Below are positions 1 to 64,000 of a DNA stretch of 64,000 nt, piece by piece (within the stretch, counting starts at the first letter, position 1; each line of letters begins with the position of its first letter). The DNA is from Paracoccus methylovorus. Lineage in GTDB: Bacteria > Pseudomonadota > Alphaproteobacteria > Rhodobacterales > Rhodobacteraceae. Location of the stretch: NCBI RefSeq assembly GCF_016919705.1, contig NZ_CP070368.1, positions 1,426,001 to 1,490,000 on the forward strand. The letters are read 5' to 3'. Under the pieces are notes generated by a model. The model was not told the DNA's origin. It was given only the letters and a program-made list of their open reading frames with translations, and ran no database searches. The position numbers were made by a program, and so were the translations under genes.

Positions 1-101
1 AACGACAGATCAAAGGCGACAACCCCGATCAATACGCTGGCCAACGCGACTGCGACACCAATGGTCAGGATGCCAGTCAGAGGCTTTCTCCTCAAATGCA
101 C
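1..101 (-). CDS. 5' fragment of a possible membrane protein, running off the left edge
   Basis: On the minus strand an open frame starts at a GTG at 101 and stays open to the window edge, about 33 codons. The visible peptide has a basic start (HLRRKP) followed by a long hydrophobic stretch rich in Ile, Val, Ala and Leu. That pattern fits a signal anchor or first membrane helix, as in secreted or polysaccharide-export proteins. No stop codon or domain is visible, so the function is unknown. The start is uncertain: the GGAG-like sequence lies inside the frame rather than ahead of the GTG. Confidence 0.3.
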   Translation of the reverse strand, partial: MHLRRKPLTGILTIGVAVALASVLIGVVAFDLS

Positions 102-274
102 AAGCTTCAGATCAATAGTGCCAAATAAATTTAAAATCGCTAGACAAACTTTAGTGCGTTAATCCGTGATACTGGATATCCGCCCATTGTTAAGCGAAAT
201 CGGCGCCAACCGGCCGACATGGCGGGGCGAAATCACGGCGCATCGGCTTTTTTTCTGGATGGGGACCCATCGCC

Positions 275-1480
275 TTGCGAATCGGTTATTTGATCAATAC
301 ATATCCGCGCCCCTCGCACAGCTTCATCCGGCGCGAAATCGCGGCGCTTGAGAGTGAAGGTCTCGAAATCCACCGATTCGCCATGCGCGGGGACCGGGAT
401 GCCCTGACCGATCCTGCCGATCTGGCCGAGCACACCCGGACCGAGCGCATTCTTGAAGCGGGGGCTGGCGCACTGCTGAAGGGCCTTTTCCGACAGTCCC
501 TTGCAAAACCTGCCCAATTCGCCACCGCCTTGCGGTTGGCGCACCGCCGGGCGCAAGCCGGAGAATCCAGCCTGATGCGGCAGATAATTTATCTGGCCGA
601 GGGCGCGCGCGTCGCTGCCCGCGCACAGGACTTGGGGCTGACACATATTCACGCGCATTTCGGCACGAACTCGGCGCGGGTCGCCGCTTATGCCCGCTTG
701 CTGGGTGGCCCCACCTTCAGTTTTACGGTCCACGGCCCAGAGGAATTTGACAATATCCTGGCGCTGGATCTGGGCGGAAAGCTGGCGCTGGCCGAGTTCT
801 GCGTGGCTGTCAGCAGCTATGGCCGCTCGCAAATTTGTCGCTGGGCCGCAGCCGCGGATTGGGAAAAGATTCAGGTCGTCCATTGCGGGCTGGATCTGAG
901 CCGCTGGGCCGGGCCCTTGCCTTTGCCTCAGGGCCCTTTTCACATGGTCTCTGTCGGTCGTTTTGCCGAGCAAAAGGGCTTTGGCCTGCTGATCCGCGCT
1001 TTTGCGCTGGCTTGGCGACACAACCCACGGCTGCATCTGTCGCTGGTCGGCGACGGCGAGCTGCGCGCCCAGATCGAGGCGCTGATTGAGGCAGAGGGCA
1101 TGGGTGATGCCGTCCGACTGCTGGGTTGGCAGGATGAGGCCGGTGTCCGTGCGGCCATGGAGGCTGCCCATGCACTGGTCACGCCCAGTTTCGCCGAGGG
1201 CCTGCCGGTGGTCATCATGGAGGCCATGGCCTGCGCCCGGCCGGTCATCGCCACCTATATCGCCGGTATCCCCGAACTCGTCCGGCCGGAACAAGAAGGC
1301 TGGCTGGTTCCCGCAGGCGACCCCAAGGCGCTGGCCGAGTGCATGCTGCAAGCCGCCGACACCGCACCCGAGACATTGGCCGCAATGGGCGCGTCAGCCC
1401 GCGCCCGCGTCATCGCCCGCCACGACATCCGCGCATCGGCCCGCAGATTGGCCGCGCTGTTCAGCCGCGCCACAGGCTGA
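275..1480 (+). CDS. Family 4 glycosyltransferase (GT-B fold)
   Basis: A 401-residue cytoplasmic glycosyltransferase that should transfer a sugar from a nucleotide-sugar donor to a lipid-linked or soluble acceptor. The N-terminus (IGYLINTYPRPSHSFIRREI) is the typical GT4 opening for exopolysaccharide and colanic-acid-type enzymes. The C-terminal half carries SVGRFAEQKGF and the EX7E donor-site motif in AEGLPVVIMEAMA. The start is a TTG, chosen because the family motif begins there and a GGGGA sequence lies about nine bases upstream. Its last 20 bases overlap the 3' end of the convergent phosphopantetheinyl transferase gene. Position next to a PKS/NRPS operon and two other glycosyltransferases suggests product glycosylation or a polysaccharide locus; the acceptor cannot be read. 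Confidence 0.85.
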   Translation: MRIGYLINTYPRPSHSFIRREIAALESEGLEIHRFAMRGDRDALTDPADLAEHTRTERILEAGAGALLKGLFRQSLAKPAQFATALRLAHRRAQAGESSLMRQIIYLAEGARVAARAQDLGLTHIHAHFGTNSARVAAYARLLGGPTFSFTVHGPEEFDNILALDLGGKLALAEFCVAVSSYGRSQICRWAAAADWEKIQVVHCGLDLSRWAGPLPLPQGPFHMVSVGRFAEQKGFGLLIRAFALAWRHNPRLHLSLVGDGELRAQIEALIEAEGMGDAVRLLGWQDEAGVRAAMEAAHALVTPSFAEGLPVVIMEAMACARPVIATYIAGIPELVRPEQEGWLVPAGDPKALAECMLQAADTAPETLAAMGASARARVIARHDIRASARRLAALFSRATG

Positions 1481-2087
1481 TCGCCAGCCAACATTCTGCC
1501 GCCTGCCCCCAGCGACCGCCAATCAACCGGTCCCCCATGCAAGCACGAAACCGTGTCGGGCCGATTACGGCGGGAACCTCGCGAAAGTCCAGCATCCGTC
1601 CGGTCAGCGGATATTGCGCCTTGAACATCGCCTCTTTGGCACAAAAAGGCAGCAAGGGCGCGAAGGGGGAGCCGTTCAGGCGAAAGGGCATCACGGCCTC
1701 GGCCAACCCCTCGGGAAGCGAGCGGGCGCAGGGCTCCAGATCGATACCCACGCTTGCTCCGCCTGGCGGCGCGGCAATGGCGATGCAGTAATCGCCGCTA
1801 TGTGACAGGCTGGCACGGATACCCTGCGGCAAGTCGGGCTGACGATCCGGCCGCGCCACGATGGGCAGATCGGCGGGCAGGTCATGCCCCGCCGCACGGA
1901 TCGCCGCCCGCAATGCCATGCGCCCCAAGGCAAACTCGCGCCGTCGTTTCGGGACGGCACGGGTGACGGCCTCAGCCTCCTCGGGCCGAAGCGGCGCGGG
2001 CTCCGCCGTCAGCGGCAGCACCGCGCAGCCATAGCCGGACGGCAGCAGGCGTCGCGCCAGCGCATCAAGCGCGGCGACTCCGCTCAC
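1461..2087 (-). CDS. Sfp/EntD-type 4'-phosphopantetheinyl transferase
   Basis: A 208-residue enzyme expected to transfer 4'-phosphopantetheine from CoA to the conserved serine of carrier domains. Family landmarks are visible in order: RRREFALGR, SLSHSGDYCIAIAA, GIDLE (magnesium-binding acidic pair) and FCAKEAMFKA, the W/F-x-x-KEA motif. It is the last gene of the minus-strand operon and its ATG overlaps the NRPS stop by four bases. Its natural substrates are therefore most likely the carrier domains of the NRPS just upstream and the PKS two genes further up. The length is short for the family but all catalytic motifs are present. Confidence 0.92.
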   Translation of the reverse strand: MSGVAALDALARRLLPSGYGCAVLPLTAEPAPLRPEEAEAVTRAVPKRRREFALGRMALRAAIRAAGHDLPADLPIVARPDRQPDLPQGIRASLSHSGDYCIAIAAPPGGASVGIDLEPCARSLPEGLAEAVMPFRLNGSPFAPLLPFCAKEAMFKAQYPLTGRMLDFREVPAVIGPTRFRACMGDRLIGGRWGQAAECWLAISLWRG

Positions 2088-5000
2088 CGCCCGCCGCGCA
2101 ATTGTGCCCGCAAGGCCCGACGCCGGGCCATGGCATCATCACCGGCTTCGGCTGGCTCGGGTGGCGCCACGGGCGCGACTGGGCTCGGTGCAACGGCAGC
2201 CGGGGCAGCGCTGTTCGCCGGCATCAGCGAGGCGACGTGCTTCAGGAAATCCGCCATTACCGGAAAACGGAAAATATCCGTCACGCCCAGACGCGGCAGC
2301 GATAGCCGGTCACGGATCGTCCGATGCAGTTGGATCGCCAGCAGCGAATGCCCGCCCAAGGCAAAGAAATTGTCGCGCGGGCCGATCTGCGGCACCCCCA
2401 GAACCTCGGACCACAGCGCCTGCACCGACTGTGCCAGATCCTCGGTCGGCGCAGCGACCGATGCGGCGGAGGTGGTCTCGATGACCGCCGACGGCGCAGC
2501 CCCGACCCGAACCGGCGCGGCACTGCCCGGCACCGGCAGGTGCTTGCGGTCGATCTTGCGGTTCGGGGTCAGCGGCATCTTGTCCAAACGCACGATCCGC
2601 CCCGGCACCATGTGAGAGGGCAGATTCGCCACCAACGCCTCGCGCAGCGGCTTCTCGGACAGATCATCGGCCCCGGTGACATAGGCAACCAGCCGTTTGT
2701 CGCCGGGCGTATCCTCGCGCACCAGCACCACCGCTTCGCGCACGCCGGGCAGCGCAGCCAAGGCCGCCTCTATCTCGCCCAACTCGATGCGGAACCCACG
2801 CAGCTTGATCTGGTGATCGGCCCGGCCGATATAGTCCAGCCCGCCCTCTTCACGCCAGCGGACCAGATCGCCGGTGCGATACATGCGCGCGCCCCAAGGC
2901 GCCGCACGTTCCGCAGGCACGAACGGATCCGGGCGGAAGGCCGCCTCCGTCAGATCATCGCGTTGCCAATAGCCGCGCGTCACACCATGACCGCCGATCC
3001 ACAACTCGCCCTGCGCCCCCGGAGGCACCGGCACGCCATCGCCGTCCAGCACGTAGACCTGAGTATTGGCGATCGGTCGGCCCAGCGTCACCTCGCCGCC
3101 ACCGGTCAGGTCGGCCACCGTAGACCAGATCGTCGTTTCGGTGGGGCCATACATATTCAGCACCCGCGCGCGGGTGACCGATCTGATCTCGGCCAGCAGC
3201 GACGGCGGCAGCGCCTCGCCACCCACCATCACGCATTTCAGGCCGGCCATCGCCCCAGCGACCTGCGGGTCCGAAACCAGAATCCGCGCCATGCTGGGGG
3301 TGCATTGCAGATGCGTCACCTTCCAGCGACGTATCTGCGCCGCGATCGAGAAATCGCCGTCCTCTGGCGCTTCGGCCTGCGGGTTCACCGCAGCTCGCAA
3401 CTGCGCCAGCAACGGAAAGCCGGCCACGACCTGCTCGGGCGCGATGCCATAGTCGATCAGGCAGGCCACCTCGTTCACGCCGATCTTCTTCAGTTGCTCG
3501 ATGCGGGCGATGCCGTCCTCAAGCGAGCCGAACAGGCCCGAATCGTCGAAATAGCGCAGGAAGGCGAATTCCAGGATGCCGTCCACCTCCTCGGCAGACA
3601 GCGAATCAAGGTCGATGGCCATCGGGCTGGTCATGCCGGCCGGGCGCCGGAAGGCCGGGAAATCCCAGGCGCATTGCTTGACCAGCGCGGTGGCGCTGGC
3701 CAGGTAATTCTTCATCGGCTGGCGGGCGATCTCGCGCGCCGTCTCGCGATCCTCGGCCAGATAGGTGTGCAGCATCAGCGTGACGGTAAAATCCGCCGGA
3801 TCATACCCGGCCGCGCGCAGCGCCGCGTGATAGTCCTTGATGCGGCTTTCCACCGTGTCGATGCTCTGGCCCAGCAGGTGGGTCAGCACGTTCATGCCCA
3901 GCCGGCCGGCCTCGACCCAAGTCTCGGGATTGCCGGCGACAGTCATCCACAGCGGCAGTTCGTTCTGCACCGGACGCGGCTGTGTGACCACGCCAAAGCT
4001 GCGACCGTTGGCATGAGGGAAATCGACTTTTTCGCCGCGCCATAGCCGACGCAACTGATCCACACCGTCGGCCAGCGCTTTCTTGTTGTTCGGCGGCGCA
4101 TTCTCGGGACGCAGCACGAAATCATCGGGTTGCCAGCCAGAGGCGATGGCCAAGCCGACTCGCCCGGCGGTCAGGTTGTCGATCATCGCCCATTCCTCGG
4201 CGACACGGGCGGGATGGTGCAGCGGCAGCACTACGCTGCCGGCGCGCACCGACAGGTTCTTCGTCACCGCCGCCACGGCAGCGCCCGAAACCGAGGGGTT
4301 CGGATAGGGTCCGCCGAAGGCATGGAAATGCCGCTCGGGCGTATAGACCGCAACAAAGCCGTTCTGGTCGGCAAAGCGCGCACCATCCAGCAGCAACTGG
4401 TATTTCTTCGGGCCGGGACCGTCGTCGTTGCCCCAATAGAACAGGCTGAAATCCATCCCGCCCTGCACCTCGCGGCGCGGCTGTGCAGGCGCGCTGGACA
4501 CCGCCAGCCGCGATTCCTCGCCCGCGATCACCAGCCGCAGACCGCGCGCCAGCGACCAGAAAATCTCCAGCACCGAGATGTCAAAGGAAAGGCTGGTCAC
4601 CGCCAGCCAGGCATCGCCCGGGGCATGGGGAATGGCCGCATCCATACCGGCAAAGAAATTCGCCACATTGCGATGCTCGACCATCACGCCCTTCGGCCGC
4701 CCGGTCGAACCCGATGTATAAATCAGGTAGGCTAGGTTTTCCGGCTGGACCTGAGTGACAGGCGCCGCCACCATGCCCTGCGGCAGAGTATTGGGGATGG
4801 TCACCACCTGCGCATTATTTTGCGGCAGCCTGTCGGCAAGACCGTCCTGAACCAGCACCACCGCAGCGCCGCTATCCTGGATATAAAGCTCGATACGGTC
4901 GGCGGGGTAATCCGGGTCAAGCGGCACATAGGCCCCGCCCGCCTTCCAGATCGCCAGCGCCCCTATCACCAGTTCAGGCGAGCGTTTTGCAAACAATCCG

Positions 5001-6706
5001 ACCGGCTGGTCCGGGCCGACGCCCAGTTGCACCAGTTTTGCCGCCAACACATTGGCCGCGCGGTCAAGCTGGCCACGGGTCAGTGTTCGGTCCTCGAATG
5101 CCAGCGCCACCGCATCGGGGTCGGCGGCCGCCGTCTCGGTAATCAGGTCATGGATGCAGGCAAGCCGCACATCAAGCTGCGTGGCGTTGCGGGCGATCAG
5201 CAGGTCGTCGCGCTCGGCCGCATCCATCAGGGGGATATCGCGCAGCATAACCGTTCCGGGCAGCGCGAGACCCGCATCCAGCGCACGGGCCAGCCGTTGC
5301 GCCTGCGCGGAGGACACACGGGCGGGATCATGGTCCAGCCGGGCCACGGCTTCGGTCAGCGTCACCGTCAGCGCCGCGCCCTGAACCGGGCCGCTTTCGG
5401 ACAGGTTGAGCGCCAGATCCGGCGTCGCCATATCGCGCAACTCGGGCGCGCGGTGCAACAGATCGGCCATGAAGAAGCCTCGCTTGGCCTGCTCGCCGAT
5501 TTGCGAGGCCAGCGCCTGCCCCAGATCGGCCAGCCTGCGGTCCCCCTGCACCTCGACAGCCAAAGGCTGCCAATCCGCCACGATCCCGGCGGCCTCCGGC
5601 TGACCTGCGGGTCGCAGCGCCAGATCGAACGCGGTCTGCCCAGCCAGCCGCGCCAGCAGCGAGGCCGCAAGCGCGATCCGTTCAGGCGAAGCACCGGGCA
5701 TCAGTTGCACAGACTGGGTTGCGCCGGACCCCTCGCCCGGCAGCACCGCCGGATTCATCCGGGCCAACCGCGCGCGCCACCAAGCGTCATGTTTGGCCGC
5801 CTGCTGGCCAAACGTCGTCAACCGCGCGGTCTCGTCAGGGAAAAGCGGCGGGATCACCGTTCCGACCGAAGGCGATTCACCGGCAAATCGCAGCTTAACC
5901 GCAGCCTTGGCGGTCGCGATGGTCGCGATCGAGCCCTCTTGCGCCAGTACGGTGCCGGGGGGTGCATTGGTGGGCTCTGTCCCTTCGAAAGCCGCGACCA
6001 GCAATACGCGGTCAGCCAGCCGCACCTTGGGCAGGGCCAGCGGATTCCAGTAGTCGCCATGGTCGAGGCCGCGCACAAGCGCACAGATCCGGGCGGCGGG
6101 CAGCGAGAAATCCAGCACGGCGGCCGCATCCGGACGCTTGTCCTTGCCGACATAGCTGCGCTGCGACAGATCCTGCCGCACCCGCTGCGGGCCACCTGAC
6201 TCAAGCTGCGCCACCACGTCGGCAAAGCTTTCGGCACCGCGGGCAAAGCAGCGCGCATTCAGCGTCAACGCCGTATCGTCGCGGCCGATCTCGAACCGGC
6301 GCTGGGTCAGGATGTCACCTTCATCCACGCCACCCTCGATCATGTGCCAGGTGACGCCATGCTCGGGCTCGCCGCCGATGATCGCCCAGACCGGCGCGTT
6401 CAGGCCGGCCAGCTTCGGCAGGGGGCCATCATGAAAGTTGATCGCGCCAAGGCGCCCGCGCGCCAGCATCTCGGGGCGCAGGATGGACAGGTTGGACACA
6501 CTGAAAAGCCAGTCGGCGGACATGGCATCCGGGGGCACCGGCGCGTCCTGATCCTCGACCGCCAGCCCCGCCTCTTGCGCCCAATCGCGCAAGTCGGGAT
6601 TGCGTGTCACCACCGCGGTTATGTCATGCCCGCGCGCCAGCAGCGTTTCGGCCGCATGGCGCAACAGAGATTCGTTACCCACCAGAATCGCGGAAAAATG
6701 CGTCAT
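2084..6706 (-). CDS. NRPS with formyltransferase domain and a luciferase-like monooxygenase inside its adenylation domain
   Basis: A 1540-residue single-module synthetase. Residues 1-250: methionyl-tRNA-formyltransferase-like domain with the Asn-His-Asp set (INFHDGPLPKLAG, then GGVDEGDI). Residues 330-510: resembles the C-terminal half of a condensation domain, with no HHxxxDG. Residues 520-740: first half of the adenylation domain (YLIYTSGSTGRPKG; SFDISVLEIFW). Residues 745-1110: FMN-dependent luciferase-like monooxygenase (MDFSLFYWGND, ASGWQPDDFVLRP) of the family named after MupA/Atu3671. Residues 1115-1385: rest of the adenylation domain (MYGPTETTIW, YRTGD, NRKIDR). Residues 1405-1485: carrier domain (GGHSLLAIQ). 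By-eye pocket residues D-I-L-S-M-G-M-I-W-K resemble the glycine code. It has no thioesterase, so it probably hands its intermediate to the PKS. Start and stop overlap the flanking genes by four bases. Confidence 0.9.
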   Translation of the reverse strand: MTHFSAILVGNESLLRHAAETLLARGHDITAVVTRNPDLRDWAQEAGLAVEDQDAPVPPDAMSADWLFSVSNLSILRPEMLARGRLGAINFHDGPLPKLAGLNAPVWAIIGGEPEHGVTWHMIEGGVDEGDILTQRRFEIGRDDTALTLNARCFARGAESFADVVAQLESGGPQRVRQDLSQRSYVGKDKRPDAAAVLDFSLPAARICALVRGLDHGDYWNPLALPKVRLADRVLLVAAFEGTEPTNAPPGTVLAQEGSIATIATAKAAVKLRFAGESPSVGTVIPPLFPDETARLTTFGQQAAKHDAWWRARLARMNPAVLPGEGSGATQSVQLMPGASPERIALAASLLARLAGQTAFDLALRPAGQPEAAGIVADWQPLAVEVQGDRRLADLGQALASQIGEQAKRGFFMADLLHRAPELRDMATPDLALNLSESGPVQGAALTVTLTEAVARLDHDPARVSSAQAQRLARALDAGLALPGTVMLRDIPLMDAAERDDLLIARNATQLDVRLACIHDLITETAAADPDAVALAFEDRTLTRGQLDRAANVLAAKLVQLGVGPDQPVGLFAKRSPELVIGALAIWKAGGAYVPLDPDYPADRIELYIQDSGAAVVLVQDGLADRLPQNNAQVVTIPNTLPQGMVAAPVTQVQPENLAYLIYTSGSTGRPKGVMVEHRNVANFFAGMDAAIPHAPGDAWLAVTSLSFDISVLEIFWSLARGLRLVIAGEESRLAVSSAPAQPRREVQGGMDFSLFYWGNDDGPGPKKYQLLLDGARFADQNGFVAVYTPERHFHAFGGPYPNPSVSGAAVAAVTKNLSVRAGSVVLPLHHPARVAEEWAMIDNLTAGRVGLAIASGWQPDDFVLRPENAPPNNKKALADGVDQLRRLWRGEKVDFPHANGRSFGVVTQPRPVQNELPLWMTVAGNPETWVEAGRLGMNVLTHLLGQSIDTVESRIKDYHAALRAAGYDPADFTVTLMLHTYLAEDRETAREIARQPMKNYLASATALVKQCAWDFPAFRRPAGMTSPMAIDLDSLSAEEVDGILEFAFLRYFDDSGLFGSLEDGIARIEQLKKIGVNEVACLIDYGIAPEQVVAGFPLLAQLRAAVNPQAEAPEDGDFSIAAQIRRWKVTHLQCTPSMARILVSDPQVAGAMAGLKCVMVGGEALPPSLLAEIRSVTRARVLNMYGPTETTIWSTVADLTGGGEVTLGRPIANTQVYVLDGDGVPVPPGAQGELWIGGHGVTRGYWQRDDLTEAAFRPDPFVPAERAAPWGARMYRTGDLVRWREEGGLDYIGRADHQIKLRGFRIELGEIEAALAALPGVREAVVLVREDTPGDKRLVAYVTGADDLSEKPLREALVANLPSHMVPGRIVRLDKMPLTPNRKIDRKHLPVPGSAAPVRVGAAPSAVIETTSAASVAAPTEDLAQSVQALWSEVLGVPQIGPRDNFFALGGHSLLAIQLHRTIRDRLSLPRLGVTDIFRFPVMADFLKHVASLMPANSAAPAAVAPSPVAPVAPPEPAEAGDDAMARRRALRAQLRGGR

Positions 6707-7698
6707 GGTTTACCCTTTTTAACATGAACGGGCTTTGGTTGCGAACGAAAGGCGTGACGCATCAACTGGATCAGGTGGCCCTGCGGACCATCCGGCTTGC
6801 GCCCCGTCAAAAGGCAGCGCAGGCGAAATACCCCTGCACCGCCCAAATGCGCGACTGTGGCCCAAAGCGCGCCCAGACGCCCATGATGTTTTTCGAAATA
6901 ACGCCGCCGCGAATCGTACCAGTAATCCGGCGCGCGCTTCCATTCCCTCATCCCAGTGCTGACTGAACCAATATGCAGAACCAAACTTTCAACGACGTAA
7001 TGGGTTTGCCAGCCTGCCTGCGCGGCACGGCGGCACAGGTCGGTTTCTTCGTAGTAGAGGAAGAATCCCTCGTCGAAGAGACCGATTCGATCCAGCACAT
7101 CCATGCGGATCATCATTGACGCTCCGGCCGACCAGTCCACGCGACCAGATGTCTCGGGCTGCGGCAGCGCCACAATCTTGCGCCGCAACAGGCGCGAGAT
7201 CGGTCCGGTGCGGCTCATCGCCTCGAACTCGCTGGCGGCGCTGGGAAAGCGGAACGCCGTCGGATGGGGCACGTCATCGGTGCCGCGCAGGCGCGAACAG
7301 GCAATCGCGGCCTTGGGATGCGCCACCAGATAATCGACCAGCGCCCGGATCGAGCCCGGCTGCGGGATGGCGTCCGAGTTCAGCAGATAGACCAGATCGG
7401 CCCGGCGCCCATCCGGCAGCCCTTGGCGGATGCCATGGTTATTGCCCGCACCATAGCCGCCGTTCCAGCCCGATTGCACCACCGCAACCCGGCCGGAACT
7501 CAGCCAGCCGCGCGCCTCGGCCTCGGCCAGCATCTTGTCGAAACTGCCATCGCCGGAATCGTTGTCCACGATGGTCAGCCCGCCGTCGATACCCTGCATT
7601 TCGCGTAACGCGGCCGCTGCGGCATCCAAGGACATCTCTGGCGTGCGCCAATTCAGCACGATGACGTGAAGGCTGGGCGTGTTTGCGCTTTGCTGCAT
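6703..7698 (-). CDS. Family 2 glycosyltransferase, rhamnosyltransferase-like
   Basis: A 331-residue GT-A fold glycosyltransferase. Visible features are LHVIVLNWRTPEMSL at the start, IVDNDSGDGS, NGGYGAGNNHG, the metal-binding region LVYLLNSDAIP, and the late GFFLYYEETDLCRR segment typical of rhamnosyl-type transferases. It lies inside the biosynthetic operon, starting two bases after the PKS stop and overlapping the NRPS start by four bases. It should therefore be made together with both synthetases. This supports glycosylation of the polyketide/peptide product, though the sugar and acceptor are not evident from sequence. Confidence 0.88.
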   Translation of the reverse strand: MQQSANTPSLHVIVLNWRTPEMSLDAAAAALREMQGIDGGLTIVDNDSGDGSFDKMLAEAEARGWLSSGRVAVVQSGWNGGYGAGNNHGIRQGLPDGRRADLVYLLNSDAIPQPGSIRALVDYLVAHPKAAIACSRLRGTDDVPHPTAFRFPSAASEFEAMSRTGPISRLLRRKIVALPQPETSGRVDWSAGASMMIRMDVLDRIGLFDEGFFLYYEETDLCRRAAQAGWQTHYVVESLVLHIGSVSTGMREWKRAPDYWYDSRRRYFEKHHGRLGALWATVAHLGGAGVFRLRCLLTGRKPDGPQGHLIQLMRHAFRSQPKPVHVKKGKP

Positions 7699-7700
7699 GG

Positions 7701-10700
7701 TTACTCTGCCGCCTTGATCGCCGCCGAAGTGTCCACATCGGCTTCACGCAGGGTTTCACGCAGGACCGAGGCCAAGCGGCGCACGTTCGGCTCCAGCACC
7801 ATGGAATCATGGTCGCCCGGCACCTCGATCACACGCAGGTTCGGCATCCACGGTGTCCAGCCGTTATCCTCGGTCACATAATCGCGGCCCGAGTTGATCC
7901 AGAGGCCACCCGTGACTTTCCAACGCCGATCAAGCGGCGGCCGGAACATTGCCACCGGCCCGTCCCAGACCGAAAGCTGCATCTTCGGCAGCGCCGCAAG
8001 GAACGCGGCCTCGATAGCCAGATCGTGGAAGGTCCCCGTGGCCTCGGTCGCGACTTCCGCCTCAACCGCCTTGGCCTTGCTGCGACGTTGGAACTCATAC
8101 GAGATACGGTCTCGCAGCCATTTCCAGACAAAGCCCGCGCCACCTTCGCGCAACTCGCCCAAGCGGATCATCAGCCGGTCCTGCCGGCTGACCGGCTCGC
8201 GCGACGGCAGCGGCGTGTCGAGCATGACCAGCATCGCCACCTCTTCGCCCGCCGCGCGAAGCTGGCGCGCCATCTCATAGGCTGTCAGCCCGCCGCCTGA
8301 AAAACCACCCAGCAGATAGGGCCCCTCGGGCTGCACCTGACGCAGTTCCTGAATATAATCCCGGGCAGCTTCGGCAAAGGTTTCATGCGGCTTGTCGTCG
8401 CCCAACAGCCCACGCGCCTGAACGCCGTAAAAGCGGCGATCCGATCCCAGCCGTTGCGCCAGTTGCCGCAGGTTCATGATATTGCCGAACATGCCGGCGA
8501 CCATGAAGAAGGGCGTGCCCTCGCCCCGCCCGCCCATATCGACGAGGAAGCGATATTTGGGCCGGGCCGAAACCGGCAACTCGCGGACATTGTCCGGCGA
8601 GACCAGTTCGCGCGGGCCGGTGCGTTCCTCGATCAGCGCGGCAAGCGCGGCAATGGTCGGCGCCTCGAACAGGGTCGAGATCGGCAGATCCACTCCGAAT
8701 GCCTTGCGCAACTGCCCGAACATGCGCACCGCGATCAGCGAATGGCCGCCAAGGTCAAAGAAACTGTCCGCCGCACCGACCTGGGCAATGCCCAGCAGTT
8801 CGGACCAGATCGCAGCCAGTTCCGCCTGAATGCCCGGTGCCGGTTCAACGAAATCGCTATCGAGGTCGGGGCGCTCGAACCCGCCCTCGGCGGGCGCCGC
8901 ATCCTCGGTCACGCCAGCCTCGGCGATCAGCGCGTTCAGGTCCAGCGATGAGACATAGACCTGCGACAGGCCGGTCGAGATGGCACGGCTGAGCATTGCG
9001 GGACCGATCGCCGCCGGAATGCCCTGGCTGATGTTGTGCTGCAGGCGACGCTCGGCCGCGGACAGGCTGCGCGCGGGCTGCGCCCGTGTTTGCGGTGTGG
9101 CCGAAATGGCCGCCGCCAGCTTGCGCAGCGCAAAGCCCCGGATCTCGGCGCAGACCGTCCCGTCCGGCGCGGCCAGCGTGATGTCGAATTGCGCCATGCC
9201 CTGCGCATCCAAATTCTCGCCCGAATTGCGGATCCTACTGATCACCTGCGCCGGCAGCGGCCGGTAAAGCCGGATGGAACGATAGCCCATCGGCACCCAC
9301 AGGTTCTCGGGCGTCCAGCCCTTGATCAACTGCATCGCCCAGCCGGTAGCAATGTCCAGCAGGGCCGGATGCGCCAGCCAGCCTTGCTCCAGATCGCCGG
9401 TGAATTCGGGCGAAAGCGACAGTTCCGCCACCCCCTCATCACCAGTGATGCGGAAACGGCGCAGCACCTTCCAGCGCGGGCCAAAGGCCATCTGGCGTTC
9501 CTGAGCCGAGGGGATCGGCACGCCCTGCCCGTCCTGATCCCAGTGGCCGCCCTGCACCGACAGCGCCTCGGGCGTGGGTTCCTGAACCGGGCTGACCAGA
9601 GCCGACACGTTCGGCTCGCCCTGCGGATCCTCAAGGATCTCGATGCGCATGGCATCGCCTTCGGGCAAGACGCGAGTGCTGACCAGCGCGGTATCCAGAA
9701 CCAGCAACGGACGGCGGAATTCCAGATCGCGGATCGCCAGCGGCAGGCTCAGCCCGCATTCCTGCGCCGCCTCGGCAATCAGCTCGATCCAGCCGGTGCC
9801 GGGCATCAGCGCCTGACCGGCGGTGGTCTTGTGACCGCCGATGATCCAGTCGTCCAGCTTCAAAGCGGTGCGGAACTCTCGCCCGCCGGGCAGCGGCAGG
9901 CTTTTGTCCAGCAGCGGCCGCCCTTGCGGCGCGACAACGGCCGAGGCGGTGTCCAGTCCCATGGCCCGCGCGGCCATGCCGGTATCTGCCCAAACGCCCC
10001 AGTTGACCGCCACCACGCGACCCAGCGCCGCCGGTGTCGAACGGGCCACCGCGTTCAGATATTCGTTGGCGGCGACGTAATCCGCCTGACCCACCGAGGC
10101 GATCACCGACGAGGTCGAGGAAAACAGCACCGTCAGCTTGGCCGGATCGGCCGAAAGCGCCTGAACCAGCGCACGCGTGCCCAGCAGTTTTGGGGCCAGC
10201 ACGTCCCAGGCCTCGTCATCGGTCTTGGCCGCGATCAGCCCGTCGCGGATCACGCCGGCCGCATGCAGCACCACATCAAGACTGCCGAAGCGCGCCTTGG
10301 TTTCGGCGACGGCGCGGGCCATGTCCTCGGGGCTGGTCACATCGGCGCGGATCGCCAGAACCTCGGCACCCAGCGCCTGCAACTGACGGACCAAGGCGGT
10401 GACGGCGGGCGAATCCACCCTGCCGCGCGTGGTCAGGGCCAGCTTCGCCCCACCCCGCTGCGCAAGTTCGCGCGCGATGGTCTGACCAAGGCCGCCGAAA
10501 CCGCCGGTGATCAGGCAGGTCGCACCTTGCGCAATCGCGGCCATGCCATCATCGGCCAGAGCCACGCGTTCAAGGCTTTGCTCAAAGCGGCGCCCGTCGC
10601 GCCAAGCCGCCACAGCCGCACCCGAGGGGGCCAGCGCCTCTTCCAGCAGGTTCGTGGCCAGCGCATCCAGACCACCCTTGGCCGGCACGCGGATATCCAC

Positions 10701-13700
10701 CAGCCGGGCCGAGACACCCGGCATCTCGTTCGGCATGACCCGGATCGGCCCGGCAGCCGTTGCCTTTTCGGGCGCGGGCACCTGCTCATCCGCCACGCGC
10801 AGCGCGTCGTTGCAGACCGCGATCACCTCCAGTTTCGTCTCGGGCAGTTCCACGCCAATGGCCTGCGCCAGATGCAAAAGACCGAAGAAGCCACGCTCCA
10901 ACTGGCTGTTGAGCAAGCTGGAGCCGGGCCGGAATTTCGCCCCTTGCGTCACCGACCACAGATGCAGGATGCGGTCCGGCGCCATATCCTGCCCGACCAG
11001 CGCGGCCAGCAGCATCTCATAGCCCTCGCGGTCGGATTCGACCGGCAAGGTAAAGCGGCCCTCTCCCTTGTCGGCAAAGGTATCGCCCACCTGGACCACT
11101 GCGACACGTTGACCCCGCGCCCGCAAGCCGCCCACCACGCGGTCGGCAAGGCCAAGATCGTCGGCAAAGATCAACCAGTTCTGCACATCCTGTGCCACCG
11201 GCCCTTGCGGTCCGATTTCGATGGCGGGCGAGGCCAGCTTCCACGCCGGCCGCCAGCCCCAGTCCGCGGGCTCGTCAATCCGGGCCAATTCCGCCACCGC
11301 TTCGGTCGAGGTATTTGCAGCGCGTTCGATGAAATAACGTTTGCGTTGAAAAGCATAGCCGGGCAACGACAGGCGCTGACGCCGCGCGCCACCCCAGATC
11401 TGATCCCAGTCGATCTGCCCGCCGCAGGCCCAGAACCGCGCCAGCGCGCCCATGAAATAGCTGTCGTCGCTGGTCGTATGATCGCGATGGCGCAGGGTCG
11501 AGATGACCTGATTGGCGGCGACGGCCGGATGCGCCTTGGCCATGGCCTGCATGGCGCGACCCGGACCCACCTCGAGGAAAACCCGCCCCGGCACCTGCGC
11601 CAGATGCGAGATCCCGTCGGCAAAGCGCACGGTGCCGCGCAGATGCGCCACCCAATAATCGGGGCTGGTCGCCTCGGCCACCGTCAGCGGTTGGCCGCTG
11701 CGGTTCGAGATGATCGGGATTTGCGGCGGGTTCAGCGCAATGCCGGCCAGATAGGCGCGGAATTCCGCCAAAATCCCGTCCAGCATCCGCGAATGCGCGG
11801 CGATGGAGATGGCAATGCGCTGGCATTCCACCTCGCGCGCCGCCATCTTTTCGGCAAAGCGGTCCAGCATCGCGTCCGGCCCGGACACGACCGACAGGCC
11901 CGGCGCATTCACCGCAGCCAGATCCAATCCCAGTTCCGCCAGTTCGGCCGCAAAGTCCTCGGGCGCGAGGGGCACCGACAGCATGCCGCCGGCGGGGACA
12001 CGGTCGAACAACTGCCCGCGCAGGCGCACCAGACCGATGCAATCCTCGAACGACATTACCCCGGCGATGCAGGCGGCGGTATTTTCGCCCATCGAATGGC
12101 CGATCAGCGCCGTGGGACGCACCCCCCAGCTGATCCACAGTTGCGCCAGCGCATATTCGATGATCATCAGCAGTGGCAGTTGCAACGAGGGCTGCAAAAG
12201 GCGGCGGTCCGCCTCGGCCTCGGCGCCCGGTTCGGGCAACCACAGGGCGCGCAGATCGGCGCCATGCGCGTTCGTCATGTGGTCCAGGCCCCGGTCCATC
12301 CATTCGCGGAACACCGGTTCGGTTTCGTAAATTCCCCGGGCCATGCCGGCATATTGCACCCCGCCGCCGGGCAGCATGAACACAGGCTCTGCCGGATCGC
12401 CCACCGCCTGATGGTCGAAAACCAGCAGCGGATCGGGATTGGCCAGCAGCGCCGCCGCCTCGGCCGCGTCCCGCGCGACCAGCACGCGGCGGCGGTCGAA
12501 CTGCCGCCGGCCTTGGGTCAGGGTAAAGGACAGGTCGGCCATGTCCACGTCTTGATTGGCGCTCAGCCAGTCCGCCAACCTCGTCGTATTCGCATCCAGC
12601 CCCGCCTTGCCGCGGCCCGAAACCGCAATGATGTGGAATGGCCAGTCGGACTCGCCCGAAACCTCGGCCACAGGCGGCTCTTGCACGATGACATGGGCGT
12701 TGGTGCCGCCGACGCCCAGTGAGTTCACACCGGCGCGGCGCGGACCCGGGACCGGCCAGTCGGAGAGCCGGTCATTGACCTGAAACGGCCCGCTTTCAAA
12801 GTCGATGGCAGGGTTGGGCGCCTCATAGCCAAGCGTGGCGGGGATCTGGCCGTGATGCACCGCCAGCGCCGATTTGATAAGCCCGGCGCTGCCCGCCGCC
12901 GTATCGAGATGGCCGATATTGGTCTTGACCGAGCCGATGCGGCACGGCCCCTGCCGCGTCCCTTCGGAAACCCGTTCATAAGCCTGGGTCAGCGCCGCGA
13001 CCTCGATCGGATCGCCCAGCGCTGTGCCGGTTCCGTGGCATTCGACATAGCCGATGCTGTCCGAGGAAACCCCGGCCATGACCAGCGCCTCGGCCACGGC
13101 CTGTGCCTGACCCTCGACACTAGGGGCCAGATAGCCTGCCTTGGCCGCGCCGTCGTTATTGATGGCCGAGCCCTTGACGACCGCCCAGATATGATCGCCA
13201 TCCGCAATCGCATCCTTCAGCCGCCGCAGCGCCACCACTGCCGCACCGCTGCCGAAGACGGTACCCTGCGCGCGATGGTCGAATGCGTGGCAATGGCCGT
13301 CGGGCGACAGGATTTCGTTTTCCTTGTACAGATACCCCAATCCATGCGGCAGCTCGATGGTCACGCCGCCGGCCAGCGCCATGTCGCATTCACCCGACTG
13401 CAGCGCCTGGCAGGCCATGTGGATCGCCACCAGAGAGCTCGAGCAGGCGGTCTGCACGCTGATGCTGGGCCCCTTGAGGTCGAAAATATGGCTGACGCGC
13501 GTGGACAGGAAATCCTTGTCGTTGCCGGTGTGGCGCAGCAGGAAATGCCCCACCCCATCCACCAGATCGCGGTTCGAGCACACGTTCCAATAAAAATAGC
13601 TGCCCATGCCGCAGCCCGCCCAGACGCCGATATTGCCGGCGAAGTTCTCGGGCATATGCGCGGCATCCTCCAGCGCATGCCAGCAGGTTTCCAGAAACTT

Positions 13701-13994
13701 GCGGTGCTGGGGATCCATGATTGCCGCTTCCTTGGGCGAAAGCCCGAAGAACTCGGCATCGAATTCGTCGAAATGTTCCAATATGGCGGCAGTGGGGACG
13801 TAGTTCGGATCCGACATCCGCACCCGCGATTCCCCCCGCGCGATCAGATCGGCTTCGGACCAGCGGCGGATCGATTCGACCCCGCGGCAAAGATTGTCCC
13901 AGTACTCCGCCACTCCGGCAGCGCCCGGTAATTGGGCGGCCATGCCGACGATTGCGATATCACTGTCCTCAACGGCGGTCTTATCAAAGGCCAT
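7701..13994 (-). CDS. Modular type I polyketide synthase, KS-AT-KR-DH-ACP-TE
   Basis: A 2097-residue one-module PKS. KS, residues 10-435: active-site Cys184 in QTACSSSLVAIH, plus HGTGT and KTNIGHLD. AT, about 535-830: GHSMGE. KR, about 1155-1330: LITGGFGGLGQTIA. DH-like hotdog region, about 1355-1620: GGHKTTAGQALMPG and AHPALLDIATG. Carrier, near 1750: LGGHSLIAVR. Thioesterase, about 1830-2060: GFSGGG. The KR precedes the DH, the reverse of the usual order. The start at 13994 was chosen because MAFDK leads directly into the KS and AGG lies six bases upstream; ATG 14006 is an alternative. It is the first gene of the operon and the only one with a release domain, so it probably acts after the NRPS. 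Confidence 0.9.
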   Translation of the reverse strand: MAFDKTAVEDSDIAIVGMAAQLPGAAGVAEYWDNLCRGVESIRRWSEADLIARGESRVRMSDPNYVPTAAILEHFDEFDAEFFGLSPKEAAIMDPQHRKFLETCWHALEDAAHMPENFAGNIGVWAGCGMGSYFYWNVCSNRDLVDGVGHFLLRHTGNDKDFLSTRVSHIFDLKGPSISVQTACSSSLVAIHMACQALQSGECDMALAGGVTIELPHGLGYLYKENEILSPDGHCHAFDHRAQGTVFGSGAAVVALRRLKDAIADGDHIWAVVKGSAINNDGAAKAGYLAPSVEGQAQAVAEALVMAGVSSDSIGYVECHGTGTALGDPIEVAALTQAYERVSEGTRQGPCRIGSVKTNIGHLDTAAGSAGLIKSALAVHHGQIPATLGYEAPNPAIDFESGPFQVNDRLSDWPVPGPRRAGVNSLGVGGTNAHVIVQEPPVAEVSGESDWPFHIIAVSGRGKAGLDANTTRLADWLSANQDVDMADLSFTLTQGRRQFDRRRVLVARDAAEAAALLANPDPLLVFDHQAVGDPAEPVFMLPGGGVQYAGMARGIYETEPVFREWMDRGLDHMTNAHGADLRALWLPEPGAEAEADRRLLQPSLQLPLLMIIEYALAQLWISWGVRPTALIGHSMGENTAACIAGVMSFEDCIGLVRLRGQLFDRVPAGGMLSVPLAPEDFAAELAELGLDLAAVNAPGLSVVSGPDAMLDRFAEKMAAREVECQRIAISIAAHSRMLDGILAEFRAYLAGIALNPPQIPIISNRSGQPLTVAEATSPDYWVAHLRGTVRFADGISHLAQVPGRVFLEVGPGRAMQAMAKAHPAVAANQVISTLRHRDHTTSDDSYFMGALARFWACGGQIDWDQIWGGARRQRLSLPGYAFQRKRYFIERAANTSTEAVAELARIDEPADWGWRPAWKLASPAIEIGPQGPVAQDVQNWLIFADDLGLADRVVGGLRARGQRVAVVQVGDTFADKGEGRFTLPVESDREGYEMLLAALVGQDMAPDRILHLWSVTQGAKFRPGSSLLNSQLERGFFGLLHLAQAIGVELPETKLEVIAVCNDALRVADEQVPAPEKATAAGPIRVMPNEMPGVSARLVDIRVPAKGGLDALATNLLEEALAPSGAAVAAWRDGRRFEQSLERVALADDGMAAIAQGATCLITGGFGGLGQTIARELAQRGGAKLALTTRGRVDSPAVTALVRQLQALGAEVLAIRADVTSPEDMARAVAETKARFGSLDVVLHAAGVIRDGLIAAKTDDEAWDVLAPKLLGTRALVQALSADPAKLTVLFSSTSSVIASVGQADYVAANEYLNAVARSTPAALGRVVAVNWGVWADTGMAARAMGLDTASAVVAPQGRPLLDKSLPLPGGREFRTALKLDDWIIGGHKTTAGQALMPGTGWIELIAEAAQECGLSLPLAIRDLEFRRPLLVLDTALVSTRVLPEGDAMRIEILEDPQGEPNVSALVSPVQEPTPEALSVQGGHWDQDGQGVPIPSAQERQMAFGPRWKVLRRFRITGDEGVAELSLSPEFTGDLEQGWLAHPALLDIATGWAMQLIKGWTPENLWVPMGYRSIRLYRPLPAQVISRIRNSGENLDAQGMAQFDITLAAPDGTVCAEIRGFALRKLAAAISATPQTRAQPARSLSAAERRLQHNISQGIPAAIGPAMLSRAISTGLSQVYVSSLDLNALIAEAGVTEDAAPAEGGFERPDLDSDFVEPAPGIQAELAAIWSELLGIAQVGAADSFFDLGGHSLIAVRMFGQLRKAFGVDLPISTLFEAPTIAALAALIEERTGPRELVSPDNVRELPVSARPKYRFLVDMGGRGEGTPFFMVAGMFGNIMNLRQLAQRLGSDRRFYGVQARGLLGDDKPHETFAEAARDYIQELRQVQPEGPYLLGGFSGGGLTAYEMARQLRAAGEEVAMLVMLDTPLPSREPVSRQDRLMIRLGELREGGAGFVWKWLRDRISYEFQRRSKAKAVEAEVATEATGTFHDLAIEAAFLAALPKMQLSVWDGPVAMFRPPLDRRWKVTGGLWINSGRDYVTEDNGWTPWMPNLRVIEVPGDHDSMVLEPNVRRLASVLRETLREADVDTSAAIKAAE

Positions 13995-14313
13995 ATGGTG
14001 CCTCATGTAACTCGTGGAATGCCCTTGCGGGCGGTAATGACTTAACAACTGACGCGCGTGTCCGGCATAGCGAATCCAGCGCGCCGCACCAACCTTTAAA
14101 ACCATCCGGATGCCTGCCTTTTTAGGCAGAATCCGCTTGCCAACCGACAAATCCGAAATAAGCGATATTGACGTCGCACCGGGGATCAGGTCCAGCATGT
14201 TCGTCGGCCGCACCCGCGGAAACACCCCTGCCCGCCCCATAAGGCGAAGGGCGTTGCAATCCCGCCCCCGCCAACTCATCTTGCGCTTAACTCCGGCCGG
14301 ACCGAGGCTTATC
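13995..14313. promoter_or_regulatory. Divergent intergenic region between the PKS operon and the wecG-like gene
   Basis: About 320 bases separate two divergent genes, so promoters for both should lie here. The stretch is somewhat more AT-rich around 14085-14160 than the neighbouring genes. I could not identify a convincing -35/-10 pair or an operator. An upstream extension of the PKS frame through this region lacks any recognisable protein sequence and is treated as non-coding. No regulator gene for the cluster is visible nearby. Confidence 0.45.
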
Positions 14314-15087
14314 ATGCATTTCAGCTTTCCCGACGGCAAAGCCGTCCGCATAAATTGCCGGGATTCTTCCGCTTTGCTTGCCACGGTGGGGCAGCGGCTG
14401 GCCGAGGGGCGCGGTTTTGCCCTTGCCACGATCAACGTCGATCACCTGCAAAGGCTGGGCGAAGATACGGGTTTTCGCCAGGCATACGCCGCGCATGATC
14501 TGGTCTGCGCCGACGGCAACCCCATCGTCTGGCTATCGCGGATCGCCGGCCGGCCAGTGGCGCTGGCGCCGGGTTCGGATCTGGTGCTGCCGCTGGCGGC
14601 CCGCGCAGCGCAAGCCGGCCTGCCCGTGGCGCTGATCGGCAGCAGCGACGAATCGCTGACGCTTGCCGCACAAAGCATGCAGGCAGCCGTGCCGGGACTG
14701 CGGGTCGCGCTGACCCATGCGCCGGGGTTTCCCTTTGATCCCATTGGCGAGGAAGGGGCCGAAATCATCGCCCGCATCCGCGAATCGGGCGCGCGGCTGT
14801 GCTTTCTGGCGCTTGGCGCGCCACGGCAAGAAATTTTCGCCATCCGCGCCCGCGATGCGCTTGGCGACGTGGGCTTCGCCTCGATCGGGGCCGGGCTGGA
14901 CTTTCTGTCCGGCCATCAGCGCCGCGCCCCGCAACTGGTGCGGCGGTTGAAGCTGGAGTGGTTGTGGCGCATGCTGTCCAACCCGCGCCGGCTGTTTTTG
15001 CGCTATGCCAAGGGCTTTGCCATCCTGCCCGGACATCTGCGTCAGGCGCTGGCCATCCGCACCCAGGGTGACAGGACGCAGGAATAG
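14314..15087 (+). CDS. WecG/TagA/CpsF family glycosyltransferase
   Basis: A 257-residue GT26-family enzyme. Members transfer ManNAc, ManNAcA or a related sugar to a polyprenyl-diphosphate-linked sugar at the inner face of the membrane during polysaccharide or teichoic-acid-type assembly. Visible signatures are LATINVDHLQRL near residue 40, the catalytic-region Asp in VCADGNPIVWLSR, LIGSSDESL, and LGAPRQE followed by ASIGAGLDFLSG. The start at 14314 gives the family's usual length and has GAGG upstream; the open frame continues further 5' without family similarity. It diverges from the PKS operon and converges on the ABC transporter. It could belong to a polysaccharide pathway or decorate a lipid-linked product. 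Confidence 0.88.
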   Translation: MHFSFPDGKAVRINCRDSSALLATVGQRLAEGRGFALATINVDHLQRLGEDTGFRQAYAAHDLVCADGNPIVWLSRIAGRPVALAPGSDLVLPLAARAAQAGLPVALIGSSDESLTLAAQSMQAAVPGLRVALTHAPGFPFDPIGEEGAEIIARIRESGARLCFLALGAPRQEIFAIRARDALGDVGFASIGAGLDFLSGHQRRAPQLVRRLKLEWLWRMLSNPRRLFLRYAKGFAILPGHLRQALAIRTQGDRTQE

Positions 15088-15108
15088 AACAGGCCGGTCG
15101 GATACGCC

Positions 15109-16143
15109 CTAGGCGGTCAGCACCAGCCAACCCGCCTGTTGTGCGGCAAGATGCACCTGCGCGCCGGGGGCCGGCAGTTCAGTGCCCGGTTCGTTGAAAC
15201 GGTCCAGCACCACCTCTTGTCCCGCCGCCCGCGCCCTGAGCCGCTGGACCGAGCCCAGAAACTCGGCACCGGTAATCTCGGCCGGGATGCCCTCGGGGGC
15301 GATGCGCAAGCTTTCCGGTCGTGCGGCCAAAATGATGCGGCCGGCGGGCAAGGGACGATCCAGCGCGATCTGCGCCCCTTCGACCCGGACAAGTCCGCGC
15401 GCCGCGTCCAGCACTTCGGCATCAAAGCGGTTCAGCGTACCGACGAAGCCGGCGACGAATTCGGTGGCGGGTTGGTTGTAGATCTGCGCCGGCGTGCCGG
15501 TCTGGTCGGCAATGCCCTTGTGCATGACCACGATGCGATCAGAGATCGACAGTGCTTCTTCCTGATCGTGGGTGACGAAGATGGTGGTGATGCCCAGTTG
15601 CTGCTGGATCTCGCGGATCTGGTTGCGGAGGGACACCCGGATCTTGGCGTCCAGCGCCGAAAGCGGCTCGTCCAGCAGCAGCACCCGTGGCCGAGGCGCA
15701 AGCGCGCGGGCCAGCGCCACCCGCTGTTGCTGGCCACCCGACAATTGCCAGGGATAGCGCGCGCCCAGATCGGGCAGCCCGATCAGCTCCAGCATCTGGG
15801 TCACCCGACCGCTGCGCTCAGCCCGCGCAACTCCGGCGACGCGCAGGCCGAAGCCGACATTTTCAGCCACGGTAAGGTTGGGGAACAGCGCATAGGACTG
15901 GAACACCATACCGATCTGGCGCTGGTTCGGACGCGCCCTTGTCACATCTTGCCCGTCAATGACGATACGGCCCGCGGTCGGCGTCTCGAACCCCGCGACC
16001 ATGCGCAGCACTGTCGTCTTGCCGCATCCCGACGGGCCAAGGAACGAAACGAACTCGCCCTTTGCGATGGCCAGGTCGAAATCATGCACCACCTTGGTCA
16101 CGCCAAAGGATTTCTGCAAATGGTCCAGGGTCAGAAAGCTCAT
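15109..16143 (-). CDS. ABC importer ATP-binding subunit, PotA/FbpC type
   Basis: A 344-residue ATPase with Walker A GPSGCGKTT, Q-loop VFQSYALFP, signature LSGGQQQR, Walker B VLLLDEPLSALD and switch His in VTHDQEEA. The C-terminal third (from about residue 240) is a TOBE-like regulatory domain. It energises uptake by the two permeases encoded just upstream; its ATG overlaps the second permease stop by four bases. Sequence type places it in the polyamine/iron/phosphonate importer group, but the substrate cannot be assigned from the ATPase alone. Confidence 0.92.
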   Translation of the reverse strand: MSFLTLDHLQKSFGVTKVVHDFDLAIAKGEFVSFLGPSGCGKTTVLRMVAGFETPTAGRIVIDGQDVTRARPNQRQIGMVFQSYALFPNLTVAENVGFGLRVAGVARAERSGRVTQMLELIGLPDLGARYPWQLSGGQQQRVALARALAPRPRVLLLDEPLSALDAKIRVSLRNQIREIQQQLGITTIFVTHDQEEALSISDRIVVMHKGIADQTGTPAQIYNQPATEFVAGFVGTLNRFDAEVLDAARGLVRVEGAQIALDRPLPAGRIILAARPESLRIAPEGIPAEITGAEFLGSVQRLRARAAGQEVVLDRFNEPGTELPAPGAQVHLAAQQAGWLVLTA

Positions 16144-16922
16144 TTCGCAGGTATCCTTGTGCCGAACAGGCGAGACAGCAGTTGCATCAGCCCCATGCAG
16201 CCCCAGGTGACGGCAAAGGCGATCACCGCCAGTGCCGCCGGCTCATAGGCGCGATTGGCGCCCAGAAGCTGCATGTAAGGACCGAAGGCCGGGCGGTTCA
16301 GCAGCGCCGCCATGGTGAATTCGCCAATGACGATGGCAAAGGACAGGAAAGCGCCCGACATCACTGCCCCCATCACATTGGGCAGGATCAGCCGGCCGAT
16401 GATCCGCACCCAGCCGGCGCCCAGCGATTGCGCCGCCTCGGTCAGGCTGCGCACGTCCAGCGTGGAAAGCCCGGTGTCGACGGCGCGATACATGTAAGGC
16501 AGCGCCAGCGTGGCATAGCCGCAAAGCAGCAGCAGGTTGGTGCCCGAAGCGGTGCCGGTCAGCGGCAGGATCGACGAGGTGTTGAAAAGCCGGATATAGC
16601 CGAAAACGATGACGATGGCAGGGATGACCAGCGGCAGCAGGGTGATGAACTCGATCACCGGGCGCAGGCGCGGCAGGCGCAGGCGCACCCAATAGGCGGT
16701 CGGCACCACGATCAGCACGCCCAGCGCGATGGTCAGCAGCGCCATCACCACAGAATAGCTGAAGGTGGCGCGGAAATTCGGATCCGCCAGCACCGAACGA
16801 TAGGCGTCCAGCGAATACTCCCCCCGCCGCATGCGCAACGAGAACTCGACCGTGCCGATCAGCGGCAGCAGGAAATACAGGCTGCCGACGATCAGCGCGG
16901 CCCAGGACCAGAACCGCTTCAT
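16140..16922 (-). CDS. ABC importer permease subunit 2, PotC type
   Basis: A 260-residue inner-membrane permease with about six hydrophobic helices and the cytoplasmic EAA-like loop (LTEAAQSLGAGWVRIIGRLILP) that contacts the ATPase. The start at 16922 overlaps the stop of the first permease by four bases, so the long N-terminal frame extension upstream is rejected. It forms the translocation channel with permease 1. The operon order is binding protein, permease 1, permease 2, ATPase. Confidence 0.9.
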   Translation of the reverse strand: MKRFWSWAALIVGSLYFLLPLIGTVEFSLRMRRGEYSLDAYRSVLADPNFRATFSYSVVMALLTIALGVLIVVPTAYWVRLRLPRLRPVIEFITLLPLVIPAIVIVFGYIRLFNTSSILPLTGTASGTNLLLLCGYATLALPYMYRAVDTGLSTLDVRSLTEAAQSLGAGWVRIIGRLILPNVMGAVMSGAFLSFAIVIGEFTMAALLNRPAFGPYMQLLGANRAYEPAALAVIAFAVTWGCMGLMQLLSRLFGTRIPAK

Positions 16923-17767
16923 CGCATCCACCTTTCGGCGCGGGTGCGCATGATGACATAGGCCAGGTTCGCAAGCCCGGTGACGACGATCATGCCGAAG
17001 GCCATGGCATAGCCCAGATGCGGGTCCTGCAACACATCGCCCCGGATCTGCGCGAACAACATGATCGGCACGATAGACAGCGACGACCCGGTCAGCGCAT
17101 AGGCCGTGGCAACCGCGCCGAAACTGTTGGCGAACAGCAGCGCAAACGTGCCCAGAAGCGAGGGGAACAGGATCGGCAGCGCCACCATACGCCAATACTG
17201 GCCGGTGCTGGCGCCCAACACCTCGGCCGCCTCGCGCCATTCGCGCTTCAACCCATCCAGCGCCGGGGTGATAATCAGGATCATCAGCGGGATCTGAAAG
17301 AACAGATAGGTCAGCGTCAGGCCCCAGAAGCTCAGCAGATTGAAGCCCATGGCATAGATGTTGATGCCGAACCACTGCCGCAGCAGCAAGGTGACCAGAC
17401 CCACCCGCCCCAGCGTGGCGATAAAGGCAAAGGCCAGCGGCACGCCGGCAAAGTTCGAGGCGACACCGGAAAATGTCATCAGGGGACCGCGGATCCAGCG
17501 CGGCACCCCGCCCATGACCACCGCAGCCGCCATGGCAAAGCCGATCAGGCAGCCCAAAACCGCCGAGGCCAGCGAAATCTTGATCGAGATGACAAAGCTC
17601 GACACGATGCGTGGCGAGGCCAGGCCGGCCAGATTGGCCAGGGTGAATTCGCCCTGAGGGTTCTGGAAGGCGCCGATGACGATGTTCATCGTCGGAAGCA
17701 CGAGGAACAGGGCCGCAAAGGCAAAGAAGGGCACGACACCCAGCCAGTTCCAGCCGATATTTCTCAT
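16919..17767 (-). CDS. ABC importer permease subunit 1, PotB type
   Basis: A 282-residue membrane permease beginning MRNIGWNWLGVVPFFAFAAL, with about six transmembrane segments and an EAA loop (REAAEVLGASTGQYWRMVALP). It pairs with permease 2. The gene lies 55 bases downstream of the binding-protein gene, and that gap holds a strong hairpin. This arrangement commonly lets the binding protein be made in excess over the membrane components. Confidence 0.9.
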   Translation of the reverse strand: MRNIGWNWLGVVPFFAFAALFLVLPTMNIVIGAFQNPQGEFTLANLAGLASPRIVSSFVISIKISLASAVLGCLIGFAMAAAVVMGGVPRWIRGPLMTFSGVASNFAGVPLAFAFIATLGRVGLVTLLLRQWFGINIYAMGFNLLSFWGLTLTYLFFQIPLMILIITPALDGLKREWREAAEVLGASTGQYWRMVALPILFPSLLGTFALLFANSFGAVATAYALTGSSLSIVPIMLFAQIRGDVLQDPHLGYAMAFGMIVVTGLANLAYVIMRTRAERWMR

Positions 17768-17789
17768 TCCGCCTCGCCTGCTGTCAAAG

Positions 17790-17815
17790 CGGCCCCGCCG
17801 GTTCAGGCGGGGCCG
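17790..17815 (-). terminator. Intercistronic hairpin after the binding-protein gene
   Basis: A perfect 10-bp inverted repeat (CGGCCCCGCC, six-base loop, GGCGGGGCCG) lies between the binding-protein stop and the permease start. No T-run follows on the minus strand. It is more likely an attenuator or mRNA-stabilising hairpin than a full terminator. Confidence 0.6.
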
Positions 17816-17822
17816 TTGCGTT

Positions 17823-18929
17823 TTATTCCTGGACGGCCGCGCCGACTGCGCTGTCCCAGCCCTCGGTCACGACCTTCTTGTTCGCCTCTTGCTGCTCGAG
17901 CGTCGGGAAGATCGCCTTTTCATAGGCTGCGGCAGGCGGCAGCGCATCCAGCAGTTCCTGCGAAACCTTGCCGTTCTGGACCAGATCGTTGAAGCGGATC
18001 GGGTGGCAGTATCCCTTGAGCCAGGCAAGCTGCCCCTCATCCGAATACAGGTATTCCATCCACAGCTTGGCGGCGTTCGGATGCGGCGCATAGGCCGAGA
18101 TGGCCTGAACATAAACGCCCGCAACTACGCCATCTTCGGGAATGATAACCTCGACCGGCGGGTTGCCGTTCAGGCTGTCGCGCCATGAAAGCAGGTTATA
18201 GTCCCAGGCGGTGACGATCGGCGTCGCGCCCTGCGCGATGGTGGCGGACTTGCCGATGACGGGAACGAAATTGCCGGCCTTGTGGACCTCGGCCATCAGT
18301 TCCATGCCCTTCTGGCCGGATGCCTCGCCCGGCTCACCACCGTTCGCAAGCCCCGCGGCCATGACCGAGATGATCGCTTGGGCCGAGGCGCGCGGATCGC
18401 CCGCCAGCGCAAATGCGTTCGCATATTCCGGCTTGCTGAGATCCTTCCAGCTTGTCGGGGCCTCGTCGATCAGGTCGGTGTTCACGCCAAAGGCCATCAC
18501 GCCGTAATAGTCGCCATACCAATAGCCCTCGGCGTCCTTGGCGTCGTCCGGGATCGTATCCCAGGCGGCGACCTTATAGGGCTGGATAAGCCCCTCGGCC
18601 TTGGCTTGCGGGCCAAAGGACAGGCCCACGTCGATCACGTCGGGCGCCTGCGGGCCCTTGTTGTCCTTGTTGGCGCGGATCGCCTCCAGCTCATCGGCCG
18701 ATCCCGCGTCGGGGTTCAGCTCATTGACCTTGATCTCTGGGTATTTGGTCTTGAAGCCCTCGATCACGCCGCCATAGTTGCACCAGTCATGCGGCAAGGC
18801 GATGGTGGTCAGCATACCCTCGGCCTTGGCGGCCTCTTCCAGCGCGGCAAGATCCTGAGCCAAGGCCGCCCCCGAACTCGCCAACAGGGTCAGCGCGGCC
18901 AGCCCTGCCGCGGTCGATTGAATGGTCAT
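17823..18929 (-). CDS. Periplasmic solute-binding protein of an ABC importer
   Basis: A 368-residue secreted protein. The N-terminus has a clear Sec signal peptide ending near ASSGAALAQ. The body shows a type II binding-protein pattern (GVIEGFKTKYPEIKV, YWYGDYYGVMAFGVN, SKPEYANAFALAGDPRASAQ, NAAKLWMEYLYSDEGQ), as in binding proteins for iron, putrescine/spermidine and 2-aminoethylphosphonate. It is the first gene of the importer operon. No iron-binding tyrosine pair could be assigned by eye, so polyamine, phosphonate or metal remain open. Confidence 0.88.
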   Translation of the reverse strand: MTIQSTAAGLAALTLLASSGAALAQDLAALEEAAKAEGMLTTIALPHDWCNYGGVIEGFKTKYPEIKVNELNPDAGSADELEAIRANKDNKGPQAPDVIDVGLSFGPQAKAEGLIQPYKVAAWDTIPDDAKDAEGYWYGDYYGVMAFGVNTDLIDEAPTSWKDLSKPEYANAFALAGDPRASAQAIISVMAAGLANGGEPGEASGQKGMELMAEVHKAGNFVPVIGKSATIAQGATPIVTAWDYNLLSWRDSLNGNPPVEVIIPEDGVVAGVYVQAISAYAPHPNAAKLWMEYLYSDEGQLAWLKGYCHPIRFNDLVQNGKVSQELLDALPPAAAYEKAIFPTLEQQEANKKVVTEGWDSAVGAAVQE

Positions 18930-19086
18930 TCGTCAACTCCGTTCCAGAACACGCCACATCGGCGGTTGGATGCCACCTAGCGGCCCCCCATCACAGTCTT
19001 GCGACACAAGACCCATGTTGGCAAAGCTTTTTTCCGCAACTGTCGAAAAGGCCAAGCCCGATCCCGCGCAGGCCAACGGGGACCGA

Positions 19087-19926
19087 TCAGGGCACCAGTA
19101 CCAGCCCCACCTTCATGGACTTGCGGCCAATGCGATAGTCGGCCTCGACCCGGTGGCCGGGCAATGCGGGGTGCAGCGTGCCCAGCGACCCCAGCGAGAT
19201 CACCGAACCGGGCTTCAACTCATATCCGCCCTGTCCGACCAGCCACAGCACGACGTCCAGCGGATGGCCCAGCAGCATCTCGCCCGAGCCCGAGCCGATG
19301 CTCTTGCCGTCAAGCTTCAGGTTCACCGTCAGCGCCGCCAGATCGGCGACCGGATCGTCCAGTTCCGACATCGGGACGCCGCGTCCCAGCACCCCGCGCC
19401 AGGGCGTCACGCCATAGGCCACCATCAGCGGCCCGGTCGGCTCCACATCCTTTTGCAGCGCCAGATCGGGCAGCTCAATAAAGGGCCGGACATCCTTGAG
19501 CGCCGCCGCCACCTCTTCGCGGGTGCGGGCGTGCATGATGGCAGAGCTGCCCACGGTCACGACCAGATCGGCCTCGAAAAACGGCGTGCGGCTGCCGGCA
19601 AGGCTAAGGCGCGTCCCGTCCGGCAGCAACATCGGCGCAAACAGCGCCCCGGCAGCCGGCTCGGTCACGCCAAACCGCTCTTGCACCGGTTTCGAGGTGA
19701 AGCCGACCTTCACCCCCACCGGCGCGCCCAGTTCCGTCTCAAGCACACCACGGAAGCTGGCATAGGCGCAGGCCCCCTCTTCGACCGTGCGCACCAGCGG
19801 GTCGGGCAGGCGCTGGCCGGCCATCCAGCCGCGCGCCGCGTTCTGCATCAATGAGACGTCCGGACAGGCCGCGACGGCGACACCCGCCAGCGGCAGCATG
19901 ACTGCGCCCAGAATCAACGATCTCAT
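19087..19926 (-). CDS. Exported fumarylacetoacetase-fold (hydratase/hydrolase-like) protein
   Basis: A 279-residue protein with an N-terminal signal peptide (MRSLILGAVMLPLAGVAVAA), followed by a fold resembling 2-keto-4-pentenoate/2-oxohepta-4-ene-1,7-dioate hydratases: VGVKVGFTSKPVQERFGV, the acidic PFFEADLVV strand, SELDDPVADLAALTVNLKLDG, and ELKPGSVISLGSLG near the end. Family members are normally cytosolic, so the export signal is notable. The start at 19926 gives the signal peptide; an upstream frame extension has no support. It stands alone between the ABC operon and divergent mutS. Confidence 0.78.
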   Translation of the reverse strand: MRSLILGAVMLPLAGVAVAACPDVSLMQNAARGWMAGQRLPDPLVRTVEEGACAYASFRGVLETELGAPVGVKVGFTSKPVQERFGVTEPAAGALFAPMLLPDGTRLSLAGSRTPFFEADLVVTVGSSAIMHARTREEVAAALKDVRPFIELPDLALQKDVEPTGPLMVAYGVTPWRGVLGRGVPMSELDDPVADLAALTVNLKLDGKSIGSGSGEMLLGHPLDVVLWLVGQGGYELKPGSVISLGSLGTLHPALPGHRVEADYRIGRKSMKVGLVLVP

Positions 19927-20084
19927 CACCCTTGCCCCACGACTGTATTCCCGCAAACGATGCCGCAACAAAAGGCGGCTGTCACCGGGATTTTTCACGC
20001 CACCCCCGTAACTTGCCCGCATCCTGTTTGCATCGGCCCTTGCATCCCCTAGAAGAACGGGGACCGCAGGCGACAAGGCAGGAC

Positions 20085-22721
20085 ATGAGCGATCAACCCA
20101 CCCCGATGATGGTGCAGTATCTGGCGATCCGCGAGGCCAACCCCGGCGCGCTGCTGTTTTATCGCATGGGCGATTTCTACGAGATGTTCTTTGACGACGC
20201 AGTGGCCGCCGCCGCCGCGCTGGACATCGCGCTGACCAAGCGCGGCACGCATCAGGGACAGCCGATCCCAATGTGCGGTGTGCCGGTCCATGCCGCCGAA
20301 AGCTATCTGCTGGCGCTGATCCGCAAGGGGTTCCGCGTCGCCATCGCCGAGCAGATGGAGGACCCGGCCGAGGCCAGGAAACGCGGCTCGAAATCCGTGG
20401 TCGCCCGCGACGTGGTGCGCCTTGTCACCCCCGGCACGCTGACCGAGGAATCGCTGCTCGAGGCCCGGCGCCACAACTTTCTGGCCAGTTTCGCCAATGT
20501 GCGCGAAGAGTCGGCGCTGGCTTGGGTCGATATCTCGACCGGCGCCTTTCGCGTCATGCCCTGCCCCCCCGCACGTCTGGCGCCGGAACTGGCACGGCAT
20601 GCCCCACGCGAGCTTTTGGCCGCCGAAGGCTCGCGCCTTGACGAATTCGCGGCCGAGGCGGGGGCGGCACTGACCGAACTGCCGGCGGGCAGTTTCGACA
20701 GCGGCGCGGCCACGCGCCGGCTTTGCGCGATGTTCGGGGTTGAAACGCTGGACGGGTTCGGCAACTTTTCCCGTGCCGAGCTGGCCGCCATGGGCGCCAT
20801 CGCCGATTATCTGGAACTGACGCAAAAGGGCCGGATGCCGCTGATCCGCCCCCCGGTGCGCGAGGCCCTTGGCGGCGCAATGCAGATAGATGCGGCAACC
20901 CGGCGCAACCTAGAACTGACGCAGGCGTTGTCAGGCGGGCGCGAAGGGTCGCTGCTGGCCGCCATCGACCGCACCGTGACGGCGGGCGGGGCGCGGCTGC
21001 TGGAACGGCGCATCAGCGCACCCTCGCGCGATCTGGAGGAAATCCACGCCCGGCAGGCGGCAGTGGCGCATCTGGCCGCTGACCCGCGCCTGACCGCCGA
21101 TCTGCGCGAGGCGCTGTCGCGCGCACCCGACATGGACCGTGCCCTGTCGCGTCTGGCGCTGGAGCGGGGCGGTCCGCGCGATCTGGCCGCGATCCGCGCC
21201 GGACTGACACAAGGCACTGCGATCGCCGCCATGCTGGGCGACGACGACATCGCCGTGCTTGCCCAGGCCGCCCGCGACCTGACCGGCCATGACGAACTGA
21301 TCGATCTGCTGGACGAGGCGCTGGTGGCCGAGCCACCGCTGCTGGCCCGCGACGGCGGCTTTGTCGCACCGGGCTTCGACGACGATCTGGACGAGACCCG
21401 CCGCCTGCGCGACGAGGGCCGCGGCGTGATCGCCCGCATGCAGGCCGATTACATCGCCGAGGCCGGGGTGCCGAGCCTGAAGATCAAGCACAACAACGTG
21501 CTGGGTTATTTCATCGAGACCACCTCGACCCATGCCGAAAAGATGCTGGCGCCGCCGCTCAATCAGCGGTTCATCCACCGCCAGACCACCGCCAACCAGA
21601 TCCGCTTTACCACGGTCGAGCTTTCCGAGCTGGAAACCCGCATCCTCAACGCCCGCGACCGCGCGCTGGAGATCGAGCGCGGGATATTTGCCCGGCTGAC
21701 CCGCGCCATATTGGACCGCGCCGGTCCCATCGGGCAGGCGGCGCGGGCGCTGGCGGAAATCGACCTGACCGCCGGCTTTGCCGACCTCGCATCGGGCGAG
21801 GGCTGGGTGCGCCCCGAAGTGGACGACAGCCGCGCCTTCGTGATCGAGGGGGGGCGGCATCCGGTCGTGGAACGTGCGCTCAGGCGCAAGGGCGAAGCTT
21901 TCGTCGCCAACGACTGCGAACTGACGCAGGGCGAAACCCCGGCCATCTGGCTGCTGACCGGCCCGAACATGGCCGGTAAGTCGACATTCCTGCGCCAGAA
22001 CGCGCTGATTTCGATCCTAGCGCAGGCCGGGGCGTTCGTGCCCGCACGCCGCGCCCATGTCGGGCTGGTCAGCCAGTTGTTCAGCCGCGTGGGTGCCGCG
22101 GACGATCTGGCGCGGGGCCGGTCGACCTTCATGGTCGAGATGGTCGAGACGGCGGCGATCCTGAATCAGGCCGACGATCATGCGCTGGTGATCCTGGACG
22201 AGATCGGGCGCGGCACCGCCACCTGGGACGGGCTGTCGATCGCCTGGGCGGTGATGGAGCATCTGCACGCCACGAACCGCTGCCGCGCGCTGTTTGCCAC
22301 GCATTATCACGAGATGACCTCGCTTTCCGCACGGCTGGAGGGCGTCGAGAACGCCACTGTCGCCGTTCGCGAATGGGAAGGCGAGGTGATCTTTCTGCAC
22401 GAAGTCAGGAAAGGCGCTGCCGACCGCTCCTATGGGGTGCAGGTGGCGCGGCTTGCGGGCCTGCCGCCCTCGGTCGTGGAACGCGCGCGCGACATCCTTC
22501 ACCAGTTGGAAAGCGGCGAACGGCAGGGCACCGGCAAGCCGCAGGCGCTGCTGGACGACTTGCCGTTGTTTCGCACGGTCCCCACGCCCGCGCCGACAGC
22601 CAAGCCGAAGCCCTCGCAGGTCGAGGAGCGGCTGCGGACCCTCAACCCCGATACGATCAGCGCACGCGAGGCGCTGGATCTGGTCTATGAACTGCGGGGA
22701 ATGCTGGGGTCAGAGGGCTGA
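20085..22721 (+). CDS. mutS: DNA mismatch repair protein MutS
   Basis: An 878-residue mismatch-recognition ATPase that binds mispairs after replication and recruits MutL. The mismatch-binding Phe-x-Glu motif lies at GDFYEMFFDDA near residue 30. The clamp and core domains follow, then the ATPase with Walker A TGPNMAGKSTFLRQ, LARGRSTFMVEM and Walker B LVILDEIGRGTATWDG. The C-terminal helix-turn-helix region is present. The start at 20085 begins MSDQPTPMM with AAGGCAGG upstream; the longer frame lacks family similarity. The length is normal. It converges on the Anbu operon with a 70-base gap. Confidence 0.97.
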   Translation: MSDQPTPMMVQYLAIREANPGALLFYRMGDFYEMFFDDAVAAAAALDIALTKRGTHQGQPIPMCGVPVHAAESYLLALIRKGFRVAIAEQMEDPAEARKRGSKSVVARDVVRLVTPGTLTEESLLEARRHNFLASFANVREESALAWVDISTGAFRVMPCPPARLAPELARHAPRELLAAEGSRLDEFAAEAGAALTELPAGSFDSGAATRRLCAMFGVETLDGFGNFSRAELAAMGAIADYLELTQKGRMPLIRPPVREALGGAMQIDAATRRNLELTQALSGGREGSLLAAIDRTVTAGGARLLERRISAPSRDLEEIHARQAAVAHLAADPRLTADLREALSRAPDMDRALSRLALERGGPRDLAAIRAGLTQGTAIAAMLGDDDIAVLAQAARDLTGHDELIDLLDEALVAEPPLLARDGGFVAPGFDDDLDETRRLRDEGRGVIARMQADYIAEAGVPSLKIKHNNVLGYFIETTSTHAEKMLAPPLNQRFIHRQTTANQIRFTTVELSELETRILNARDRALEIERGIFARLTRAILDRAGPIGQAARALAEIDLTAGFADLASGEGWVRPEVDDSRAFVIEGGRHPVVERALRRKGEAFVANDCELTQGETPAIWLLTGPNMAGKSTFLRQNALISILAQAGAFVPARRAHVGLVSQLFSRVGAADDLARGRSTFMVEMVETAAILNQADDHALVILDEIGRGTATWDGLSIAWAVMEHLHATNRCRALFATHYHEMTSLSARLEGVENATVAVREWEGEVIFLHEVRKGAADRSYGVQVARLAGLPPSVVERARDILHQLESGERQGTGKPQALLDDLPLFRTVPTPAPTAKPKPSQVEERLRTLNPDTISAREALDLVYELRGMLGSEG

Positions 22722-22791
22722 AGGCCGGCACGCGCACCCGCTGACCGAAACGCCGACCGCGCGGAAACCCAAGGCCGCTGGCCGTCGCGGC

Positions 22792-23517
22792 CTAGATCTT
22801 TACGTTGACAAAGCTGTCGCGTAACGCGGCGGACCATGCGGCCGACATGGCCATGAAGCCCGGGTCGCCCTCAAGGATGCGGCGGTGGTGGGCGACCTTG
22901 CAATCGTCCTTGCGGATCACTGCCAGATCCAGCGGCATACCCACCGACAGATTCGAGCGCAGGGTGGAATCCATCGACAACAACACCGCTTTTTGCGCAT
23001 CGGCCAGCGAAGTGTCTGGCCGCACCACCCGGTCAAGGATCGGCTTGCCGTATTTATGTTCGCCGATTTGCAGAAAAGGCGTGTCTTCGGTCGCCTCGAT
23101 GAAATTGCCCTCGGGATAGATCAGGAACAGCCGCATCTCACCGCCCCGGCGTTGGCCGCCCACGATCATGCTGGCGCTGGCCTGCGGGCTCAGGTCCTGG
23201 CACTGCCCCACGATCTCGCGCCGTATCTGGCTGAGCGTGTGGCCGATCAGCGTCGCCACCTGCAGCATGGTCGGGGCGCACATGATCGAGCTGTTCTCAT
23301 CGGCGTCAGGGTGTTCGATGGCCTCTTGCAGCCGGCCAAGGGCGGTCTGGGTCACGGACAGGCTTCCGGCGGTCATGATGGCAATGACCCGCTCGCCCGG
23401 CTGTTCAAAGAAGAACATCTTTCGATAGGTCGAGATATGATCCATGCCGGCGTTGGTTCGGGTGTCCGAAAGCAGCACCAACCCTTCGTTGAGCTTCAGG
23501 CCGACGCAGTAGGTCAT
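22792..23517 (-). CDS. Anbu-type bacterial proteasome-related peptidase
   Basis: A 241-residue Ntn-hydrolase of the COG3484 'proteasome-type protease' group, known as Anbu (ancestral beta subunit). After removal of Met the protein starts with Thr1 (TYCVGLKLNEG). Asp17 in SDTRTN and Lys32 in STYRKM complete the proteasome-like catalytic set. The start at 23517 is fixed by the need for N-terminal Thr. It is the last gene of an operon with transglutaminase-like, alpha-E and circularly permuted ATP-grasp genes, the conserved Anbu neighbourhood. Substrates of this system are poorly known. Confidence 0.9.
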   Translation of the reverse strand: MTYCVGLKLNEGLVLLSDTRTNAGMDHISTYRKMFFFEQPGERVIAIMTAGSLSVTQTALGRLQEAIEHPDADENSSIMCAPTMLQVATLIGHTLSQIRREIVGQCQDLSPQASASMIVGGQRRGGEMRLFLIYPEGNFIEATEDTPFLQIGEHKYGKPILDRVVRPDTSLADAQKAVLLSMDSTLRSNLSVGMPLDLAVIRKDDCKVAHHRRILEGDPGFMAMSAAWSAALRDSFVNVKI

Positions 23518-23585
23518 GATTGTTCCATGCTGGAGATCGCCTTTCGAGAATACGCCGGCCTTGTCGCCCCCGCAATCGGCCGAAG

Positions 23586-24392
23586 TTATTGCCCCATCTC
23601 CTCGACCTGCACGCGCACGTCCAGGCTTTCTTCGCCCAGCCCAAAGGTCGTGCCGCTTACCGGCGCCGCATCCTGCGCATCCAATCCCGAGCCCAGCCGC
23701 ACATAGCGGTCGTCCGGGCAACAGGCATTGGCGGCATCGAACCCGACCCAGCCCAGCGTGCCCACGTGGATCTCGGCCCAGGCATGGGCGGCGTCATGCG
23801 GCTCGCCCCCGGCATTGGAATGCAGATAGCCCGAGACATAGCGCGCCGGCAGGCCGCATTCGCGGGCGCAGGCGATCAGCGCATGGGCATGATCCTGACA
23901 GACGCCCTGCCCCAAGGCCAGCGCTTCGGCGGCCGAGGTATGCGACCCGGTCGCGCCCGGCACGAAGGCGATGGCCTGCGAAACCGCTGCGGCCAGTCGG
24001 TGCGACAACTCCAGCGCATCCTCGCCCCGCCCGGAATGGGCCAGTTCGCGCAGCCCGCTATCCGGGGCGGTCGCCAGCGTCTGGCGCAGATAGACCAGCG
24101 GGTTCACCGTCTCGCGGTGACCGCGCAGGACGCCTGCGGTGTCGCGGGTTTCGACCTGACCCGAGATCGACACCACGACCTCATGCACAGGGCCGCGCAC
24201 CGTCCACCCCTCGATCCAGTCGCCCGCGCCATCGCGAAATGCCGCCCCGCGTTGCCCACCCGACACCGTAATGGCCCAGTCCGTAACCCGCTGCCCTTCG
24301 TGGACCGAGGGGGTCAGCCGCAGGCTCTGCACCAGCCCCTGTGCCGGGGGATCATATACATAGCTGGTTTCATGGGTGATTTTCAGCCGCAT
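23586..24392 (-). CDS. Transglutaminase-like cysteine protease-fold protein of the Anbu operon
   Basis: A 268-residue protein. The N-terminus (MRLKITHETSYVYDPPAQGL) is the beta-sandwich domain typical of bacterial transglutaminase-like proteins. The C-terminal domain has the Cys-His-Asp triad: GQGVCQDHAH near residue 165, AAHAWAEIHVG, and GFDAANAC. Similar proteins act as peptidases or amidases. It lies 68 bases upstream of anbu and nine bases after the alpha-E gene, so joint transcription is likely. No signal peptide is visible, which suggests cytoplasmic action. Confidence 0.9.
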   Translation of the reverse strand: MRLKITHETSYVYDPPAQGLVQSLRLTPSVHEGQRVTDWAITVSGGQRGAAFRDGAGDWIEGWTVRGPVHEVVVSISGQVETRDTAGVLRGHRETVNPLVYLRQTLATAPDSGLRELAHSGRGEDALELSHRLAAAVSQAIAFVPGATGSHTSAAEALALGQGVCQDHAHALIACARECGLPARYVSGYLHSNAGGEPHDAAHAWAEIHVGTLGWVGFDAANACCPDDRYVRLGSGLDAQDAAPVSGTTFGLGEESLDVRVQVEEMGQ

Positions 24393-24401
24393 ATCCGCCC
24401 C

Positions 24402-25361
24402 CTACATCCGTCCGCTCAGGTAATCGTCATGCACGGCGACCGAGATATTGGCCACCTCATGGATGAACCAGGACAGGAATTCATGCAGCCCCTCGTCAAA
24501 GATCGCCTCGACATCGCGTGCCATCAGCGAATTCAGCGTCGCATGCGCCCGAACCGAGGCGCTGGCCGGTGCGTCGCTACCATAGCGGCGCAGCAAGCCG
24601 TCCAGATGCCAGACGGCCTCGTACAGTGAACTCAGCAGCGAACGCGGGCTTTCGCCGTTCAGGATCAGGAAATCCGCAACCTTGCTTGCCGTCACCTCGC
24701 CGCCATAGGCCCAGTGAAACGCCCGATGCGCCGACAGCGCGCGCAGGATCACCTGCCATTGGTAATTGTCCAGACCCGAGCCCACGAACTCTACCCGCGG
24801 CAGCAGCACGAAATATTTTACGTCCAGCAGCCGTGCAGTGGCGTCCGCACGTTCCAGAGAATAGCCCAGATGGATGAAGTGCCAGCCGTCGTTACGCAAT
24901 TGCGTCGCATTGATGGCACCGCGCACAGTCGAACTGTGCCGCGTGGTGAAATCGGTCAGCATCGCGGTGTCAAGCCGGCTGCGCGGCTGGCGCTCCAGCA
25001 CCCGCAACTCCTGATAGGCCATGTTCAGCGCGTCCCAGACCTGACTGGTCAGCGCCGTGCGCACGATCCGCCCGCCCTCGCGCGCCTTTTCGATGCAGGA
25101 AACCACCGAAGACGGGTTGGTCCGGTCGAAGAACAGCCAGCCCTCGATATTCTCCTGCGTAATGTCGTCGCCGTAATGCTCGGCAAAAGCGGCCTGAGCC
25201 CCCGAAGCACGCAGCAGCGATTCCCATTCGTTGCGATAACCCTCGGCGGTGTTCGGCAGCAGGGTGATGCGCGCGCCCACATCCAGCAGGCGTGCGGCGG
25301 TTTCGGCGCGCTCAAGATTGCGGCCCATCCAGAACAGGTTGGCGGCGGTGCGGCTGAGCAT
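24402..25361 (-). CDS. Alpha-E domain protein of the Anbu operon
   Basis: A 319-residue, mostly alpha-helical protein matching the DUF403/alpha-E family: it starts MLSRTAANLFWMGRNLERAE and contains LGYSLERADATARLLDVKYF, then ends in further helices. Alpha-E proteins are regularly encoded beside circularly permuted ATP-grasp proteins and transglutaminase-like proteins, as here, and are proposed to work in peptide ligation or modification. The gene sits 13 bases downstream of the ATP-grasp gene. Its biochemical role is unproven. Confidence 0.9.
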   Translation of the reverse strand: MLSRTAANLFWMGRNLERAETAARLLDVGARITLLPNTAEGYRNEWESLLRASGAQAAFAEHYGDDITQENIEGWLFFDRTNPSSVVSCIEKAREGGRIVRTALTSQVWDALNMAYQELRVLERQPRSRLDTAMLTDFTTRHSSTVRGAINATQLRNDGWHFIHLGYSLERADATARLLDVKYFVLLPRVEFVGSGLDNYQWQVILRALSAHRAFHWAYGGEVTASKVADFLILNGESPRSLLSSLYEAVWHLDGLLRRYGSDAPASASVRAHATLNSLMARDVEAIFDEGLHEFLSWFIHEVANISVAVHDDYLSGRM

Positions 25362-25374
25362 GGCTGACCCTTTC

Positions 25375-26787
25375 CTATTCCGACAGAACCCAGGTGTCCT
25401 TGACCCCGCCGCCCTGCGACGAGTTCACCACCAGCGAACCCTCGCGCAGCGCAACGCGGGTCAGCCCGCCCGGCACCAGCTCGATCCGGTCGCCACACAG
25501 GCAAAAGGGGCGCAGATCGACATGCCGGGGCGCCACCCCCTCATCGACAAAGGTGGGGCTGGTGGACAGCGCCAGGGTCGGCTGGGCGATGTAATTGCCG
25601 GGATTGGCCTTGATGCATTGGGCGAATGCCTCGATCTCGGCCTTGCTCGCACAGGGGCCGATCAGCATGCCGTAACCGCCCGAGCCATGCACCTCTTTGA
25701 CCACCAGATCCTTGAGGTTGGCCATGACGTATCGGTAATCCTCGTCCTTCCACAGCGACCATGTCTGAACGTTGCGCAGGATCGGCTCCTCGCCCAGATA
25801 AAAGCGCACCATCTCGGGCACGAAGGTATAGACCGCCTTGTCATCGGCCACGCCCGCACCCGGGGCCGAGGCGATCGAAACCCCGCCTGAACGCCAGACA
25901 TCCATCAGCCCCGGCACGCCCAGCATGGAATCGCGGCGAAAACACAGGGGATCCAGGAACTGGTCGTCGATGCGGCGATAGATCACGTCCACGCGCTTTG
26001 GTCCCTGCGTCGTGCGCATATAGACAAAGCCGGCATCGACGAACAGATCGCTGCCCTCAACCAGTTCCACGCCCATCAGGTTGGCGAGGAAGCTGTGTTC
26101 GTAATAGGCGCTGTTGTAATGGCCCGGCGTCAGGATCACGACAGTCGGCGTGCCCTCGCATTTCGCAGGTGCGACCGAGGCCAGCGTGCGGCGCAGCAGT
26201 TCGGGATACTGGTCCACCGGCTCAATACGGTTGTTGCGAAACAGGCCGGGAAACATGCGCATCATGATCTCGCGGTTTTCCAGCATGTAGCTGACCCCCG
26301 AGGGCGTGCGGCAGTTATCCTCGAGTACATAGAATTCGTCCCGCCCGGTGCGCACGATGTCGACACCGATGATATGGGAAAATATGCCGCGCGGTGGCAC
26401 GAAGCCCACGACCGCCTTTTCATAGGCCGCATTCTGATAGACCAGCCGCGCCGGGATGCGGCCGGCGCGCACGATCTCTCCCCTGCTATAGACGTCACGC
26501 AGAAAGGCGTTCAGCGCCCGTGCGCGTTGCTTGATACCGCGTTCAAGCCGACGCCATTCGCTTTGCAGGAACACCCTTGGCATCATGTCAAAGGGGATCA
26601 GCCGGTCCGGGTCGCCGCCTTCGCCATAGACCGCAAATGTGATGCCGATACGGCGAAACAGCGCCTCTGCCTCGGCCTGCTTCATCTGGCGGATCTCGGC
26701 AGGCATGGCCTCGATCCAGTCCGAGAGCATGGCATAAGGCTCGCGGACCGACCCGCCGTCGACCATTTCGTTGTAGCACATCGTCAT
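25375..26787 (-). CDS. Circularly permuted ATP-grasp family protein of the Anbu operon
   Basis: A protein of about 470 residues of the circularly permuted ATP-grasp type 2/DUF404-407 group. Visible landmarks are MLSDWIEAMPAEI, GIKQRARALNAFLRDVYS, YVLEDNCRTPSGVSYMLENR, VILTPGHYNSAYYEH, the late VVKEVHGSGGYGML nucleotide-binding-like loop, and a Ser-rich C-terminus (VVNSSQGGG). Such proteins are predicted to form peptide or amide bonds using ATP. It is the first gene of the four-gene Anbu operon. The ATG at 26787 has AAGGGG eight bases upstream; a GTG at 26796 is an alternative start. Confidence 0.9.
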   Translation of the reverse strand: MTMCYNEMVDGGSVREPYAMLSDWIEAMPAEIRQMKQAEAEALFRRIGITFAVYGEGGDPDRLIPFDMMPRVFLQSEWRRLERGIKQRARALNAFLRDVYSRGEIVRAGRIPARLVYQNAAYEKAVVGFVPPRGIFSHIIGVDIVRTGRDEFYVLEDNCRTPSGVSYMLENREIMMRMFPGLFRNNRIEPVDQYPELLRRTLASVAPAKCEGTPTVVILTPGHYNSAYYEHSFLANLMGVELVEGSDLFVDAGFVYMRTTQGPKRVDVIYRRIDDQFLDPLCFRRDSMLGVPGLMDVWRSGGVSIASAPGAGVADDKAVYTFVPEMVRFYLGEEPILRNVQTWSLWKDEDYRYVMANLKDLVVKEVHGSGGYGMLIGPCASKAEIEAFAQCIKANPGNYIAQPTLALSTSPTFVDEGVAPRHVDLRPFCLCGDRIELVPGGLTRVALREGSLVVNSSQGGGVKDTWVLSE

Positions 26788-26999
26788 CGCCACCACCCCT
26801 TACCTCTGTCCACGATCTTCGCACCTGCGCCGGCACTGTCCACAGCGGGACTACCTGCAGCCCAGGCGAAATCTGGATTTGACAAGGGTTGGGCCTTCGC
26901 TGCCGGAATAAAAGGCAGAACGCAAAGCCCCGGTTCCGGCAGGGCCGGGAAAAAGCGCAAAAGCGCCCTTCCCACCTTGCCGGTTTTACAGGCAGCGCC

Positions 27000-29381
27000 T
27001 TAGATGACGATCAGATCGTCCTGCAACGCAGCAATATTGGCAAAGCCGTTCAGGGTCAGCACATTCCCGTTGCCAAAGTCGAAAACGGTATTGCCGCCCG
27101 AGACATGGGCAAATTTCAGAACCTCTGCCACGCTAAGCCGACTGCCGCCCCAAAGCGCATCGTCAATATGCAAGGTGTCCTGATTGTCCTTGAAATCACG
27201 CACGACGTCCCGCCCGCGATGAAAGACGAAATGATCGGCACCGGCCCCACCGTGCATGGTGTCGTTGCCACTCCCGCCGATCAGCATATCGGCCCCGACA
27301 CCGCCCTCCAGCCAGTCATGGCCATTGCCGCCGTTCAGCGTGTCGTTGCCCTGACGACCCAACAGCGTGTCATTGCCCTGAAAGCCATCCAGACGATTGG
27401 CATGGGCGTTGCCGGTCAAGCGGTTTGCCAGCGCATTCCCGCCGCCGTCCTGCGCCTTGTTCGAAACCAGCACCAGATTTTCCAGATTGGCGCCCAGCTT
27501 CAGCGTGACCGAGGATCGCACCGTATCGATACCCTGCCCCGCAGCCTCGACGATCTGGTCACGACCGTCGGTGACATAGGTGTCGTTGCCCCGGCCGCCA
27601 ACCAGCCTGTCGGCGCCGGCGCCGCCGTCCAGCCAGTCATGGCCATTGCCACCATTCAGCGTGTCATTGCCGTTGTTGCCCCGCAGCGTGTCATCGCCCT
27701 GAAAGCCGTCCAGACGATTGGCATGGGCGTTGCCGGTCAGGCGGTTCGCCAGCGCATTCCCGCTGCCGTCCTGCGCCTTATTCGAAACCAGCACCAGATT
27801 TTCCAGATTGGCGCCCAGCTTCAGCGTGACCGAGGATCGCACCGTATCGATCCCCTGACCGGCGGCCTCGACGATCTGGTCGCGCCCGTCGGTGACGTAA
27901 GTGTCATTGCCCGAGCCGCCGACCAGGCTGTCGGCCCCGGCGCCCCCCTCCAGCCGGTCATGACCGTTGCCGCCGATCAGCGTATCGTTGCCGTTGTTGC
28001 CGCGCAGCGTGTCGTTGCCACCCCCGCCGCGCAGGATATTGTTGGCTCCGTTGCCGACGACCAGATCATGGCCACGCCCGGCCTGCATGTTCTCGATAAG
28101 CGTGCCTTGCGCGATCGAGATATTGCCGACCAGCCCATAGGCGTCCGACACGGTCCCCGGCGCCAGCGAGATGCGCTGGTTATGTGTATCGGTTCCCAAG
28201 TTCAGCGTATCCACGCCGCCCTGATCGAAAATGGTAAAGGTGATATCGTCGCGCATCTGCGGGTCGCGCAGCATGCCGGCGATGGTGGCATAGCTTGGGC
28301 CGGCGTTGGTAGTCTCGCCATAGGTGTTGTTGCCGGTGCGGATCGAGGTCGGGCCATAAAGCTGCTGTATCGCCAGGATGTCCGCCATCATGGCCGAGGT
28401 GGCAAAGGCAAAACTGGCATCGACCGCGTAATTCTGCTGCTGGTCGAAATAGGACATGACCGAAGCCTGCCAACTGTCGTTCCTGTAGTGGTTGTCCAGA
28501 CCATAAAAGCCGCTGCCGTTGTAGTTCCCGGCATGGCCCAACCCCAGAGCATGACCGATCTCGTGGATATAGCTATGATAGCTGTAGCTGTTGTAGCCGG
28601 TGCCATAACTCATCAGCCAGTCCAGCCCGACATTCACACGCGAACTGACGATCCGGTCACCGCTGGTTACCGATGACGACCAGGCCCCCCAGTCGCTATC
28701 GTCAAAGGTTATATGGACCGTCGCATTCGACCCCGGATTGCGGTTGAAAGTAATCCCCGTCACCTGCTCCCAGACCGACAGCGCCATGCTGGCCAATTGC
28801 CGCCCCTGCGCGGTCAGCCCAGACAGGTCCACGTTCAACACATCGCCCTGTCCGACATCGAAGGCGCGGCGGGACTGGCCGTCGGCCTCCCAAAAGCCGT
28901 CGGTCAACTGATGGGCGATCTGGGCCATGGTAAACTGGGGACGCGGGGCAAGCGCGGTAAGTTGAAGGCTGTAGGCGCCCCAATCAAAAAAGCCGTAACT
29001 GCCCGCCTCGAGGTAATAGGTTCCGGGCTGGGTCACGTTCAGCACCAGACGAGAGTTCAGCCCGTCCCCATCGTCATTCTGGGCGATCTCCATGCCATAC
29101 TCGTTCATCACCCGCAAATAAGGGTCGGAAACCCCCGACGCCCCCCGCGAATCCAACGAGATGACATAGCTGCCCGGCTGCAGCTGCACGCGCACCCAGT
29201 CCGCGTCGCCCCAGTCCAGGGTGCCGTTGAAGGTGTCGCCCACGGTCATGGTGTAGCGGGTCGAGGTTCCGGCAGGCGCGTCCCCGACCTCGGTGCGGAT
29301 CGCACGGGTGATTTCCGCCGCTTCGGTCAGAGTCGCGCCTGCCGCCTTGGAAAATTCCATGTTCCTGCCGATCAACGTCAT
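27000..29381 (-). CDS. Serralysin-like secreted RTX metalloprotease
   Basis: A 793-residue protein. Residues 35-140 resemble a pre-peptidase C-terminal beta domain (WVRVQLQPGSYVISLD; GTYYLEAGSYGFF). The M10-type zinc site HEIGHALGLGH lies near residue 270, with the Met-turn in SVMSYFDQQ. From about residue 440 there are repeated GGxGxDxLxGGxGxD calcium-binding RTX nonapeptides, and the hydrophobic C-terminus (LQDDLIVI) fits a type I secretion signal. No Sec signal is seen. It should be exported by a type I system, none of which is encoded in this window. A small secreted-protein gene ends 22 bases upstream and is probably co-transcribed. Confidence 0.9.
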   Translation of the reverse strand: MTLIGRNMEFSKAAGATLTEAAEITRAIRTEVGDAPAGTSTRYTMTVGDTFNGTLDWGDADWVRVQLQPGSYVISLDSRGASGVSDPYLRVMNEYGMEIAQNDDGDGLNSRLVLNVTQPGTYYLEAGSYGFFDWGAYSLQLTALAPRPQFTMAQIAHQLTDGFWEADGQSRRAFDVGQGDVLNVDLSGLTAQGRQLASMALSVWEQVTGITFNRNPGSNATVHITFDDSDWGAWSSSVTSGDRIVSSRVNVGLDWLMSYGTGYNSYSYHSYIHEIGHALGLGHAGNYNGSGFYGLDNHYRNDSWQASVMSYFDQQQNYAVDASFAFATSAMMADILAIQQLYGPTSIRTGNNTYGETTNAGPSYATIAGMLRDPQMRDDITFTIFDQGGVDTLNLGTDTHNQRISLAPGTVSDAYGLVGNISIAQGTLIENMQAGRGHDLVVGNGANNILRGGGGNDTLRGNNGNDTLIGGNGHDRLEGGAGADSLVGGSGNDTYVTDGRDQIVEAAGQGIDTVRSSVTLKLGANLENLVLVSNKAQDGSGNALANRLTGNAHANRLDGFQGDDTLRGNNGNDTLNGGNGHDWLDGGAGADRLVGGRGNDTYVTDGRDQIVEAAGQGIDTVRSSVTLKLGANLENLVLVSNKAQDGGGNALANRLTGNAHANRLDGFQGNDTLLGRQGNDTLNGGNGHDWLEGGVGADMLIGGSGNDTMHGGAGADHFVFHRGRDVVRDFKDNQDTLHIDDALWGGSRLSVAEVLKFAHVSGGNTVFDFGNGNVLTLNGFANIAALQDDLIVI
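27300..27941 (-). repeat. Tandem 321-bp duplication within the RTX region
   Basis: Two adjacent units of about 321 bp, near 27300-27620 and 27621-27941, are almost identical. Each encodes 107 residues containing YVTDGRDQIVEAAGQGIDTV, SNKAQDG and HANRLDGFQG followed by RTX nonapeptides. Differences are mainly third-position changes plus a few substitutions (for example GSGNALAN versus GGGNALAN). The exact phase of the unit is arbitrary. Confidence 0.85.
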
Positions 29382-29403
29382 GAAAATCGTCCTTGTTACA
29401 GAA

Positions 29404-29787
29404 TTAGTTACCGGAAATTTGGGGAAGCGCGGCTTTCAGCAGCAACCGAGCAAAATCCCGGATCTCGCTATCGGGAATTACGGGACGGTCCATTACCGAC
29501 AGAACCATCTCGTCGCCCTGATGCCGGCCAGCGGCACTCTCGACGGTCAGGCGCGCGCGAAGGGTGTCGGGACGCGGGCTTTGCGCCTCGAGTATCAAAC
29601 GAATGCTGGACGCAGCCTGGGGCAGAGTTTCACCGCCGGATTGACGCATCTCCTCCTCCAGCGCGGCACACAGACGCGCCACTTCCGCATCGTCCGTCTT
29701 GGGACAGGTCAGGCTGGCAGAGGTCGCCGCTGCGCTGTTCACGAAACAGGCCACCAGCAGGGCTGCCGCCAGCAGAGAAGGGCGCAT
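29404..29787 (-). CDS. Small secreted protein of unknown function, paired with the serralysin gene
   Basis: A 127-residue protein with an N-terminal signal peptide (MRPSLLAAALLVACFVNSAA). The mature part has two cysteines (SLTCPKTDD and ARLCAALEEE) that could form a disulfide, then a mixed alpha/beta region (LRARLTVESAAG, VLSVMDRPVIPD). Its position 22 bases before the metalloprotease start suggests a shared transcript. Many serralysin operons carry a small periplasmic inhibitor of similar size, but I see no inhibitor-family motif, so function is left open. Confidence 0.65.
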   Translation of the reverse strand: MRPSLLAAALLVACFVNSAAATSASLTCPKTDDAEVARLCAALEEEMRQSGGETLPQAASSIRLILEAQSPRPDTLRARLTVESAAGRHQGDEMVLSVMDRPVIPDSEIRDFARLLLKAALPQISGN

Positions 29788-30023
29788 TGGGTCATCTTTC
29801 GTACATGTGCATGAACCATCGAATTGATCACTAGCCCGCGCTGCGGCAGCGGATCAACTATGCGTTGCGTCCGCCTTTTGAGGATTATCATGTTCGGTCA
29901 AAAATTTCCTGAAAATCCAATGGAATTACCCCTCCTGAAGGGACAAAAAGCCGCACCCCCACTTACAAAACGGTAACTATTCCACCTTTAGAATGCGATA
30001 ACACCGAAACAGCGAGACCGAAA

Positions 30024-30368
30024 ATGCAACTGACATTGCTACCGCAGCCAGACGGGCTGATAATCCGTGTCGATGAAAAACGCCTCGATGCCGCCATTGC
30101 CACAGCATTCAAGGACCGGGTGCGCAGTATGATCGCCGGTGGCGGGCCACAGATCACGCTGGATCTGGGCGGGGTGGAATTCATGGACAGTTCGGGCCTT
30201 GGCGCGGTGATCGCGATCTATAAGGCAATCCCCGCCGGGCTCCGACTGACGCTGACCGGGCTGACCCCGAATGTCGAGCGGGTGTTTCGCCTGACCCGGA
30301 TGGACACCGTATTGAACATCCGCAAGACCGGCGCACCCCCCGGCCAGAAGGAGGGCCCGGAAAGATGA
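30024..30368 (+). CDS. STAS-domain anti-sigma factor antagonist
   Basis: A 114-residue SpoIIAA/RsbV-like protein. The core contains LDLGGVEFMDSSGLGAVIAI, with the phosphorylatable Ser of the DSSG motif near residue 58, and GLTPNVERVFRLTRMD. In its dephosphorylated form this type of protein binds and sequesters an anti-sigma kinase. The gene overlaps the following RsbW-like kinase by four bases, forming a partner-switch pair. No cognate sigma factor gene is adjacent. Confidence 0.9.
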   Translation: MQLTLLPQPDGLIIRVDEKRLDAAIATAFKDRVRSMIAGGGPQITLDLGGVEFMDSSGLGAVIAIYKAIPAGLRLTLTGLTPNVERVFRLTRMDTVLNIRKTGAPPGQKEGPER

Positions 30369-30961
30369 GCACATCGCCCCAGCCGGCAGAAAAGCGGCTG
30401 CGCCAGCCCCCGCCCGGACGCCAGCCGATGTATCACCGCATCTTCCGCGCCGACCCTCTGACCGTGCGAACCGCGCTGCAGTTCTTGCGGGAGCGGTTCG
30501 ACGGAAGCGCCGGGAACGAAGTGATCGGCAAGCTGGAACTGGCGCTGGCCGAAGTTCTGAACAATATCTGCGAACACGGCATCCGGCACGAGGCGGTGCG
30601 GCTGAACGGACGGCCCCATGCACCCTTGATCCATCTTTGCGTCGCACGCCATGTCGGGGGCATTGCCTGCGCGATAACCGACGACGGCCAGCCCTTGCCG
30701 GCATCATGCCTGGAAATGCGCAGCCTGCCGTGGTCAGATCCAGCACCTCGCGACCCCGCAAAGCTCATCTCGCTGCCCGAGCGCGGTTTCGGCTGGTTTC
30801 TGATCCAGGAGCTGTCCGCCTCACTCAGCTATTTCCGCGAGGGGCGGCGGAACTTTCTGGCTTTCATCATTCCGGTGACGGAACCGCTGCTGCAAGGCGG
30901 CCCCGCCCCCCGCACGCCGGAGGGCAGGCAGGGTCAGTTCAGCCCGAACTGCAACGGATAG
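30365..30961 (+). CDS. RsbW-like anti-sigma factor (HATPase serine kinase)
   Basis: A 198-residue GHKL ATPase. Residues 55-70 hold the N-box (ELALAEVLNNICEHG), ITDDGQPLP is the G1 box, and RGFGWFLIQEL the G2 box. It is expected to phosphorylate the upstream STAS protein and to bind a sigma factor or another target. The N-terminal 20 residues and the Pro/Gly-rich C-terminal tail lie outside the core fold. Its 3' end overlaps the convergent hspQ gene by 28 bases. Confidence 0.88.
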   Translation: MSTSPQPAEKRLRQPPPGRQPMYHRIFRADPLTVRTALQFLRERFDGSAGNEVIGKLELALAEVLNNICEHGIRHEAVRLNGRPHAPLIHLCVARHVGGIACAITDDGQPLPASCLEMRSLPWSDPAPRDPAKLISLPERGFGWFLIQELSASLSYFREGRRNFLAFIIPVTEPLLQGGPAPRTPEGRQGQFSPNCNG

Positions 30962-31266
30962 CGGCCGTCCTGAAATTCACCAAACATCTCGGTCACCTCG
31001 GGATGTTCCAGCGGCTCGCCCGAATAATCCGGCACCAGGTTTTGCTCGGAAACATACGCGACGTAATAGGTCGCCTCGGTTTCGGCATAAAGATGATAAA
31101 ATGGTTGGTTGCGGGACGGCCGTGATTCCTCGGGAATGGATTCATACCATTCCTCGGTATTGGCGAATTCCGGATCCACGTCAAAAACTACGCCACGAAA
31201 CGGATGTTCGCGGTGACGCACCACTTGGCCCAGATTGTATTTCGCGGTCTTGGACGCAATCCGCAT
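30934..31266 (-). CDS. hspQ: Heat shock protein HspQ (YccV-like)
   Basis: A 110-residue protein matching the HspQ/hemimethylated-DNA-binding fold: KYNLGQVVRHREHPFRGVVF, PFYHLYAETEATYYVAYVSE, GEPLEHPEV and a final YPLQFGLN. In enterobacteria HspQ modulates DnaA stability and Lon specificity. The start at 31266 gives the family N-terminus (MRIASKTAKY); the frame extends upstream without similarity. It is a single gene convergent with the anti-sigma factor gene. Confidence 0.92.
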   Translation of the reverse strand: MRIASKTAKYNLGQVVRHREHPFRGVVFDVDPEFANTEEWYESIPEESRPSRNQPFYHLYAETEATYYVAYVSEQNLVPDYSGEPLEHPEVTEMFGEFQDGRYPLQFGLN

Positions 31267-31432
31267 AACTTCATTCCTGTTTGGCGCGGCTCTTACAGCC
31301 CCCAGCCGCCACTGTCCACCTGTAGGGTGCAAACCGTCAGCCTGACACAAGGCTTTATGCGGTCGCCCGCACCGATTATCCCGCATCCATCGGCGCGGCA
31401 CCCCGGACCTCGCCGCGGCAGGCCGCGCAGGC

Positions 31433-31894
31433 TTATTGAGCCGGCAACTCTTCGCCCGGTCCCAGCGCCACGGTCGAGACCGACATCTTGGCCGAGCCTT
31501 CGTTCACCTGATTGGCATGGGCAAGATAGATCAGAACCTGATTGTCTTCGTCATAGATCCGCTTGACGCGCAGCGACTTGAAAATCAACGAACGCGAGGC
31601 GCTGAACACGTCCTCGCCCTTGGGTCCGCGCCGGATGTCACCGATGCTGATCGGCCCGGTCCGCGTGCACTCGATAGCCGAGTTCGAAGGGTCCTCGAAC
31701 CAGTTGCCCTGACTTAGCCGGTCGATCACCGAGCGGTCGAAATAGGCCAGATGGCAGACCACGCCCTGCACCTCGGGATCGGCGATGGCCTCGACGATGA
31801 TATCGTTGCCGACCCAGTCCACGCCGACCTTGCCAACCACCTCGGCCGAGGCGGGCGCGGCGATCAGCGCCAAAGTGGCAATCCATGCTTTCAT
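31433..31894 (-). CDS. CreA family periplasmic protein
   Basis: A 153-residue exported protein with a signal peptide (MKAWIATLALIAAPASA) followed by the CreA signature VGKVGVDWVGNDIIVEAIADPEVQGVVCHL, the DRLSQGNWFEDPSNSAIECTR segment and IYDEDNQVLIYLAHA. Family members are conserved in proteobacteria but their role is unknown. The start at 31894 has GGAGG upstream and gives the correct signal peptide. It stands alone. Confidence 0.9.
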   Translation of the reverse strand: MKAWIATLALIAAPASAEVVGKVGVDWVGNDIIVEAIADPEVQGVVCHLAYFDRSVIDRLSQGNWFEDPSNSAIECTRTGPISIGDIRRGPKGEDVFSASRSLIFKSLRVKRIYDEDNQVLIYLAHANQVNEGSAKMSVSTVALGPGEELPAQ

Positions 31895-32077
31895 CTTAAC
31901 CTCCGGGCAGCGCAACCGGGTGGAAGATGGCAAGCCCGCCGCGTCGCTGCAAGCCTTTTGCCAACGCTACGACAGGTCATGCCCGCGGGATAAGTGCCGC
32001 GCAAGGACCACAGCGGCCGGTCGGGCCAATGCGGTAGCGCCCCCACCTTTTTCGCGCAGCCTATCGGCCACGGACAG

Positions 32078-33706
32078 CTAGCCAGTTTTCAACCGGCTTT
32101 CGATCAACAGATCCGCCTCATCCAGAATCGGATGGGCGACCGAGACGATATGCGCGTTCACCCGCTTCAGGTCGCGCAGAATGTCCAGATGCAGCGACGA
32201 GGTCTGCTGGCTGTCCGCCCGCCCCTCGCGCAGCCGCATCAGGTGGCGCTGCGCCGACATACGCTCCAACCGGCGGATCTCGACCTTTTCTTCCATCAGT
32301 TGGCGCGCCAGATCACGGTCGCGGGTCATGAATACGGTCTGGGCAAGCCGCAGGTTTTCGATGGTCATCAGGAACAGCCCGTCGAGTTCCCCGTAGCCCT
32401 CTTCGGAAAAGCGCAGCGACAGCGCCGCTTTCTTGCGGATCTCGGGGGCGAGCCCCTTGTCGATGATATCGCCGACATGTTCGAGGTTGATCACGTAGTC
32501 CAGAATGGTGATGGCTTGGCGCCGTTGATCCTCGCCCGCGTCGCGACCAAGACGAGACAGAAAGCTTTTGATCTCTTGCTGCATGCGGTCCACGCGCTCT
32601 TCCAGAACCGCAACCTCGGCCAGAGGCGCGTCGTCACCGCGCGCGAATGCGGTGCGGGCCTGATGCAGCATCCTTTCGATGGCATCGCCGATGGCCAGCG
32701 CCGCACGGCTAGCCCGGGCCAGTGCCACGGCGGGAGTATCCAGCGCGTTGCCATCAAGAAGCTGCGCCTCGATCGGCGGCGTGGGCTCATCCTCGCGCAG
32801 GATCACGCCGGTCAGGCGTGTGACGAGTCCCGAGAAGGGCCAGATCACCGCAGCCAGCGCCAAGTTGAAGGTCAGATGCGCCTCGACCGCCAGCCCGGTT
32901 TCCGGCAAGGGCACCAAGGTCAGAAGCTGCGCCGCCTGCCCGGCCAGGGGCAGTGCGACAAGGCAGCCGATGCCGCGCACGATCAGGTTGCCCAAGGCGA
33001 CGCGACGGGCGGCGATACCCTGCCCCGCCGTCGCCAACACGGGGGGTATCGCCCCGCCCAGATTGGCGCCAAGCACCAGCACGACCGTCAAAGCCGGGTC
33101 CATGCCCAGCGACAGCACAAGCATCACCACCGCAAGCGAAGACGAGCAGATAACCGCAAGCCCTGCAGCGATGGCCAATGCCACCGGCCAGGCATTGCCC
33201 AGCATCGCCAGGAACGCCGCCATGGCAGCAGATTCCCGCAGCGGCTCGGTCGCCAGGCTCAGCAGCGTCAGCGACAATAGCATCAGCGCAATGCCGATCA
33301 GCGCCAGCCCCGCCCCCGACCAGCCCTTGCGATCCTGCCGGCGCAAAATATAGCCGATCAGCAACAGCACCGGCACCAGCGCCTCGATCCCCGAAGCGAC
33401 GATCCACGCCGTCAGCGCCGTGCCCAGATTGGCGCCCAGCAACACGATTTGCGCCATGCGGGGCCGGATCATGCCGCGATCGACAAAGGACGCCGTCATC
33501 AGCGCCGTGGCGGTCGAGCTTTGCAGCCCCAGCGTCGCCACCAGACCAGAGACAAACGCCCGCAATCCGTTGCGCGTCCCCCGCCCCAGCACCATCTTGA
33601 GCCTGACGCCAAAGGCACGCACCATCCCGTCGCGGACCAATCCAAGCCCGAAAAGCAGCAGCGCCACAGCGCCGGCAAGCTGAAAGATGACGGAAACGGA
33701 CTGCAC
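32078..33706 (-). CDS. Na+/phosphate cotransporter with C-terminal PhoU-like domain
   Basis: A 542-residue membrane protein. The first 330 residues hold two inverted Na+/Pi cotransport repeats (FGLGLVRDGMVRAFG; GLQSSTATALMTASFVDRG; LGANLGTALTAWIVASG; later SSSLAVVMLVLSLG and LGANLGGAIPPVLA), including the QSST and SSS loops of the family. The remaining 200 residues are helical and PhoU-like (AIGDAIERMLHQ; VINLEHVGDIIDKGL). It should take up or balance inorganic phosphate across the inner membrane. Single gene. Confidence 0.92.
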   Translation of the reverse strand: MQSVSVIFQLAGAVALLLFGLGLVRDGMVRAFGVRLKMVLGRGTRNGLRAFVSGLVATLGLQSSTATALMTASFVDRGMIRPRMAQIVLLGANLGTALTAWIVASGIEALVPVLLLIGYILRRQDRKGWSGAGLALIGIALMLLSLTLLSLATEPLRESAAMAAFLAMLGNAWPVALAIAAGLAVICSSSLAVVMLVLSLGMDPALTVVLVLGANLGGAIPPVLATAGQGIAARRVALGNLIVRGIGCLVALPLAGQAAQLLTLVPLPETGLAVEAHLTFNLALAAVIWPFSGLVTRLTGVILREDEPTPPIEAQLLDGNALDTPAVALARASRAALAIGDAIERMLHQARTAFARGDDAPLAEVAVLEERVDRMQQEIKSFLSRLGRDAGEDQRRQAITILDYVINLEHVGDIIDKGLAPEIRKKAALSLRFSEEGYGELDGLFLMTIENLRLAQTVFMTRDRDLARQLMEEKVEIRRLERMSAQRHLMRLREGRADSQQTSSLHLDILRDLKRVNAHIVSVAHPILDEADLLIESRLKTG

Positions 33707-33841
33707 GGCGCTTCACCTCCTGGCGCCGCGAAGGGCGCATACCTTCGGTGATATTTGGCCTCTATTGTCCCCGGGTCAATGGATGCCGGGGATTTGAGGC
33801 ATTTCCCGCCGGTTGATGGCAGCCATGCCACATGGCCCGAC

Positions 33842-34570
33842 TCAGGGCGCGGTAATCGGCTCGCGGCCCGCCTCGGTCAGCAGATGCAACCCGGTTTCAT
33901 CAAAGACCACCACGCTCAGCGGCCCGCCATAGGCCGCGCCGGTATCGATGGCCAGACGGTTGCCAAAATGCGTCACCCGCTGAACCGGGCTGTGGCCATG
34001 CACCACGAGAATGCCGTGATCGGTGATATCATTCAGGAAGCCCTTACGGATCCAGACCAGGTCATGTTCGGTCTGCCGCGACAGATCGACGCCCGGACGA
34101 ATTCCTGCATGGACGAACAGCGCCTGCGGAATCAGATGCCATAGCGGCAACCCGGCAAGCCAGCGCAGATGCGCCTCGGGCACCGCGCGCAGCGTATCGG
34201 CGCGGGTTCGGTCGTGGTCACGGATCTCGACACCATAGGAGGCCAGCGTCTCGGGCGCACCGAGCGAGTCATGGTCCAGCCAGTGCCGCCCCGACGCCAG
34301 CCCCGGATCGATCCATTCTGGCTGCACGGCAAAGCGCGGCAGGAAACGGTCGTGATTGCCGCAAAGGACGACCCACGGCCTTCCCTCGGATTGGCCGCGC
34401 ATCAGGTAATCCACCACGCCGCGCGAATTCGGACCCCGATCCAGCAGATCGCCTACATGGACCAGCGTGCCGCCCCCACCCCGCGCCGCATCGTCGCGGG
34501 CGATCAGATTATGCGCCGCCTTGAGCAGTTCCAGATGGCCGTGAATATCGCCGATGGCATAGGTCCGCAT
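33842..34570 (-). CDS. Metallophosphoesterase of the serine/threonine phosphatase type
   Basis: A 242-residue calcineurin-like phosphoesterase. The metal-binding motifs are intact and in order: GDIHGHLE near residue 7, GDLLDRGPNSRG, GNHDRFLP, then FVHAGIRP and VHGHSPV. Similar short proteins are protein phosphatases or diadenosine tetraphosphate hydrolases, and the sequence does not discriminate. It lies about 50 bases downstream of the serA terminator on the same strand. Confidence 0.9.
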   Translation of the reverse strand: MRTYAIGDIHGHLELLKAAHNLIARDDAARGGGGTLVHVGDLLDRGPNSRGVVDYLMRGQSEGRPWVVLCGNHDRFLPRFAVQPEWIDPGLASGRHWLDHDSLGAPETLASYGVEIRDHDRTRADTLRAVPEAHLRWLAGLPLWHLIPQALFVHAGIRPGVDLSRQTEHDLVWIRKGFLNDITDHGILVVHGHSPVQRVTHFGNRLAIDTGAAYGGPLSVVVFDETGLHLLTEAGREPITAP

Positions 34571-34584
34571 GCCGCCCCCGCAAA

Positions 34585-34612
34585 TGAAAACCCCCGGACC
34601 GTAATCCGGGGG
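34585..34612 (-). terminator. Intrinsic terminator downstream of serA
   Basis: A perfect 8-bp stem (CCCCCGGA, six-base loop, TCCGGGGG) ends ten bases after the serA stop. On the minus strand the stem is followed by TTTTCATTT, fitting a Rho-independent terminator. Confidence 0.8.
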
Positions 34613-34621
34613 CTGGGAAGG

Positions 34622-36211
34622 TTAAACCTCGAATTGCAGCGGACGCACCTGCAGGAACTTGCCGGTGGCACGCAGTGCCTCCAGCGCCTCTGGCTTCAAC
34701 GGTTCATCCAGATACAGGATGGCGATGGCATCATCCCCGGACTTGGTCCGGCCCAGCGTAAAGTTGGCGATGTTCACCCCCAGATCGCCCAGCGTCATGC
34801 CCAATGCCCCAATGACGCCCGGGACGTCCCTGTTGCGGGTGTACAGCATGTGCTCGCCGATCTCGGCATCGACGTTGATGCCGCGGATCTGGATAAAGCG
34901 CGGCTTGCCGTCGCTGAACACGGCGCCCGCAATCGAACGCTCGCGCGTATCGGTCACGACGGTTGCCTTGATATAGCCGTCATAAACGCCCGACTTGCCT
35001 TGCGTTGTCGTCGCCACCTGCACGCCGCGCTCGGCCGCCATCACCGGCGCCGAAACCATGTTCACGTCGGGGTTGGTGGCCTTCATCACGCCCGAAATCA
35101 CTGCGGCGTTCAGCGCCTTGAGGTTCATCTCCGAGGCAAGCCCGTCGTAAAGCACGTTGATGGCCTTGATCGGCTCGTCGGTCATCTGGCCGATGAAGGC
35201 ACCCAGATGACCAGCCAGTTTCAGCCACGGCCCCATCACCGCCGCCTCTTCGGCCGTGACCGAGGGCATGTTCAGCGCATTCTGCACCGCCCCGGTCAGC
35301 AGGTAATCCGACATCTGCTCGGCCACTTGCAGGGCAACGTTCTCTTGCGCCTCGGTCGTCGCGGCGCCCAGATGCGGCGTGACCACCACGTTCGGCAGAC
35401 CGAACAGCGGGCTTTCCGTGGCCGGCTCGGTGGCAAAGACGTCCAGGGCAGCACCAGCGACATGGCCCGATTTCAGCAGCTCTGCCAGCGCCTCCTCATC
35501 GATCAAGCCGCCGCGCGCGGCATTGACGATGCGCACGCCCTTCTTGGTCTTGGCCAGGTTTTCACGCGACAGGATATTGCGGGTCTTGTCGGTCAGCGGC
35601 ACATGCAGGGTGATGAAATCTGCCTTGGCCAGCAACTCGTCCAGCTCGACCTTCTTCACGCCCAGTTCCTTGGCACGGTCCTCCGACAGGAAGGGATCGT
35701 ACGCCAGAACCTTCATGTGCAAGCCCAACGCCCGGTCGATCACGATCGAGCCGATATTGCCGGCCCCGATGATGCCCAGGGTCTTGTTGAACAGCTCGAC
35801 CCCCATGAAGCGGTTCTTCTCCCACTTGCCGGCATGGGTCGAGACGCTGGCCTCGGGCAGTTGCCGCGCCACGGCGAACATCAGCGCGATGGCATGTTCG
35901 GCGGTGGTGACGCTGTTGCCGAAAGGCGTGTTCATCACGATCACGCCCTTTTTCGAGGCCGCCGGAATATCGACGTTATCGACCCCGATCCCGGCGCGGC
36001 CGATCACCTTCAGGTTGGTTGCACCTTCCAAAAGCTTCGCCGTCACCTTGGTGGCAGACCGAATGGCCAGACCATCGTATTGGCCGATGATCTCAGCCAG
36101 CTTTTCCTTGTCCTTGCCGACATCCGGCAGGTAATCGACATCGACGCCGCGATCGCGAAAGATCTGAACGGCGGTTTCCGAAAGCTTGTCCGAAACAAGA
36201 ACCTTGGGCAT
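34622..36211 (-). CDS. serA: D-3-phosphoglycerate dehydrogenase
   Basis: A 529-residue enzyme for the first step of serine synthesis, oxidising 3-phosphoglycerate to 3-phosphohydroxypyruvate with NAD+. The substrate-binding start is MPKVLVSDKLSETAVQIF, the Rossmann motif LGIIGAGNIGSIV lies near residue 145, and the catalytic Arg/Glu/His are in RIVNAARGGLIDE and VVTPHLGA. The long C-terminal half holds the intervening ASB-type domain and a final ACT domain (NRDVPGVIGALGMTLGDLGV), the usual 'long form', often feedback-regulated by serine. It follows serC on the same strand after a hairpin-containing gap. Confidence 0.96.
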   Translation of the reverse strand: MPKVLVSDKLSETAVQIFRDRGVDVDYLPDVGKDKEKLAEIIGQYDGLAIRSATKVTAKLLEGATNLKVIGRAGIGVDNVDIPAASKKGVIVMNTPFGNSVTTAEHAIALMFAVARQLPEASVSTHAGKWEKNRFMGVELFNKTLGIIGAGNIGSIVIDRALGLHMKVLAYDPFLSEDRAKELGVKKVELDELLAKADFITLHVPLTDKTRNILSRENLAKTKKGVRIVNAARGGLIDEEALAELLKSGHVAGAALDVFATEPATESPLFGLPNVVVTPHLGAATTEAQENVALQVAEQMSDYLLTGAVQNALNMPSVTAEEAAVMGPWLKLAGHLGAFIGQMTDEPIKAINVLYDGLASEMNLKALNAAVISGVMKATNPDVNMVSAPVMAAERGVQVATTTQGKSGVYDGYIKATVVTDTRERSIAGAVFSDGKPRFIQIRGINVDAEIGEHMLYTRNRDVPGVIGALGMTLGDLGVNIANFTLGRTKSGDDAIAILYLDEPLKPEALEALRATGKFLQVRPLQFEV

Positions 36212-36274
36212 TTCTCTATCCTCTGGATATACGGGGCCGGTGCGGGAACCTGACGCCCCCGCATCTCATCTTCT

Positions 36275-36317
36275 TTCGTGAATAAATATCCCGGGGGTCC
36301 GGGGGCAGCGCCCCCGG
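36275..36317 (-). terminator. Hairpin with ATATTTATT tail downstream of serC (repeat-like element)
   Basis: An 8-bp stem (CCGGGGGC, AGC loop, GCCCCCGG, 36299-36317) lies just after serC. On the minus strand it reads through GGACCCCCGGGATATTTATT. I recall closely similar CCCCGGGATATTT elements recurring between genes in Rhodobacteraceae, so this may be both a partial terminator and one copy of a dispersed repeat. Confidence 0.55.
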
Positions 36318-36330
36318 TCCGGCAGACCGT

Positions 36331-37485
36331 TCAGGCGATTTCCGCCTGCGCCTCGATCTCGGCTTCGAACGCATGCTCGATCCACGGCATCAGCGCCGCG
36401 ACATCCGAGGTCTCGACCGTCGACCCGCACCAGATCCGCAGACCCGCCGGCGCATCGCGATAGGCGCCAGCGTCCAGCGCCACGCCTTCCTTCTCCAGCC
36501 GCTTGGCGACGGCCTTGGCAAAGGCGGCGCCATCCTTGATGCGGGGATCGGTGAATTTCAGGCAAACGCTCGTGGTCGAGGCCGTGGCCGGATCCTCGGC
36601 CAGATCGGCGATCCAGTCACGGCCCGCGATAAAGTCGCGCACGGCTTTTGCATTCGCCTCGGCGCGGCCGATCAGCGCCTTGCGGCCACCCAGCCCCTTG
36701 GCCCATTTCAGCGCGACGATATAATCCTCGACGCACAGCATCGAAGGCGTATTGATGGTCTCGCCCTTGAAGATGCCTTCGATCAGCTTGCCGCCCTTGG
36801 TCATGCGGAAAATCTTCGGCAGCGGCCATGCGGGGGTATGGGTTTCCAGCCGCTCGACGGCGCGCGGGGACAGGATCAGCACGCCATGCGCGCCTTCGCC
36901 GCCCAGAACCTTCTGCCAGCTGAAGGTCACGACATCCAGCTTGTCAAAGGGCAGATCCATGGCGAATGCCGCCGAGGTAGCATCGCAGATGGTCAGGCCG
37001 GCACGATCGGCCGGGATCGCGTCGCCATTGGGAACCCGCACGCCCGAAGTGGTGCCGTTCCAGGTAAAGACCACGTCATTGTTGAAATCGACCTGCGTGA
37101 AATCGACGATCTGGCCATAGGGTGCCTTGCGCACCACGGCATCCAGCTTGAGTTGCTTGACCACATCGGTGACCCAGCCCTCGCCAAAGCTCTCCCAAGC
37201 CAGCATCTCGACCTTGCGCGCACCCAGAAGCGACCACAGCGCCATCTCGACGGCGCCAGTATCCGAGGCGGGAACGATGCCGATGCGATAGCCTTCGGGA
37301 ACGTCCAGCACCTCGCGGGTCAGGTTGATGGCCTCGGCCAGCTTGGCCTTGCCGACAGCGGCACGATGCGAGCGGCCCAGCGGCGCGTCTGCAAGCATGT
37401 CCAGCGAGAAATTGGGGATCTTGGCACAGGGGCCCGAAGAAAAGCGCGGATTTGCCGGCCGCGCGGCCGGAGCAGTCTTGCTCAT
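36331..37485 (-). CDS. serC: Phosphoserine aminotransferase
   Basis: A 384-residue PLP-dependent class V aminotransferase for the second step of serine synthesis. It matches the alphaproteobacterial form: [17 protein letters not shown] at the start, [36 protein letters not shown], the cofactor-contacting [13 protein letters not shown], and the PLP lysine in [17 protein letters not shown]. It lies upstream of serA on the same strand and diverges from serB, so the whole pathway is clustered. Confidence 0.95.
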
Positions 37486-37652
37486 GATGTTAGCCTTCCA
37501 GCTATAAGCGCCGCGTTGGGGCGGCGTGTCCCGCTGACGGCCTTAGCGCCGTCGAAAGATTCCCGCAAGGAAAAATTCGACGGCTGCGGCAGATTGAAGC
37601 CGCCCCCCGCTTTGGGCTAGTGCTGCGCCATCCCAACCGGCCCGGAGTGTCC

Positions 37653-38528
37653 ATGTTCACCGTCACCCTACTCGCCGCGCCCAGCCGCGCGGATCTGCCC
37701 GCCTCTCTGGTCGACGACCTGCGCAGCGCGTGGAATGGCGGCCATGTGATCTGGCTGGCGCAGGGCATCGCCGCCGAATTCCCGCTGGCCGCGGAACCCG
37801 CGGATTTCTGGCAGGTCTGGGAACGGCTGCAGGCCGAGGGCTTCGATCTTGCGATCCAGCCCACCCGGGGCCGGCGCAAGGCGGTGCTGCTGGCGGATAT
37901 GGATTCGACCATGATCCAACAGGAATGTATCGACGAACTGGCCGATTTCGCAGGTGTGGGCCAGCGAGTCGCCACCATCACCGCACAGGCGATGAACGGA
38001 GAACTGAATTTCCACGAAGCCCTGCTTGCCCGCGTCAACCTGCTGGCCGGCCTGCCCGAAACCGCCATCGGGGCGGTTCTGGACAGCCGCATCACGCTTG
38101 CCCCCGGCGGGCGGGAACTGGTTGCCACGATGCGCGCGCAAGGAGCCTATACGGCGCTGGTATCGGGGGGCTTCACCGTCTTTACCGGTCCGGTCTCTCA
38201 GGCGCTCGGGTTTCAGGAACATCGCGCCAATACCCTTCTTGCCGAAGACGGGGTGCTGACCGGCCATGTCGCCCTGCCGATCCTGGGCCGCGAGGCCAAG
38301 GTTCAGGCACTGCGCGAAATCACCGCCGAGCGCGGGCTTTCGCCCGTGGATGTGCTGGCGGTGGGCGACGGCGCGAACGATCTCGACATGCTCAAACTCG
38401 CCGGCATGGGTGTCGCATTGCATGCCAAACCAGTGGTCGCAGCGCAGGTGGATCTGCGAATCAATCACGGCGACCTGACCGCGCTGCTCTATCTTCAGGG
38501 CTATGCGGCCGAGGAGTTCGCGGCATAG
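37653..38528 (+). CDS. serB: Phosphoserine phosphatase
   Basis: A 291-residue HAD-family enzyme that dephosphorylates phosphoserine to serine. The nucleophile motif DMDSTMIQQECIDELAD has its Asp near residue 85. The Ser motif is ALVSGGFTVF and the C-terminal acidic motif is VGDGANDLDMLKLAGMGVA. The first 75 residues form an ACT-like N-terminal domain. The start at 37653 has GGAG upstream. It diverges from serC across 167 bases that should hold both promoters. Confidence 0.95.
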   Translation: MFTVTLLAAPSRADLPASLVDDLRSAWNGGHVIWLAQGIAAEFPLAAEPADFWQVWERLQAEGFDLAIQPTRGRRKAVLLADMDSTMIQQECIDELADFAGVGQRVATITAQAMNGELNFHEALLARVNLLAGLPETAIGAVLDSRITLAPGGRELVATMRAQGAYTALVSGGFTVFTGPVSQALGFQEHRANTLLAEDGVLTGHVALPILGREAKVQALREITAERGLSPVDVLAVGDGANDLDMLKLAGMGVALHAKPVVAAQVDLRINHGDLTALLYLQGYAAEEFAA

Positions 38529-38614
38529 GCATCTGCGCATCACGCTGCGGCAAAGCGTCCGCCGTCCGTCTACACGAACTTGCGATCATGACCGTTCGGT
38601 GACAGAAGCAAGGG

Positions 38615-39307
38615 ATGAATCGGCGCATGAAAGCCCTGTCCGTGCATCTGCTGACCGCGACCGGAGCGGTGCTGTCGATGCTTGCCCTGCTGGCTGCGGC
38701 AAGGGCCGAATGGTCGCAGATGTTTTTCTGGCTGGTCATCGCGCTGATCGTCGACGGCATCGACGGTCCCCTTGCGCGGCGCTATCACGTCAAGACCAAC
38801 TGGCCGACCTATGACGGCGTGTTGATGGACCTGATCATCGACTACCTGACCTATGTCTTCATCCCGGCCTATGCGCTGTTCATGTCGGGGCTTTTGCCCG
38901 GCTGGACAGGCTGGATCGCGATCATCGCCATCACCTATGGCAGCGTGATATATTTCGCCGACACGCGCATGAAAACCAAGGATAATTCCTTTGCGGGCTT
39001 CCCGGCCTGCTGGAACATGGTGGTGCTGGTGCTGTTTGCCACCAAGCCGAATTTCTGGCTGACCCTCATCATCGTCGTGGCATTGGCCATCACCATGTTC
39101 ACCAATGTCAAATTCATCCACCCCGTCAGGACCGAACGCTGGCGGCTGATCTCGCTGCCTGTCACGGTCGCTTGGGTGGGCTTTTCTGTCTGGGCGGTGC
39201 TGGTCGATTTTCACCCCGAAAGCTTTGCCCGCTGGGGACTCTTGCTCAGTTCGCTATGGCTGATGTTCGCGGGCCTCGCCCAGCAATTGACCGAGCGACG
39301 GGGTTGA
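38615..39307 (+). CDS. pcs: Phosphatidylcholine synthase
   Basis: A 230-residue integral membrane enzyme that makes phosphatidylcholine from CDP-diacylglycerol and choline. The CDP-alcohol phosphotransferase motif is complete: DGIDGPLARRYHVK, then YDGVLMDLIIDYLTYVF. About eight hydrophobic segments follow the family pattern. This is an alphaproteobacterial lipid pathway and supports the taxonomic reading. Single gene, 87 bases after serB. Confidence 0.93.
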   Translation: MNRRMKALSVHLLTATGAVLSMLALLAAARAEWSQMFFWLVIALIVDGIDGPLARRYHVKTNWPTYDGVLMDLIIDYLTYVFIPAYALFMSGLLPGWTGWIAIIAITYGSVIYFADTRMKTKDNSFAGFPACWNMVVLVLFATKPNFWLTLIIVVALAITMFTNVKFIHPVRTERWRLISLPVTVAWVGFSVWAVLVDFHPESFARWGLLLSSLWLMFAGLAQQLTERRG

Positions 39308-39365
39308 TCGCCGGGCATTTTACCCGGAATGTGCGCCAAGGGATCAGCCCATAAGGGGGACAGGG

Positions 39366-40838
39366 ATGTTTGCACGATTCATGCAGGCGGCTGCGATGGC
39401 CACGGTACTGGCCACGCCGGCGCTGGCGGCGCCGGATTCGATCACGCTGGCCATGGTGCTCGAGCCGCCGAACCTGGACCCGACCGGAGGCGCCGCGGCC
39501 GCCATCGACGAAGTGGTCTACGCCAATGTCTTCGAAGGGCTGACCCGCATCGGCCCGGACGGCAGCGTGCAACCCGGCTTGGCCGAAAGCTGGCAGGCCG
39601 AGGACGGCGGCAAGTCCTATGTCTTCCACCTGCACCCCGGCGTAACCTTCCACGACGGCAGCGCCTTCGACGCGCAAGACGTAATCTTCTCGCTGGATCG
39701 CGCGCGGGCGCCCGACAGCACCAACGCCCAGAAAGCCCTGTTCGAAGGCATCGAGACGGTCGAGGCCGTCGATCCCACCACCGTCCGCGTCACGCTGAAA
39801 GCCCCCGATGGCGGCTTCCCCTTCAAGATGGCATGGGGCGACGCGGTGATGGTTGATGAGGCCAGCATCCAGAACATCGCTACCAAGCCGGTCGGCACCG
39901 GCCCCTTCCGTTTCGGCGAATGGCGGCAGGGCGATCATATCCGACTCGACGCTTTCGACGATTACTGGGGCGGGAAACCGGCGCTGAAAACCGCCACCTT
40001 CCGCTTCATCTCCGACCCCAGCGCCGCTTTCGCGGCCATGATGGCGGGCGACATCGACGCCTTCCCAATCTACCCCGCGCCCGAAACCCTGTCCCAGCTT
40101 CAGGCCGATCCACGCTTCAAGGTGCTGGTCGGCACGACCGAGGGCGAAACCATCCTGGCCATGAACCACAAGAACCCTGCCCTTGCGGATATCCGGGTGC
40201 GTCAGGCCATCGCGCATGCCATCAACCGCCAGGAAATCATCGATGGGGCAATGTTCGGCTATGGCACGCCCATCGGCACGCATTTCGCGCCGCACCACCC
40301 CGATTACGTCGATCTGACCGGAAAATCGCAACACGACCCCGAGCAATCCAGAAAACTTCTGGCCGAGGCAGGCGCCGAAAACCTGACCCTGCGCCTGGCC
40401 CTGCCGCCCACCCCTTACGCGAGGCGCGGCGGCGAGATCATCGCGGCCGAATTGCGCGCCGTGGGCATCCAGACCCAGATCACCAACATGGAATGGGCGC
40501 AATGGCTGGAACAGGTGTTCAAGAACGCCGATTACGACCTGACCATCATCAGCCATGTCGAGCCGATGGACATAGATATCTACGGCCGCAAGGATTATTA
40601 CTTCAACTATCGCAACCCGGCCTTCGACGAGGTGATGACCCTACTCAACGCCGCCACCGAACCGGCCGACCGCTCGACGCTGCTGAAACAGGCGCAGGAA
40701 ATCCTTGCCGGTGATTACGCCAACGCCTTCCTGTTCCAACTGGCCAAAACCGGCGTCGCCAAGGCCGAGATCAAGGGGCTTTGGGAGAACACCCCCATGC
40801 CAGCCAACGACCTGACCGCCGTATATTGGAAGGAATAA
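39366..40838 (+). CDS. Periplasmic peptide/nickel-type ABC substrate-binding protein (SBP family 5)
   Basis: A 490-residue exported protein with a signal peptide (MQAAAMATVLATPALAA) and the family 5 binding-protein signature: AMVLEPPNLDPTGGAAA, VYANVFEGLTRIGPDG, LAESWQAEDGGKSYVFHLHPGVTFHDG, KPVGTGPF, then RQAIAHAINRQEII. It is expected to capture oligopeptides or similar solutes. No permease is adjacent. The binding-protein-less DppBC-DF-type operon at 47185-50551 is a plausible partner, about 6 kb away on the same strand. Confidence 0.9.
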   Translation: MFARFMQAAAMATVLATPALAAPDSITLAMVLEPPNLDPTGGAAAAIDEVVYANVFEGLTRIGPDGSVQPGLAESWQAEDGGKSYVFHLHPGVTFHDGSAFDAQDVIFSLDRARAPDSTNAQKALFEGIETVEAVDPTTVRVTLKAPDGGFPFKMAWGDAVMVDEASIQNIATKPVGTGPFRFGEWRQGDHIRLDAFDDYWGGKPALKTATFRFISDPSAAFAAMMAGDIDAFPIYPAPETLSQLQADPRFKVLVGTTEGETILAMNHKNPALADIRVRQAIAHAINRQEIIDGAMFGYGTPIGTHFAPHHPDYVDLTGKSQHDPEQSRKLLAEAGAENLTLRLALPPTPYARRGGEIIAAELRAVGIQTQITNMEWAQWLEQVFKNADYDLTIISHVEPMDIDIYGRKDYYFNYRNPAFDEVMTLLNAATEPADRSTLLKQAQEILAGDYANAFLFQLAKTGVAKAEIKGLWENTPMPANDLTAVYWKE

Positions 40839-40917
40839 GACAAGGGATCAGGGGCACCTCGCCCGCTCTTCTCTGTTGCCCAAATACCCAAAAAACAGTG
40901 CTACCGGCGCGGCGCTC

Positions 40918-41829
40918 TCAGTTCTTTAGCACCAGACAGCGCCCACCAAGACTGCGCAGCCGGTTGCAGAACGAATGGGCCTCGGTCTTCGAAGAATAGC
41001 CGATCTGCGCGGTATACAGCTTTCGCGGCCCGCCCGAGACCTTGCGATGCACATAGCTGACGCGCTTGCCGCCCAGGATCGGTCGCAACTGCCGGTTCAG
41101 CCGTGCGACCTGCTGGTTGACCCCGGACTGGCTGGGATGCGTGGCCACGATCACGCCCCAGGGCCAGGGGTGCTCGGGGGTCTGGAACTCGCGCAGTTTG
41201 CGCTTGCCGGCCAGATCGATGCAGGCTTGCCGGAACGGCTGTTCCTTGTCCAACCGCACGTCCAGCCTGGCCGGGGGGTTGTCGCGCCAGATCCAGGCCG
41301 TCTGGCCGGTAATCGCCTGGACATAGTCCTGCGTCTCCCACGGCAGGCTTCCGTTTTGCGAAACAAAGCGCGCCGCCCGGTTCTCGCCACCGTTATAGGC
41401 GACCGCGGCAAGTCCGACATTGCCAAAGCTGGTGCTCAGCGTCGCCAGATAGCGCGCAGAGGCCTCGATGGCTTTGGCCGGGTTGAAAGGATCGTCCAGC
41501 CCGACCATCTCGGCCGTGCCGGGCATGAATTGCGCAATGCCCATGGCGCCGACCGGACTGATCGCGCCGGGCTCGAACAGGCTTTCCTTCCACAGCAGGC
41601 GGGCAAAGAAATGCGGGTCCAGCCCATTTTGCCCTGCCGCCCGCTCGATCGCCAGGCAAACGTCGGGCACATAGGTCGCGACCGAGATGCAATAACGTCC
41701 ATCGTCGGTGCAGCGCAGCTTGTCCGACGGCCGGGGCGCGCGCAAGCCAAGCAGCGCATCCACGGCTTCATAGGCGGGGGCAGCGCTTGCGGCCAGCACG
41801 GCGGCAAGGATCAGGACCAGACGACGCAT
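40918..41829 (-). CDS. Secreted lytic transglycosylase with SPOR-like C-terminus
   Basis: A 303-residue periplasmic protein. It has a signal peptide (MRRLVLILAAVLAASAAPA), then an SLT domain with catalytic Glu in LLWKESLFEPGAISPVGAMG followed by AQFMPGTA and AAVAYNGGENR, fitting cleavage of peptidoglycan glycan strands. The last 70 residues (YTAQIGYSSKTEAHSFCNRL) resemble an SPOR-type peptidoglycan-binding repeat. The start at 41829 gives the signal peptide; the longer frame is not supported. Confidence 0.88.
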   Translation of the reverse strand: MRRLVLILAAVLAASAAPAYEAVDALLGLRAPRPSDKLRCTDDGRYCISVATYVPDVCLAIERAAGQNGLDPHFFARLLWKESLFEPGAISPVGAMGIAQFMPGTAEMVGLDDPFNPAKAIEASARYLATLSTSFGNVGLAAVAYNGGENRAARFVSQNGSLPWETQDYVQAITGQTAWIWRDNPPARLDVRLDKEQPFRQACIDLAGKRKLREFQTPEHPWPWGVIVATHPSQSGVNQQVARLNRQLRPILGGKRVSYVHRKVSGGPRKLYTAQIGYSSKTEAHSFCNRLRSLGGRCLVLKN

Positions 41830-41897
41830 GCGAGACTCGGACAATGGAACGGGTTTCAGATAGCAGCCAAGGCGCGGCTTGAAAACCGCGCCCTTGC

Positions 41898-42452
41898 TCA
41901 ATCGGCCTTTCTGCCCTTGCCGGCCTTGTCCTTACCGGTGGTCTTGGCCGGCTTCGGATCGGCCTGCGCAGTCTTGGCGGCCTTGCGCTCAGCCTTGGCA
42001 GCATCTCTCGCAGCTTGTTTCGCAGCCTTGCGCTCGGCTTTTTCAGCTTCTTTCACGCGCTTTTTCTCGGCCTTCTCGGCCTCTTTGATCCGCTTTCGCT
42101 CGGTCTTGTCGGGTTTACGGCCAAGCGAATGCAGGGGTTTTGCCTTCCCCGCCGGCACGGGTGCCGGTTCTGCGGCTAACTCTGCAAACGGCGCTGGCGT
42201 TGCCGCGGCCTCCGGTGCCTGCTCGCCCTGTGCCTTGCGATGGCGCCTTTCGGCACCGGCACGGCGCAGCGCCAGACCCAGTGCCTTGCGCACTGCATCG
42301 TCCTGCTCGCTTTCCTTCATGGCGCGCAGATCGCGCTGCAACGCTTCCAGCGCGCTTTGATCCAACAGGCGCAGCGCGGCAGTTTGGGTCTGTTCGACAA
42401 GCGCATCCAGATCGCGCGAGGCGACGGCGGACTGATCGTCGGGCTTGGCCAT
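41898..42452 (-). CDS. Lys/Ala-rich coiled-coil protein of unknown function
   Basis: A 184-residue protein. The first 75 residues look helical (ALQRDLRAMKESEQDDAVRK). After a Pro/Ala linker the last 75 residues are almost wholly Lys, Ala, Glu and Arg in heptad-like runs such as KEAEKAEKKRVKEAEKAERK, ending AGKGRKAD. This resembles histone H1-like or low-complexity nucleic-acid-binding tails. ATG 42452 has GAGGAG upstream. No function can be assigned. It ends about 70 bases upstream of the lytic transglycosylase start. Confidence 0.6.
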   Translation of the reverse strand: MAKPDDQSAVASRDLDALVEQTQTAALRLLDQSALEALQRDLRAMKESEQDDAVRKALGLALRRAGAERRHRKAQGEQAPEAAATPAPFAELAAEPAPVPAGKAKPLHSLGRKPDKTERKRIKEAEKAEKKRVKEAEKAERKAAKQAARDAAKAERKAAKTAQADPKPAKTTGKDKAGKGRKAD

Positions 42453-42578
42453 GGGCTTTCTCCTCTGGGCTCGGGCGCTATGCAGGCAGAACCTGCCATG
42501 TGCCGCCGATGCTGACCAGAAAAGAATGCCCCGGCCTTGGTCGGGCCGGGGCATGGAAAGCGTGCAAATCGTAAGAGG

Positions 42579-43310
42579 TTACTGCGCCGCCGCGGTCTGC
42601 ACTTCATCGGCCGAGGCCAGATAACCGTTGGGCAGTTGGACCTGCGGCCCTTCCAGTGCCAGGCTTTCGGCCTGCGTTCGGACCTTGACAGCGGTGCCGC
42701 TGGGAATCTCGTTGAACAGATCCATGATGTCCTGGTTGAACAGACGGATACAGCCGGCCGAAGTCGCCTTGCCGACCGAGGACGGGTCCATGGTGCCATG
42801 AATGCGATACATGGTGTCGCGGCCGCCGTTATAAAGATAAAGCGCACGCGACCCCAGCGGGTTGTCCACACCGCCCTTCAACCCGCCCTTCAGCGGACCG
42901 TAAAGCTCAGGCTGGGTGCGAACCATGTTGGCGGTGGGCGTCCAGCTGGGCCACGCATGCTTGCGGCCGATCGTCGCCCTGCCCTGAAAATTCTTGCCCG
43001 CCTGACCGACCGCGACGCCATAGCGCATCGCCTCGCCATTCCCCAGCACGTGATAAAGAAAGCGCGCATAGGGATCGACGACGATGGTGCCCGCCGCCTC
43101 GGGGCCGTGATAGGCCACGCGCTGGCGGCGGTTACGCTCAGTCAGGTAGGCGGGGCGGACAGAGTGAATCTCGATCGGCTCGCCATTCGGGCCGGTATCG
43201 ACCCGCGCACCATAGACGCCCTGATCGGGCGGCGTGGTCGGGGTCTGCGGGGTCGGAGCGCAGGCGGCAAGGCCAAGGCCCATTGCCAGCATAAGCGGAG
43301 CAAGGCGCAT
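42579..43310 (-). CDS. L,D-transpeptidase (YkuD domain) lipoprotein
   Basis: A 243-residue envelope protein. The N-terminus has a lipobox (GLGLAACAP), so it is probably lipid-anchored. The YkuD domain carries the catalytic pattern IHGTMDPSSVGKATSAGCIRL (His...Ser-x-Gly-Cys-Ile-Arg), with VVDPYARFLYHVLGNGEAMR earlier. It should make 3-3 peptidoglycan cross-links or attach proteins to the wall. The start at 43310 was chosen for the lipoprotein signal; an upstream extension lacks support. It diverges from the small stress-membrane gene. Confidence 0.9.
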   Translation of the reverse strand: MRLAPLMLAMGLGLAACAPTPQTPTTPPDQGVYGARVDTGPNGEPIEIHSVRPAYLTERNRRQRVAYHGPEAAGTIVVDPYARFLYHVLGNGEAMRYGVAVGQAGKNFQGRATIGRKHAWPSWTPTANMVRTQPELYGPLKGGLKGGVDNPLGSRALYLYNGGRDTMYRIHGTMDPSSVGKATSAGCIRLFNQDIMDLFNEIPSGTAVKVRTQAESLALEGPQVQLPNGYLASADEVQTAAAQ

Positions 43311-43459
43311 CGGTATTTCCCTTCGTAACGCGCCGCGCCCCAGGGGACGCGGCCGTGGCAGCAGTGATATTGCATCGAATGATGTGCCCATCCCGAGCAA
43401 AGGGTGGGCATGATTTCCACCTATGTATCAGCCTTCCCCGTGCTGCGGCGTCAAGCCTC

Positions 43460-43485
43460 GGACCCTGCGGATATGCGCAATCGTT
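43460..43485 (+). promoter_or_regulatory. Second, weaker EcfG-like promoter match
   Basis: GGACC, a 17-base spacer and CGTT lie just upstream of the 15-bp inverted repeat. The spacing equals that of the stronger match at 43553, but the -35 has one mismatch to GGAAC. A transcript from here would begin almost exactly at the hairpin. Confidence 0.3.
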
Positions 43486-43494
43486 ACCAAACTG

Positions 43495-43532
43495 TTGCCC
43501 AAACGCGCGATTTTCCGCGCGCGTTTGGGCAA
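43495..43532. repeat. Perfect 15-bp inverted repeat in a divergent promoter region
   Basis: TTGCCCAAACGCGCG and its exact complement are separated by eight bases. It lies between the divergent L,D-transpeptidase and GlsB-type genes, not at a gene end. There is no T-run on either side, which argues against an ordinary terminator. It could be an operator, an RNA hairpin or a small-RNA structure. Confidence 0.6.
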
Positions 43533-43552
43533 AATCGGTCCTGCAAGGCGTT

Positions 43553-43578
43553 GGAACTCCTAGCGCGCGGGAATCGTT
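43553..43578 (+). promoter_or_regulatory. EcfG-like promoter (GGAAC-N17-CGTT)
   Basis: GGAAC at 43553-43557 and CGTT at 43575-43578 are separated by exactly 17 bases, matching the alphaproteobacterial general-stress sigma EcfG consensus. It lies about 50 bases before the start of a GlsB/YeaQ-type stress membrane gene, a plausible target. No -10-like TATAAT box was seen instead. Confidence 0.55.
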
Positions 43579-43626
43579 ACGCTGTCAGACCGGTCCTCCG
43601 GCCGAACCATGAAAAGGACGCGCTTC

Positions 43627-43887
43627 ATGACCCTGACCGCCTTGCTCATCACTCTTATCATCGGTGCGATCGCTGGCTGGCTGGCCGGGCAGATCGTCAA
43701 AGGCCATGGCGAGGGCCTGCTGATGAACATCGTTATCGGCATCGTCGGCGCCATAATCGCGGGCTGGCTGTTTCCCATGCTTGGCCTTGGGCTTGGTGCC
43801 ACGGCCCCGATCCTTGGAACGATCGTCTTTGCAACGATCGGCGCAGTGATCCTGCTGGTGATTCTGCAGCTTATCAAGCGGGCCTGA
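43627..43887 (+). CDS. GlsB/YeaQ/YmgE family stress-response membrane protein
   Basis: An 86-residue protein made of three hydrophobic glycine-rich helices (LITLIIGAIAGWLAGQIVKG; IVIGIVGAIIAGWLFPMLGL; TIGAVILLVILQLIKRA), the transglycosylase-associated/GlsB family pattern. Members are small inner-membrane proteins induced by acid or general stress; their mechanism is unclear. The start at 43627 has AAAGGA about nine bases upstream, while the earlier in-frame ATG at 43609 has no ribosome-binding site. An EcfG-like promoter lies upstream. Confidence 0.87.
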   Translation: MTLTALLITLIIGAIAGWLAGQIVKGHGEGLLMNIVIGIVGAIIAGWLFPMLGLGLGATAPILGTIVFATIGAVILLVILQLIKRA

Positions 43888-43903
43888 CCTCGGTCCAAAC
43901 GCG

Positions 43904-43931
43904 AAAAAGGGGACCTTTGGGTCCCCTTTTT
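43904..43931. terminator. Bidirectional terminator between two convergent genes
   Basis: AAAAAGGGGACC, loop TTTG and GGTCCCCTTTTT form a 12-bp stem whose T-rich and A-rich arms can serve both strands. It sits between the ends of the GlsB-type gene and the dadA-type gene. Confidence 0.9.
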
Positions 43932-43947
43932 TTGTTTGTGGTGATGT

Positions 43948-45249
43948 CTAGGCGTTGACGGGCTGCAACTTGGGCCGGGCGGCGGCCTTTGTCCCACGCA
44001 GATAGCGGGCATAGCCCAGGTCCTCGGCTGCGATGTCGGGATTGCGACCCGAGATCAGATCGGCGATCAGCCGCCCCGAGCCCGCCGACATGGTCCAGCC
44101 CAGTGTGCCATGACCCGTGTTCAGATAAAGGTTCGGGATCGGCGTCGCACCGACGATGGGCGTGCCATCCGGCGTCATCGGCCGAAGCCCGGTCCAGAAC
44201 AGCGCCTTTTCCGCATCACCGGCACCGCCGAACAATTCGCCCACCGATTTCGCCAAAGTCTCGTGCCGGCGCCGGTTCAGGCTCAGGTCATAGCCGGCAA
44301 TCTCGGCCAGGCCGCCGACGCGGATACGGTCGCCAAGCCGGGTGATCGCAACCTTGTAGGTCTCATCCATGACGGTCGAGACGGGCGCGCGCGATTCGTC
44401 CTGAATGTCGATGGTCAGCGAATAGCCCTTGAGCGGATAGATCGGCAGCTTCAGTCCCAGATGCCGCACCATCCGCGGCGAATAAGAGCCCATGGCCAGA
44501 ACATAGCGGTCGGCGGTCAGCCGGCCCTTGTCGGTGCGCACCGCGGCAACGCGGCCGCTCTCGGCCTCCAGCCCATCGATGGTGACGCCCCAGCGGAAGG
44601 TGACGCCCGCTGCAACCGCCATTTCGGCCAAGCGGTTGGTAAAGATAAAGCAGTCACCGGTTTCATCCCCCGGCAAGCGCAGCCCGCCGACCAGCAATTC
44701 GCGAGAGTTCGCCAGCCCCGGCTCGGCGGCGACGCAGCCGTCGCGGTCCAGCAGCTCGAACGGCACGCCATCGGCCTTGAGCACTTCGATATCCTTGCCT
44801 GCCGCCTCCAGCTGCTGCTGCTTGCGGAACACCTGCAAGGTGCCCTGAGTGCGCTCGTCATATTGGATGCCGGTTTCTGCCCGCAGTTCGCTCAGACAGT
44901 CGCGGCTGTATTCGGCCAGCCGGACCATGCGGCTTTTGTTGACGGCATAGGCAGAGGAGGTGCAGTTGGCCAGCATCCGCGCCATCCACGACACCCGTTG
45001 CCAGTCAAGCTTGGGCTGCAAAACCAGTGGCGCATGGCGCTGGAACATCCATTTCAGCGCCTTGAGCGGAACACCGGGCGCCGCCCAAGGCGATGAATAG
45101 CCGGGCGAGATCTCACCAGCATTGGCAAAGCTGGTCTCCAGCGCCGGGCCGTCCTGCCGGTCGATCACCGTCACTTCATGTCCCGCCTTGGCCAGATACC
45201 AGGCCGAAGTGACACCCAGGACACCTGCCCCCAGAATGATGACCTTCAT
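43948..45249 (-). CDS. dadA: D-amino acid dehydrogenase (FAD, DadA type)
   Basis: A 433-residue flavoprotein of the DadA group, which oxidises D-amino acids to 2-oxo acids and ammonia, feeding electrons to the respiratory chain at the membrane. The dinucleotide-binding motif is at the start: [20 protein letters not shown]. Further signatures are [30 protein letters not shown] and the C-terminal FAD contact [13 protein letters not shown] with [16 protein letters not shown]. Length and motifs are complete. A palindromic site upstream suggests regulation by an Lrp/AsnC-type protein. Other amine-oxidising family members cannot be excluded. Confidence 0.88.
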
Positions 45250-45304
45250 GTTCGCGCACCCCCCGAAATTCGAACTGAGGGCAAGAATACCAATCGGTTC
45301 AGAA

Positions 45305-45322
45305 ATGAAATCCGAATTTCAT
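45305..45322. promoter_or_regulatory. Candidate operator palindrome upstream of the dadA-type gene
   Basis: ATGAAAT-CCGA-ATTTCAT is a perfect 7-bp inverted repeat in an AT-rich divergent region (about 45295-45415), roughly 55 bases before the dadA start. Lrp/AsnC-type regulators bind AT-rich palindromes of this kind; the assignment is inference. Confidence 0.4.
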
Positions 45323-45501
45323 CGTCAAACTGGCAGTAATACACAATTATCCATCGTATATTATTGTTTTATTCGAATAATGTTCGAGTATATGTGTAAA
45401 TCATGAAAGAATACCCCCTCTGGAAAGAATCGGCCATCGCGATTGCAGGCGGAGGTGGCCTTGCCTAAGGTTGACGCATTGCGCCCTAGGTTTAACGGAT
45501 T

Positions 45502-47136
45502 ATGCCAGCCCCTGCCCGCAAGAGCCCTTTTGCCCCATTGCGCCACCCTGACTTCCGCCTGCTCTGGTCGGCGACACTGATCTCGAATTTCGGGGGACTG
45601 GTGCAGGCGGTAGGCGCGGCATGGATGATGACGCAGCTGACCAGTTCGGCAACGCTGATCGCGCTGGTGCAGGCATCGAATACGCTGCCGATCATGCTGT
45701 TTGCGCTGCTTTCGGGCGCGATGGCCGACATCTTTGATCGCCGCACGCTGCTTTTGGGCGCGCAGATATTCATGGCCATAGTCTCGATCCTGCTGGCGGT
45801 GCTGACGTGGCAGGGCTTGATGACGCCCTTGCTGCTTTTGTCGCTGACGTTTCTGATCGGTGTCGGGCAGGCGATCTACAACCCGCCCTGGCAGGCCAGC
45901 ATGCAGGATCTGGTGCCGCGCGACGATCTGCCGGCGGCGGTCTCGCTGAATTCGGTGGGTTTCAACCTGATGCGCAGCGTCGGCCCGGCGGTGGGCGGCA
46001 TCATCACCGCAGCCTTCGGCGCGGCGGCAGCGTTTGCCGTCAATGCCCTCAGTTATATTCCCCTGCTTGGCACATTGGCGCGTTGGCATCCGGTAACCCC
46101 GCCCCGCACCACCACGCCCGAACCCTTTGTCGCCGCCGTGGGCGCGGGGCTGCGTTACGTGGCCCTGTCGCCGAACCTTATGCGAGTGCTGTCGCGCGGA
46201 GCTTTGTTCGGCTTCTCGGCCATCGTCATCCTGTCGCTGCTGCCGCTGGTCGCCAAGCAGAATCCGGTGGGCGGTTCACTGCTGTTCGGCCTGCTTCTGG
46301 GTTGCTTTGGGCTGGGCGCCATCTTCGGTGCTCTGATCAACCCGCTGGTGCGCGAGCGGCTGGACAATGAAAACGTGGTCCGCGTGGCCTTTGCCGCCTT
46401 CGGGGCCTCGGCCCTGATGCTGGCCTTGACCGAAAGCACTTGGCTGCATGCACTGGCCATGCTGCCTGCCGGGGCAAGCTGGGTGCTGGCGCTGTCGCTG
46501 TTCAACGTGACGGTGCAGCTTTCGACGCCGCGCTGGGTGGTGGCGCGTGCGCTAGCGCTTTACCAAACGGCGGTCTTTGGCGGCATGGCGGCGGGCAGTT
46601 GGACATGGGGTTCGGTCGCCAACAGTTACGATCTGGACACGGCGCTGATCGCGGCTGCGGTACCCCTGTTTCTGGGCGCGATTCTGGGTCACTGGCTGCG
46701 CATCCCGGAATTTGGCACGCTGGACCTCGATCCCGTGAACCGCTTTCGCGAACCCGAGCTGGCGCTGGACCTGCGGGGCCGCTCGGGGCCGGTCATGATC
46801 ATGATCGATTACGAAATCGACCAGTTAGACGTGCCCGAGTTCCTGCGCCTCATGGCGTTGCGCCGCAATATCCGACGCCGTGACGGGGCGCGCAATTGGG
46901 CGCTGCTACGCGATCTGGAACACCCCGAGCGTTGGACCGAAAGCTATCACATCGCCACCTGGGACGAATATATCCGCCACAACCTGCGCCGCACCAAGGC
47001 CGACTTCGAAACGTATCAGGATCTCAACAAGCTGCACCGCAGTTCCGAGCCGCCCCTTGTCCACCGCATGATCGAACGCCACACCGTCAGTCTGGACGAC
47101 GATGTGCCCCTGATCGGCAAGCTGGAAGTGCCCTGA
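45502..47136 (+). CDS. MFS exporter (EntS-like) with a C-terminal monooxygenase-fold-like domain
   Basis: A 544-residue protein. Residues 15-410 form a 12-helix major facilitator transporter of the enterobactin-exporter/DUF894 type (FRLLWSATLISNFGGLVQAV, ALLSGAMADIFDRRTLLLG, NPPWQASMQDLVPRDDLPAA). The last 115 residues are soluble: MIMIDYEIDQLDVPEFLRLM and WALLRDLEHPERWTESYHIA resemble an antibiotic-biosynthesis-monooxygenase (dimeric alpha/beta barrel) fold. This fusion is known in the family but the role of the added domain is unclear. It precedes the peptide ABC operon by 48 bases and may share its transcript. Confidence 0.85.
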   Translation: MPAPARKSPFAPLRHPDFRLLWSATLISNFGGLVQAVGAAWMMTQLTSSATLIALVQASNTLPIMLFALLSGAMADIFDRRTLLLGAQIFMAIVSILLAVLTWQGLMTPLLLLSLTFLIGVGQAIYNPPWQASMQDLVPRDDLPAAVSLNSVGFNLMRSVGPAVGGIITAAFGAAAAFAVNALSYIPLLGTLARWHPVTPPRTTTPEPFVAAVGAGLRYVALSPNLMRVLSRGALFGFSAIVILSLLPLVAKQNPVGGSLLFGLLLGCFGLGAIFGALINPLVRERLDNENVVRVAFAAFGASALMLALTESTWLHALAMLPAGASWVLALSLFNVTVQLSTPRWVVARALALYQTAVFGGMAAGSWTWGSVANSYDLDTALIAAAVPLFLGAILGHWLRIPEFGTLDLDPVNRFREPELALDLRGRSGPVMIMIDYEIDQLDVPEFLRLMALRRNIRRRDGARNWALLRDLEHPERWTESYHIATWDEYIRHNLRRTKADFETYQDLNKLHRSSEPPLVHRMIERHTVSLDDDVPLIGKLEVP

Positions 47137-47184
47137 TCGCGAAGGCGGCTTTACCGGCGCGCAAACCCACACTAGCGTTCCCCC

Positions 47185-48123
47185 ATGTTGCGCTATGTGT
47201 CCCGCCGCCTGATCTCGCTTGGCCTGAGCCTGCTCGTGGCCTCGGCGCTGATTTTTTCGGTGGTCGAGCTGGTGCCGGGCGACCCGGCCAGCTTCATGCT
47301 GGGCACCGGCGCGCAGCCCGAGACCGTTGCCGCGCTGCGCCAGCAGATGGGCTTGGACCTGCCGCTGCCGCTGCGTTACCTGCACTGGCTGGGCGGGGTG
47401 CTCAGCGGCGATCTGGGGCACAGCTTTACCTATAAGACGCCGGTGGCGGGGATGATCCTTGACCGGATGCAGGTTTCGCTGCCGTTGGCGCTGATGGCGC
47501 TGGCGCTGGCCGTGACCATCGCCCTGCCCATCGGCATGTATGCCGCCGCAAGACGCGGACGGGGGGGCGATACGGTGGTGATGGGGGCGATGCAGGTCGG
47601 CATCGCGCTGCCGAATTTCTGGTTCGCCATGCTGCTCGTCCTGCTGTTCGCGGTCAGGCTGCGCTGGCTGCCGGCGGGCGGCTTTCCGGGCTGGGACCAT
47701 CCCGGTGCCGCCCTGAAATCGCTGATCCTGCCCGCTTTCGCACTGGCCCTGCCGCAAGCGGCGATTCTGGCGCGCGTGCTGCGCTCGGCCCTGGTCGAGA
47801 CGCTGGGGCAGGACTATATCCGCACCGCCCGCGCCAAGGGGCTGAGCGCCGGGCAGGTGCTGTCGCGCCATGCCTTGCGCAACGCGCTGATCCCGGTGCT
47901 GACTATTCTTGGCATGCAGTTTTCCTTTCTGCTGGCCGGGGCCATCATCATCGAAAACGTATTCTACCTGCCGGGCCTTGGCCGGCTGATCTTTCAGGCC
48001 ATCACTCAACGCGACCTGATCGTGGTGCAAAGCGCGGTGCTGGTGCTGGTTGCTGCGGTCATCCTGATCACCTTTCTTGTGGACCTGTCCTATGCGCTGG
48101 TCGATCCAAGGCTGCGCAGATGA
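47185..48123 (+). CDS. Dipeptide/oligopeptide-type ABC permease, DppB family
   Basis: A 312-residue inner-membrane permease starting MLRYVSRRLISLGLSLLVAS, with FSVVELVPGDPASFMLGTGA in the first periplasmic region. The EAA loop region (DYIRTARAKGLSAGQVLSRH) contacts the ATPase. It overlaps the DppC-type gene by four bases. The operon lacks a binding-protein gene. Confidence 0.92.
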   Translation: MLRYVSRRLISLGLSLLVASALIFSVVELVPGDPASFMLGTGAQPETVAALRQQMGLDLPLPLRYLHWLGGVLSGDLGHSFTYKTPVAGMILDRMQVSLPLALMALALAVTIALPIGMYAAARRGRGGDTVVMGAMQVGIALPNFWFAMLLVLLFAVRLRWLPAGGFPGWDHPGAALKSLILPAFALALPQAAILARVLRSALVETLGQDYIRTARAKGLSAGQVLSRHALRNALIPVLTILGMQFSFLLAGAIIIENVFYLPGLGRLIFQAITQRDLIVVQSAVLVLVAAVILITFLVDLSYALVDPRLRR

Positions 48124-48932
48124 GATGGTCGCTGATCCTTGGCGGATTGCTTTCCGGACTGGCGCTGGTCGCGGCGCTGGTGTCGTTCTTCTGGACGCCC
48201 GCCGACGTGACCCAGCTTGCCATCGCGCAAAAGCTGCTGCCGCCCTCGACCGAGCATTGGCTGGGCACCGATCATTTCGGCCGCGACATGCTGTCCATGA
48301 TCATGGTGGGCGCGCGCACCTCGATCGCCGTTGCGCTGGTGGCGGTCGGGATCGGCATGGGCTTTGGCGTGCCGCTGGGTCTGCTGGCCGCCGCCCGCAG
48401 CGGCAGTTGGCTGGATGAAATCGTCATGCGCGGCAACGATCTGGTCTTTGCCTTTCCCAGCCTCGTCATCGCCATCCTCATCACGGCGGCGCTGGGGCCC
48501 TCGGCGGTGAATGCGATCATCGCCATCGGCATCTTCAACATCCCGGTCTTTGCCCGCGTCACCCGGGGCGGCGCGCTGCCGATCTGGACGTTGGACTATA
48601 TCCGCGCAGCACAGGTGGCGGGCAAGGGCGCGACCCGCATCAGCTTGCAGCACATCCTGCCCAATATCGCCAACCTGCTGATCGTGCAGGGCACCATCCA
48701 GTTCAGCCTGGGGATTCTGGCCGAGGCGGGCCTTAGCTATGTCGGGCTGGGCGCGCAGCCGCCAACGCCAAGCTGGGGCCGGATGCTGGCCGAGGCACAG
48801 ACCATGGTATCGCTGGCCCCACACGTGGCCATCATCCCCGGGCTTGCCATCGTCGTGACGGTGCTGGGCCTGAACCTGCTGGGCGACGGATTGCGCGATG
48901 CGCTTGACCCCAGATTGCGCAGGTCGCCATGA
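48120..48932 (+). CDS. Dipeptide/oligopeptide-type ABC permease, DppC family
   Basis: A 270-residue permease with the family motifs HWLGTDHFGRDMLSMIMVGA near residue 45 and YIRAAQVAGKGATRISLQHI in the cytoplasmic loop. It pairs with the DppB-type permease to form the channel. Four-base overlaps on both sides show tight translational coupling with the permease and the fused ATPase. Confidence 0.92.
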   Translation: MRWSLILGGLLSGLALVAALVSFFWTPADVTQLAIAQKLLPPSTEHWLGTDHFGRDMLSMIMVGARTSIAVALVAVGIGMGFGVPLGLLAAARSGSWLDEIVMRGNDLVFAFPSLVIAILITAALGPSAVNAIIAIGIFNIPVFARVTRGGALPIWTLDYIRAAQVAGKGATRISLQHILPNIANLLIVQGTIQFSLGILAEAGLSYVGLGAQPPTPSWGRMLAEAQTMVSLAPHVAIIPGLAIVVTVLGLNLLGDGLRDALDPRLRRSP

Positions 48933-50551
48933 TCGAGACCAGCAAGCTGACCGTCAGCATCGGCACGCATGAGATCCTGCGCGGCATCGACCTGGCGTTG
49001 CCGCCCGGCCAGATCACCGGGCTGGTCGGCGAAAGCGGCTCGGGCAAGTCCATGGCGGCGCTGGCGATCATGGGCCTGCTGCCCGAGGGCATGCACGCCG
49101 AGGGACGGGTGGATCTGGACGGCCGCAACCTGCTGGACCTGCCCGAACAAGCGCTGTGCCGCATCCGCGGCAAACGCATCGGCATGATCTTTCAAGAGCC
49201 GATGACGGCGCTGAACCCGCTGATGAATATCGGCGATCAGGTTGCCGAGGTGCTGCGCATCCACCAGCGCCTTAACCGCAAGACCGCGCTGGCACGCGCC
49301 CGCGACCGGCTGGACCGCGTCGGTCTGACCGCGCCGCGCTTTCCGCTGACGCTTTACCCGCATGAGCTGTCGGGTGGCCAGCGCCAGCGCGTCGCCATCG
49401 CTCTGGCCATTGCCGAACGCCCCGACCTGCTGATCGCGGACGAGCCGACCACCGCGCTGGACGTGACCACGCAGGCCAAGATCCTCGACCTGCTGAAAGA
49501 GCTGGTGCGCGACGAAGGCATGGCGCTGTTGCTGATCACCCACGACCTTGCCGTCGTCGCAGGGATCGCTGATCGCGTCGCAGTCATGCAGCGCGGGATC
49601 ATCGTCGAAGAGGGCACGACCCAAGAAGTTTTCACCCGACAGTCCCATCCCTATACCCGCGCACTTTTCGCGGCCTCGACCCATCAACCACGGCTGGTGC
49701 TGCCCTCGGCCCGGCCACGCCCGCTTTTGCAGGTTCAGGGGGCGGTGCGCGACTATCCCCTGCCCCGCCGCAGCCTGACCGCGCCGCGCGGCACCCTGCG
49801 CGCGGTCGATAACGTCAGCTTTGATATCGAGGCCGGGGAATCCGTCGGACTGGTCGGCGAATCCGGTTGCGGGAAATCGACGCTGACGCGGGCAATCCTT
49901 GGCCTGGACCGATTGCAAGGGGGCCGGGTCCTGCTGGATGGGCAAGAAATCCATGCCGGCCGCGCCATGGCACCGGAACTGCGCGCCAAGATGCAGGTGG
50001 TGTTTCAGGACCCGTTCGGCAGCTTTGATCCCCACTGGCGGGTCGAGCGGCTGGTGGCCGAGCCCTTTCACCTGACCGGCCTGCCCCGCGACTGGCGGGA
50101 ACAAGTGGCCGAGGCGCTTTTTGATGTAGGCATCACCGGCGATGCCCTGCGCCGGCATATCCACGAATTTTCGGGCGGGCAGCGTCAGCGCATCGCCATC
50201 GCCCGCGCGCTGATCATCAAACCCCGTCTGATCGTGCTGGACGAGGCGGTCAGCGCGCTGGACGTGCAGGTGCGGGCACAGGTGTTGGACCTGCTGGCAC
50301 GGCTGCGGGTCAGCCACGGTCTGTCCTATCTGTTCATCAGCCATGACCTGTCGGTCGTGCGCCAGATCACCGACCGGGTGATGATTATGGAAAAGGGCCG
50401 CGTCGTCGAGACCGGCCGCACCCATGCCGTGATGGACGCGCCGCAGCATCCCTATACGCAAAGCCTGATGGCGGCGACGCCGCGCATTCCCGTGGAATGG
50501 CAGGTTCACGAACCTATCAGCAGGGTTGCACTCGTCACCCCGGCACCATAG
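48929..50551 (+). CDS. Fused double ATPase of a peptide-type ABC importer (DppD-DppF fusion)
   Basis: A 540-residue protein with two complete ABC ATPase domains. The first has [21 protein letters not shown] and [12 protein letters not shown]; the second, from about residue 275, has [24 protein letters not shown] and [10 protein letters not shown]. Single-domain DppD and DppF are usually separate genes, but fused forms are common in alphaproteobacteria. With the two permeases upstream this completes the importer except for a binding protein; the orphan family 5 binding protein at 39366-40838 is a candidate partner. Confidence 0.93.
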
Positions 50552-50585
50552 GTGCTGCGGGCTCGTTTCAAAGGCGAAGTGAAAA

Positions 50586-50776
50586 TGGCACGCGCAGATC
50601 AAGACAGGCACCCTGCCCGCCCGCAGGCGGAACGACCCGGCAACCGCGACCTTGTCGGTGGCTTGCTGCCTGCCATGCCCGAATCACCGATTCCCGACTG
50701 GGCGCCGCGCAACCGGACACCCGATCCGCTTGCCCCGCGCCCTGCCTGCCGCGAAACCTGCGATTCCGATGCCTAG
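50586..50776 (+). CDS. Possible small Pro/Arg-rich protein, function unknown
   Basis: A 63-codon frame (MARADQDRHPARPQAERPGN...) follows the ABC operon by about 35 bases. It is Pro- and Arg-rich with two C-terminal cysteines and has only a weak GAAGTG ribosome-binding candidate. It may be a real small gene or a chance high-GC frame; no family is recognised. Confidence 0.25.
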
Positions 50777-50879
50777 GCCGCGACGAAAAGCCACGCGCGC
50801 GCGCCAAAAGATTGCCTTAAACTAAGGCCAGCAAAGCATAGGAATTACGGAAGATTTTTCGGCCGTCTGAAGGGGTTGG

Positions 50880-50919
50880 CTCAAACAACAACAGGCCCCG
50901 CGGGTGGCAGGGCCTGTTG
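50880..50919 (-). terminator. Terminator-like hairpin downstream of mcl1
   Basis: CAACAGGCCC and GGGCCTGTTG form a perfect 10-bp stem at 50889-50919. On the minus strand it is followed by TTGTTTGAG, about 75 bases past the mcl1 stop. Confidence 0.65.
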
Positions 50920-50992
50920 CTCCTCCCCTGAAATGGCGGCCAGCCTCCCCGCATAGCCGCCCAGGTATTCGCAGTCAGAAATCCGGTTCTGC

Positions 50993-51949
50993 TCAGGCGC
51001 TGATCAATTCGGCCTGGCGCACGATCACTTGTGCCTGACGGATGGACGCTATGTCAACCAGTCTACCTTTGTATACCGTCGCGCCGGCACCCGTCCGCTT
51101 GGCTTCCTCCATCGCGGCAAGGATCTCGTGCGCTTCGGCCACGGCGGTTTCGCTGGGCGAAAACACCTCGTTTGCCAAGGCCACCTGCTTGGGGTGGATC
51201 GCCCATTTCCCGACCATGCCCAAGGTGGCCGAGCGACGGGCCTGCGCCCGGAAACCCTCATCATCGCTGAAATCGCCAAAGGGGCCATCGACCGGCAGCA
51301 CGCCATGGGTCCGGCACGCGGCGACGATGGCCGTCTGCACCCAGTGCCACGGGTCCGACCAGTATTTCGCCCCCTCGTGCAGCATGTAGTAGTTTTCCTG
51401 CGTGCCGCCGATGCCCGTCGTCGCCATGCCCATGCTGGCGGCAAAATCCGCCGCACCCAGACTCATCGCCTGCAACCGGGGGCTCGCCGCGGCGATCTCT
51501 TCGACATGGGTGATGCCGGCGGCGGATTCGATGATCACCTCGAACCCGATGCGCTTGCTGCGACCCTTGGCCGCCTCGACGGCGGTAACCAGCGCGTCCA
51601 CGGCATAGATGTCGGCGGCATTGCCGACCTTTGGGATCATGATCTGGTCCAGCCGCTCGCCCGCCTGTTCCAGCAGGTCCACGACGTCGCGATACCAGTA
51701 AGGCGTGTCCAGCCCGTTGATCCGCACCGACAGGGTCTTGGTGCCCCAATCGATATCGCCGATCGCCTGGATGATGTTGCGCCGCGCCCGTTCCTTGTCG
51801 TCGGGCGCCACCGAATCCTCAAGATCAAGGTTGATGACATCGGCAGCCGAACCCGCCATCTTTTCGAACAACGACTCGCGCGAACCCGGGCCGAAAAGCT
51901 GGCAGCGGTTCAGGCGTGCAGGTGCAGGAGGTTGCGTGCGGAAGGACAT
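50993..51949 (-). CDS. mcl1: L-malyl-CoA/beta-methylmalyl-CoA lyase
   Basis: A 318-residue CitE-like lyase that reversibly splits beta-methylmalyl-CoA and L-malyl-CoA, a step of the ethylmalonyl-CoA pathway. The N-terminus is ARLNRCQLFGPGSRESLFEK; INLDLEDSVAPDDKERAR holds the metal-binding acidic site, followed by GFEVIIESAAGI and KWAIHPKQV. Length and sequence match the Rhodobacter/Paracoccus enzyme closely. The start at 51949 begins MSFRTQPPAPA; the much longer frame upstream runs antisense to the aminotransferase gene and is rejected. Confidence 0.93.
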   Translation of the reverse strand: MSFRTQPPAPARLNRCQLFGPGSRESLFEKMAGSAADVINLDLEDSVAPDDKERARRNIIQAIGDIDWGTKTLSVRINGLDTPYWYRDVVDLLEQAGERLDQIMIPKVGNAADIYAVDALVTAVEAAKGRSKRIGFEVIIESAAGITHVEEIAAASPRLQAMSLGAADFAASMGMATTGIGGTQENYYMLHEGAKYWSDPWHWVQTAIVAACRTHGVLPVDGPFGDFSDDEGFRAQARRSATLGMVGKWAIHPKQVALANEVFSPSETAVAEAHEILAAMEEAKRTGAGATVYKGRLVDIASIRQAQVIVRQAELISA

Positions 51950-52138
51950 GTCTTGCCTTTCAGGTAAGTATGTTTCAAACGGCGTCGCAAAAGTGATAGA
52001 TAATTGCTGCGCCTGCATCAAGTTGATTTTGCACCTGCGGAAAATCGGGCATCTTGACGCCCTGCCGCTTTCGGCGCAGGACCGCGCGGCAAGCCGCTTG
52101 GGACAACGCGGCGCCGACGCTTGGGATAGGAGAATGAC

Positions 52139-52999
52139 ATGACCCGCACCGTCTATCTGAATGGCGACTATCTGCCGGAAACCGAAGCCAGGGTCTCGAT
52201 CTTCGACCGCGGCTTCGTGATGGGCGACGGCGTCTATGAGGTGACCAGCGTGCTTGATGGCAAGCTGCTGGATTTCGCCGGCCATATGAAGCGCCTGACC
52301 CGCTCGTTGGCCGAGCTGGAAATGGGTAATCCGCTCAGCGACGACGAATGGCTGGAGGCGCACCGCAAGCTGCTGGAGTTGAACGACGTCACCGAGGGCA
52401 TGATCTATTTGCAGGTGACGCGCGGCAATCCGGGCGACCGCGATTTCGCCTATCCGCCCGAGGACACACCGCAAACGGTGGTCATGTTCACCCAATCCAA
52501 GCCGGGTCTGGCCGATAATCCGCAGGCGAAAACCGGCATCCGGGTGATCTCGATCCCCGATTTGCGCTGGCATCGCCGCGACATCAAGACGGTGCAGTTG
52601 CTCTATCCCTCGATGGCCAAGATGGAGGCCAAGCATCGCGGCGTCGACGACGCATGGTTCACCGAAGATGGTTTCGTGACCGAGGGCACCTCGAACAACA
52701 CCTATATCGTCAAGGGCGGGCGGATCATCACCCGTCAATTGTCCAACGACATCCTGCACGGCATCACCCGCGCTTCGCTTCTGCGCTTTGCGGCCGAGGC
52801 GCAGATGCAGATCGAGGAACGCCCCTTTACCATCGAAGAGGCGCAGGCGGCGGACGAGGCATTCTTTACCTCGGCCTCGGCTTTCGTGCTGCCGGTGGTC
52901 GAGGTTGACGGCGTAAAACTGGGCAGCGGCCAACCCGGCCCGGTGGCCGCCCGCCTGCGTGAACTTTACTTGGAAGAATCGCGCAAAACCGCCGTCTGA
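52139..52999 (+). CDS. D-amino acid aminotransferase (class IV PLP)
   Basis: A 286-residue fold-type IV aminotransferase. Landmarks are VSIFDRGFVMGDGVYEVTSV near residue 18, the PLP lysine in WHRRDIKTVQLLYPSMAKM, EGTSNNTYIV and GITRASLL. It best fits D-amino acid transaminase, which supplies D-Glu or D-Ala for peptidoglycan, although branched-chain transaminases share this fold. AGGAG precedes the ATG. A dadA-type dehydrogenase in the same window is another D-amino acid enzyme. It diverges from mcl1. Confidence 0.88.
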   Translation: MTRTVYLNGDYLPETEARVSIFDRGFVMGDGVYEVTSVLDGKLLDFAGHMKRLTRSLAELEMGNPLSDDEWLEAHRKLLELNDVTEGMIYLQVTRGNPGDRDFAYPPEDTPQTVVMFTQSKPGLADNPQAKTGIRVISIPDLRWHRRDIKTVQLLYPSMAKMEAKHRGVDDAWFTEDGFVTEGTSNNTYIVKGGRIITRQLSNDILHGITRASLLRFAAEAQMQIEERPFTIEEAQAADEAFFTSASAFVLPVVEVDGVKLGSGQPGPVAARLRELYLEESRKTAV

Positions 53000-53019
53000 T
53001 TCCGGCCCGTAGAAGTCAG

Positions 53020-53051
53020 GGCGCGCAGGGCAACCCGCGCGCCTTTTTCAT
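53020..53051 (+). terminator. Intrinsic terminator after the D-amino acid aminotransferase gene
   Basis: GGCGCGC (53020-53026) and GCGCGCC (53037-53043) form a stem with a ten-base loop, followed immediately by TTTTT on the plus strand. Confidence 0.85.
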
Positions 53052-53067
53052 TCCGCAAAACCTCGGA

Positions 53068-53919
53068 TCAGTTTCCCAAGGTCTCGCGCACCACGTTGAT
53101 CGTGTTCACGTCGCGCGTCAGCGTATCGCGCAAAATGGCGATGTCTTCGCCATCCAGCACCACGCGCACATCATCGCCGTCCTGCACCAGCTCATGTTCC
53201 TCGACGCCCGCATAGTCCTGCGCCAGGGTGATGGTGATTTCGTCGCCCCGGTCATAGACAATGTCGGCCGCCCCACCCGCATCGCTGCGCAGCACAAGAA
53301 GATCGGCGCCTTCGCCACCGTCGACGATATCGCCAGCGCCGGCGTGGATCGTATCATTGCCCGCACCACCCAGCAGCGTGTCAGGCCGATCAGGGTCCGA
53401 GGCGTCGGGCGACAGGATCAGGTCATCGCCATCTTCACCGTCGATAAAGACGGCACCGCCGTGATCCTCGATCCGGTCGTCGCCATTGCCGCCGGTGATC
53501 GAGTGATTGCCCAGATTGGTGATGATCGTATCGTCGCCGGTGCCGCCGTCGATGGTGTCGTTGCCCTCGTCCGCGCCCAGATCATATGCGCCGTAAAGGT
53601 CGTCGTCGCCGCCCAAGGCGATCTCATCATCGCCCGGACCGGCCAGGACCGTATCTTCGCCAAAGCCGGCGCTGATCAGGTCGTCGCCGGCCCCGCCGTC
53701 GATCAGGTCGTTCCCGTTCAGCCCCTGAATGCCGTCATCGCCATCGGTGCCGGTCAGGACGTCGTCCTCTTCGGTTCCAGAGATCAGCGCATCTCCATGC
53801 AACCTGGGATCGTCGGCAGGCCCTTCGGGCGCATGATCGTCATCGTTGCTCGACACGACCGAGCCGATACCGACAAGGCCCAACAGGCCCAGCATCAGGA
53901 AAATGGTCTGGTTCATCAT
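53068..53919 (-). CDS. RTX repeat protein with an N-terminal hydrophobic segment
   Basis: A 283-residue acidic protein. Residues 1-25 (MMNQTIFLMLGLLGLVGIGS) form a signal anchor or Sec signal, unusual for RTX proteins, which normally use C-terminal type I signals. The rest is RTX-type repeats (GTDGDDGIQGLNGNDLIDGG, GGTGDDTIITNLG, LLGGAGNDTIHAGAGD), with a C-terminal beta region (ITITLAQDYAGVEEHE). No catalytic domain is visible; a structural or calcium-binding surface role is possible. The start has GGAGAA upstream. Confidence 0.8.
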   Translation of the reverse strand: MMNQTIFLMLGLLGLVGIGSVVSSNDDDHAPEGPADDPRLHGDALISGTEEDDVLTGTDGDDGIQGLNGNDLIDGGAGDDLISAGFGEDTVLAGPGDDEIALGGDDDLYGAYDLGADEGNDTIDGGTGDDTIITNLGNHSITGGNGDDRIEDHGGAVFIDGEDGDDLILSPDASDPDRPDTLLGGAGNDTIHAGAGDIVDGGEGADLLVLRSDAGGAADIVYDRGDEITITLAQDYAGVEEHELVQDGDDVRVVLDGEDIAILRDTLTRDVNTINVVRETLGN

Positions 53920-54378
53920 AAGTTCTCCGAAACGGTCGGCGGCAGGATAGACCGGCCCCGCCCCGCCCGGCAACCGCCCGCAAGCTTGCCGCCTATACCC
54001 ATGGGGTAAATTTACCGCAGAGCGCCGCCCGCCCGCAGCACGGATGGGCAATCATGGCACTGGCCGGCCACTGCGTGAACCGCTTATATCGGCGACCACG
54101 ATTCATTGTCAGCATTTCTGGCAACGGAAAGAGCACCTGAGCGGTCTACGTCAGTGCTGCAATGCGCCTTAAGAGATTATTTTGGATATGGTGATGGGGA
54201 GAACCGGCGAGCGGGAGACGAAGAAACGGAGAACTACACCTACGCTATAGCCCTCCAAAATGACACATGAAAGCCACCAATGGTCGACAGGCGAGGCACG
54301 GGTTGGCATTATGTTGTCCGTGCCCAACCGCAGGAGCGACACAACGGCAATCCGCGCGGACCGGGAAGGAGCAGAACC
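53920..54378. other. Intergenic region at the left edge of the mobile region
   Basis: No convincing gene is seen in these 459 bases. The composition falls to about half AT around 54160-54280, and the following genes are of mobile-element type. The element's left boundary probably lies here. No tRNA or direct-repeat attachment site could be recognised. Confidence 0.4.
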
Positions 54379-54804
54379 ATGGTAGCCGTGATGTTGATGA
54401 GCGTGGCGCTAGTCGCCGTCCTTTGCGTCGTGGCCTATAAGCTCGCAGTCTATGCTCTGCCCTTCATGCTCGGATTGACTGCTGCGCAATTCGCCTATCA
54501 GACCGGCTCCGGCGTGATAGGTGCCGGGCTGGTCGGCCTCGTTGCCGCTGGCGTGGCGTTTGGCATCCTCGCTCTGCTGTTTGAGACGCTGCTCACTCCC
54601 ATCCTTCGCTTGATCGTGGCGCTGATCTTTGCCGCACCCGCCGCCGTCGCGGGCTATGCGCTGGTCTATGGCGTCACCAAAGAGGCGGTGCCCTCTGAAA
54701 TCTGGCGGCAAATCTTCTATCTTGTCGGCGGTGGTTTCGTCGGCGTGTCGGCTTTGATGCGACTGGCCGCACCGTTGCCCTCCAGCCCCGCGCTTGCCCG
54801 TTGA
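54379..54804 (+). CDS. Small membrane protein of unknown function (conjugative-element accessory gene)
   Basis: A 141-residue protein with four or five hydrophobic segments (VMLMSVALVAVLCVVAY; GSGVIGAGLVGLVAAGVAFG; ILRLIVALIFAAPAAVAGYA; IWRQIFYLVGGGFVGVSALM). AAGGAG lies eight bases ahead of the ATG. A clear terminator follows. No family was recognised. Its position beside ardA suggests an accessory gene of an integrative conjugative element. Confidence 0.65.
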   Translation: MVAVMLMSVALVAVLCVVAYKLAVYALPFMLGLTAAQFAYQTGSGVIGAGLVGLVAAGVAFGILALLFETLLTPILRLIVALIFAAPAAVAGYALVYGVTKEAVPSEIWRQIFYLVGGGFVGVSALMRLAAPLPSSPALAR

Positions 54805-54825
54805 CATGAAGGTATGAAATGCGGT

Positions 54826-54852
54826 CCCGGCGCAAGAGCGCCGGGGCTTTTT
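54826..54852 (+). terminator. Intrinsic terminator after the membrane protein gene
   Basis: CCCGGCG (54826-54832) and CGCCGGG (54839-54845) form a stem followed by GCTTTTT on the plus strand, 22 bases past the stop. Confidence 0.88.
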
Positions 54853-55300
54853 CATAGCGGCCCTCCAGCTCTCTACAGCGCAATTTGGAAGCGCGTTCGC
54901 CTCCGGGCCGGCGCGGCTATCGCCGCGCCGCAGTGGCCTACTTTGCCGACAGGGATCGAACGAAGGCGAGTGCGGCATCGACCGGCTTCCGCCTTCGCGT
55001 CGTCTCCGAAAGCCGATGGCCCTGCGCGCACCATCTGTTTCCAGCGCCAGAAACCTAACAATGACGCCGCGAAGCAGCGACTGACTGATTAGTTTTACTA
55101 AGGGCGTTGCCCTCGCGCCAGCAAGGTAAGTGGAACCGTCCGGGACGGTATCCCCAGCCTTCCGCGCTTCGCTTGTGCAGGCCGGGTGATTCCCCTCCAT
55201 CCCGGCCGCCCTTGCTCGTTGCTACCCCAGTCTCGGCGACGGCCAGAAGGTCAGGCGCGGCGTTCCGCTTCGCTGACCTTCAGACCCGAGGATCAGAGAC
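54853..55300 (+). promoter_or_regulatory. Long non-coding leader upstream of ardA
   Basis: No credible gene is present in about 450 bases. It contains a perfect 9-bp hairpin (CGGCGCGGC-TATC-GCCGCGCCG, 54909-54930) and an AT-rich palindrome TTAGT-TTT-ACTAA at 55089-55101 that could be an operator or promoter element. GAGGATCAGAGAC precedes the ardA ATG. A long leader suggests post-transcriptional or repressor control of ardA. Confidence 0.4.
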
Positions 55301-55828
55301 ATGACCAACGTATCCCACAGCACCCCCCGCATCTATGTTGCCTGTCTTGCAGCTTACAATAGCGGCTATCTGCATGGGGCTTGGATCGACGCGGATCAGG
55401 ACACCGACCAGATCAGGGACGAGATTGCCGCGATGCTTGCCCGTTCCCCCGTCGAGGATGCGGAGGAATACGCCATTCACGACTATGAGGGCTTCGAGGG
55501 CGTCAGCATCTCCGAATATGCCGGCATCGACAGCGTGGCGCGGATGGCCGCGTTCGTCGCAGAGCATGGCGCACTCGGCGCAGGCCTGCTGGAGCAGTTC
55601 AGCGCCGACATGGACCAAGCGGAATCCACCTTGGAGGACTGCTATCATGGTAAGTTCGCCAGCCTTGCCGACTATATGGAGGAACTGACCGCCGAAAGCG
55701 TCACGATCCCCGAGGCGCTGCGCTACTATGTCGATTGGGACGCGATGGCGCGCGACGCCGAGATGGGCGGCGACCTGTTCACCATCGGGACGGCGCACGG
55801 CGAGGTGCATGTGTTTTCCAACAGGTGA
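55301..55828 (+). CDS. ardA: ArdA-type antirestriction protein
   Basis: A 175-residue acidic protein that mimics DNA and inhibits type I restriction enzymes when mobile DNA enters a new host. Family features are RIYVACLAAYNSGYLHGAWI near residue 11, EEYAIHDYEGFEGVSISEYA in the middle, and VTIPEALRYYVDWDAMARDA at the C-terminus. Asp and Glu strongly outnumber Lys and Arg. Such genes sit in conjugative plasmids and integrative elements. A 13-bp hairpin follows the stop. Confidence 0.93.
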   Translation: MTNVSHSTPRIYVACLAAYNSGYLHGAWIDADQDTDQIRDEIAAMLARSPVEDAEEYAIHDYEGFEGVSISEYAGIDSVARMAAFVAEHGALGAGLLEQFSADMDQAESTLEDCYHGKFASLADYMEELTAESVTIPEALRYYVDWDAMARDAEMGGDLFTIGTAHGEVHVFSNR

Positions 55829-55835
55829 AAACATG

Positions 55836-55865
55836 GTCGCCTGTCCGCACTTGCGGGCGGGCGAC
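55836..55865 (+). terminator. Hairpin after ardA
   Basis: GTCGCCTGTCCGC pairs along all 13 positions (two G-U) with GCGGGCGGGCGAC across a four-base loop. No T-run follows. It begins eight bases after the ardA stop and probably stabilises or ends its transcript. Confidence 0.55.
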
Positions 55866-56026
55866 TAGCCAGACGGCGACGATAGTGTTAAGAAGAAAAT
55901 AACCAATAATGATCAGGTTAGTCGCTCAACGTATCTGATTTGAACGGTTCCTAATACTTCAAACAATACTTGAATCTCTCTGGTCCGGGCGTTGCCTCGC
56001 ACGCCCCGGCTTTGGGAGGTGACGCC

Positions 56027-56242
56027 ATGCTTGGCATCGACTGGCGTTTGCCGGCGGCATACAGGCACGTGAAGCACATTCCGGCCGCCGGTTTCGCTTG
56101 GGAATACCTGCGCCGCAACGACGAATATCGTCAGGACTTCCAGACCATCGAATCGACCGGGCAGCCGACCGGGCGCGACCTTGAAGCGTTCGCGCATCGC
56201 TGGGGCTTGCGATTTCCCGTGCGATCCCGACGCGCCGCATGA
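56027..56242 (+). CDS. DUF6499-type regulator domain protein, possibly the N-terminal part of a split gene
   Basis: A 71-residue protein (MLGIDWRLPAAYRHVKHIPA, AGFAWEYLRRNDEYRQDF, RWGLRFPV). It matches the short N-terminal domain found in 'transcriptional regulator' proteins of alphaproteobacterial conjugative elements. A GGGAGG ribosome-binding site is present. The frame ends RSRRAA-stop, while the +1 frame continues with FPCDPDAPHDQQSPIWTPSL, the expected continuation into DUF2285. This suggests a one-base insertion near 56211-56216 or a split gene pair. Confidence 0.7.
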   Translation: MLGIDWRLPAAYRHVKHIPAAGFAWEYLRRNDEYRQDFQTIESTGQPTGRDLEAFAHRWGLRFPVRSRRAA

Positions 56243-56285
56243 CCAGCAATCCCCGATCTGGACGCCGAGCCTTCAACCGCAAGCG

Positions 56286-56810
56286 ATGATGCTGCCGCCG
56301 GTCAGTCACAAGGACGGCGACACCGAACCGATATTGACGCTTGCGCATCTCGACGGCCTCGACCTGCGCCGCGCAGCCGATGGTTGGCACGGCATCTGGC
56401 AGGTCGATGGCGTCGCACATCAATTCTGGCTTCCCGAGGCGGTGCCGGACGCCGCCGCCTTCTATGCCATCACCCTACCGATGGATTCCTTTCTGGAGCT
56501 GCGCGCTCACGCCGCCCGCCGTCTATTGCGATCCCTCAACGGCCGTGCGCCCGGTCCCGACTTCCGGGCCGTTCCCGCCCAGCTCCGGCAATGGCATATT
56601 CTGTCCCTGCGCGCGCTTGACGCGCGGTTGCGCGGCGAAAGCTATCGCACCATCGCCGAAGTCCTGCTCGGCTTTCGCGGCACCAAGGAGGATTTCGAGA
56701 CCGATCCGCGCAAGAACAAGGCCCGCCGGCTGGTCGCGCACGGTATCAAGATGATGCGCGGCGGCTATCGCCTGCTGCTCCACTATCCGATCAAGCCCGA
56801 TAAGCGGTGA
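56286..56810 (+). CDS. DUF2285-family protein (conjugative-element regulator)
   Basis: A protein of about 174 residues if read from the ATG at 56286; the same frame is open from 56181. The core shows LAHLDGLDLRRAADGWHGIW, HILSLRALDARLRGESYRTI, EVLLGFRGTKEDFETDPRKN and a basic C-terminus (LVAHGIKMMRGGYRLLLHYP), the DUF2285 pattern seen in conjugative elements. No good ribosome-binding site precedes the ATG, which again suggests the protein was once joined to the DUF6499 part in front. DNA-binding is inferred from family annotation. Confidence 0.72.
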   Translation: MMLPPVSHKDGDTEPILTLAHLDGLDLRRAADGWHGIWQVDGVAHQFWLPEAVPDAAAFYAITLPMDSFLELRAHAARRLLRSLNGRAPGPDFRAVPAQLRQWHILSLRALDARLRGESYRTIAEVLLGFRGTKEDFETDPRKNKARRLVAHGIKMMRGGYRLLLHYPIKPDKR

Positions 56811-56845
56811 TGGGCCTTCGCGATTATATGCGAGAGGCGGGGCGC

Positions 56846-57476
56846 TTATGGCCGCGATAGCAAAAGACGGATACCGGCATATCCGAAGATCGCGGCGAGT
56901 AAGCCTTCAATCCAACGCCGGGATTTCTGATATGCTCGCCCCATCAACATCGTTGAGAAAACCAACGCATAACCGACGTTAATAAGAAGCCCGAGAACAG
57001 CACACCCCACTATGATGGCCTGAAAGGTGTATGAGGGAGCATCAGGCCGCAATCCAAGCGACATAATCGCGATCCATCCGAGAATTGCCTTTGGATTTGA
57101 TAGATGAAGCAGGACACCCCTGCGGTAGAGCGTCGCCTTATTCGCAAGAGGGGTAGCTTTCGCCTGCCGGGCGTCGCTCGACAGGGCCGATTTTGCAGAT
57201 TTGTAGGCGAGACACAGCAGGTAGAGACCACCAGCGATTTTGATCGCAAAGATAGCTTCGGCGTAGGCGGTCAGAACAGTGGAAAGGCCGGTTGCGGCTA
57301 ATATCGCCCAAAACATGCTGCCAGTCACGACACCTAGAGCCAATGCCACGGCCGCCGCGCGTCCTTGGTGCATGGCAGCTCCCATGATAGCCATGGTGCT
57401 AGGGGCCGGGGCTGGCGACTGCGATCACATATGCAGCATAGACAAGCAGAAGGTGTTGAAAATTTTCCAAGAGCAT
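56846..57476 (-). pseudogene. LysE/RhtB-family amino acid exporter with a one-base frameshift
   Basis: Reading from ATG 57476 gives MLLENFQHLLLVYAAYVIAV then ASPGP and an in-frame TAG. The +1 frame resumes with STMAIMGAAMHQGRAAAVAL and continues to 56846 through GGLYLLCLAYKSAK and HLSNPKAILGWIAIMSLG. Removing one base from the GGGG run at 57402-57405 restores the family motif SPGPSTM and a 209-residue protein, the normal LysE length. It is therefore a frameshifted gene or a base-call error. LysE-type proteins export amino acids or homoserine lactones. An internal ATG at 57394 could give a shorter product lacking the first helix. Confidence 0.85.
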
Positions 57477-57565
57477 GTCGTTTTCCCGCTTCTGTATTGA
57501 TCGCAAAAATCTCGGAACCGGCGACAGGAAGCAAGCTGAAATCCTCGCTTAGACAACACCGATCT

Positions 57566-57853
57566 TCACGCCTTGTTGGCTGCCGCCTGCTCCAGTATCT
57601 TCCGATAGCCCTCACGCGAAAGCCATTGTGCGCGTTCGAGGTGACTTTGCCAGCAGCGATAGGTCCGAAGTTCCTCGGCCACCGGATCGCGGTGCAGCAC
57701 GATCCGCGCGACTTCCTTCCAGTCCGCGCCCTCGGCCTTGGCATCGAGAAGCCGCAGATAGGTCACGAAATGCCGTTCGTCGTAGGCGGTTATGGCATCG
57801 CCTGTTGGTGCTTCGTCATCCACATCGGGATCGAGTTCAACGGGCACTTTCAT
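57566..57853 (-). CDS. Small conserved protein of conjugative elements, function unknown
   Basis: A 95-residue protein (MKVPVELDPDVDDEAPTGDA, ITAYDERHFVTYLRLLDAKA, DWKEVARIVLHRDPVAEE). I recall nearly the same AYDE-HFVTYLRLLDA-EGADW-EVARIVLH pattern in small proteins encoded beside DUF2285 and AlpA-like genes of alphaproteobacterial conjugative elements, where it is annotated as a putative DNA-binding protein. The start at 57853 has GGGGA six bases upstream; 57859 is possible. Confidence 0.7.
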   Translation of the reverse strand: MKVPVELDPDVDDEAPTGDAITAYDERHFVTYLRLLDAKAEGADWKEVARIVLHRDPVAEELRTYRCWQSHLERAQWLSREGYRKILEQAAANKA

Positions 57854-58327
57854 AGTCATTCCCCGTATCCGAGAGGCTTTGTCTGCGGTGCGTCCCCGCA
57901 AACGATTCTCTCTGACTCTTGGTGATCGGGGAGTTCGAAACCGCTGTTACACGGCCCCATGGCCTTTAGCTCGGAAAGCCTGTTGTATACGCCACAGGCT
58001 CCCCGACCATAAGGTCAAGGAGTTTGATGCCGTCACGGCCGGCACCAACCGGTAACAGAGGGGTTTCGACGCCCCAGAGCAGCGCGTCTGCTCCACCCAC
58101 AACCTTCGCCGAGCCGCGCGTGAATGTCTTTGCCTTTTCGGCGCGGCAGGCAATGAGCCGCTGAAATCCCTCAACTATTAGCCACGCGGCACACCCTCCC
58201 AGGGGGTGCCGCCAGCGCATAGGCGCAAATGCGGCACGCTACACGCCGCCGATCACTTCCCATGGTTCGCCATAGCGCGCCGCCGTCTCCGGCAGCCGCA
58301 TCAACCTGACGAACCGGAGGTGATCTC
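57854..58327. promoter_or_regulatory. Divergent non-coding region with a large hairpin
   Basis: No gene is assigned in about 470 bases between divergent genes. At 58186-58212 a 12-bp stem with one mismatch (GCGGCACACCCT-CCC-AGGGGGTGCCGC) is visible. A minus-strand frame at 57966-58220 is open but has no recognised similarity. Promoters for the flanking genes should lie here. Confidence 0.4.
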
Positions 58328-58600
58328 ATGGTCGAGCGCCCCAACACGGAAATGCCACCGCGCATGCTGCGCACTCAGGAAGCTGCACGTTTCCTCGGTA
58401 TTTCTCTTCGCACGCTGGAAAAACACTGGACTTACGGGACCGGTCCGACCTATCGCAAAATCGGCGGCCGCGTCCTCTATACCGTCGAGGATCTCCAGTC
58501 CTGGGCCGACATCGGCACGCGCAAATCCACCAGTGACAAGGACGCCGGCACGGTCTTTCCAGCGCGCCCCCTGACGCCTGAAGAGCGGAGTAAGCTCTGA
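58328..58600 (+). CDS. AlpA-like helix-turn-helix protein
   Basis: A 90-residue protein with a MerR/excisionase-type helix-turn-helix: MLRTQEAARFLGISLRTLEK, then GTGPTYRKIGGRVLYTVEDL and QSWADIGTRKST. Such proteins are short regulators or excisionases in integrative elements. GGAGGTGATCTC precedes the ATG. In intact elements of this type the next genes are a replication initiator, ParA-like and transfer genes; here they are missing and the truncated relaxase follows at once. Confidence 0.88.
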   Translation: MVERPNTEMPPRMLRTQEAARFLGISLRTLEKHWTYGTGPTYRKIGGRVLYTVEDLQSWADIGTRKSTSDKDAGTVFPARPLTPEERSKL

Positions 58601-59827
58601 ATGCGGCGTGTCGATCACCATGCCCGTTTCCTCGACCTGCGCCATGAACCGGCAGAGCCGAGGCGGCAGTTCGAGCGAACGCTGCGCCTGCGCAGGCGCG
58701 GCAAGCTGGAGAAGACGGGGCTTGCGGCCGAGCACGCGCCCGCCGTTTGGGAATTGAGCAAGGATATGGAGCCGGCCCTGCGCGAGCTTGGCGAGCGTGG
58801 CGACATTATCCGCACCATGCAGAAGGCGCTCGGCCCGCAGGGCGGCGAACGCGATCCCATGAGCTTCCAAATCCATGACGGAGCGCCCGAGACGGCTATC
58901 GTCGGGCGCGTTGTGGACAAGCACCTGTCCGACGAGATGGGGGAGAACCTGACCGTTGTGGTGGACGGGATCGACGGCCGCACCCACCACATCGCCGGCA
59001 TCGCGCCCGAGCGGCTGGAGGACGCCCGCATTGGTAGCGTCGTCCAGATGGGCCCGGCCGAGGCGACGGCCCGGCCGTCCGACCGCGCCATCACGGCCAT
59101 TGCCGAGGACGGCATCTATCGGCCGAGCCGCCATCTGGAGCAGGCGAAGTTCGAGGGCCGCGTTCCGGGCGGCGACTATGAGGGCTATCTCGATGCCCAT
59201 GTGCGGCGGCTGGAGGCGCTGCGCCGGGCCGGGATCGTCGAGCGGATCGACGCCGACCAATGGCGTATCCCCGGCGATCTGGTCAGCCGCGCCGCCGCCT
59301 ATGATGCAGGCCGCGACCGGCAGGCCAGCGTTCGCGTCCTGTCCCCCGTCGATGTGAACAAGCAGATCGGCGCGAACGGTGCGACCTGGCTCGACCGGCG
59401 GCTGATCCATGGCGAGACGGCCGATCTTGCACCGGCCGGCTTCGGGCAGCAGGTGCGCGAGGCCATGGACAAGCGCCGCGAGCATCATATCGAACAGGGC
59501 GACGCCACCCGAGCGCGGGACGGCCGCATCTTCTACCGGCGCAGCCTTATCGCCACGCTGCGCGAGCGGGAGGTTGCCCGCGTCGGCGCGGAGATGGCCG
59601 AGAGCAAGGCGCTGCCGTTCCGCGCTGCCGTGGACGGCGAGAACGTCAGCGGCAAGTTTACCGGGACCGTGCAGCTATCCAGCGGCAAGTTTGCCGTTGT
59701 GGAAAAGAGCCACGAGTTCACCCTTGTCCCGTGGCGGCCAGTCATCGACCGCCAGCTCGGCCGCGAGGTAATGGGTGTCGTGCAGGGTGGCTCAGTGTCG
59801 TGGCAATTGGGCAGGCAGGCCTCGTAG
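58601..59827 (+). pseudogene. C-terminal part of a DUF3363-type relaxase, catalytic domain missing
   Basis: The 408-codon frame matches only the C-terminal two-thirds of a conjugative relaxase: FLDLRHEPAEPRRQFERTLR, ALRELGERGDIIRTMQKALG, VVVDGIDGRTHHIAGIAPER, DQWRIPGDLVSRAAAYDAGR and SHEFTLVPWRPVIDRQLGRE. The N-terminal nuclease domain, with its catalytic Tyr and His cluster, is absent. The ATG directly follows the stop of the AlpA-like gene, marking a deletion junction. The normal C-terminal tail is also lost: after SWQLGR near 59814 the frame reads into unrelated DNA. It cannot nick an origin of transfer. Confidence 0.82.
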
Positions 59828-60348
59828 GCCTGGCGCAGCGTCTTGTTGGTGACGGCGGCGAGGATCTCGGGGAAGTCGGACGTCGAATGCAGTGCCCGCG
59901 TCGCCACCTCGTCGCGCGACAGGCCTCGCGTGTTCACCCCGGCATTGCCGAGGCTTCCGCGGGCGAGTTCCAGCAGCGTCATGCCGCGATACTGACGCGC
60001 AGCGTCTTCCAGCTGGAACAGCGTCGGGCTGTAGCGATGCAGGAGCGCGTTCGCCACCGCGTCGCGGCGGGTGATCCGCCCGTCGCGGCCTCCGAGCGGG
60101 ATCGATACCTGGCCGAAGGTCCGAGTCTCGCCCGATTTCGTGGCGACCTGATCGAGGATCAGGCGGCGGGCCTCGTCGACGCTGGTGCCGCGCTTGACCA
60201 GATCCTCGGCGAAGCTGCGCTCAAGGTTCAGCCGCCCGGCCAAATCGTAGATGGTGGAGACGCGGTCGCGCTCGGCCTCGCGGGCACGGGTCGCGATAGC
60301 TTCGGTGTCGGGCGTGCCGGGGGCGTCGAACGTCAGCTGGCTGCGGGT
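59818..60348 (-). pseudogene. Inverted internal fragment of a phage prohead protease/major capsid fusion gene
   Basis: On the minus strand about 177 codons encode ERDRVSTIYDLAGRLNLERS, FAEDLVKRGTSVDEARRLIL, QYRGMTLLELARGSLGNAG, RALHSTSDFPEILAAVTNKT and LRQAYEA. This matches the linker and early capsid part of prohead protease/major capsid fusion proteins of alphaproteobacterial phages. There is no start codon, protease active site or capsid C-terminus. Both ends are abrupt: one meets the relaxase remnant near 59815, the other a different small gene near 60348. Homology is from memory of the family. Confidence 0.7.
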
Positions 60349-60538
60349 CGACGCCTTCATCGCCGCCAAGTTCGAGATCGACGCGATGCTGGAACACCTC
60401 GCCGCCCTCAGCTCGGAGCATTTCGAGACCAGCCCCGACGAGATCCACTGGGGCCATGTCGGCACCCTGAACCACTACCGCGACAAGCTGCGGGAGATCA
60501 CCGACATGGTATTCCGCGAAGGCGAACATGCCGAGTAG
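60347..60538 (+). pseudogene. 5'-truncated small conserved gene
   Basis: The plus-strand frame reads VDAFIAAKFEIDAMLEHLAA, SSEHFETSPDEIHWGHVGTL and ITDMVFREGEHAE-stop. It resembles small proteins of about 70 residues, usually located just before DUF3489 genes in alphaproteobacterial mobile elements. The first few codons and the start are missing at the 60348 junction. Function unknown. Confidence 0.6.
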
Positions 60539-60631
60539 CGCCAGCCTCTCCGAAGCCTGCCCGCCGCGAGGCGGGCTTGGGGTCGTAGAAGGGCCGCGAT
60601 GGGCGCGGCCCCGACCATGGAGACGACCCCG

Positions 60632-61180
60632 ATGACCCAGCTTTCCGATACTCAAGCCGTGATTCTCAGCGCTGCTGCTCAGCGCGACGACGGCAACGTC
60701 CTGCCGCTGCCCGGTTCCCTGCGCGGAGGCGCCGCCGTCAAGGTGGTGGGCGCGCTTCTCTCCCGCGGACTGGTCGCCGAGACGCTGACCGACAGCCAGA
60801 CGAAGGCCGACGCCGCGCTCAACCGCATCTGGCGCAACGACGAGGACGGTCGCGCCATCCTCCTGCACATCACCTCCGCCGGTCTCGCCGCCATCGGCAT
60901 CGAGCCGGAGGGGCCCGAGACCGCGCTCACGGGCGCCAACGAAACGCCGAGCGCGGAGGCCTCGGAGGACACCCCGCGTGAGAGCGATCCCGCGCCCAAG
61001 GCGCGCACGCCGCGCGAGGGCACCAAGCAGGCAACCCTGATCGCCATGCTGCGCGCGCCGGAAAGCGCCGCCAGTTGGTCGAATTCGCCGAGGCGGCCGG
61101 CAAGATGGGCATTGCCTTTGATATCTCGGCCGAGGCTGCCGGGCAGGCGATGGCGACATGGCGGTCACAGTTGGGGCTGA
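60632..61180 (+). pseudogene. 3'-truncated DUF3489-family gene
   Basis: The first 145 codons are a DUF3489-type protein: MTQLSDTQAVILSAAAQRDD, LTDSQTKADAALNRIWRNDE and, after an acidic linker, REGTKQATLIAMLRAPE. The conserved DNA-binding-like end that normally follows LRAPEG is replaced at about 61055-61066 by out-of-frame tape measure sequence, giving the nonsense tail WSNSPRRPARWALPL up to 61180. GGAG lies ahead of the ATG at 60632. Confidence 0.75.
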
Positions 61181-63075
61181 CCCAGGCTGAAACCATGAAG
61201 TTGGGCGATGCCGTCAACCACCTGTCGAACAACATGAACGCAAACGCTGCCGATGTGACCAGCATTATCGGGCGTGTGGGGGCAAACGCCATGACGGCGG
61301 GCCTGAACACCACCGAGGTCGCCGCTCTGGCCACGGCTTTCCGCACTGCTGCCCCGTCGGCCGAAATCGCCGCCACTGCGATGAAGAACTTCACCAACGT
61401 TCTGTCGATGGGCGAAGGCACAACCAAGCGGCAATCCGATATGATGGCAAAGCTGGGCTTCGACGCTACCGAACTGGCCAAGCGAATGCAGGTCGATGCC
61501 CAAGGCGCGATCATTGATGTCATGGAAGCCCTTGAACGGCTTCCTGATTATGAGCGCAACGCGACACTGAACATGTTGGTCGGCACCGAAGCCGCGCCGG
61601 CCGTCTCGGGCCTTCTTACCAATCTCGACAACCTGCGCCAGTCCTTCGAATTGGTCGGCGACGAAGCTTTATATGCAGGGGCCATGCAGGCCGAATATGG
61701 TGGCGTGGCAGAAACCACTGCCGCAAAGCTGGTGGTGTTCCGTAACTATCTGACCCGGATTTCGGTCTCATTGATGCCGTTGCTGTCGGTCATCAAGGAC
61801 TTGACCGAAGCGTTGCAGCCGATGTTGCAGCGTATGGCGGAGTGGATGCAGGCCAACCCGGAAATCGTCAAAATGATCGGGATCGGGGTTGCTTCGCTCT
61901 TTGCCCTCAAGGTGGGAGTGCTGGGCATCCAGATCGTGTTCCAGTCGTTGACCGGGGCTTTCTGGTTGTTCAATGGTGTTCTGGCTGTCGGCATCCGGGC
62001 CTATGGCATTGCCCTTCGTGGGATTGCGGGTTTGTTGCGGGTGTTCGTCGCGTTGCGCACTGCACTGCCGCTGGTAGCGCGCGGTATCGCCATGATCGCG
62101 CGCGCCCTGCTCGCGAACCCCATCGGCTTGGCTGTCGCCGCCATCGCCGGTGCCGCCTATCTGATCTATCGCAATTGGGAGCCGGTCAGCGCATGGTTCC
62201 GGCGGCTCTGGGACAACGTGCGCAACATTTTCGGTGGTTTCGGCCAGTTCGTCACCGGGATATTCACCGGCGACCTGTCTGGCGCGGTGGACGGTCTGCA
62301 ACGGATTTGGGACGGTCTGAAGGGCTACTACCAAACCCTCTGGAACGGCATTGAGGGCATCTTTAAGGCCGCGTGGGAAAGCGGCATCAAGCCGATCACC
62401 GACGCCCTAGGTGTGACGGATACCATCGTTGCCAGCTGGAACATGGCCAAGGACGCCCTGGGCGCGGCGCTTGATTGGATTTCGAGCAAGTTTTCCGAGG
62501 CATGGGCCATCATCTCGCCGGTGATTGACGGGCTGAAATGGGTCAACGAGAAAGGTGCCGCAGCGGTCAACTCGGTCACCGGCGCACATAAGGGGCCGAT
62601 CAGCAGCGGCCATACCGGCACCGCCAGCAATAATGGCCTTCCTATCCTACCGCCCGCCGCCATGCCGGGCATCAGCGTCCCGACCGTCACCGCGCGCGCC
62701 CAAGGCGGCACCTTCACCCCCGGCATGCTGCTGGTCGGCGAGCGTGGCCCGGAACTGCGCTATGAGAGCCGGGGCGGCTTCATCGCCCATAACAACGCCC
62801 TGCGCGGGCTGGTCGATCTGTCGCAACGCGCCCGGTCCCTGGCCGGTTTGGTCATGGCCGGCGATGCTGGGCCGGACTTCGGCGGAACGCCGGTTCCCGC
62901 GCCGGTCGCCGCCCCCGCCGCCCGCAACCGCCAGATCACTTATTCCCCACACTACAATATTGCGATCAACGGCAGCGGTCTGGACGCCGCCCAATTGCGC
63001 GCGGCGATCCGCGCCGAAATGGGCGCGGCAGACCGCCGTGCCCGCGCAGACCTGCGGCGGCTGCTGCATGACTAA
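61075..63075 (+). pseudogene. 5'-truncated phage tail tape measure gene
   Basis: The frame encodes 666 residues of a TP901/P2-like tape measure protein, which sets tail length and guides DNA ejection: EFAEAAGKMGIAFDISAEAA, GDAVNHLSNNMNANAADVTS, hydrophobic helices at about residues 260-360 (IGIGVASLFALKVGVLGIQI; ANPIGLAVAAIAGAAYLIYR), and a C-terminus with GTFTPGMLLVGERGPELRYE. The N-terminal segment before the EFAEAAGKMG block is missing. The frame is joined to the DUF3489 remnant at about 61060, and the only start is a TTG inside conserved sequence. It overlaps gene U by eight bases. Confidence 0.85.
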
Positions 63076-63520
63076 GGTGATGATGATCCTCGGGCCGTAT
63101 CCATTCATGCTGCACACCGCCGCACCGCAGGCGGTTGCGCGGCGGTCGGAATATCGTTGGGAACAGCAGGATCGTATCGGCCGCAAGCCTGCCCGCCAGT
63201 TCCTCGGGGCCGGTTCGGACGAAATCACCATGTCGGGCGAAATCCTGCCGCATTTCGCGGGCGGTTACCGGCAGCTTGACGCCATGCGGCTGCTGGCCGG
63301 GCGCGGAAGGCCGCTCCTGCTGGTCAGCGGGCGCGGCGATGTTCTGGGCGATTGGGTGATCACCGGCATCGAGGACGAAGGCAGCGAGTTCTTTGCGGAT
63401 GGTGCTCCTGGTGTCATCGCCTTCACCATGACCATTGCCGAATATGGTGGCGACCGGGGCGGCATCAGTGCCCTGATGTCCGCAATATCGGCCATCCAGA
63501 CCATTGCGAGGCTGCTATGA
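63068..63520 (+). CDS. Phage tail protein U (P2 GpU-like)
   Basis: A 150-residue protein: MTKVMMILGPYPFMLHTAAP, RSEYRWEQQDRIGRKPARQF, EITMSGEILPHFAGGYRQLD and VLGDWVITGIEDEGSEF. This is the pattern of P2-like tail completion protein GpU, which helps terminate the contractile tail tube. It overlaps the tape measure gene by eight bases and gene X by four, normal tail-module spacing. Confidence 0.9.
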   Translation: MTKVMMILGPYPFMLHTAAPQAVARRSEYRWEQQDRIGRKPARQFLGAGSDEITMSGEILPHFAGGYRQLDAMRLLAGRGRPLLLVSGRGDVLGDWVITGIEDEGSEFFADGAPGVIAFTMTIAEYGGDRGGISALMSAISAIQTIARLL

Positions 63521-63717
63521 AATACCGCACCAAGGATGGCGATGTCGTCGATCTGATCTGCCGCCGTTATTATGATGGCGACCCGCACAGCGTCGAGGCA
63601 GTCTATGACACAAATCCCGGCCTGGCTGCATACGGCCCCGTCCTGCCTGCCGGCATTGTGATCGACCTGCCGGCCGCCCAGCCGGTCGAGCCGCAGACCA
63701 TTCGGCTGTGGGACTGA
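63517..63717 (+). CDS. Phage tail protein X (P2 GpX-like, LysM-type)
   Basis: A 66-residue protein, MKYRTKDGDVVDLICRRYYD then VYDTNPGLAAYGPVLPAGIV, matching the P2 gpX/LysM-like tail protein. It overlaps gene U by four bases and is followed one base later by gene D, the usual U-X-D order. Confidence 0.92.
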   Translation: MKYRTKDGDVVDLICRRYYDGDPHSVEAVYDTNPGLAAYGPVLPAGIVIDLPAAQPVEPQTIRLWD

Positions 63718-63718
63718 C

Positions 63719-64000
63719 ATGACGCCGGACTTCAAGATCATCGCCGCCGGGGTCAACATCACGCCCCAGATCAAGGACCGGCTGCTGGGCCTGACCATCA
63801 CGGATGAGGCCGGCACCAAGGCCGACACCGTCGAAATCGTTCTGGATGACCGCGACGGACTGATCGAGCTGCCAGCGTCAGGCGCACCGTTGCTGGTCTT
63901 TCTGGGCTACCGCGAAACCGGCCTGATCCCCATGGGGCTGTTTACCTCTGATGAGGTGATGGTGACATCACCCCCGGCTACCCTGACCATCCGGGCCAAG
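63719..64000 (+). CDS. Phage late control/tail protein D (P2 GpD-like), cut by the window edge
   Basis: The first 94 codons are visible: MTPDFKIIAAGVNITPQIKD, RLLGLTITDEAGTKADTVEI and LVFLGYRETGLIPMGLFTSD. This is the start of P2-like gpD, a baseplate hub component. It runs off the right end. With tape measure, U and X it shows a P2-like tail module that probably continues to the right. Confidence 0.92.
   Translation, partial: MTPDFKIIAAGVNITPQIKDRLLGLTITDEAGTKADTVEIVLDDRDGLIELPASGAPLLVFLGYRETGLIPMGLFTSDEVMVTSPPATLTIRAK

Follow-up and report, generated by a model that had tools for sequence, protein, structure and literature searches.

The window, by which we mean the whole stretch of 64,000 nucleotides analysed here (C1:1426001-1490000 of a Paracoccus methylovorus genome of 4.38 Mb in 5 contigs), carries four closely packed genes on the minus strand, for a PKS, a family-2 glycosyltransferase (GT2), an NRPS and a 4'-phosphopantetheinyl transferase (PPTase). 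These genes, their domains and the two genes bordering them are as follows, in window positions.

14314..15087, plus strand: WecG/TagA/CpsF-family glycosyltransferase, divergent from the PKS gene
13994 to 7701, minus strand: PKS, one-module type I (KS-AT-KR-DH-ACP-TE), first in transcription order
7704..8507, minus strand: thioesterase (TE) domain of the PKS, with the motifs GFSGGG, LDTP and GDHDSM
7698 to 6703, minus strand: GT2, between PKS and NRPS
6706 to 2084, minus strand: NRPS (formyltransferase, C-domain remnant, A domain split by a monooxygenase, PCP), without TE
5822..6706, minus strand: formyltransferase domain of the NRPS, about residues 1-295
5177..5647, minus strand: condensation-domain remnant of the NRPS, C-terminal half only, no HHxxxDG; limits approximate
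3395..4450, minus strand: luciferase-like FMN monooxygenase domain (TIGR04020), residues 753-1104, within the A domain between a4 and a5
2234..2428, minus strand: peptidyl carrier domain (PCP), residues 1427-1491
2087 to 1461, minus strand: PPTase, GTG start, last gene of the operon
275..1480, plus strand: GT4, EpsE-like, convergent to the operon

The PKS and GT2 genes are separated by 2 bases, and the GT2 and NRPS as well as the NRPS and PPTase genes overlap by 4 bases each. ATG 13994 is taken as the start of the PKS because it fits the N-termini of relatives; the longest frame starts with TTG at 14435. The PPTase is recognised by 4PPT_N above the cut-off, with an ACPS match just below it (24.5 versus 25 bits). 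Pfam and NCBIfam searches bear out the architecture that a first-pass annotation had read from this DNA (a one-module PKS with TE, a glycosyltransferase, a formyltransferase/monooxygenase NRPS and a PPTase), and the chemistry implied there, namely formylation, flavin oxidation, ketide extension and TE release, agrees with the domains found. The four-gene minus-strand operon proposed there likewise holds in its genes, their order and their tight spacing, but the range given to it, 2084..13994, omits the PPTase, which ends at 1461.

The surrounding exopolysaccharide locus

The operon sits inside an exopolysaccharide (EPS) locus and has EPS genes on both sides. The GT4 that converges on it reaches 228 bits, where the NCBIfam cut-off is 400. 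The 20 kb directly left of the window (L009) contain, in order towards the window, the following genes.

L009 13875-15323 (C1:1419878-1421323): flippase, above the Pfam cut-off
L009 15251-16753: Wzc-like protein, match below the cut-off
L009 16778-17632: CpsD-like protein, match below the cut-off
L009 17783-18610: GT2, above the Pfam cut-off
L009 19185-19883: priming sugar transferase (PF02397), above the Pfam cut-off

The Wzc-like and CpsD-like assignments draw on matches that all score below the cut-offs (Wzz 23.9 versus 25.5, CbiA 19.8 versus 25.4 and XrtA-type autokinase 65.9 versus 230.65 bits); their position fits. With respect to a Wzx/Wzy-type system, the priming sugar transferase (PF02397) and the flippase are both present in the locus itself, and neither L009 nor the window edge shows a recognisable Wzy polymerase or Wza-type exporter. 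PF02563 is found at C1:1082773, about 340 kb from the operon, and a Wzy-like gene lies on another contig (C2); its product is 36% identical to a polymerase-like protein of Ruegeria conchae and is without a Pfam match. This gene is grouped with genes for an RTX-repeat protein, a GT87 and a UbiA/HAD protein (L097 4240-10483), a group that is possibly a detached part of a polysaccharide system. That the Wzy-like gene might belong to another EPS locus was considered and dropped, as the 20 kb of L097 hold nothing recognised as a full cluster.

The surroundings change the reading of the operon in several respects. The first-pass annotation had regarded it as self-contained and lacking an exporter, which does not hold, given the flippase and other EPS genes just left of the window; the exporter had seemed absent because roughly 5 kb separate the window edge from the flippase gene. 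Its guess of a cell-bound product we judge to be right. In an EPS locus the glycosyltransferase, taken there for a decorator of a free metabolite, is better read as a component of polysaccharide assembly.

Beyond the WecG-type gene follows a solute ABC transporter, encoded by a minus-strand operon (window 15109-18929) for an ATPase with TOBE_2, two permeases and a solute-binding protein of the SBP_bac_6 kind. Farther along, also on the minus strand, genes for a Proteasome-family protease, a bacterial transglutaminase-like protein, an Alpha-E protein and a circularly permuted ATP-grasp protein stand in a row (22792-26796), a set that has the look of an uncharacterised operon for forming or processing peptides. 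It is followed by a minus-strand gene for a secreted M10 metalloprotease of the serralysin kind, which has many calcium-binding RTX repeats (27000-29381).

Domain content and predicted chemistry of the assembly line

The formyltransferase residues N90, H92 and D128 are invariant in 31 sequences, a set that is without L030, where none was found, and by choice without L045; we take them to be the catalytic N, H and D. Its profile finds ArnA and Fmt and, more weakly, LgrA, and because of the matches to ArnA and Fmt the acceptor of the formyl group may instead be a sugar amine. Of a condensation domain only the C-terminal half is matched, by NRPS residues about 354-531, and the HHxxxDG motif is absent from all 78 NRPS relatives examined, as is expected of an initiating module. 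The inserted monooxygenase (TIGR04020, 462 bits against a cut-off of 244) splits the AMP-binding domain and also matches PuwE; across relatives the a4-a5 distance has a median of 474 residues.

Read by motif offsets, the A-domain signature of the NRPS is DILQMGMIWK, of the glycine type, from which we predict that the domain activates glycine. All 73 readable relatives share the signature DILQxG[ML][IV]W, and 13 have exactly DILQLGMIWK. In the numbering used for these offsets, positions 235, 236, 239, 278, 301 and 331 are constant in the 73, and 322 and 330 vary once each. The 73 come from 79 sequences, among which L123 held no NRPS frame and L048, L120, L128, L133 and L143 were unreadable; L043 and L135 are the same gene. 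DILQLGMIWK, one position off the signature of the window NRPS, is given in the available part of a recent report for four MOX-bearing domains that activate glycine (PMC12283262). Taken together, the motifs make an N-formylglycine-derived starter likely.

As far as its domains tell, the NRPS is consistent with an initiating module that resembles the formylglycine-loading one of conglobatin but has an additional oxygenase. CongA (conglobatin), OzmO (oxazolomycin) and the F-A-PCP module of LgrA (linear gramicidin) likewise carry an N-terminal formyltransferase in the initiating module. According to the accessible portion of the conglobatin study, CongA too has a glycine-type A domain, and CongA and OzmO hand over to a PKS, as the NRPS would do here (PMC4504003). 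Different from these three systems, the operon combines a condensation remnant, an inserted monooxygenase and a single PKS module with an EPS setting. Oxazole formation as in conglobatin was set aside, as the operon has no recognisable cyclodehydratase gene. The closest parallel for the monooxygenase are the myxothiazol and melithiazol modules, which, in the excerpt available to us, have a flavin domain at the same site of a glycine A domain, between a4 and a5, and α-hydroxylate glycine before cleaving it, while solanimycin B retains the α-hydroxyglycine and has its insertion at a8-a9 (PMC10204066). Yet those glycine-MOX modules are terminating ones with a condensation domain and a TE, whereas the NRPS of the window is a starting module with a formyltransferase in front, no functional C domain and no TE. 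A siderophore as the product, suggested by Atu3671 of Agrobacterium, was rejected, the common point being the name of the monooxygenase family only.

In the PKS, Pfam and NCBIfam place the KR before the DH and find no enoylreductase domain. Among 47 of 52 loci (L026, L030, L045, L197 and L203 hold no whole PKS), the KS cysteine, the AT serine and the ACP motif are present in all 47 PKSs, the TE motif GxSGGG in 46 and each of two DH motifs in 43. The KR pattern, which is perhaps too strict, is found in only 31 of the 47, including the PKS of the window. The TE is weakly similar to the thioesterase of Pks13 (E 1e-10) and is matched better by NRPS thioesterases. The Pks13 thioesterase passes an acyl chain to trehalose and thus is a precedent for transfer to a sugar by such a domain.

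Conservation of the gene company and co-inheritance

The operon keeps polysaccharide genes as neighbours across the family, and in the genus it is inherited together with the GT4 of the EPS locus. In a plasmid collection, 17 records hold an NRPS relative at a coverage of at least 80% and 43-52% identity, and all six of the plasmid loci read, from Ruegeria (twice), Parasedimentitalea, Paracoccus, Aminobacter and Shinella, contain polysaccharide genes. The plasmid and genome-contig relatives bear out the mention in the first-pass annotation of such proteins in rhizobia and roseobacters. On the Paracoccus marcusii plasmid, a second, different adenylation-domain protein is encoded beside the WecG and flippase genes of the same EPS locus (L012 1-2552).

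The genome contigs yielded at least 80 NRPS loci among the matches listed. Gene neighbours were scored by strict polysaccharide markers (sugar transferase, WecG, flippase, Wzc, CpsD, Wza, Wzy/ligase-like and PglF; tblastn with at least 60 bits), with references from the plasmid loci L010-L015, L009 and the window, none of which is among the loci counted. PKS, GT2 and NRPS occur in that order in all 27 Rhodobacterales loci with a full-length NRPS among the matches listed, and within the same matches at least one marker is found in 26 and at least two in 24 of the 27; the flanks of L020 contain none. One marker is present in one of 46 other NRPS loci among the matches listed, a weak control because these come from other taxa; the 46 exclude L031 and L032, which are on short contigs, and the full-length relatives L026, L033, L034, L035 and L049. 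The latter are the farther relatives, from Agrobacterium (L026), Acanthopleuribacter (L033), a Myxococcota bin (L034), a Salinivenus bin (L035) and Novosphingobium (L049); L033 and L035 have no strict marker. PKS and NRPS relatives adjoin in L033, L035 and L049, and in L035 a GT2-like frame (14098-15012) is seen by eye between the two.

A matched comparison was made within the family, where 139 of 394 genomes have an NRPS relative at E <= 1e-250. In 40 of these, chosen for long contigs, the 20 kb downstream from the NRPS start were read, and for each genome another 20 kb of that contig, at a distance of 200 kb, served as the control. At least one strict marker was found in 31 of the 40 downstream stretches and in 3 of the 40 controls, at least two in 29 versus 1, and at least three in 27 versus none; a PPTase match follows the NRPS in 36 of the 40 genomes. 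For the 11 stretches with fewer than two markers the upstream 20 kb were read as well, as they were for two others of the 40; G023, which belongs to the genus of the window, was read on both sides. With both sides combined, 10 of the 11 have at least two markers, which brings the total to 39 of 40, a figure that is not strictly comparable with the 1 of 40 because the controls consist of one stretch only; the 29 versus 1 is a like-for-like comparison. The exception, G144 (46% identity), holds a multimodular NRPS/PKS cluster without GT2. In G285 (L196) the GT2 is located elsewhere in the locus and not between PKS and NRPS.

The genus gives a complementary picture. NRPS matches (E <= 1e-200) occur in 62 of 121 genomes and GT4 matches (E <= 1e-100) in 53, all 53 of which have the NRPS; at these thresholds nine genomes have the NRPS without the GT4, and 59 have neither. 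The flippase (E <= 1e-80) is found in 64 genomes, 58 of them with the NRPS; the six without are among its weaker matches (39-43% identity), and four genomes have the NRPS without the flippase. WecG is a less specific partner, as it is present (E <= 1e-40) in 81 genomes, of which 60 have the NRPS. The control, the solute-binding protein of the adjoining ABC transporter and thus a non-EPS gene, is found in 35 genomes, 26 of them with the NRPS. The p-values, 3e-25 for the GT4 and 0.001 for the control, are inflated by the kinship of the genomes. NRPS and GT4 are about 20 kb apart in G436 and G466, on different contigs in some drafts and about 343 kb apart in G399, where flippase and WecG stay near the NRPS despite the distant GT4.

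Disruption in relatives, which the first-pass annotation had named as evidence against its reading, is rare: among the matches listed, internal stops occur in G279, G262, G455 and one piece of G424. The NRPS relative is in eight pieces on NZ_CP143307.1 (H19) and in two parts, one with a stop, in G424, which reflects either decay or sequencing error. A near-identical cluster with a characterised product, likewise named as counter-evidence, was not met in the sequence and literature comparisons made here.

A proposed role in polysaccharide acylation and its alternatives

Synteny and co-inheritance strongly support a functional coupling of the operon to a polysaccharide, which we consider very probable; a covalent link of its product to the glycan would go a step beyond them. 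On balance we favour the view that, its exact structure aside, the product is an acyl substituent of the EPS, and the finding that the operon has no exporter of its own while a flippase lies in the locus counts for this reading. We infer every chemical step of the route, the number of extensions, the acceptor and the transfer by the TE. The PPTase would activate the carrier domains, and the NRPS would load glycine on its PCP, where the formyltransferase would N-formylate it and the inserted flavin monooxygenase would hydroxylate the α carbon of the formylglycine. The PKS would then extend the chain, probably once and probably with malonyl, and reduce and probably dehydrate it to a short acyl group, for example 4-formamido(-4-hydroxy)crotonyl or 3-hydroxybutanoyl. 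The neighbouring glycosyltransferases would build a lipid-linked repeat unit, one sugar of which would receive this group from the TE of the PKS, and the decorated unit would be exported by the flippase and polymerised. No dedicated acyltransferase common to the loci was recognised, and the transfer is therefore assigned to the TE by default; TE-catalysed transfer to the glycan is plausible at somewhat less than even chances. That the GT2 between PKS and NRPS handles the acylated sugar is a guess.

But would such an assembly line not rather make a free secreted small molecule, a signal, metallophore or antibiotic, whose genes accompany those for EPS as both serve life at surfaces and move together? 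Its modules are ordinary secondary-metabolite domains, and the wide separation of NRPS and GT4 in G399 would also suit this explanation. Orphan PKS/NRPS genes of roseobacters are moreover reported as secondary-metabolite clusters, in the passages of these papers at hand (PMC4062626, PMC10608839, PMC11225332). Among them the pair Inhi_1972/Inhi_1974 of Phaeobacter inhibens, to which those passages assign no product, probably represents the same operon type, to judge from the locus tags with one gene between them. However, the operon stays among polysaccharide genes across several different EPS layouts, every GT4-positive genome of the genus has the NRPS, and each of the 27 Rhodobacterales loci among the matches listed has a glycosyltransferase within the operon, so that we regard a free molecule as unlikely. 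A stand-alone antibiotic cluster in particular is not our first choice, given the EPS locus and the genus profile.

The PKS might, on the other hand, act iteratively and supply a lipid on which the polysaccharide is anchored or primed, a role that has been proposed for the WcbR/RkpA type of capsule PKS. PKS genes are known in capsule clusters, and WcbR and RkpA, described in the available section of the source as type I PKSs among surface-polysaccharide genes, resemble the PKS of the window in this setting (PMC3908369). Here, by contrast, the PKS is paired with an NRPS and an embedded GT2, carries a TE and is near a Wzx-type flippase. The lack of a recognised enoylreductase domain argues against a lipid, and the formylglycine-type NRPS partner and the TE better fit a short capped acyl group, which makes an anchor distinctly improbable. 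Within the acyl-substituent reading itself, the monooxygenase may cleave the formyl-hydroxyglycine, with loss of formamide, and leave a glyoxylyl thioester as the PKS starter. The a4-a5 insertion site shared with the myxothiazol and melithiazol modules and the nearly identical A-domain signature point in this direction, but formylating glycine merely to lose formamide would be wasteful, and α-hydroxyglycine is kept in solanimycin B and skyllamycin (PMC10204066, as far as the excerpt goes), a comparison weakened because their oxygenases sit elsewhere (a8-a9, or stand-alone). We hold such a cleavage to be quite unlikely.

The acyl-substituent reading, which we prefer, can be sharpened to a PKS-NRPS line dedicated to installing an N-formyl-α-hydroxyglycyl ketide on alphaproteobacterial EPS, the hemiaminal of which would be a latent aldehyde and could cross-link the matrix or bind metals. 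This sharper form is doubtful; if true, it would mean that assembly-line natural-product chemistry is used as polysaccharide chemistry in about one third of the sampled family genomes. The parts of the system are of known kinds, and what appears new here is the tie of this PKS-NRPS to exopolysaccharide; among the open-licence papers we found no report of such a tie for this PKS-NRPS and no assigned product. Roseobacter genome reports, in the parts available, list such PKS/NRPS pairs under secondary-metabolite clusters that have no known product. Ordinary culture extracts would not reveal a product bound to EPS, which would explain why none has been found. If the proposed role is true, it says where to look for this product, and assembly-line acyl groups would join the known substituents of polysaccharides in a family that is common in the sea and in biofilms. 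It would then also provide a defined handle for altering an EPS.
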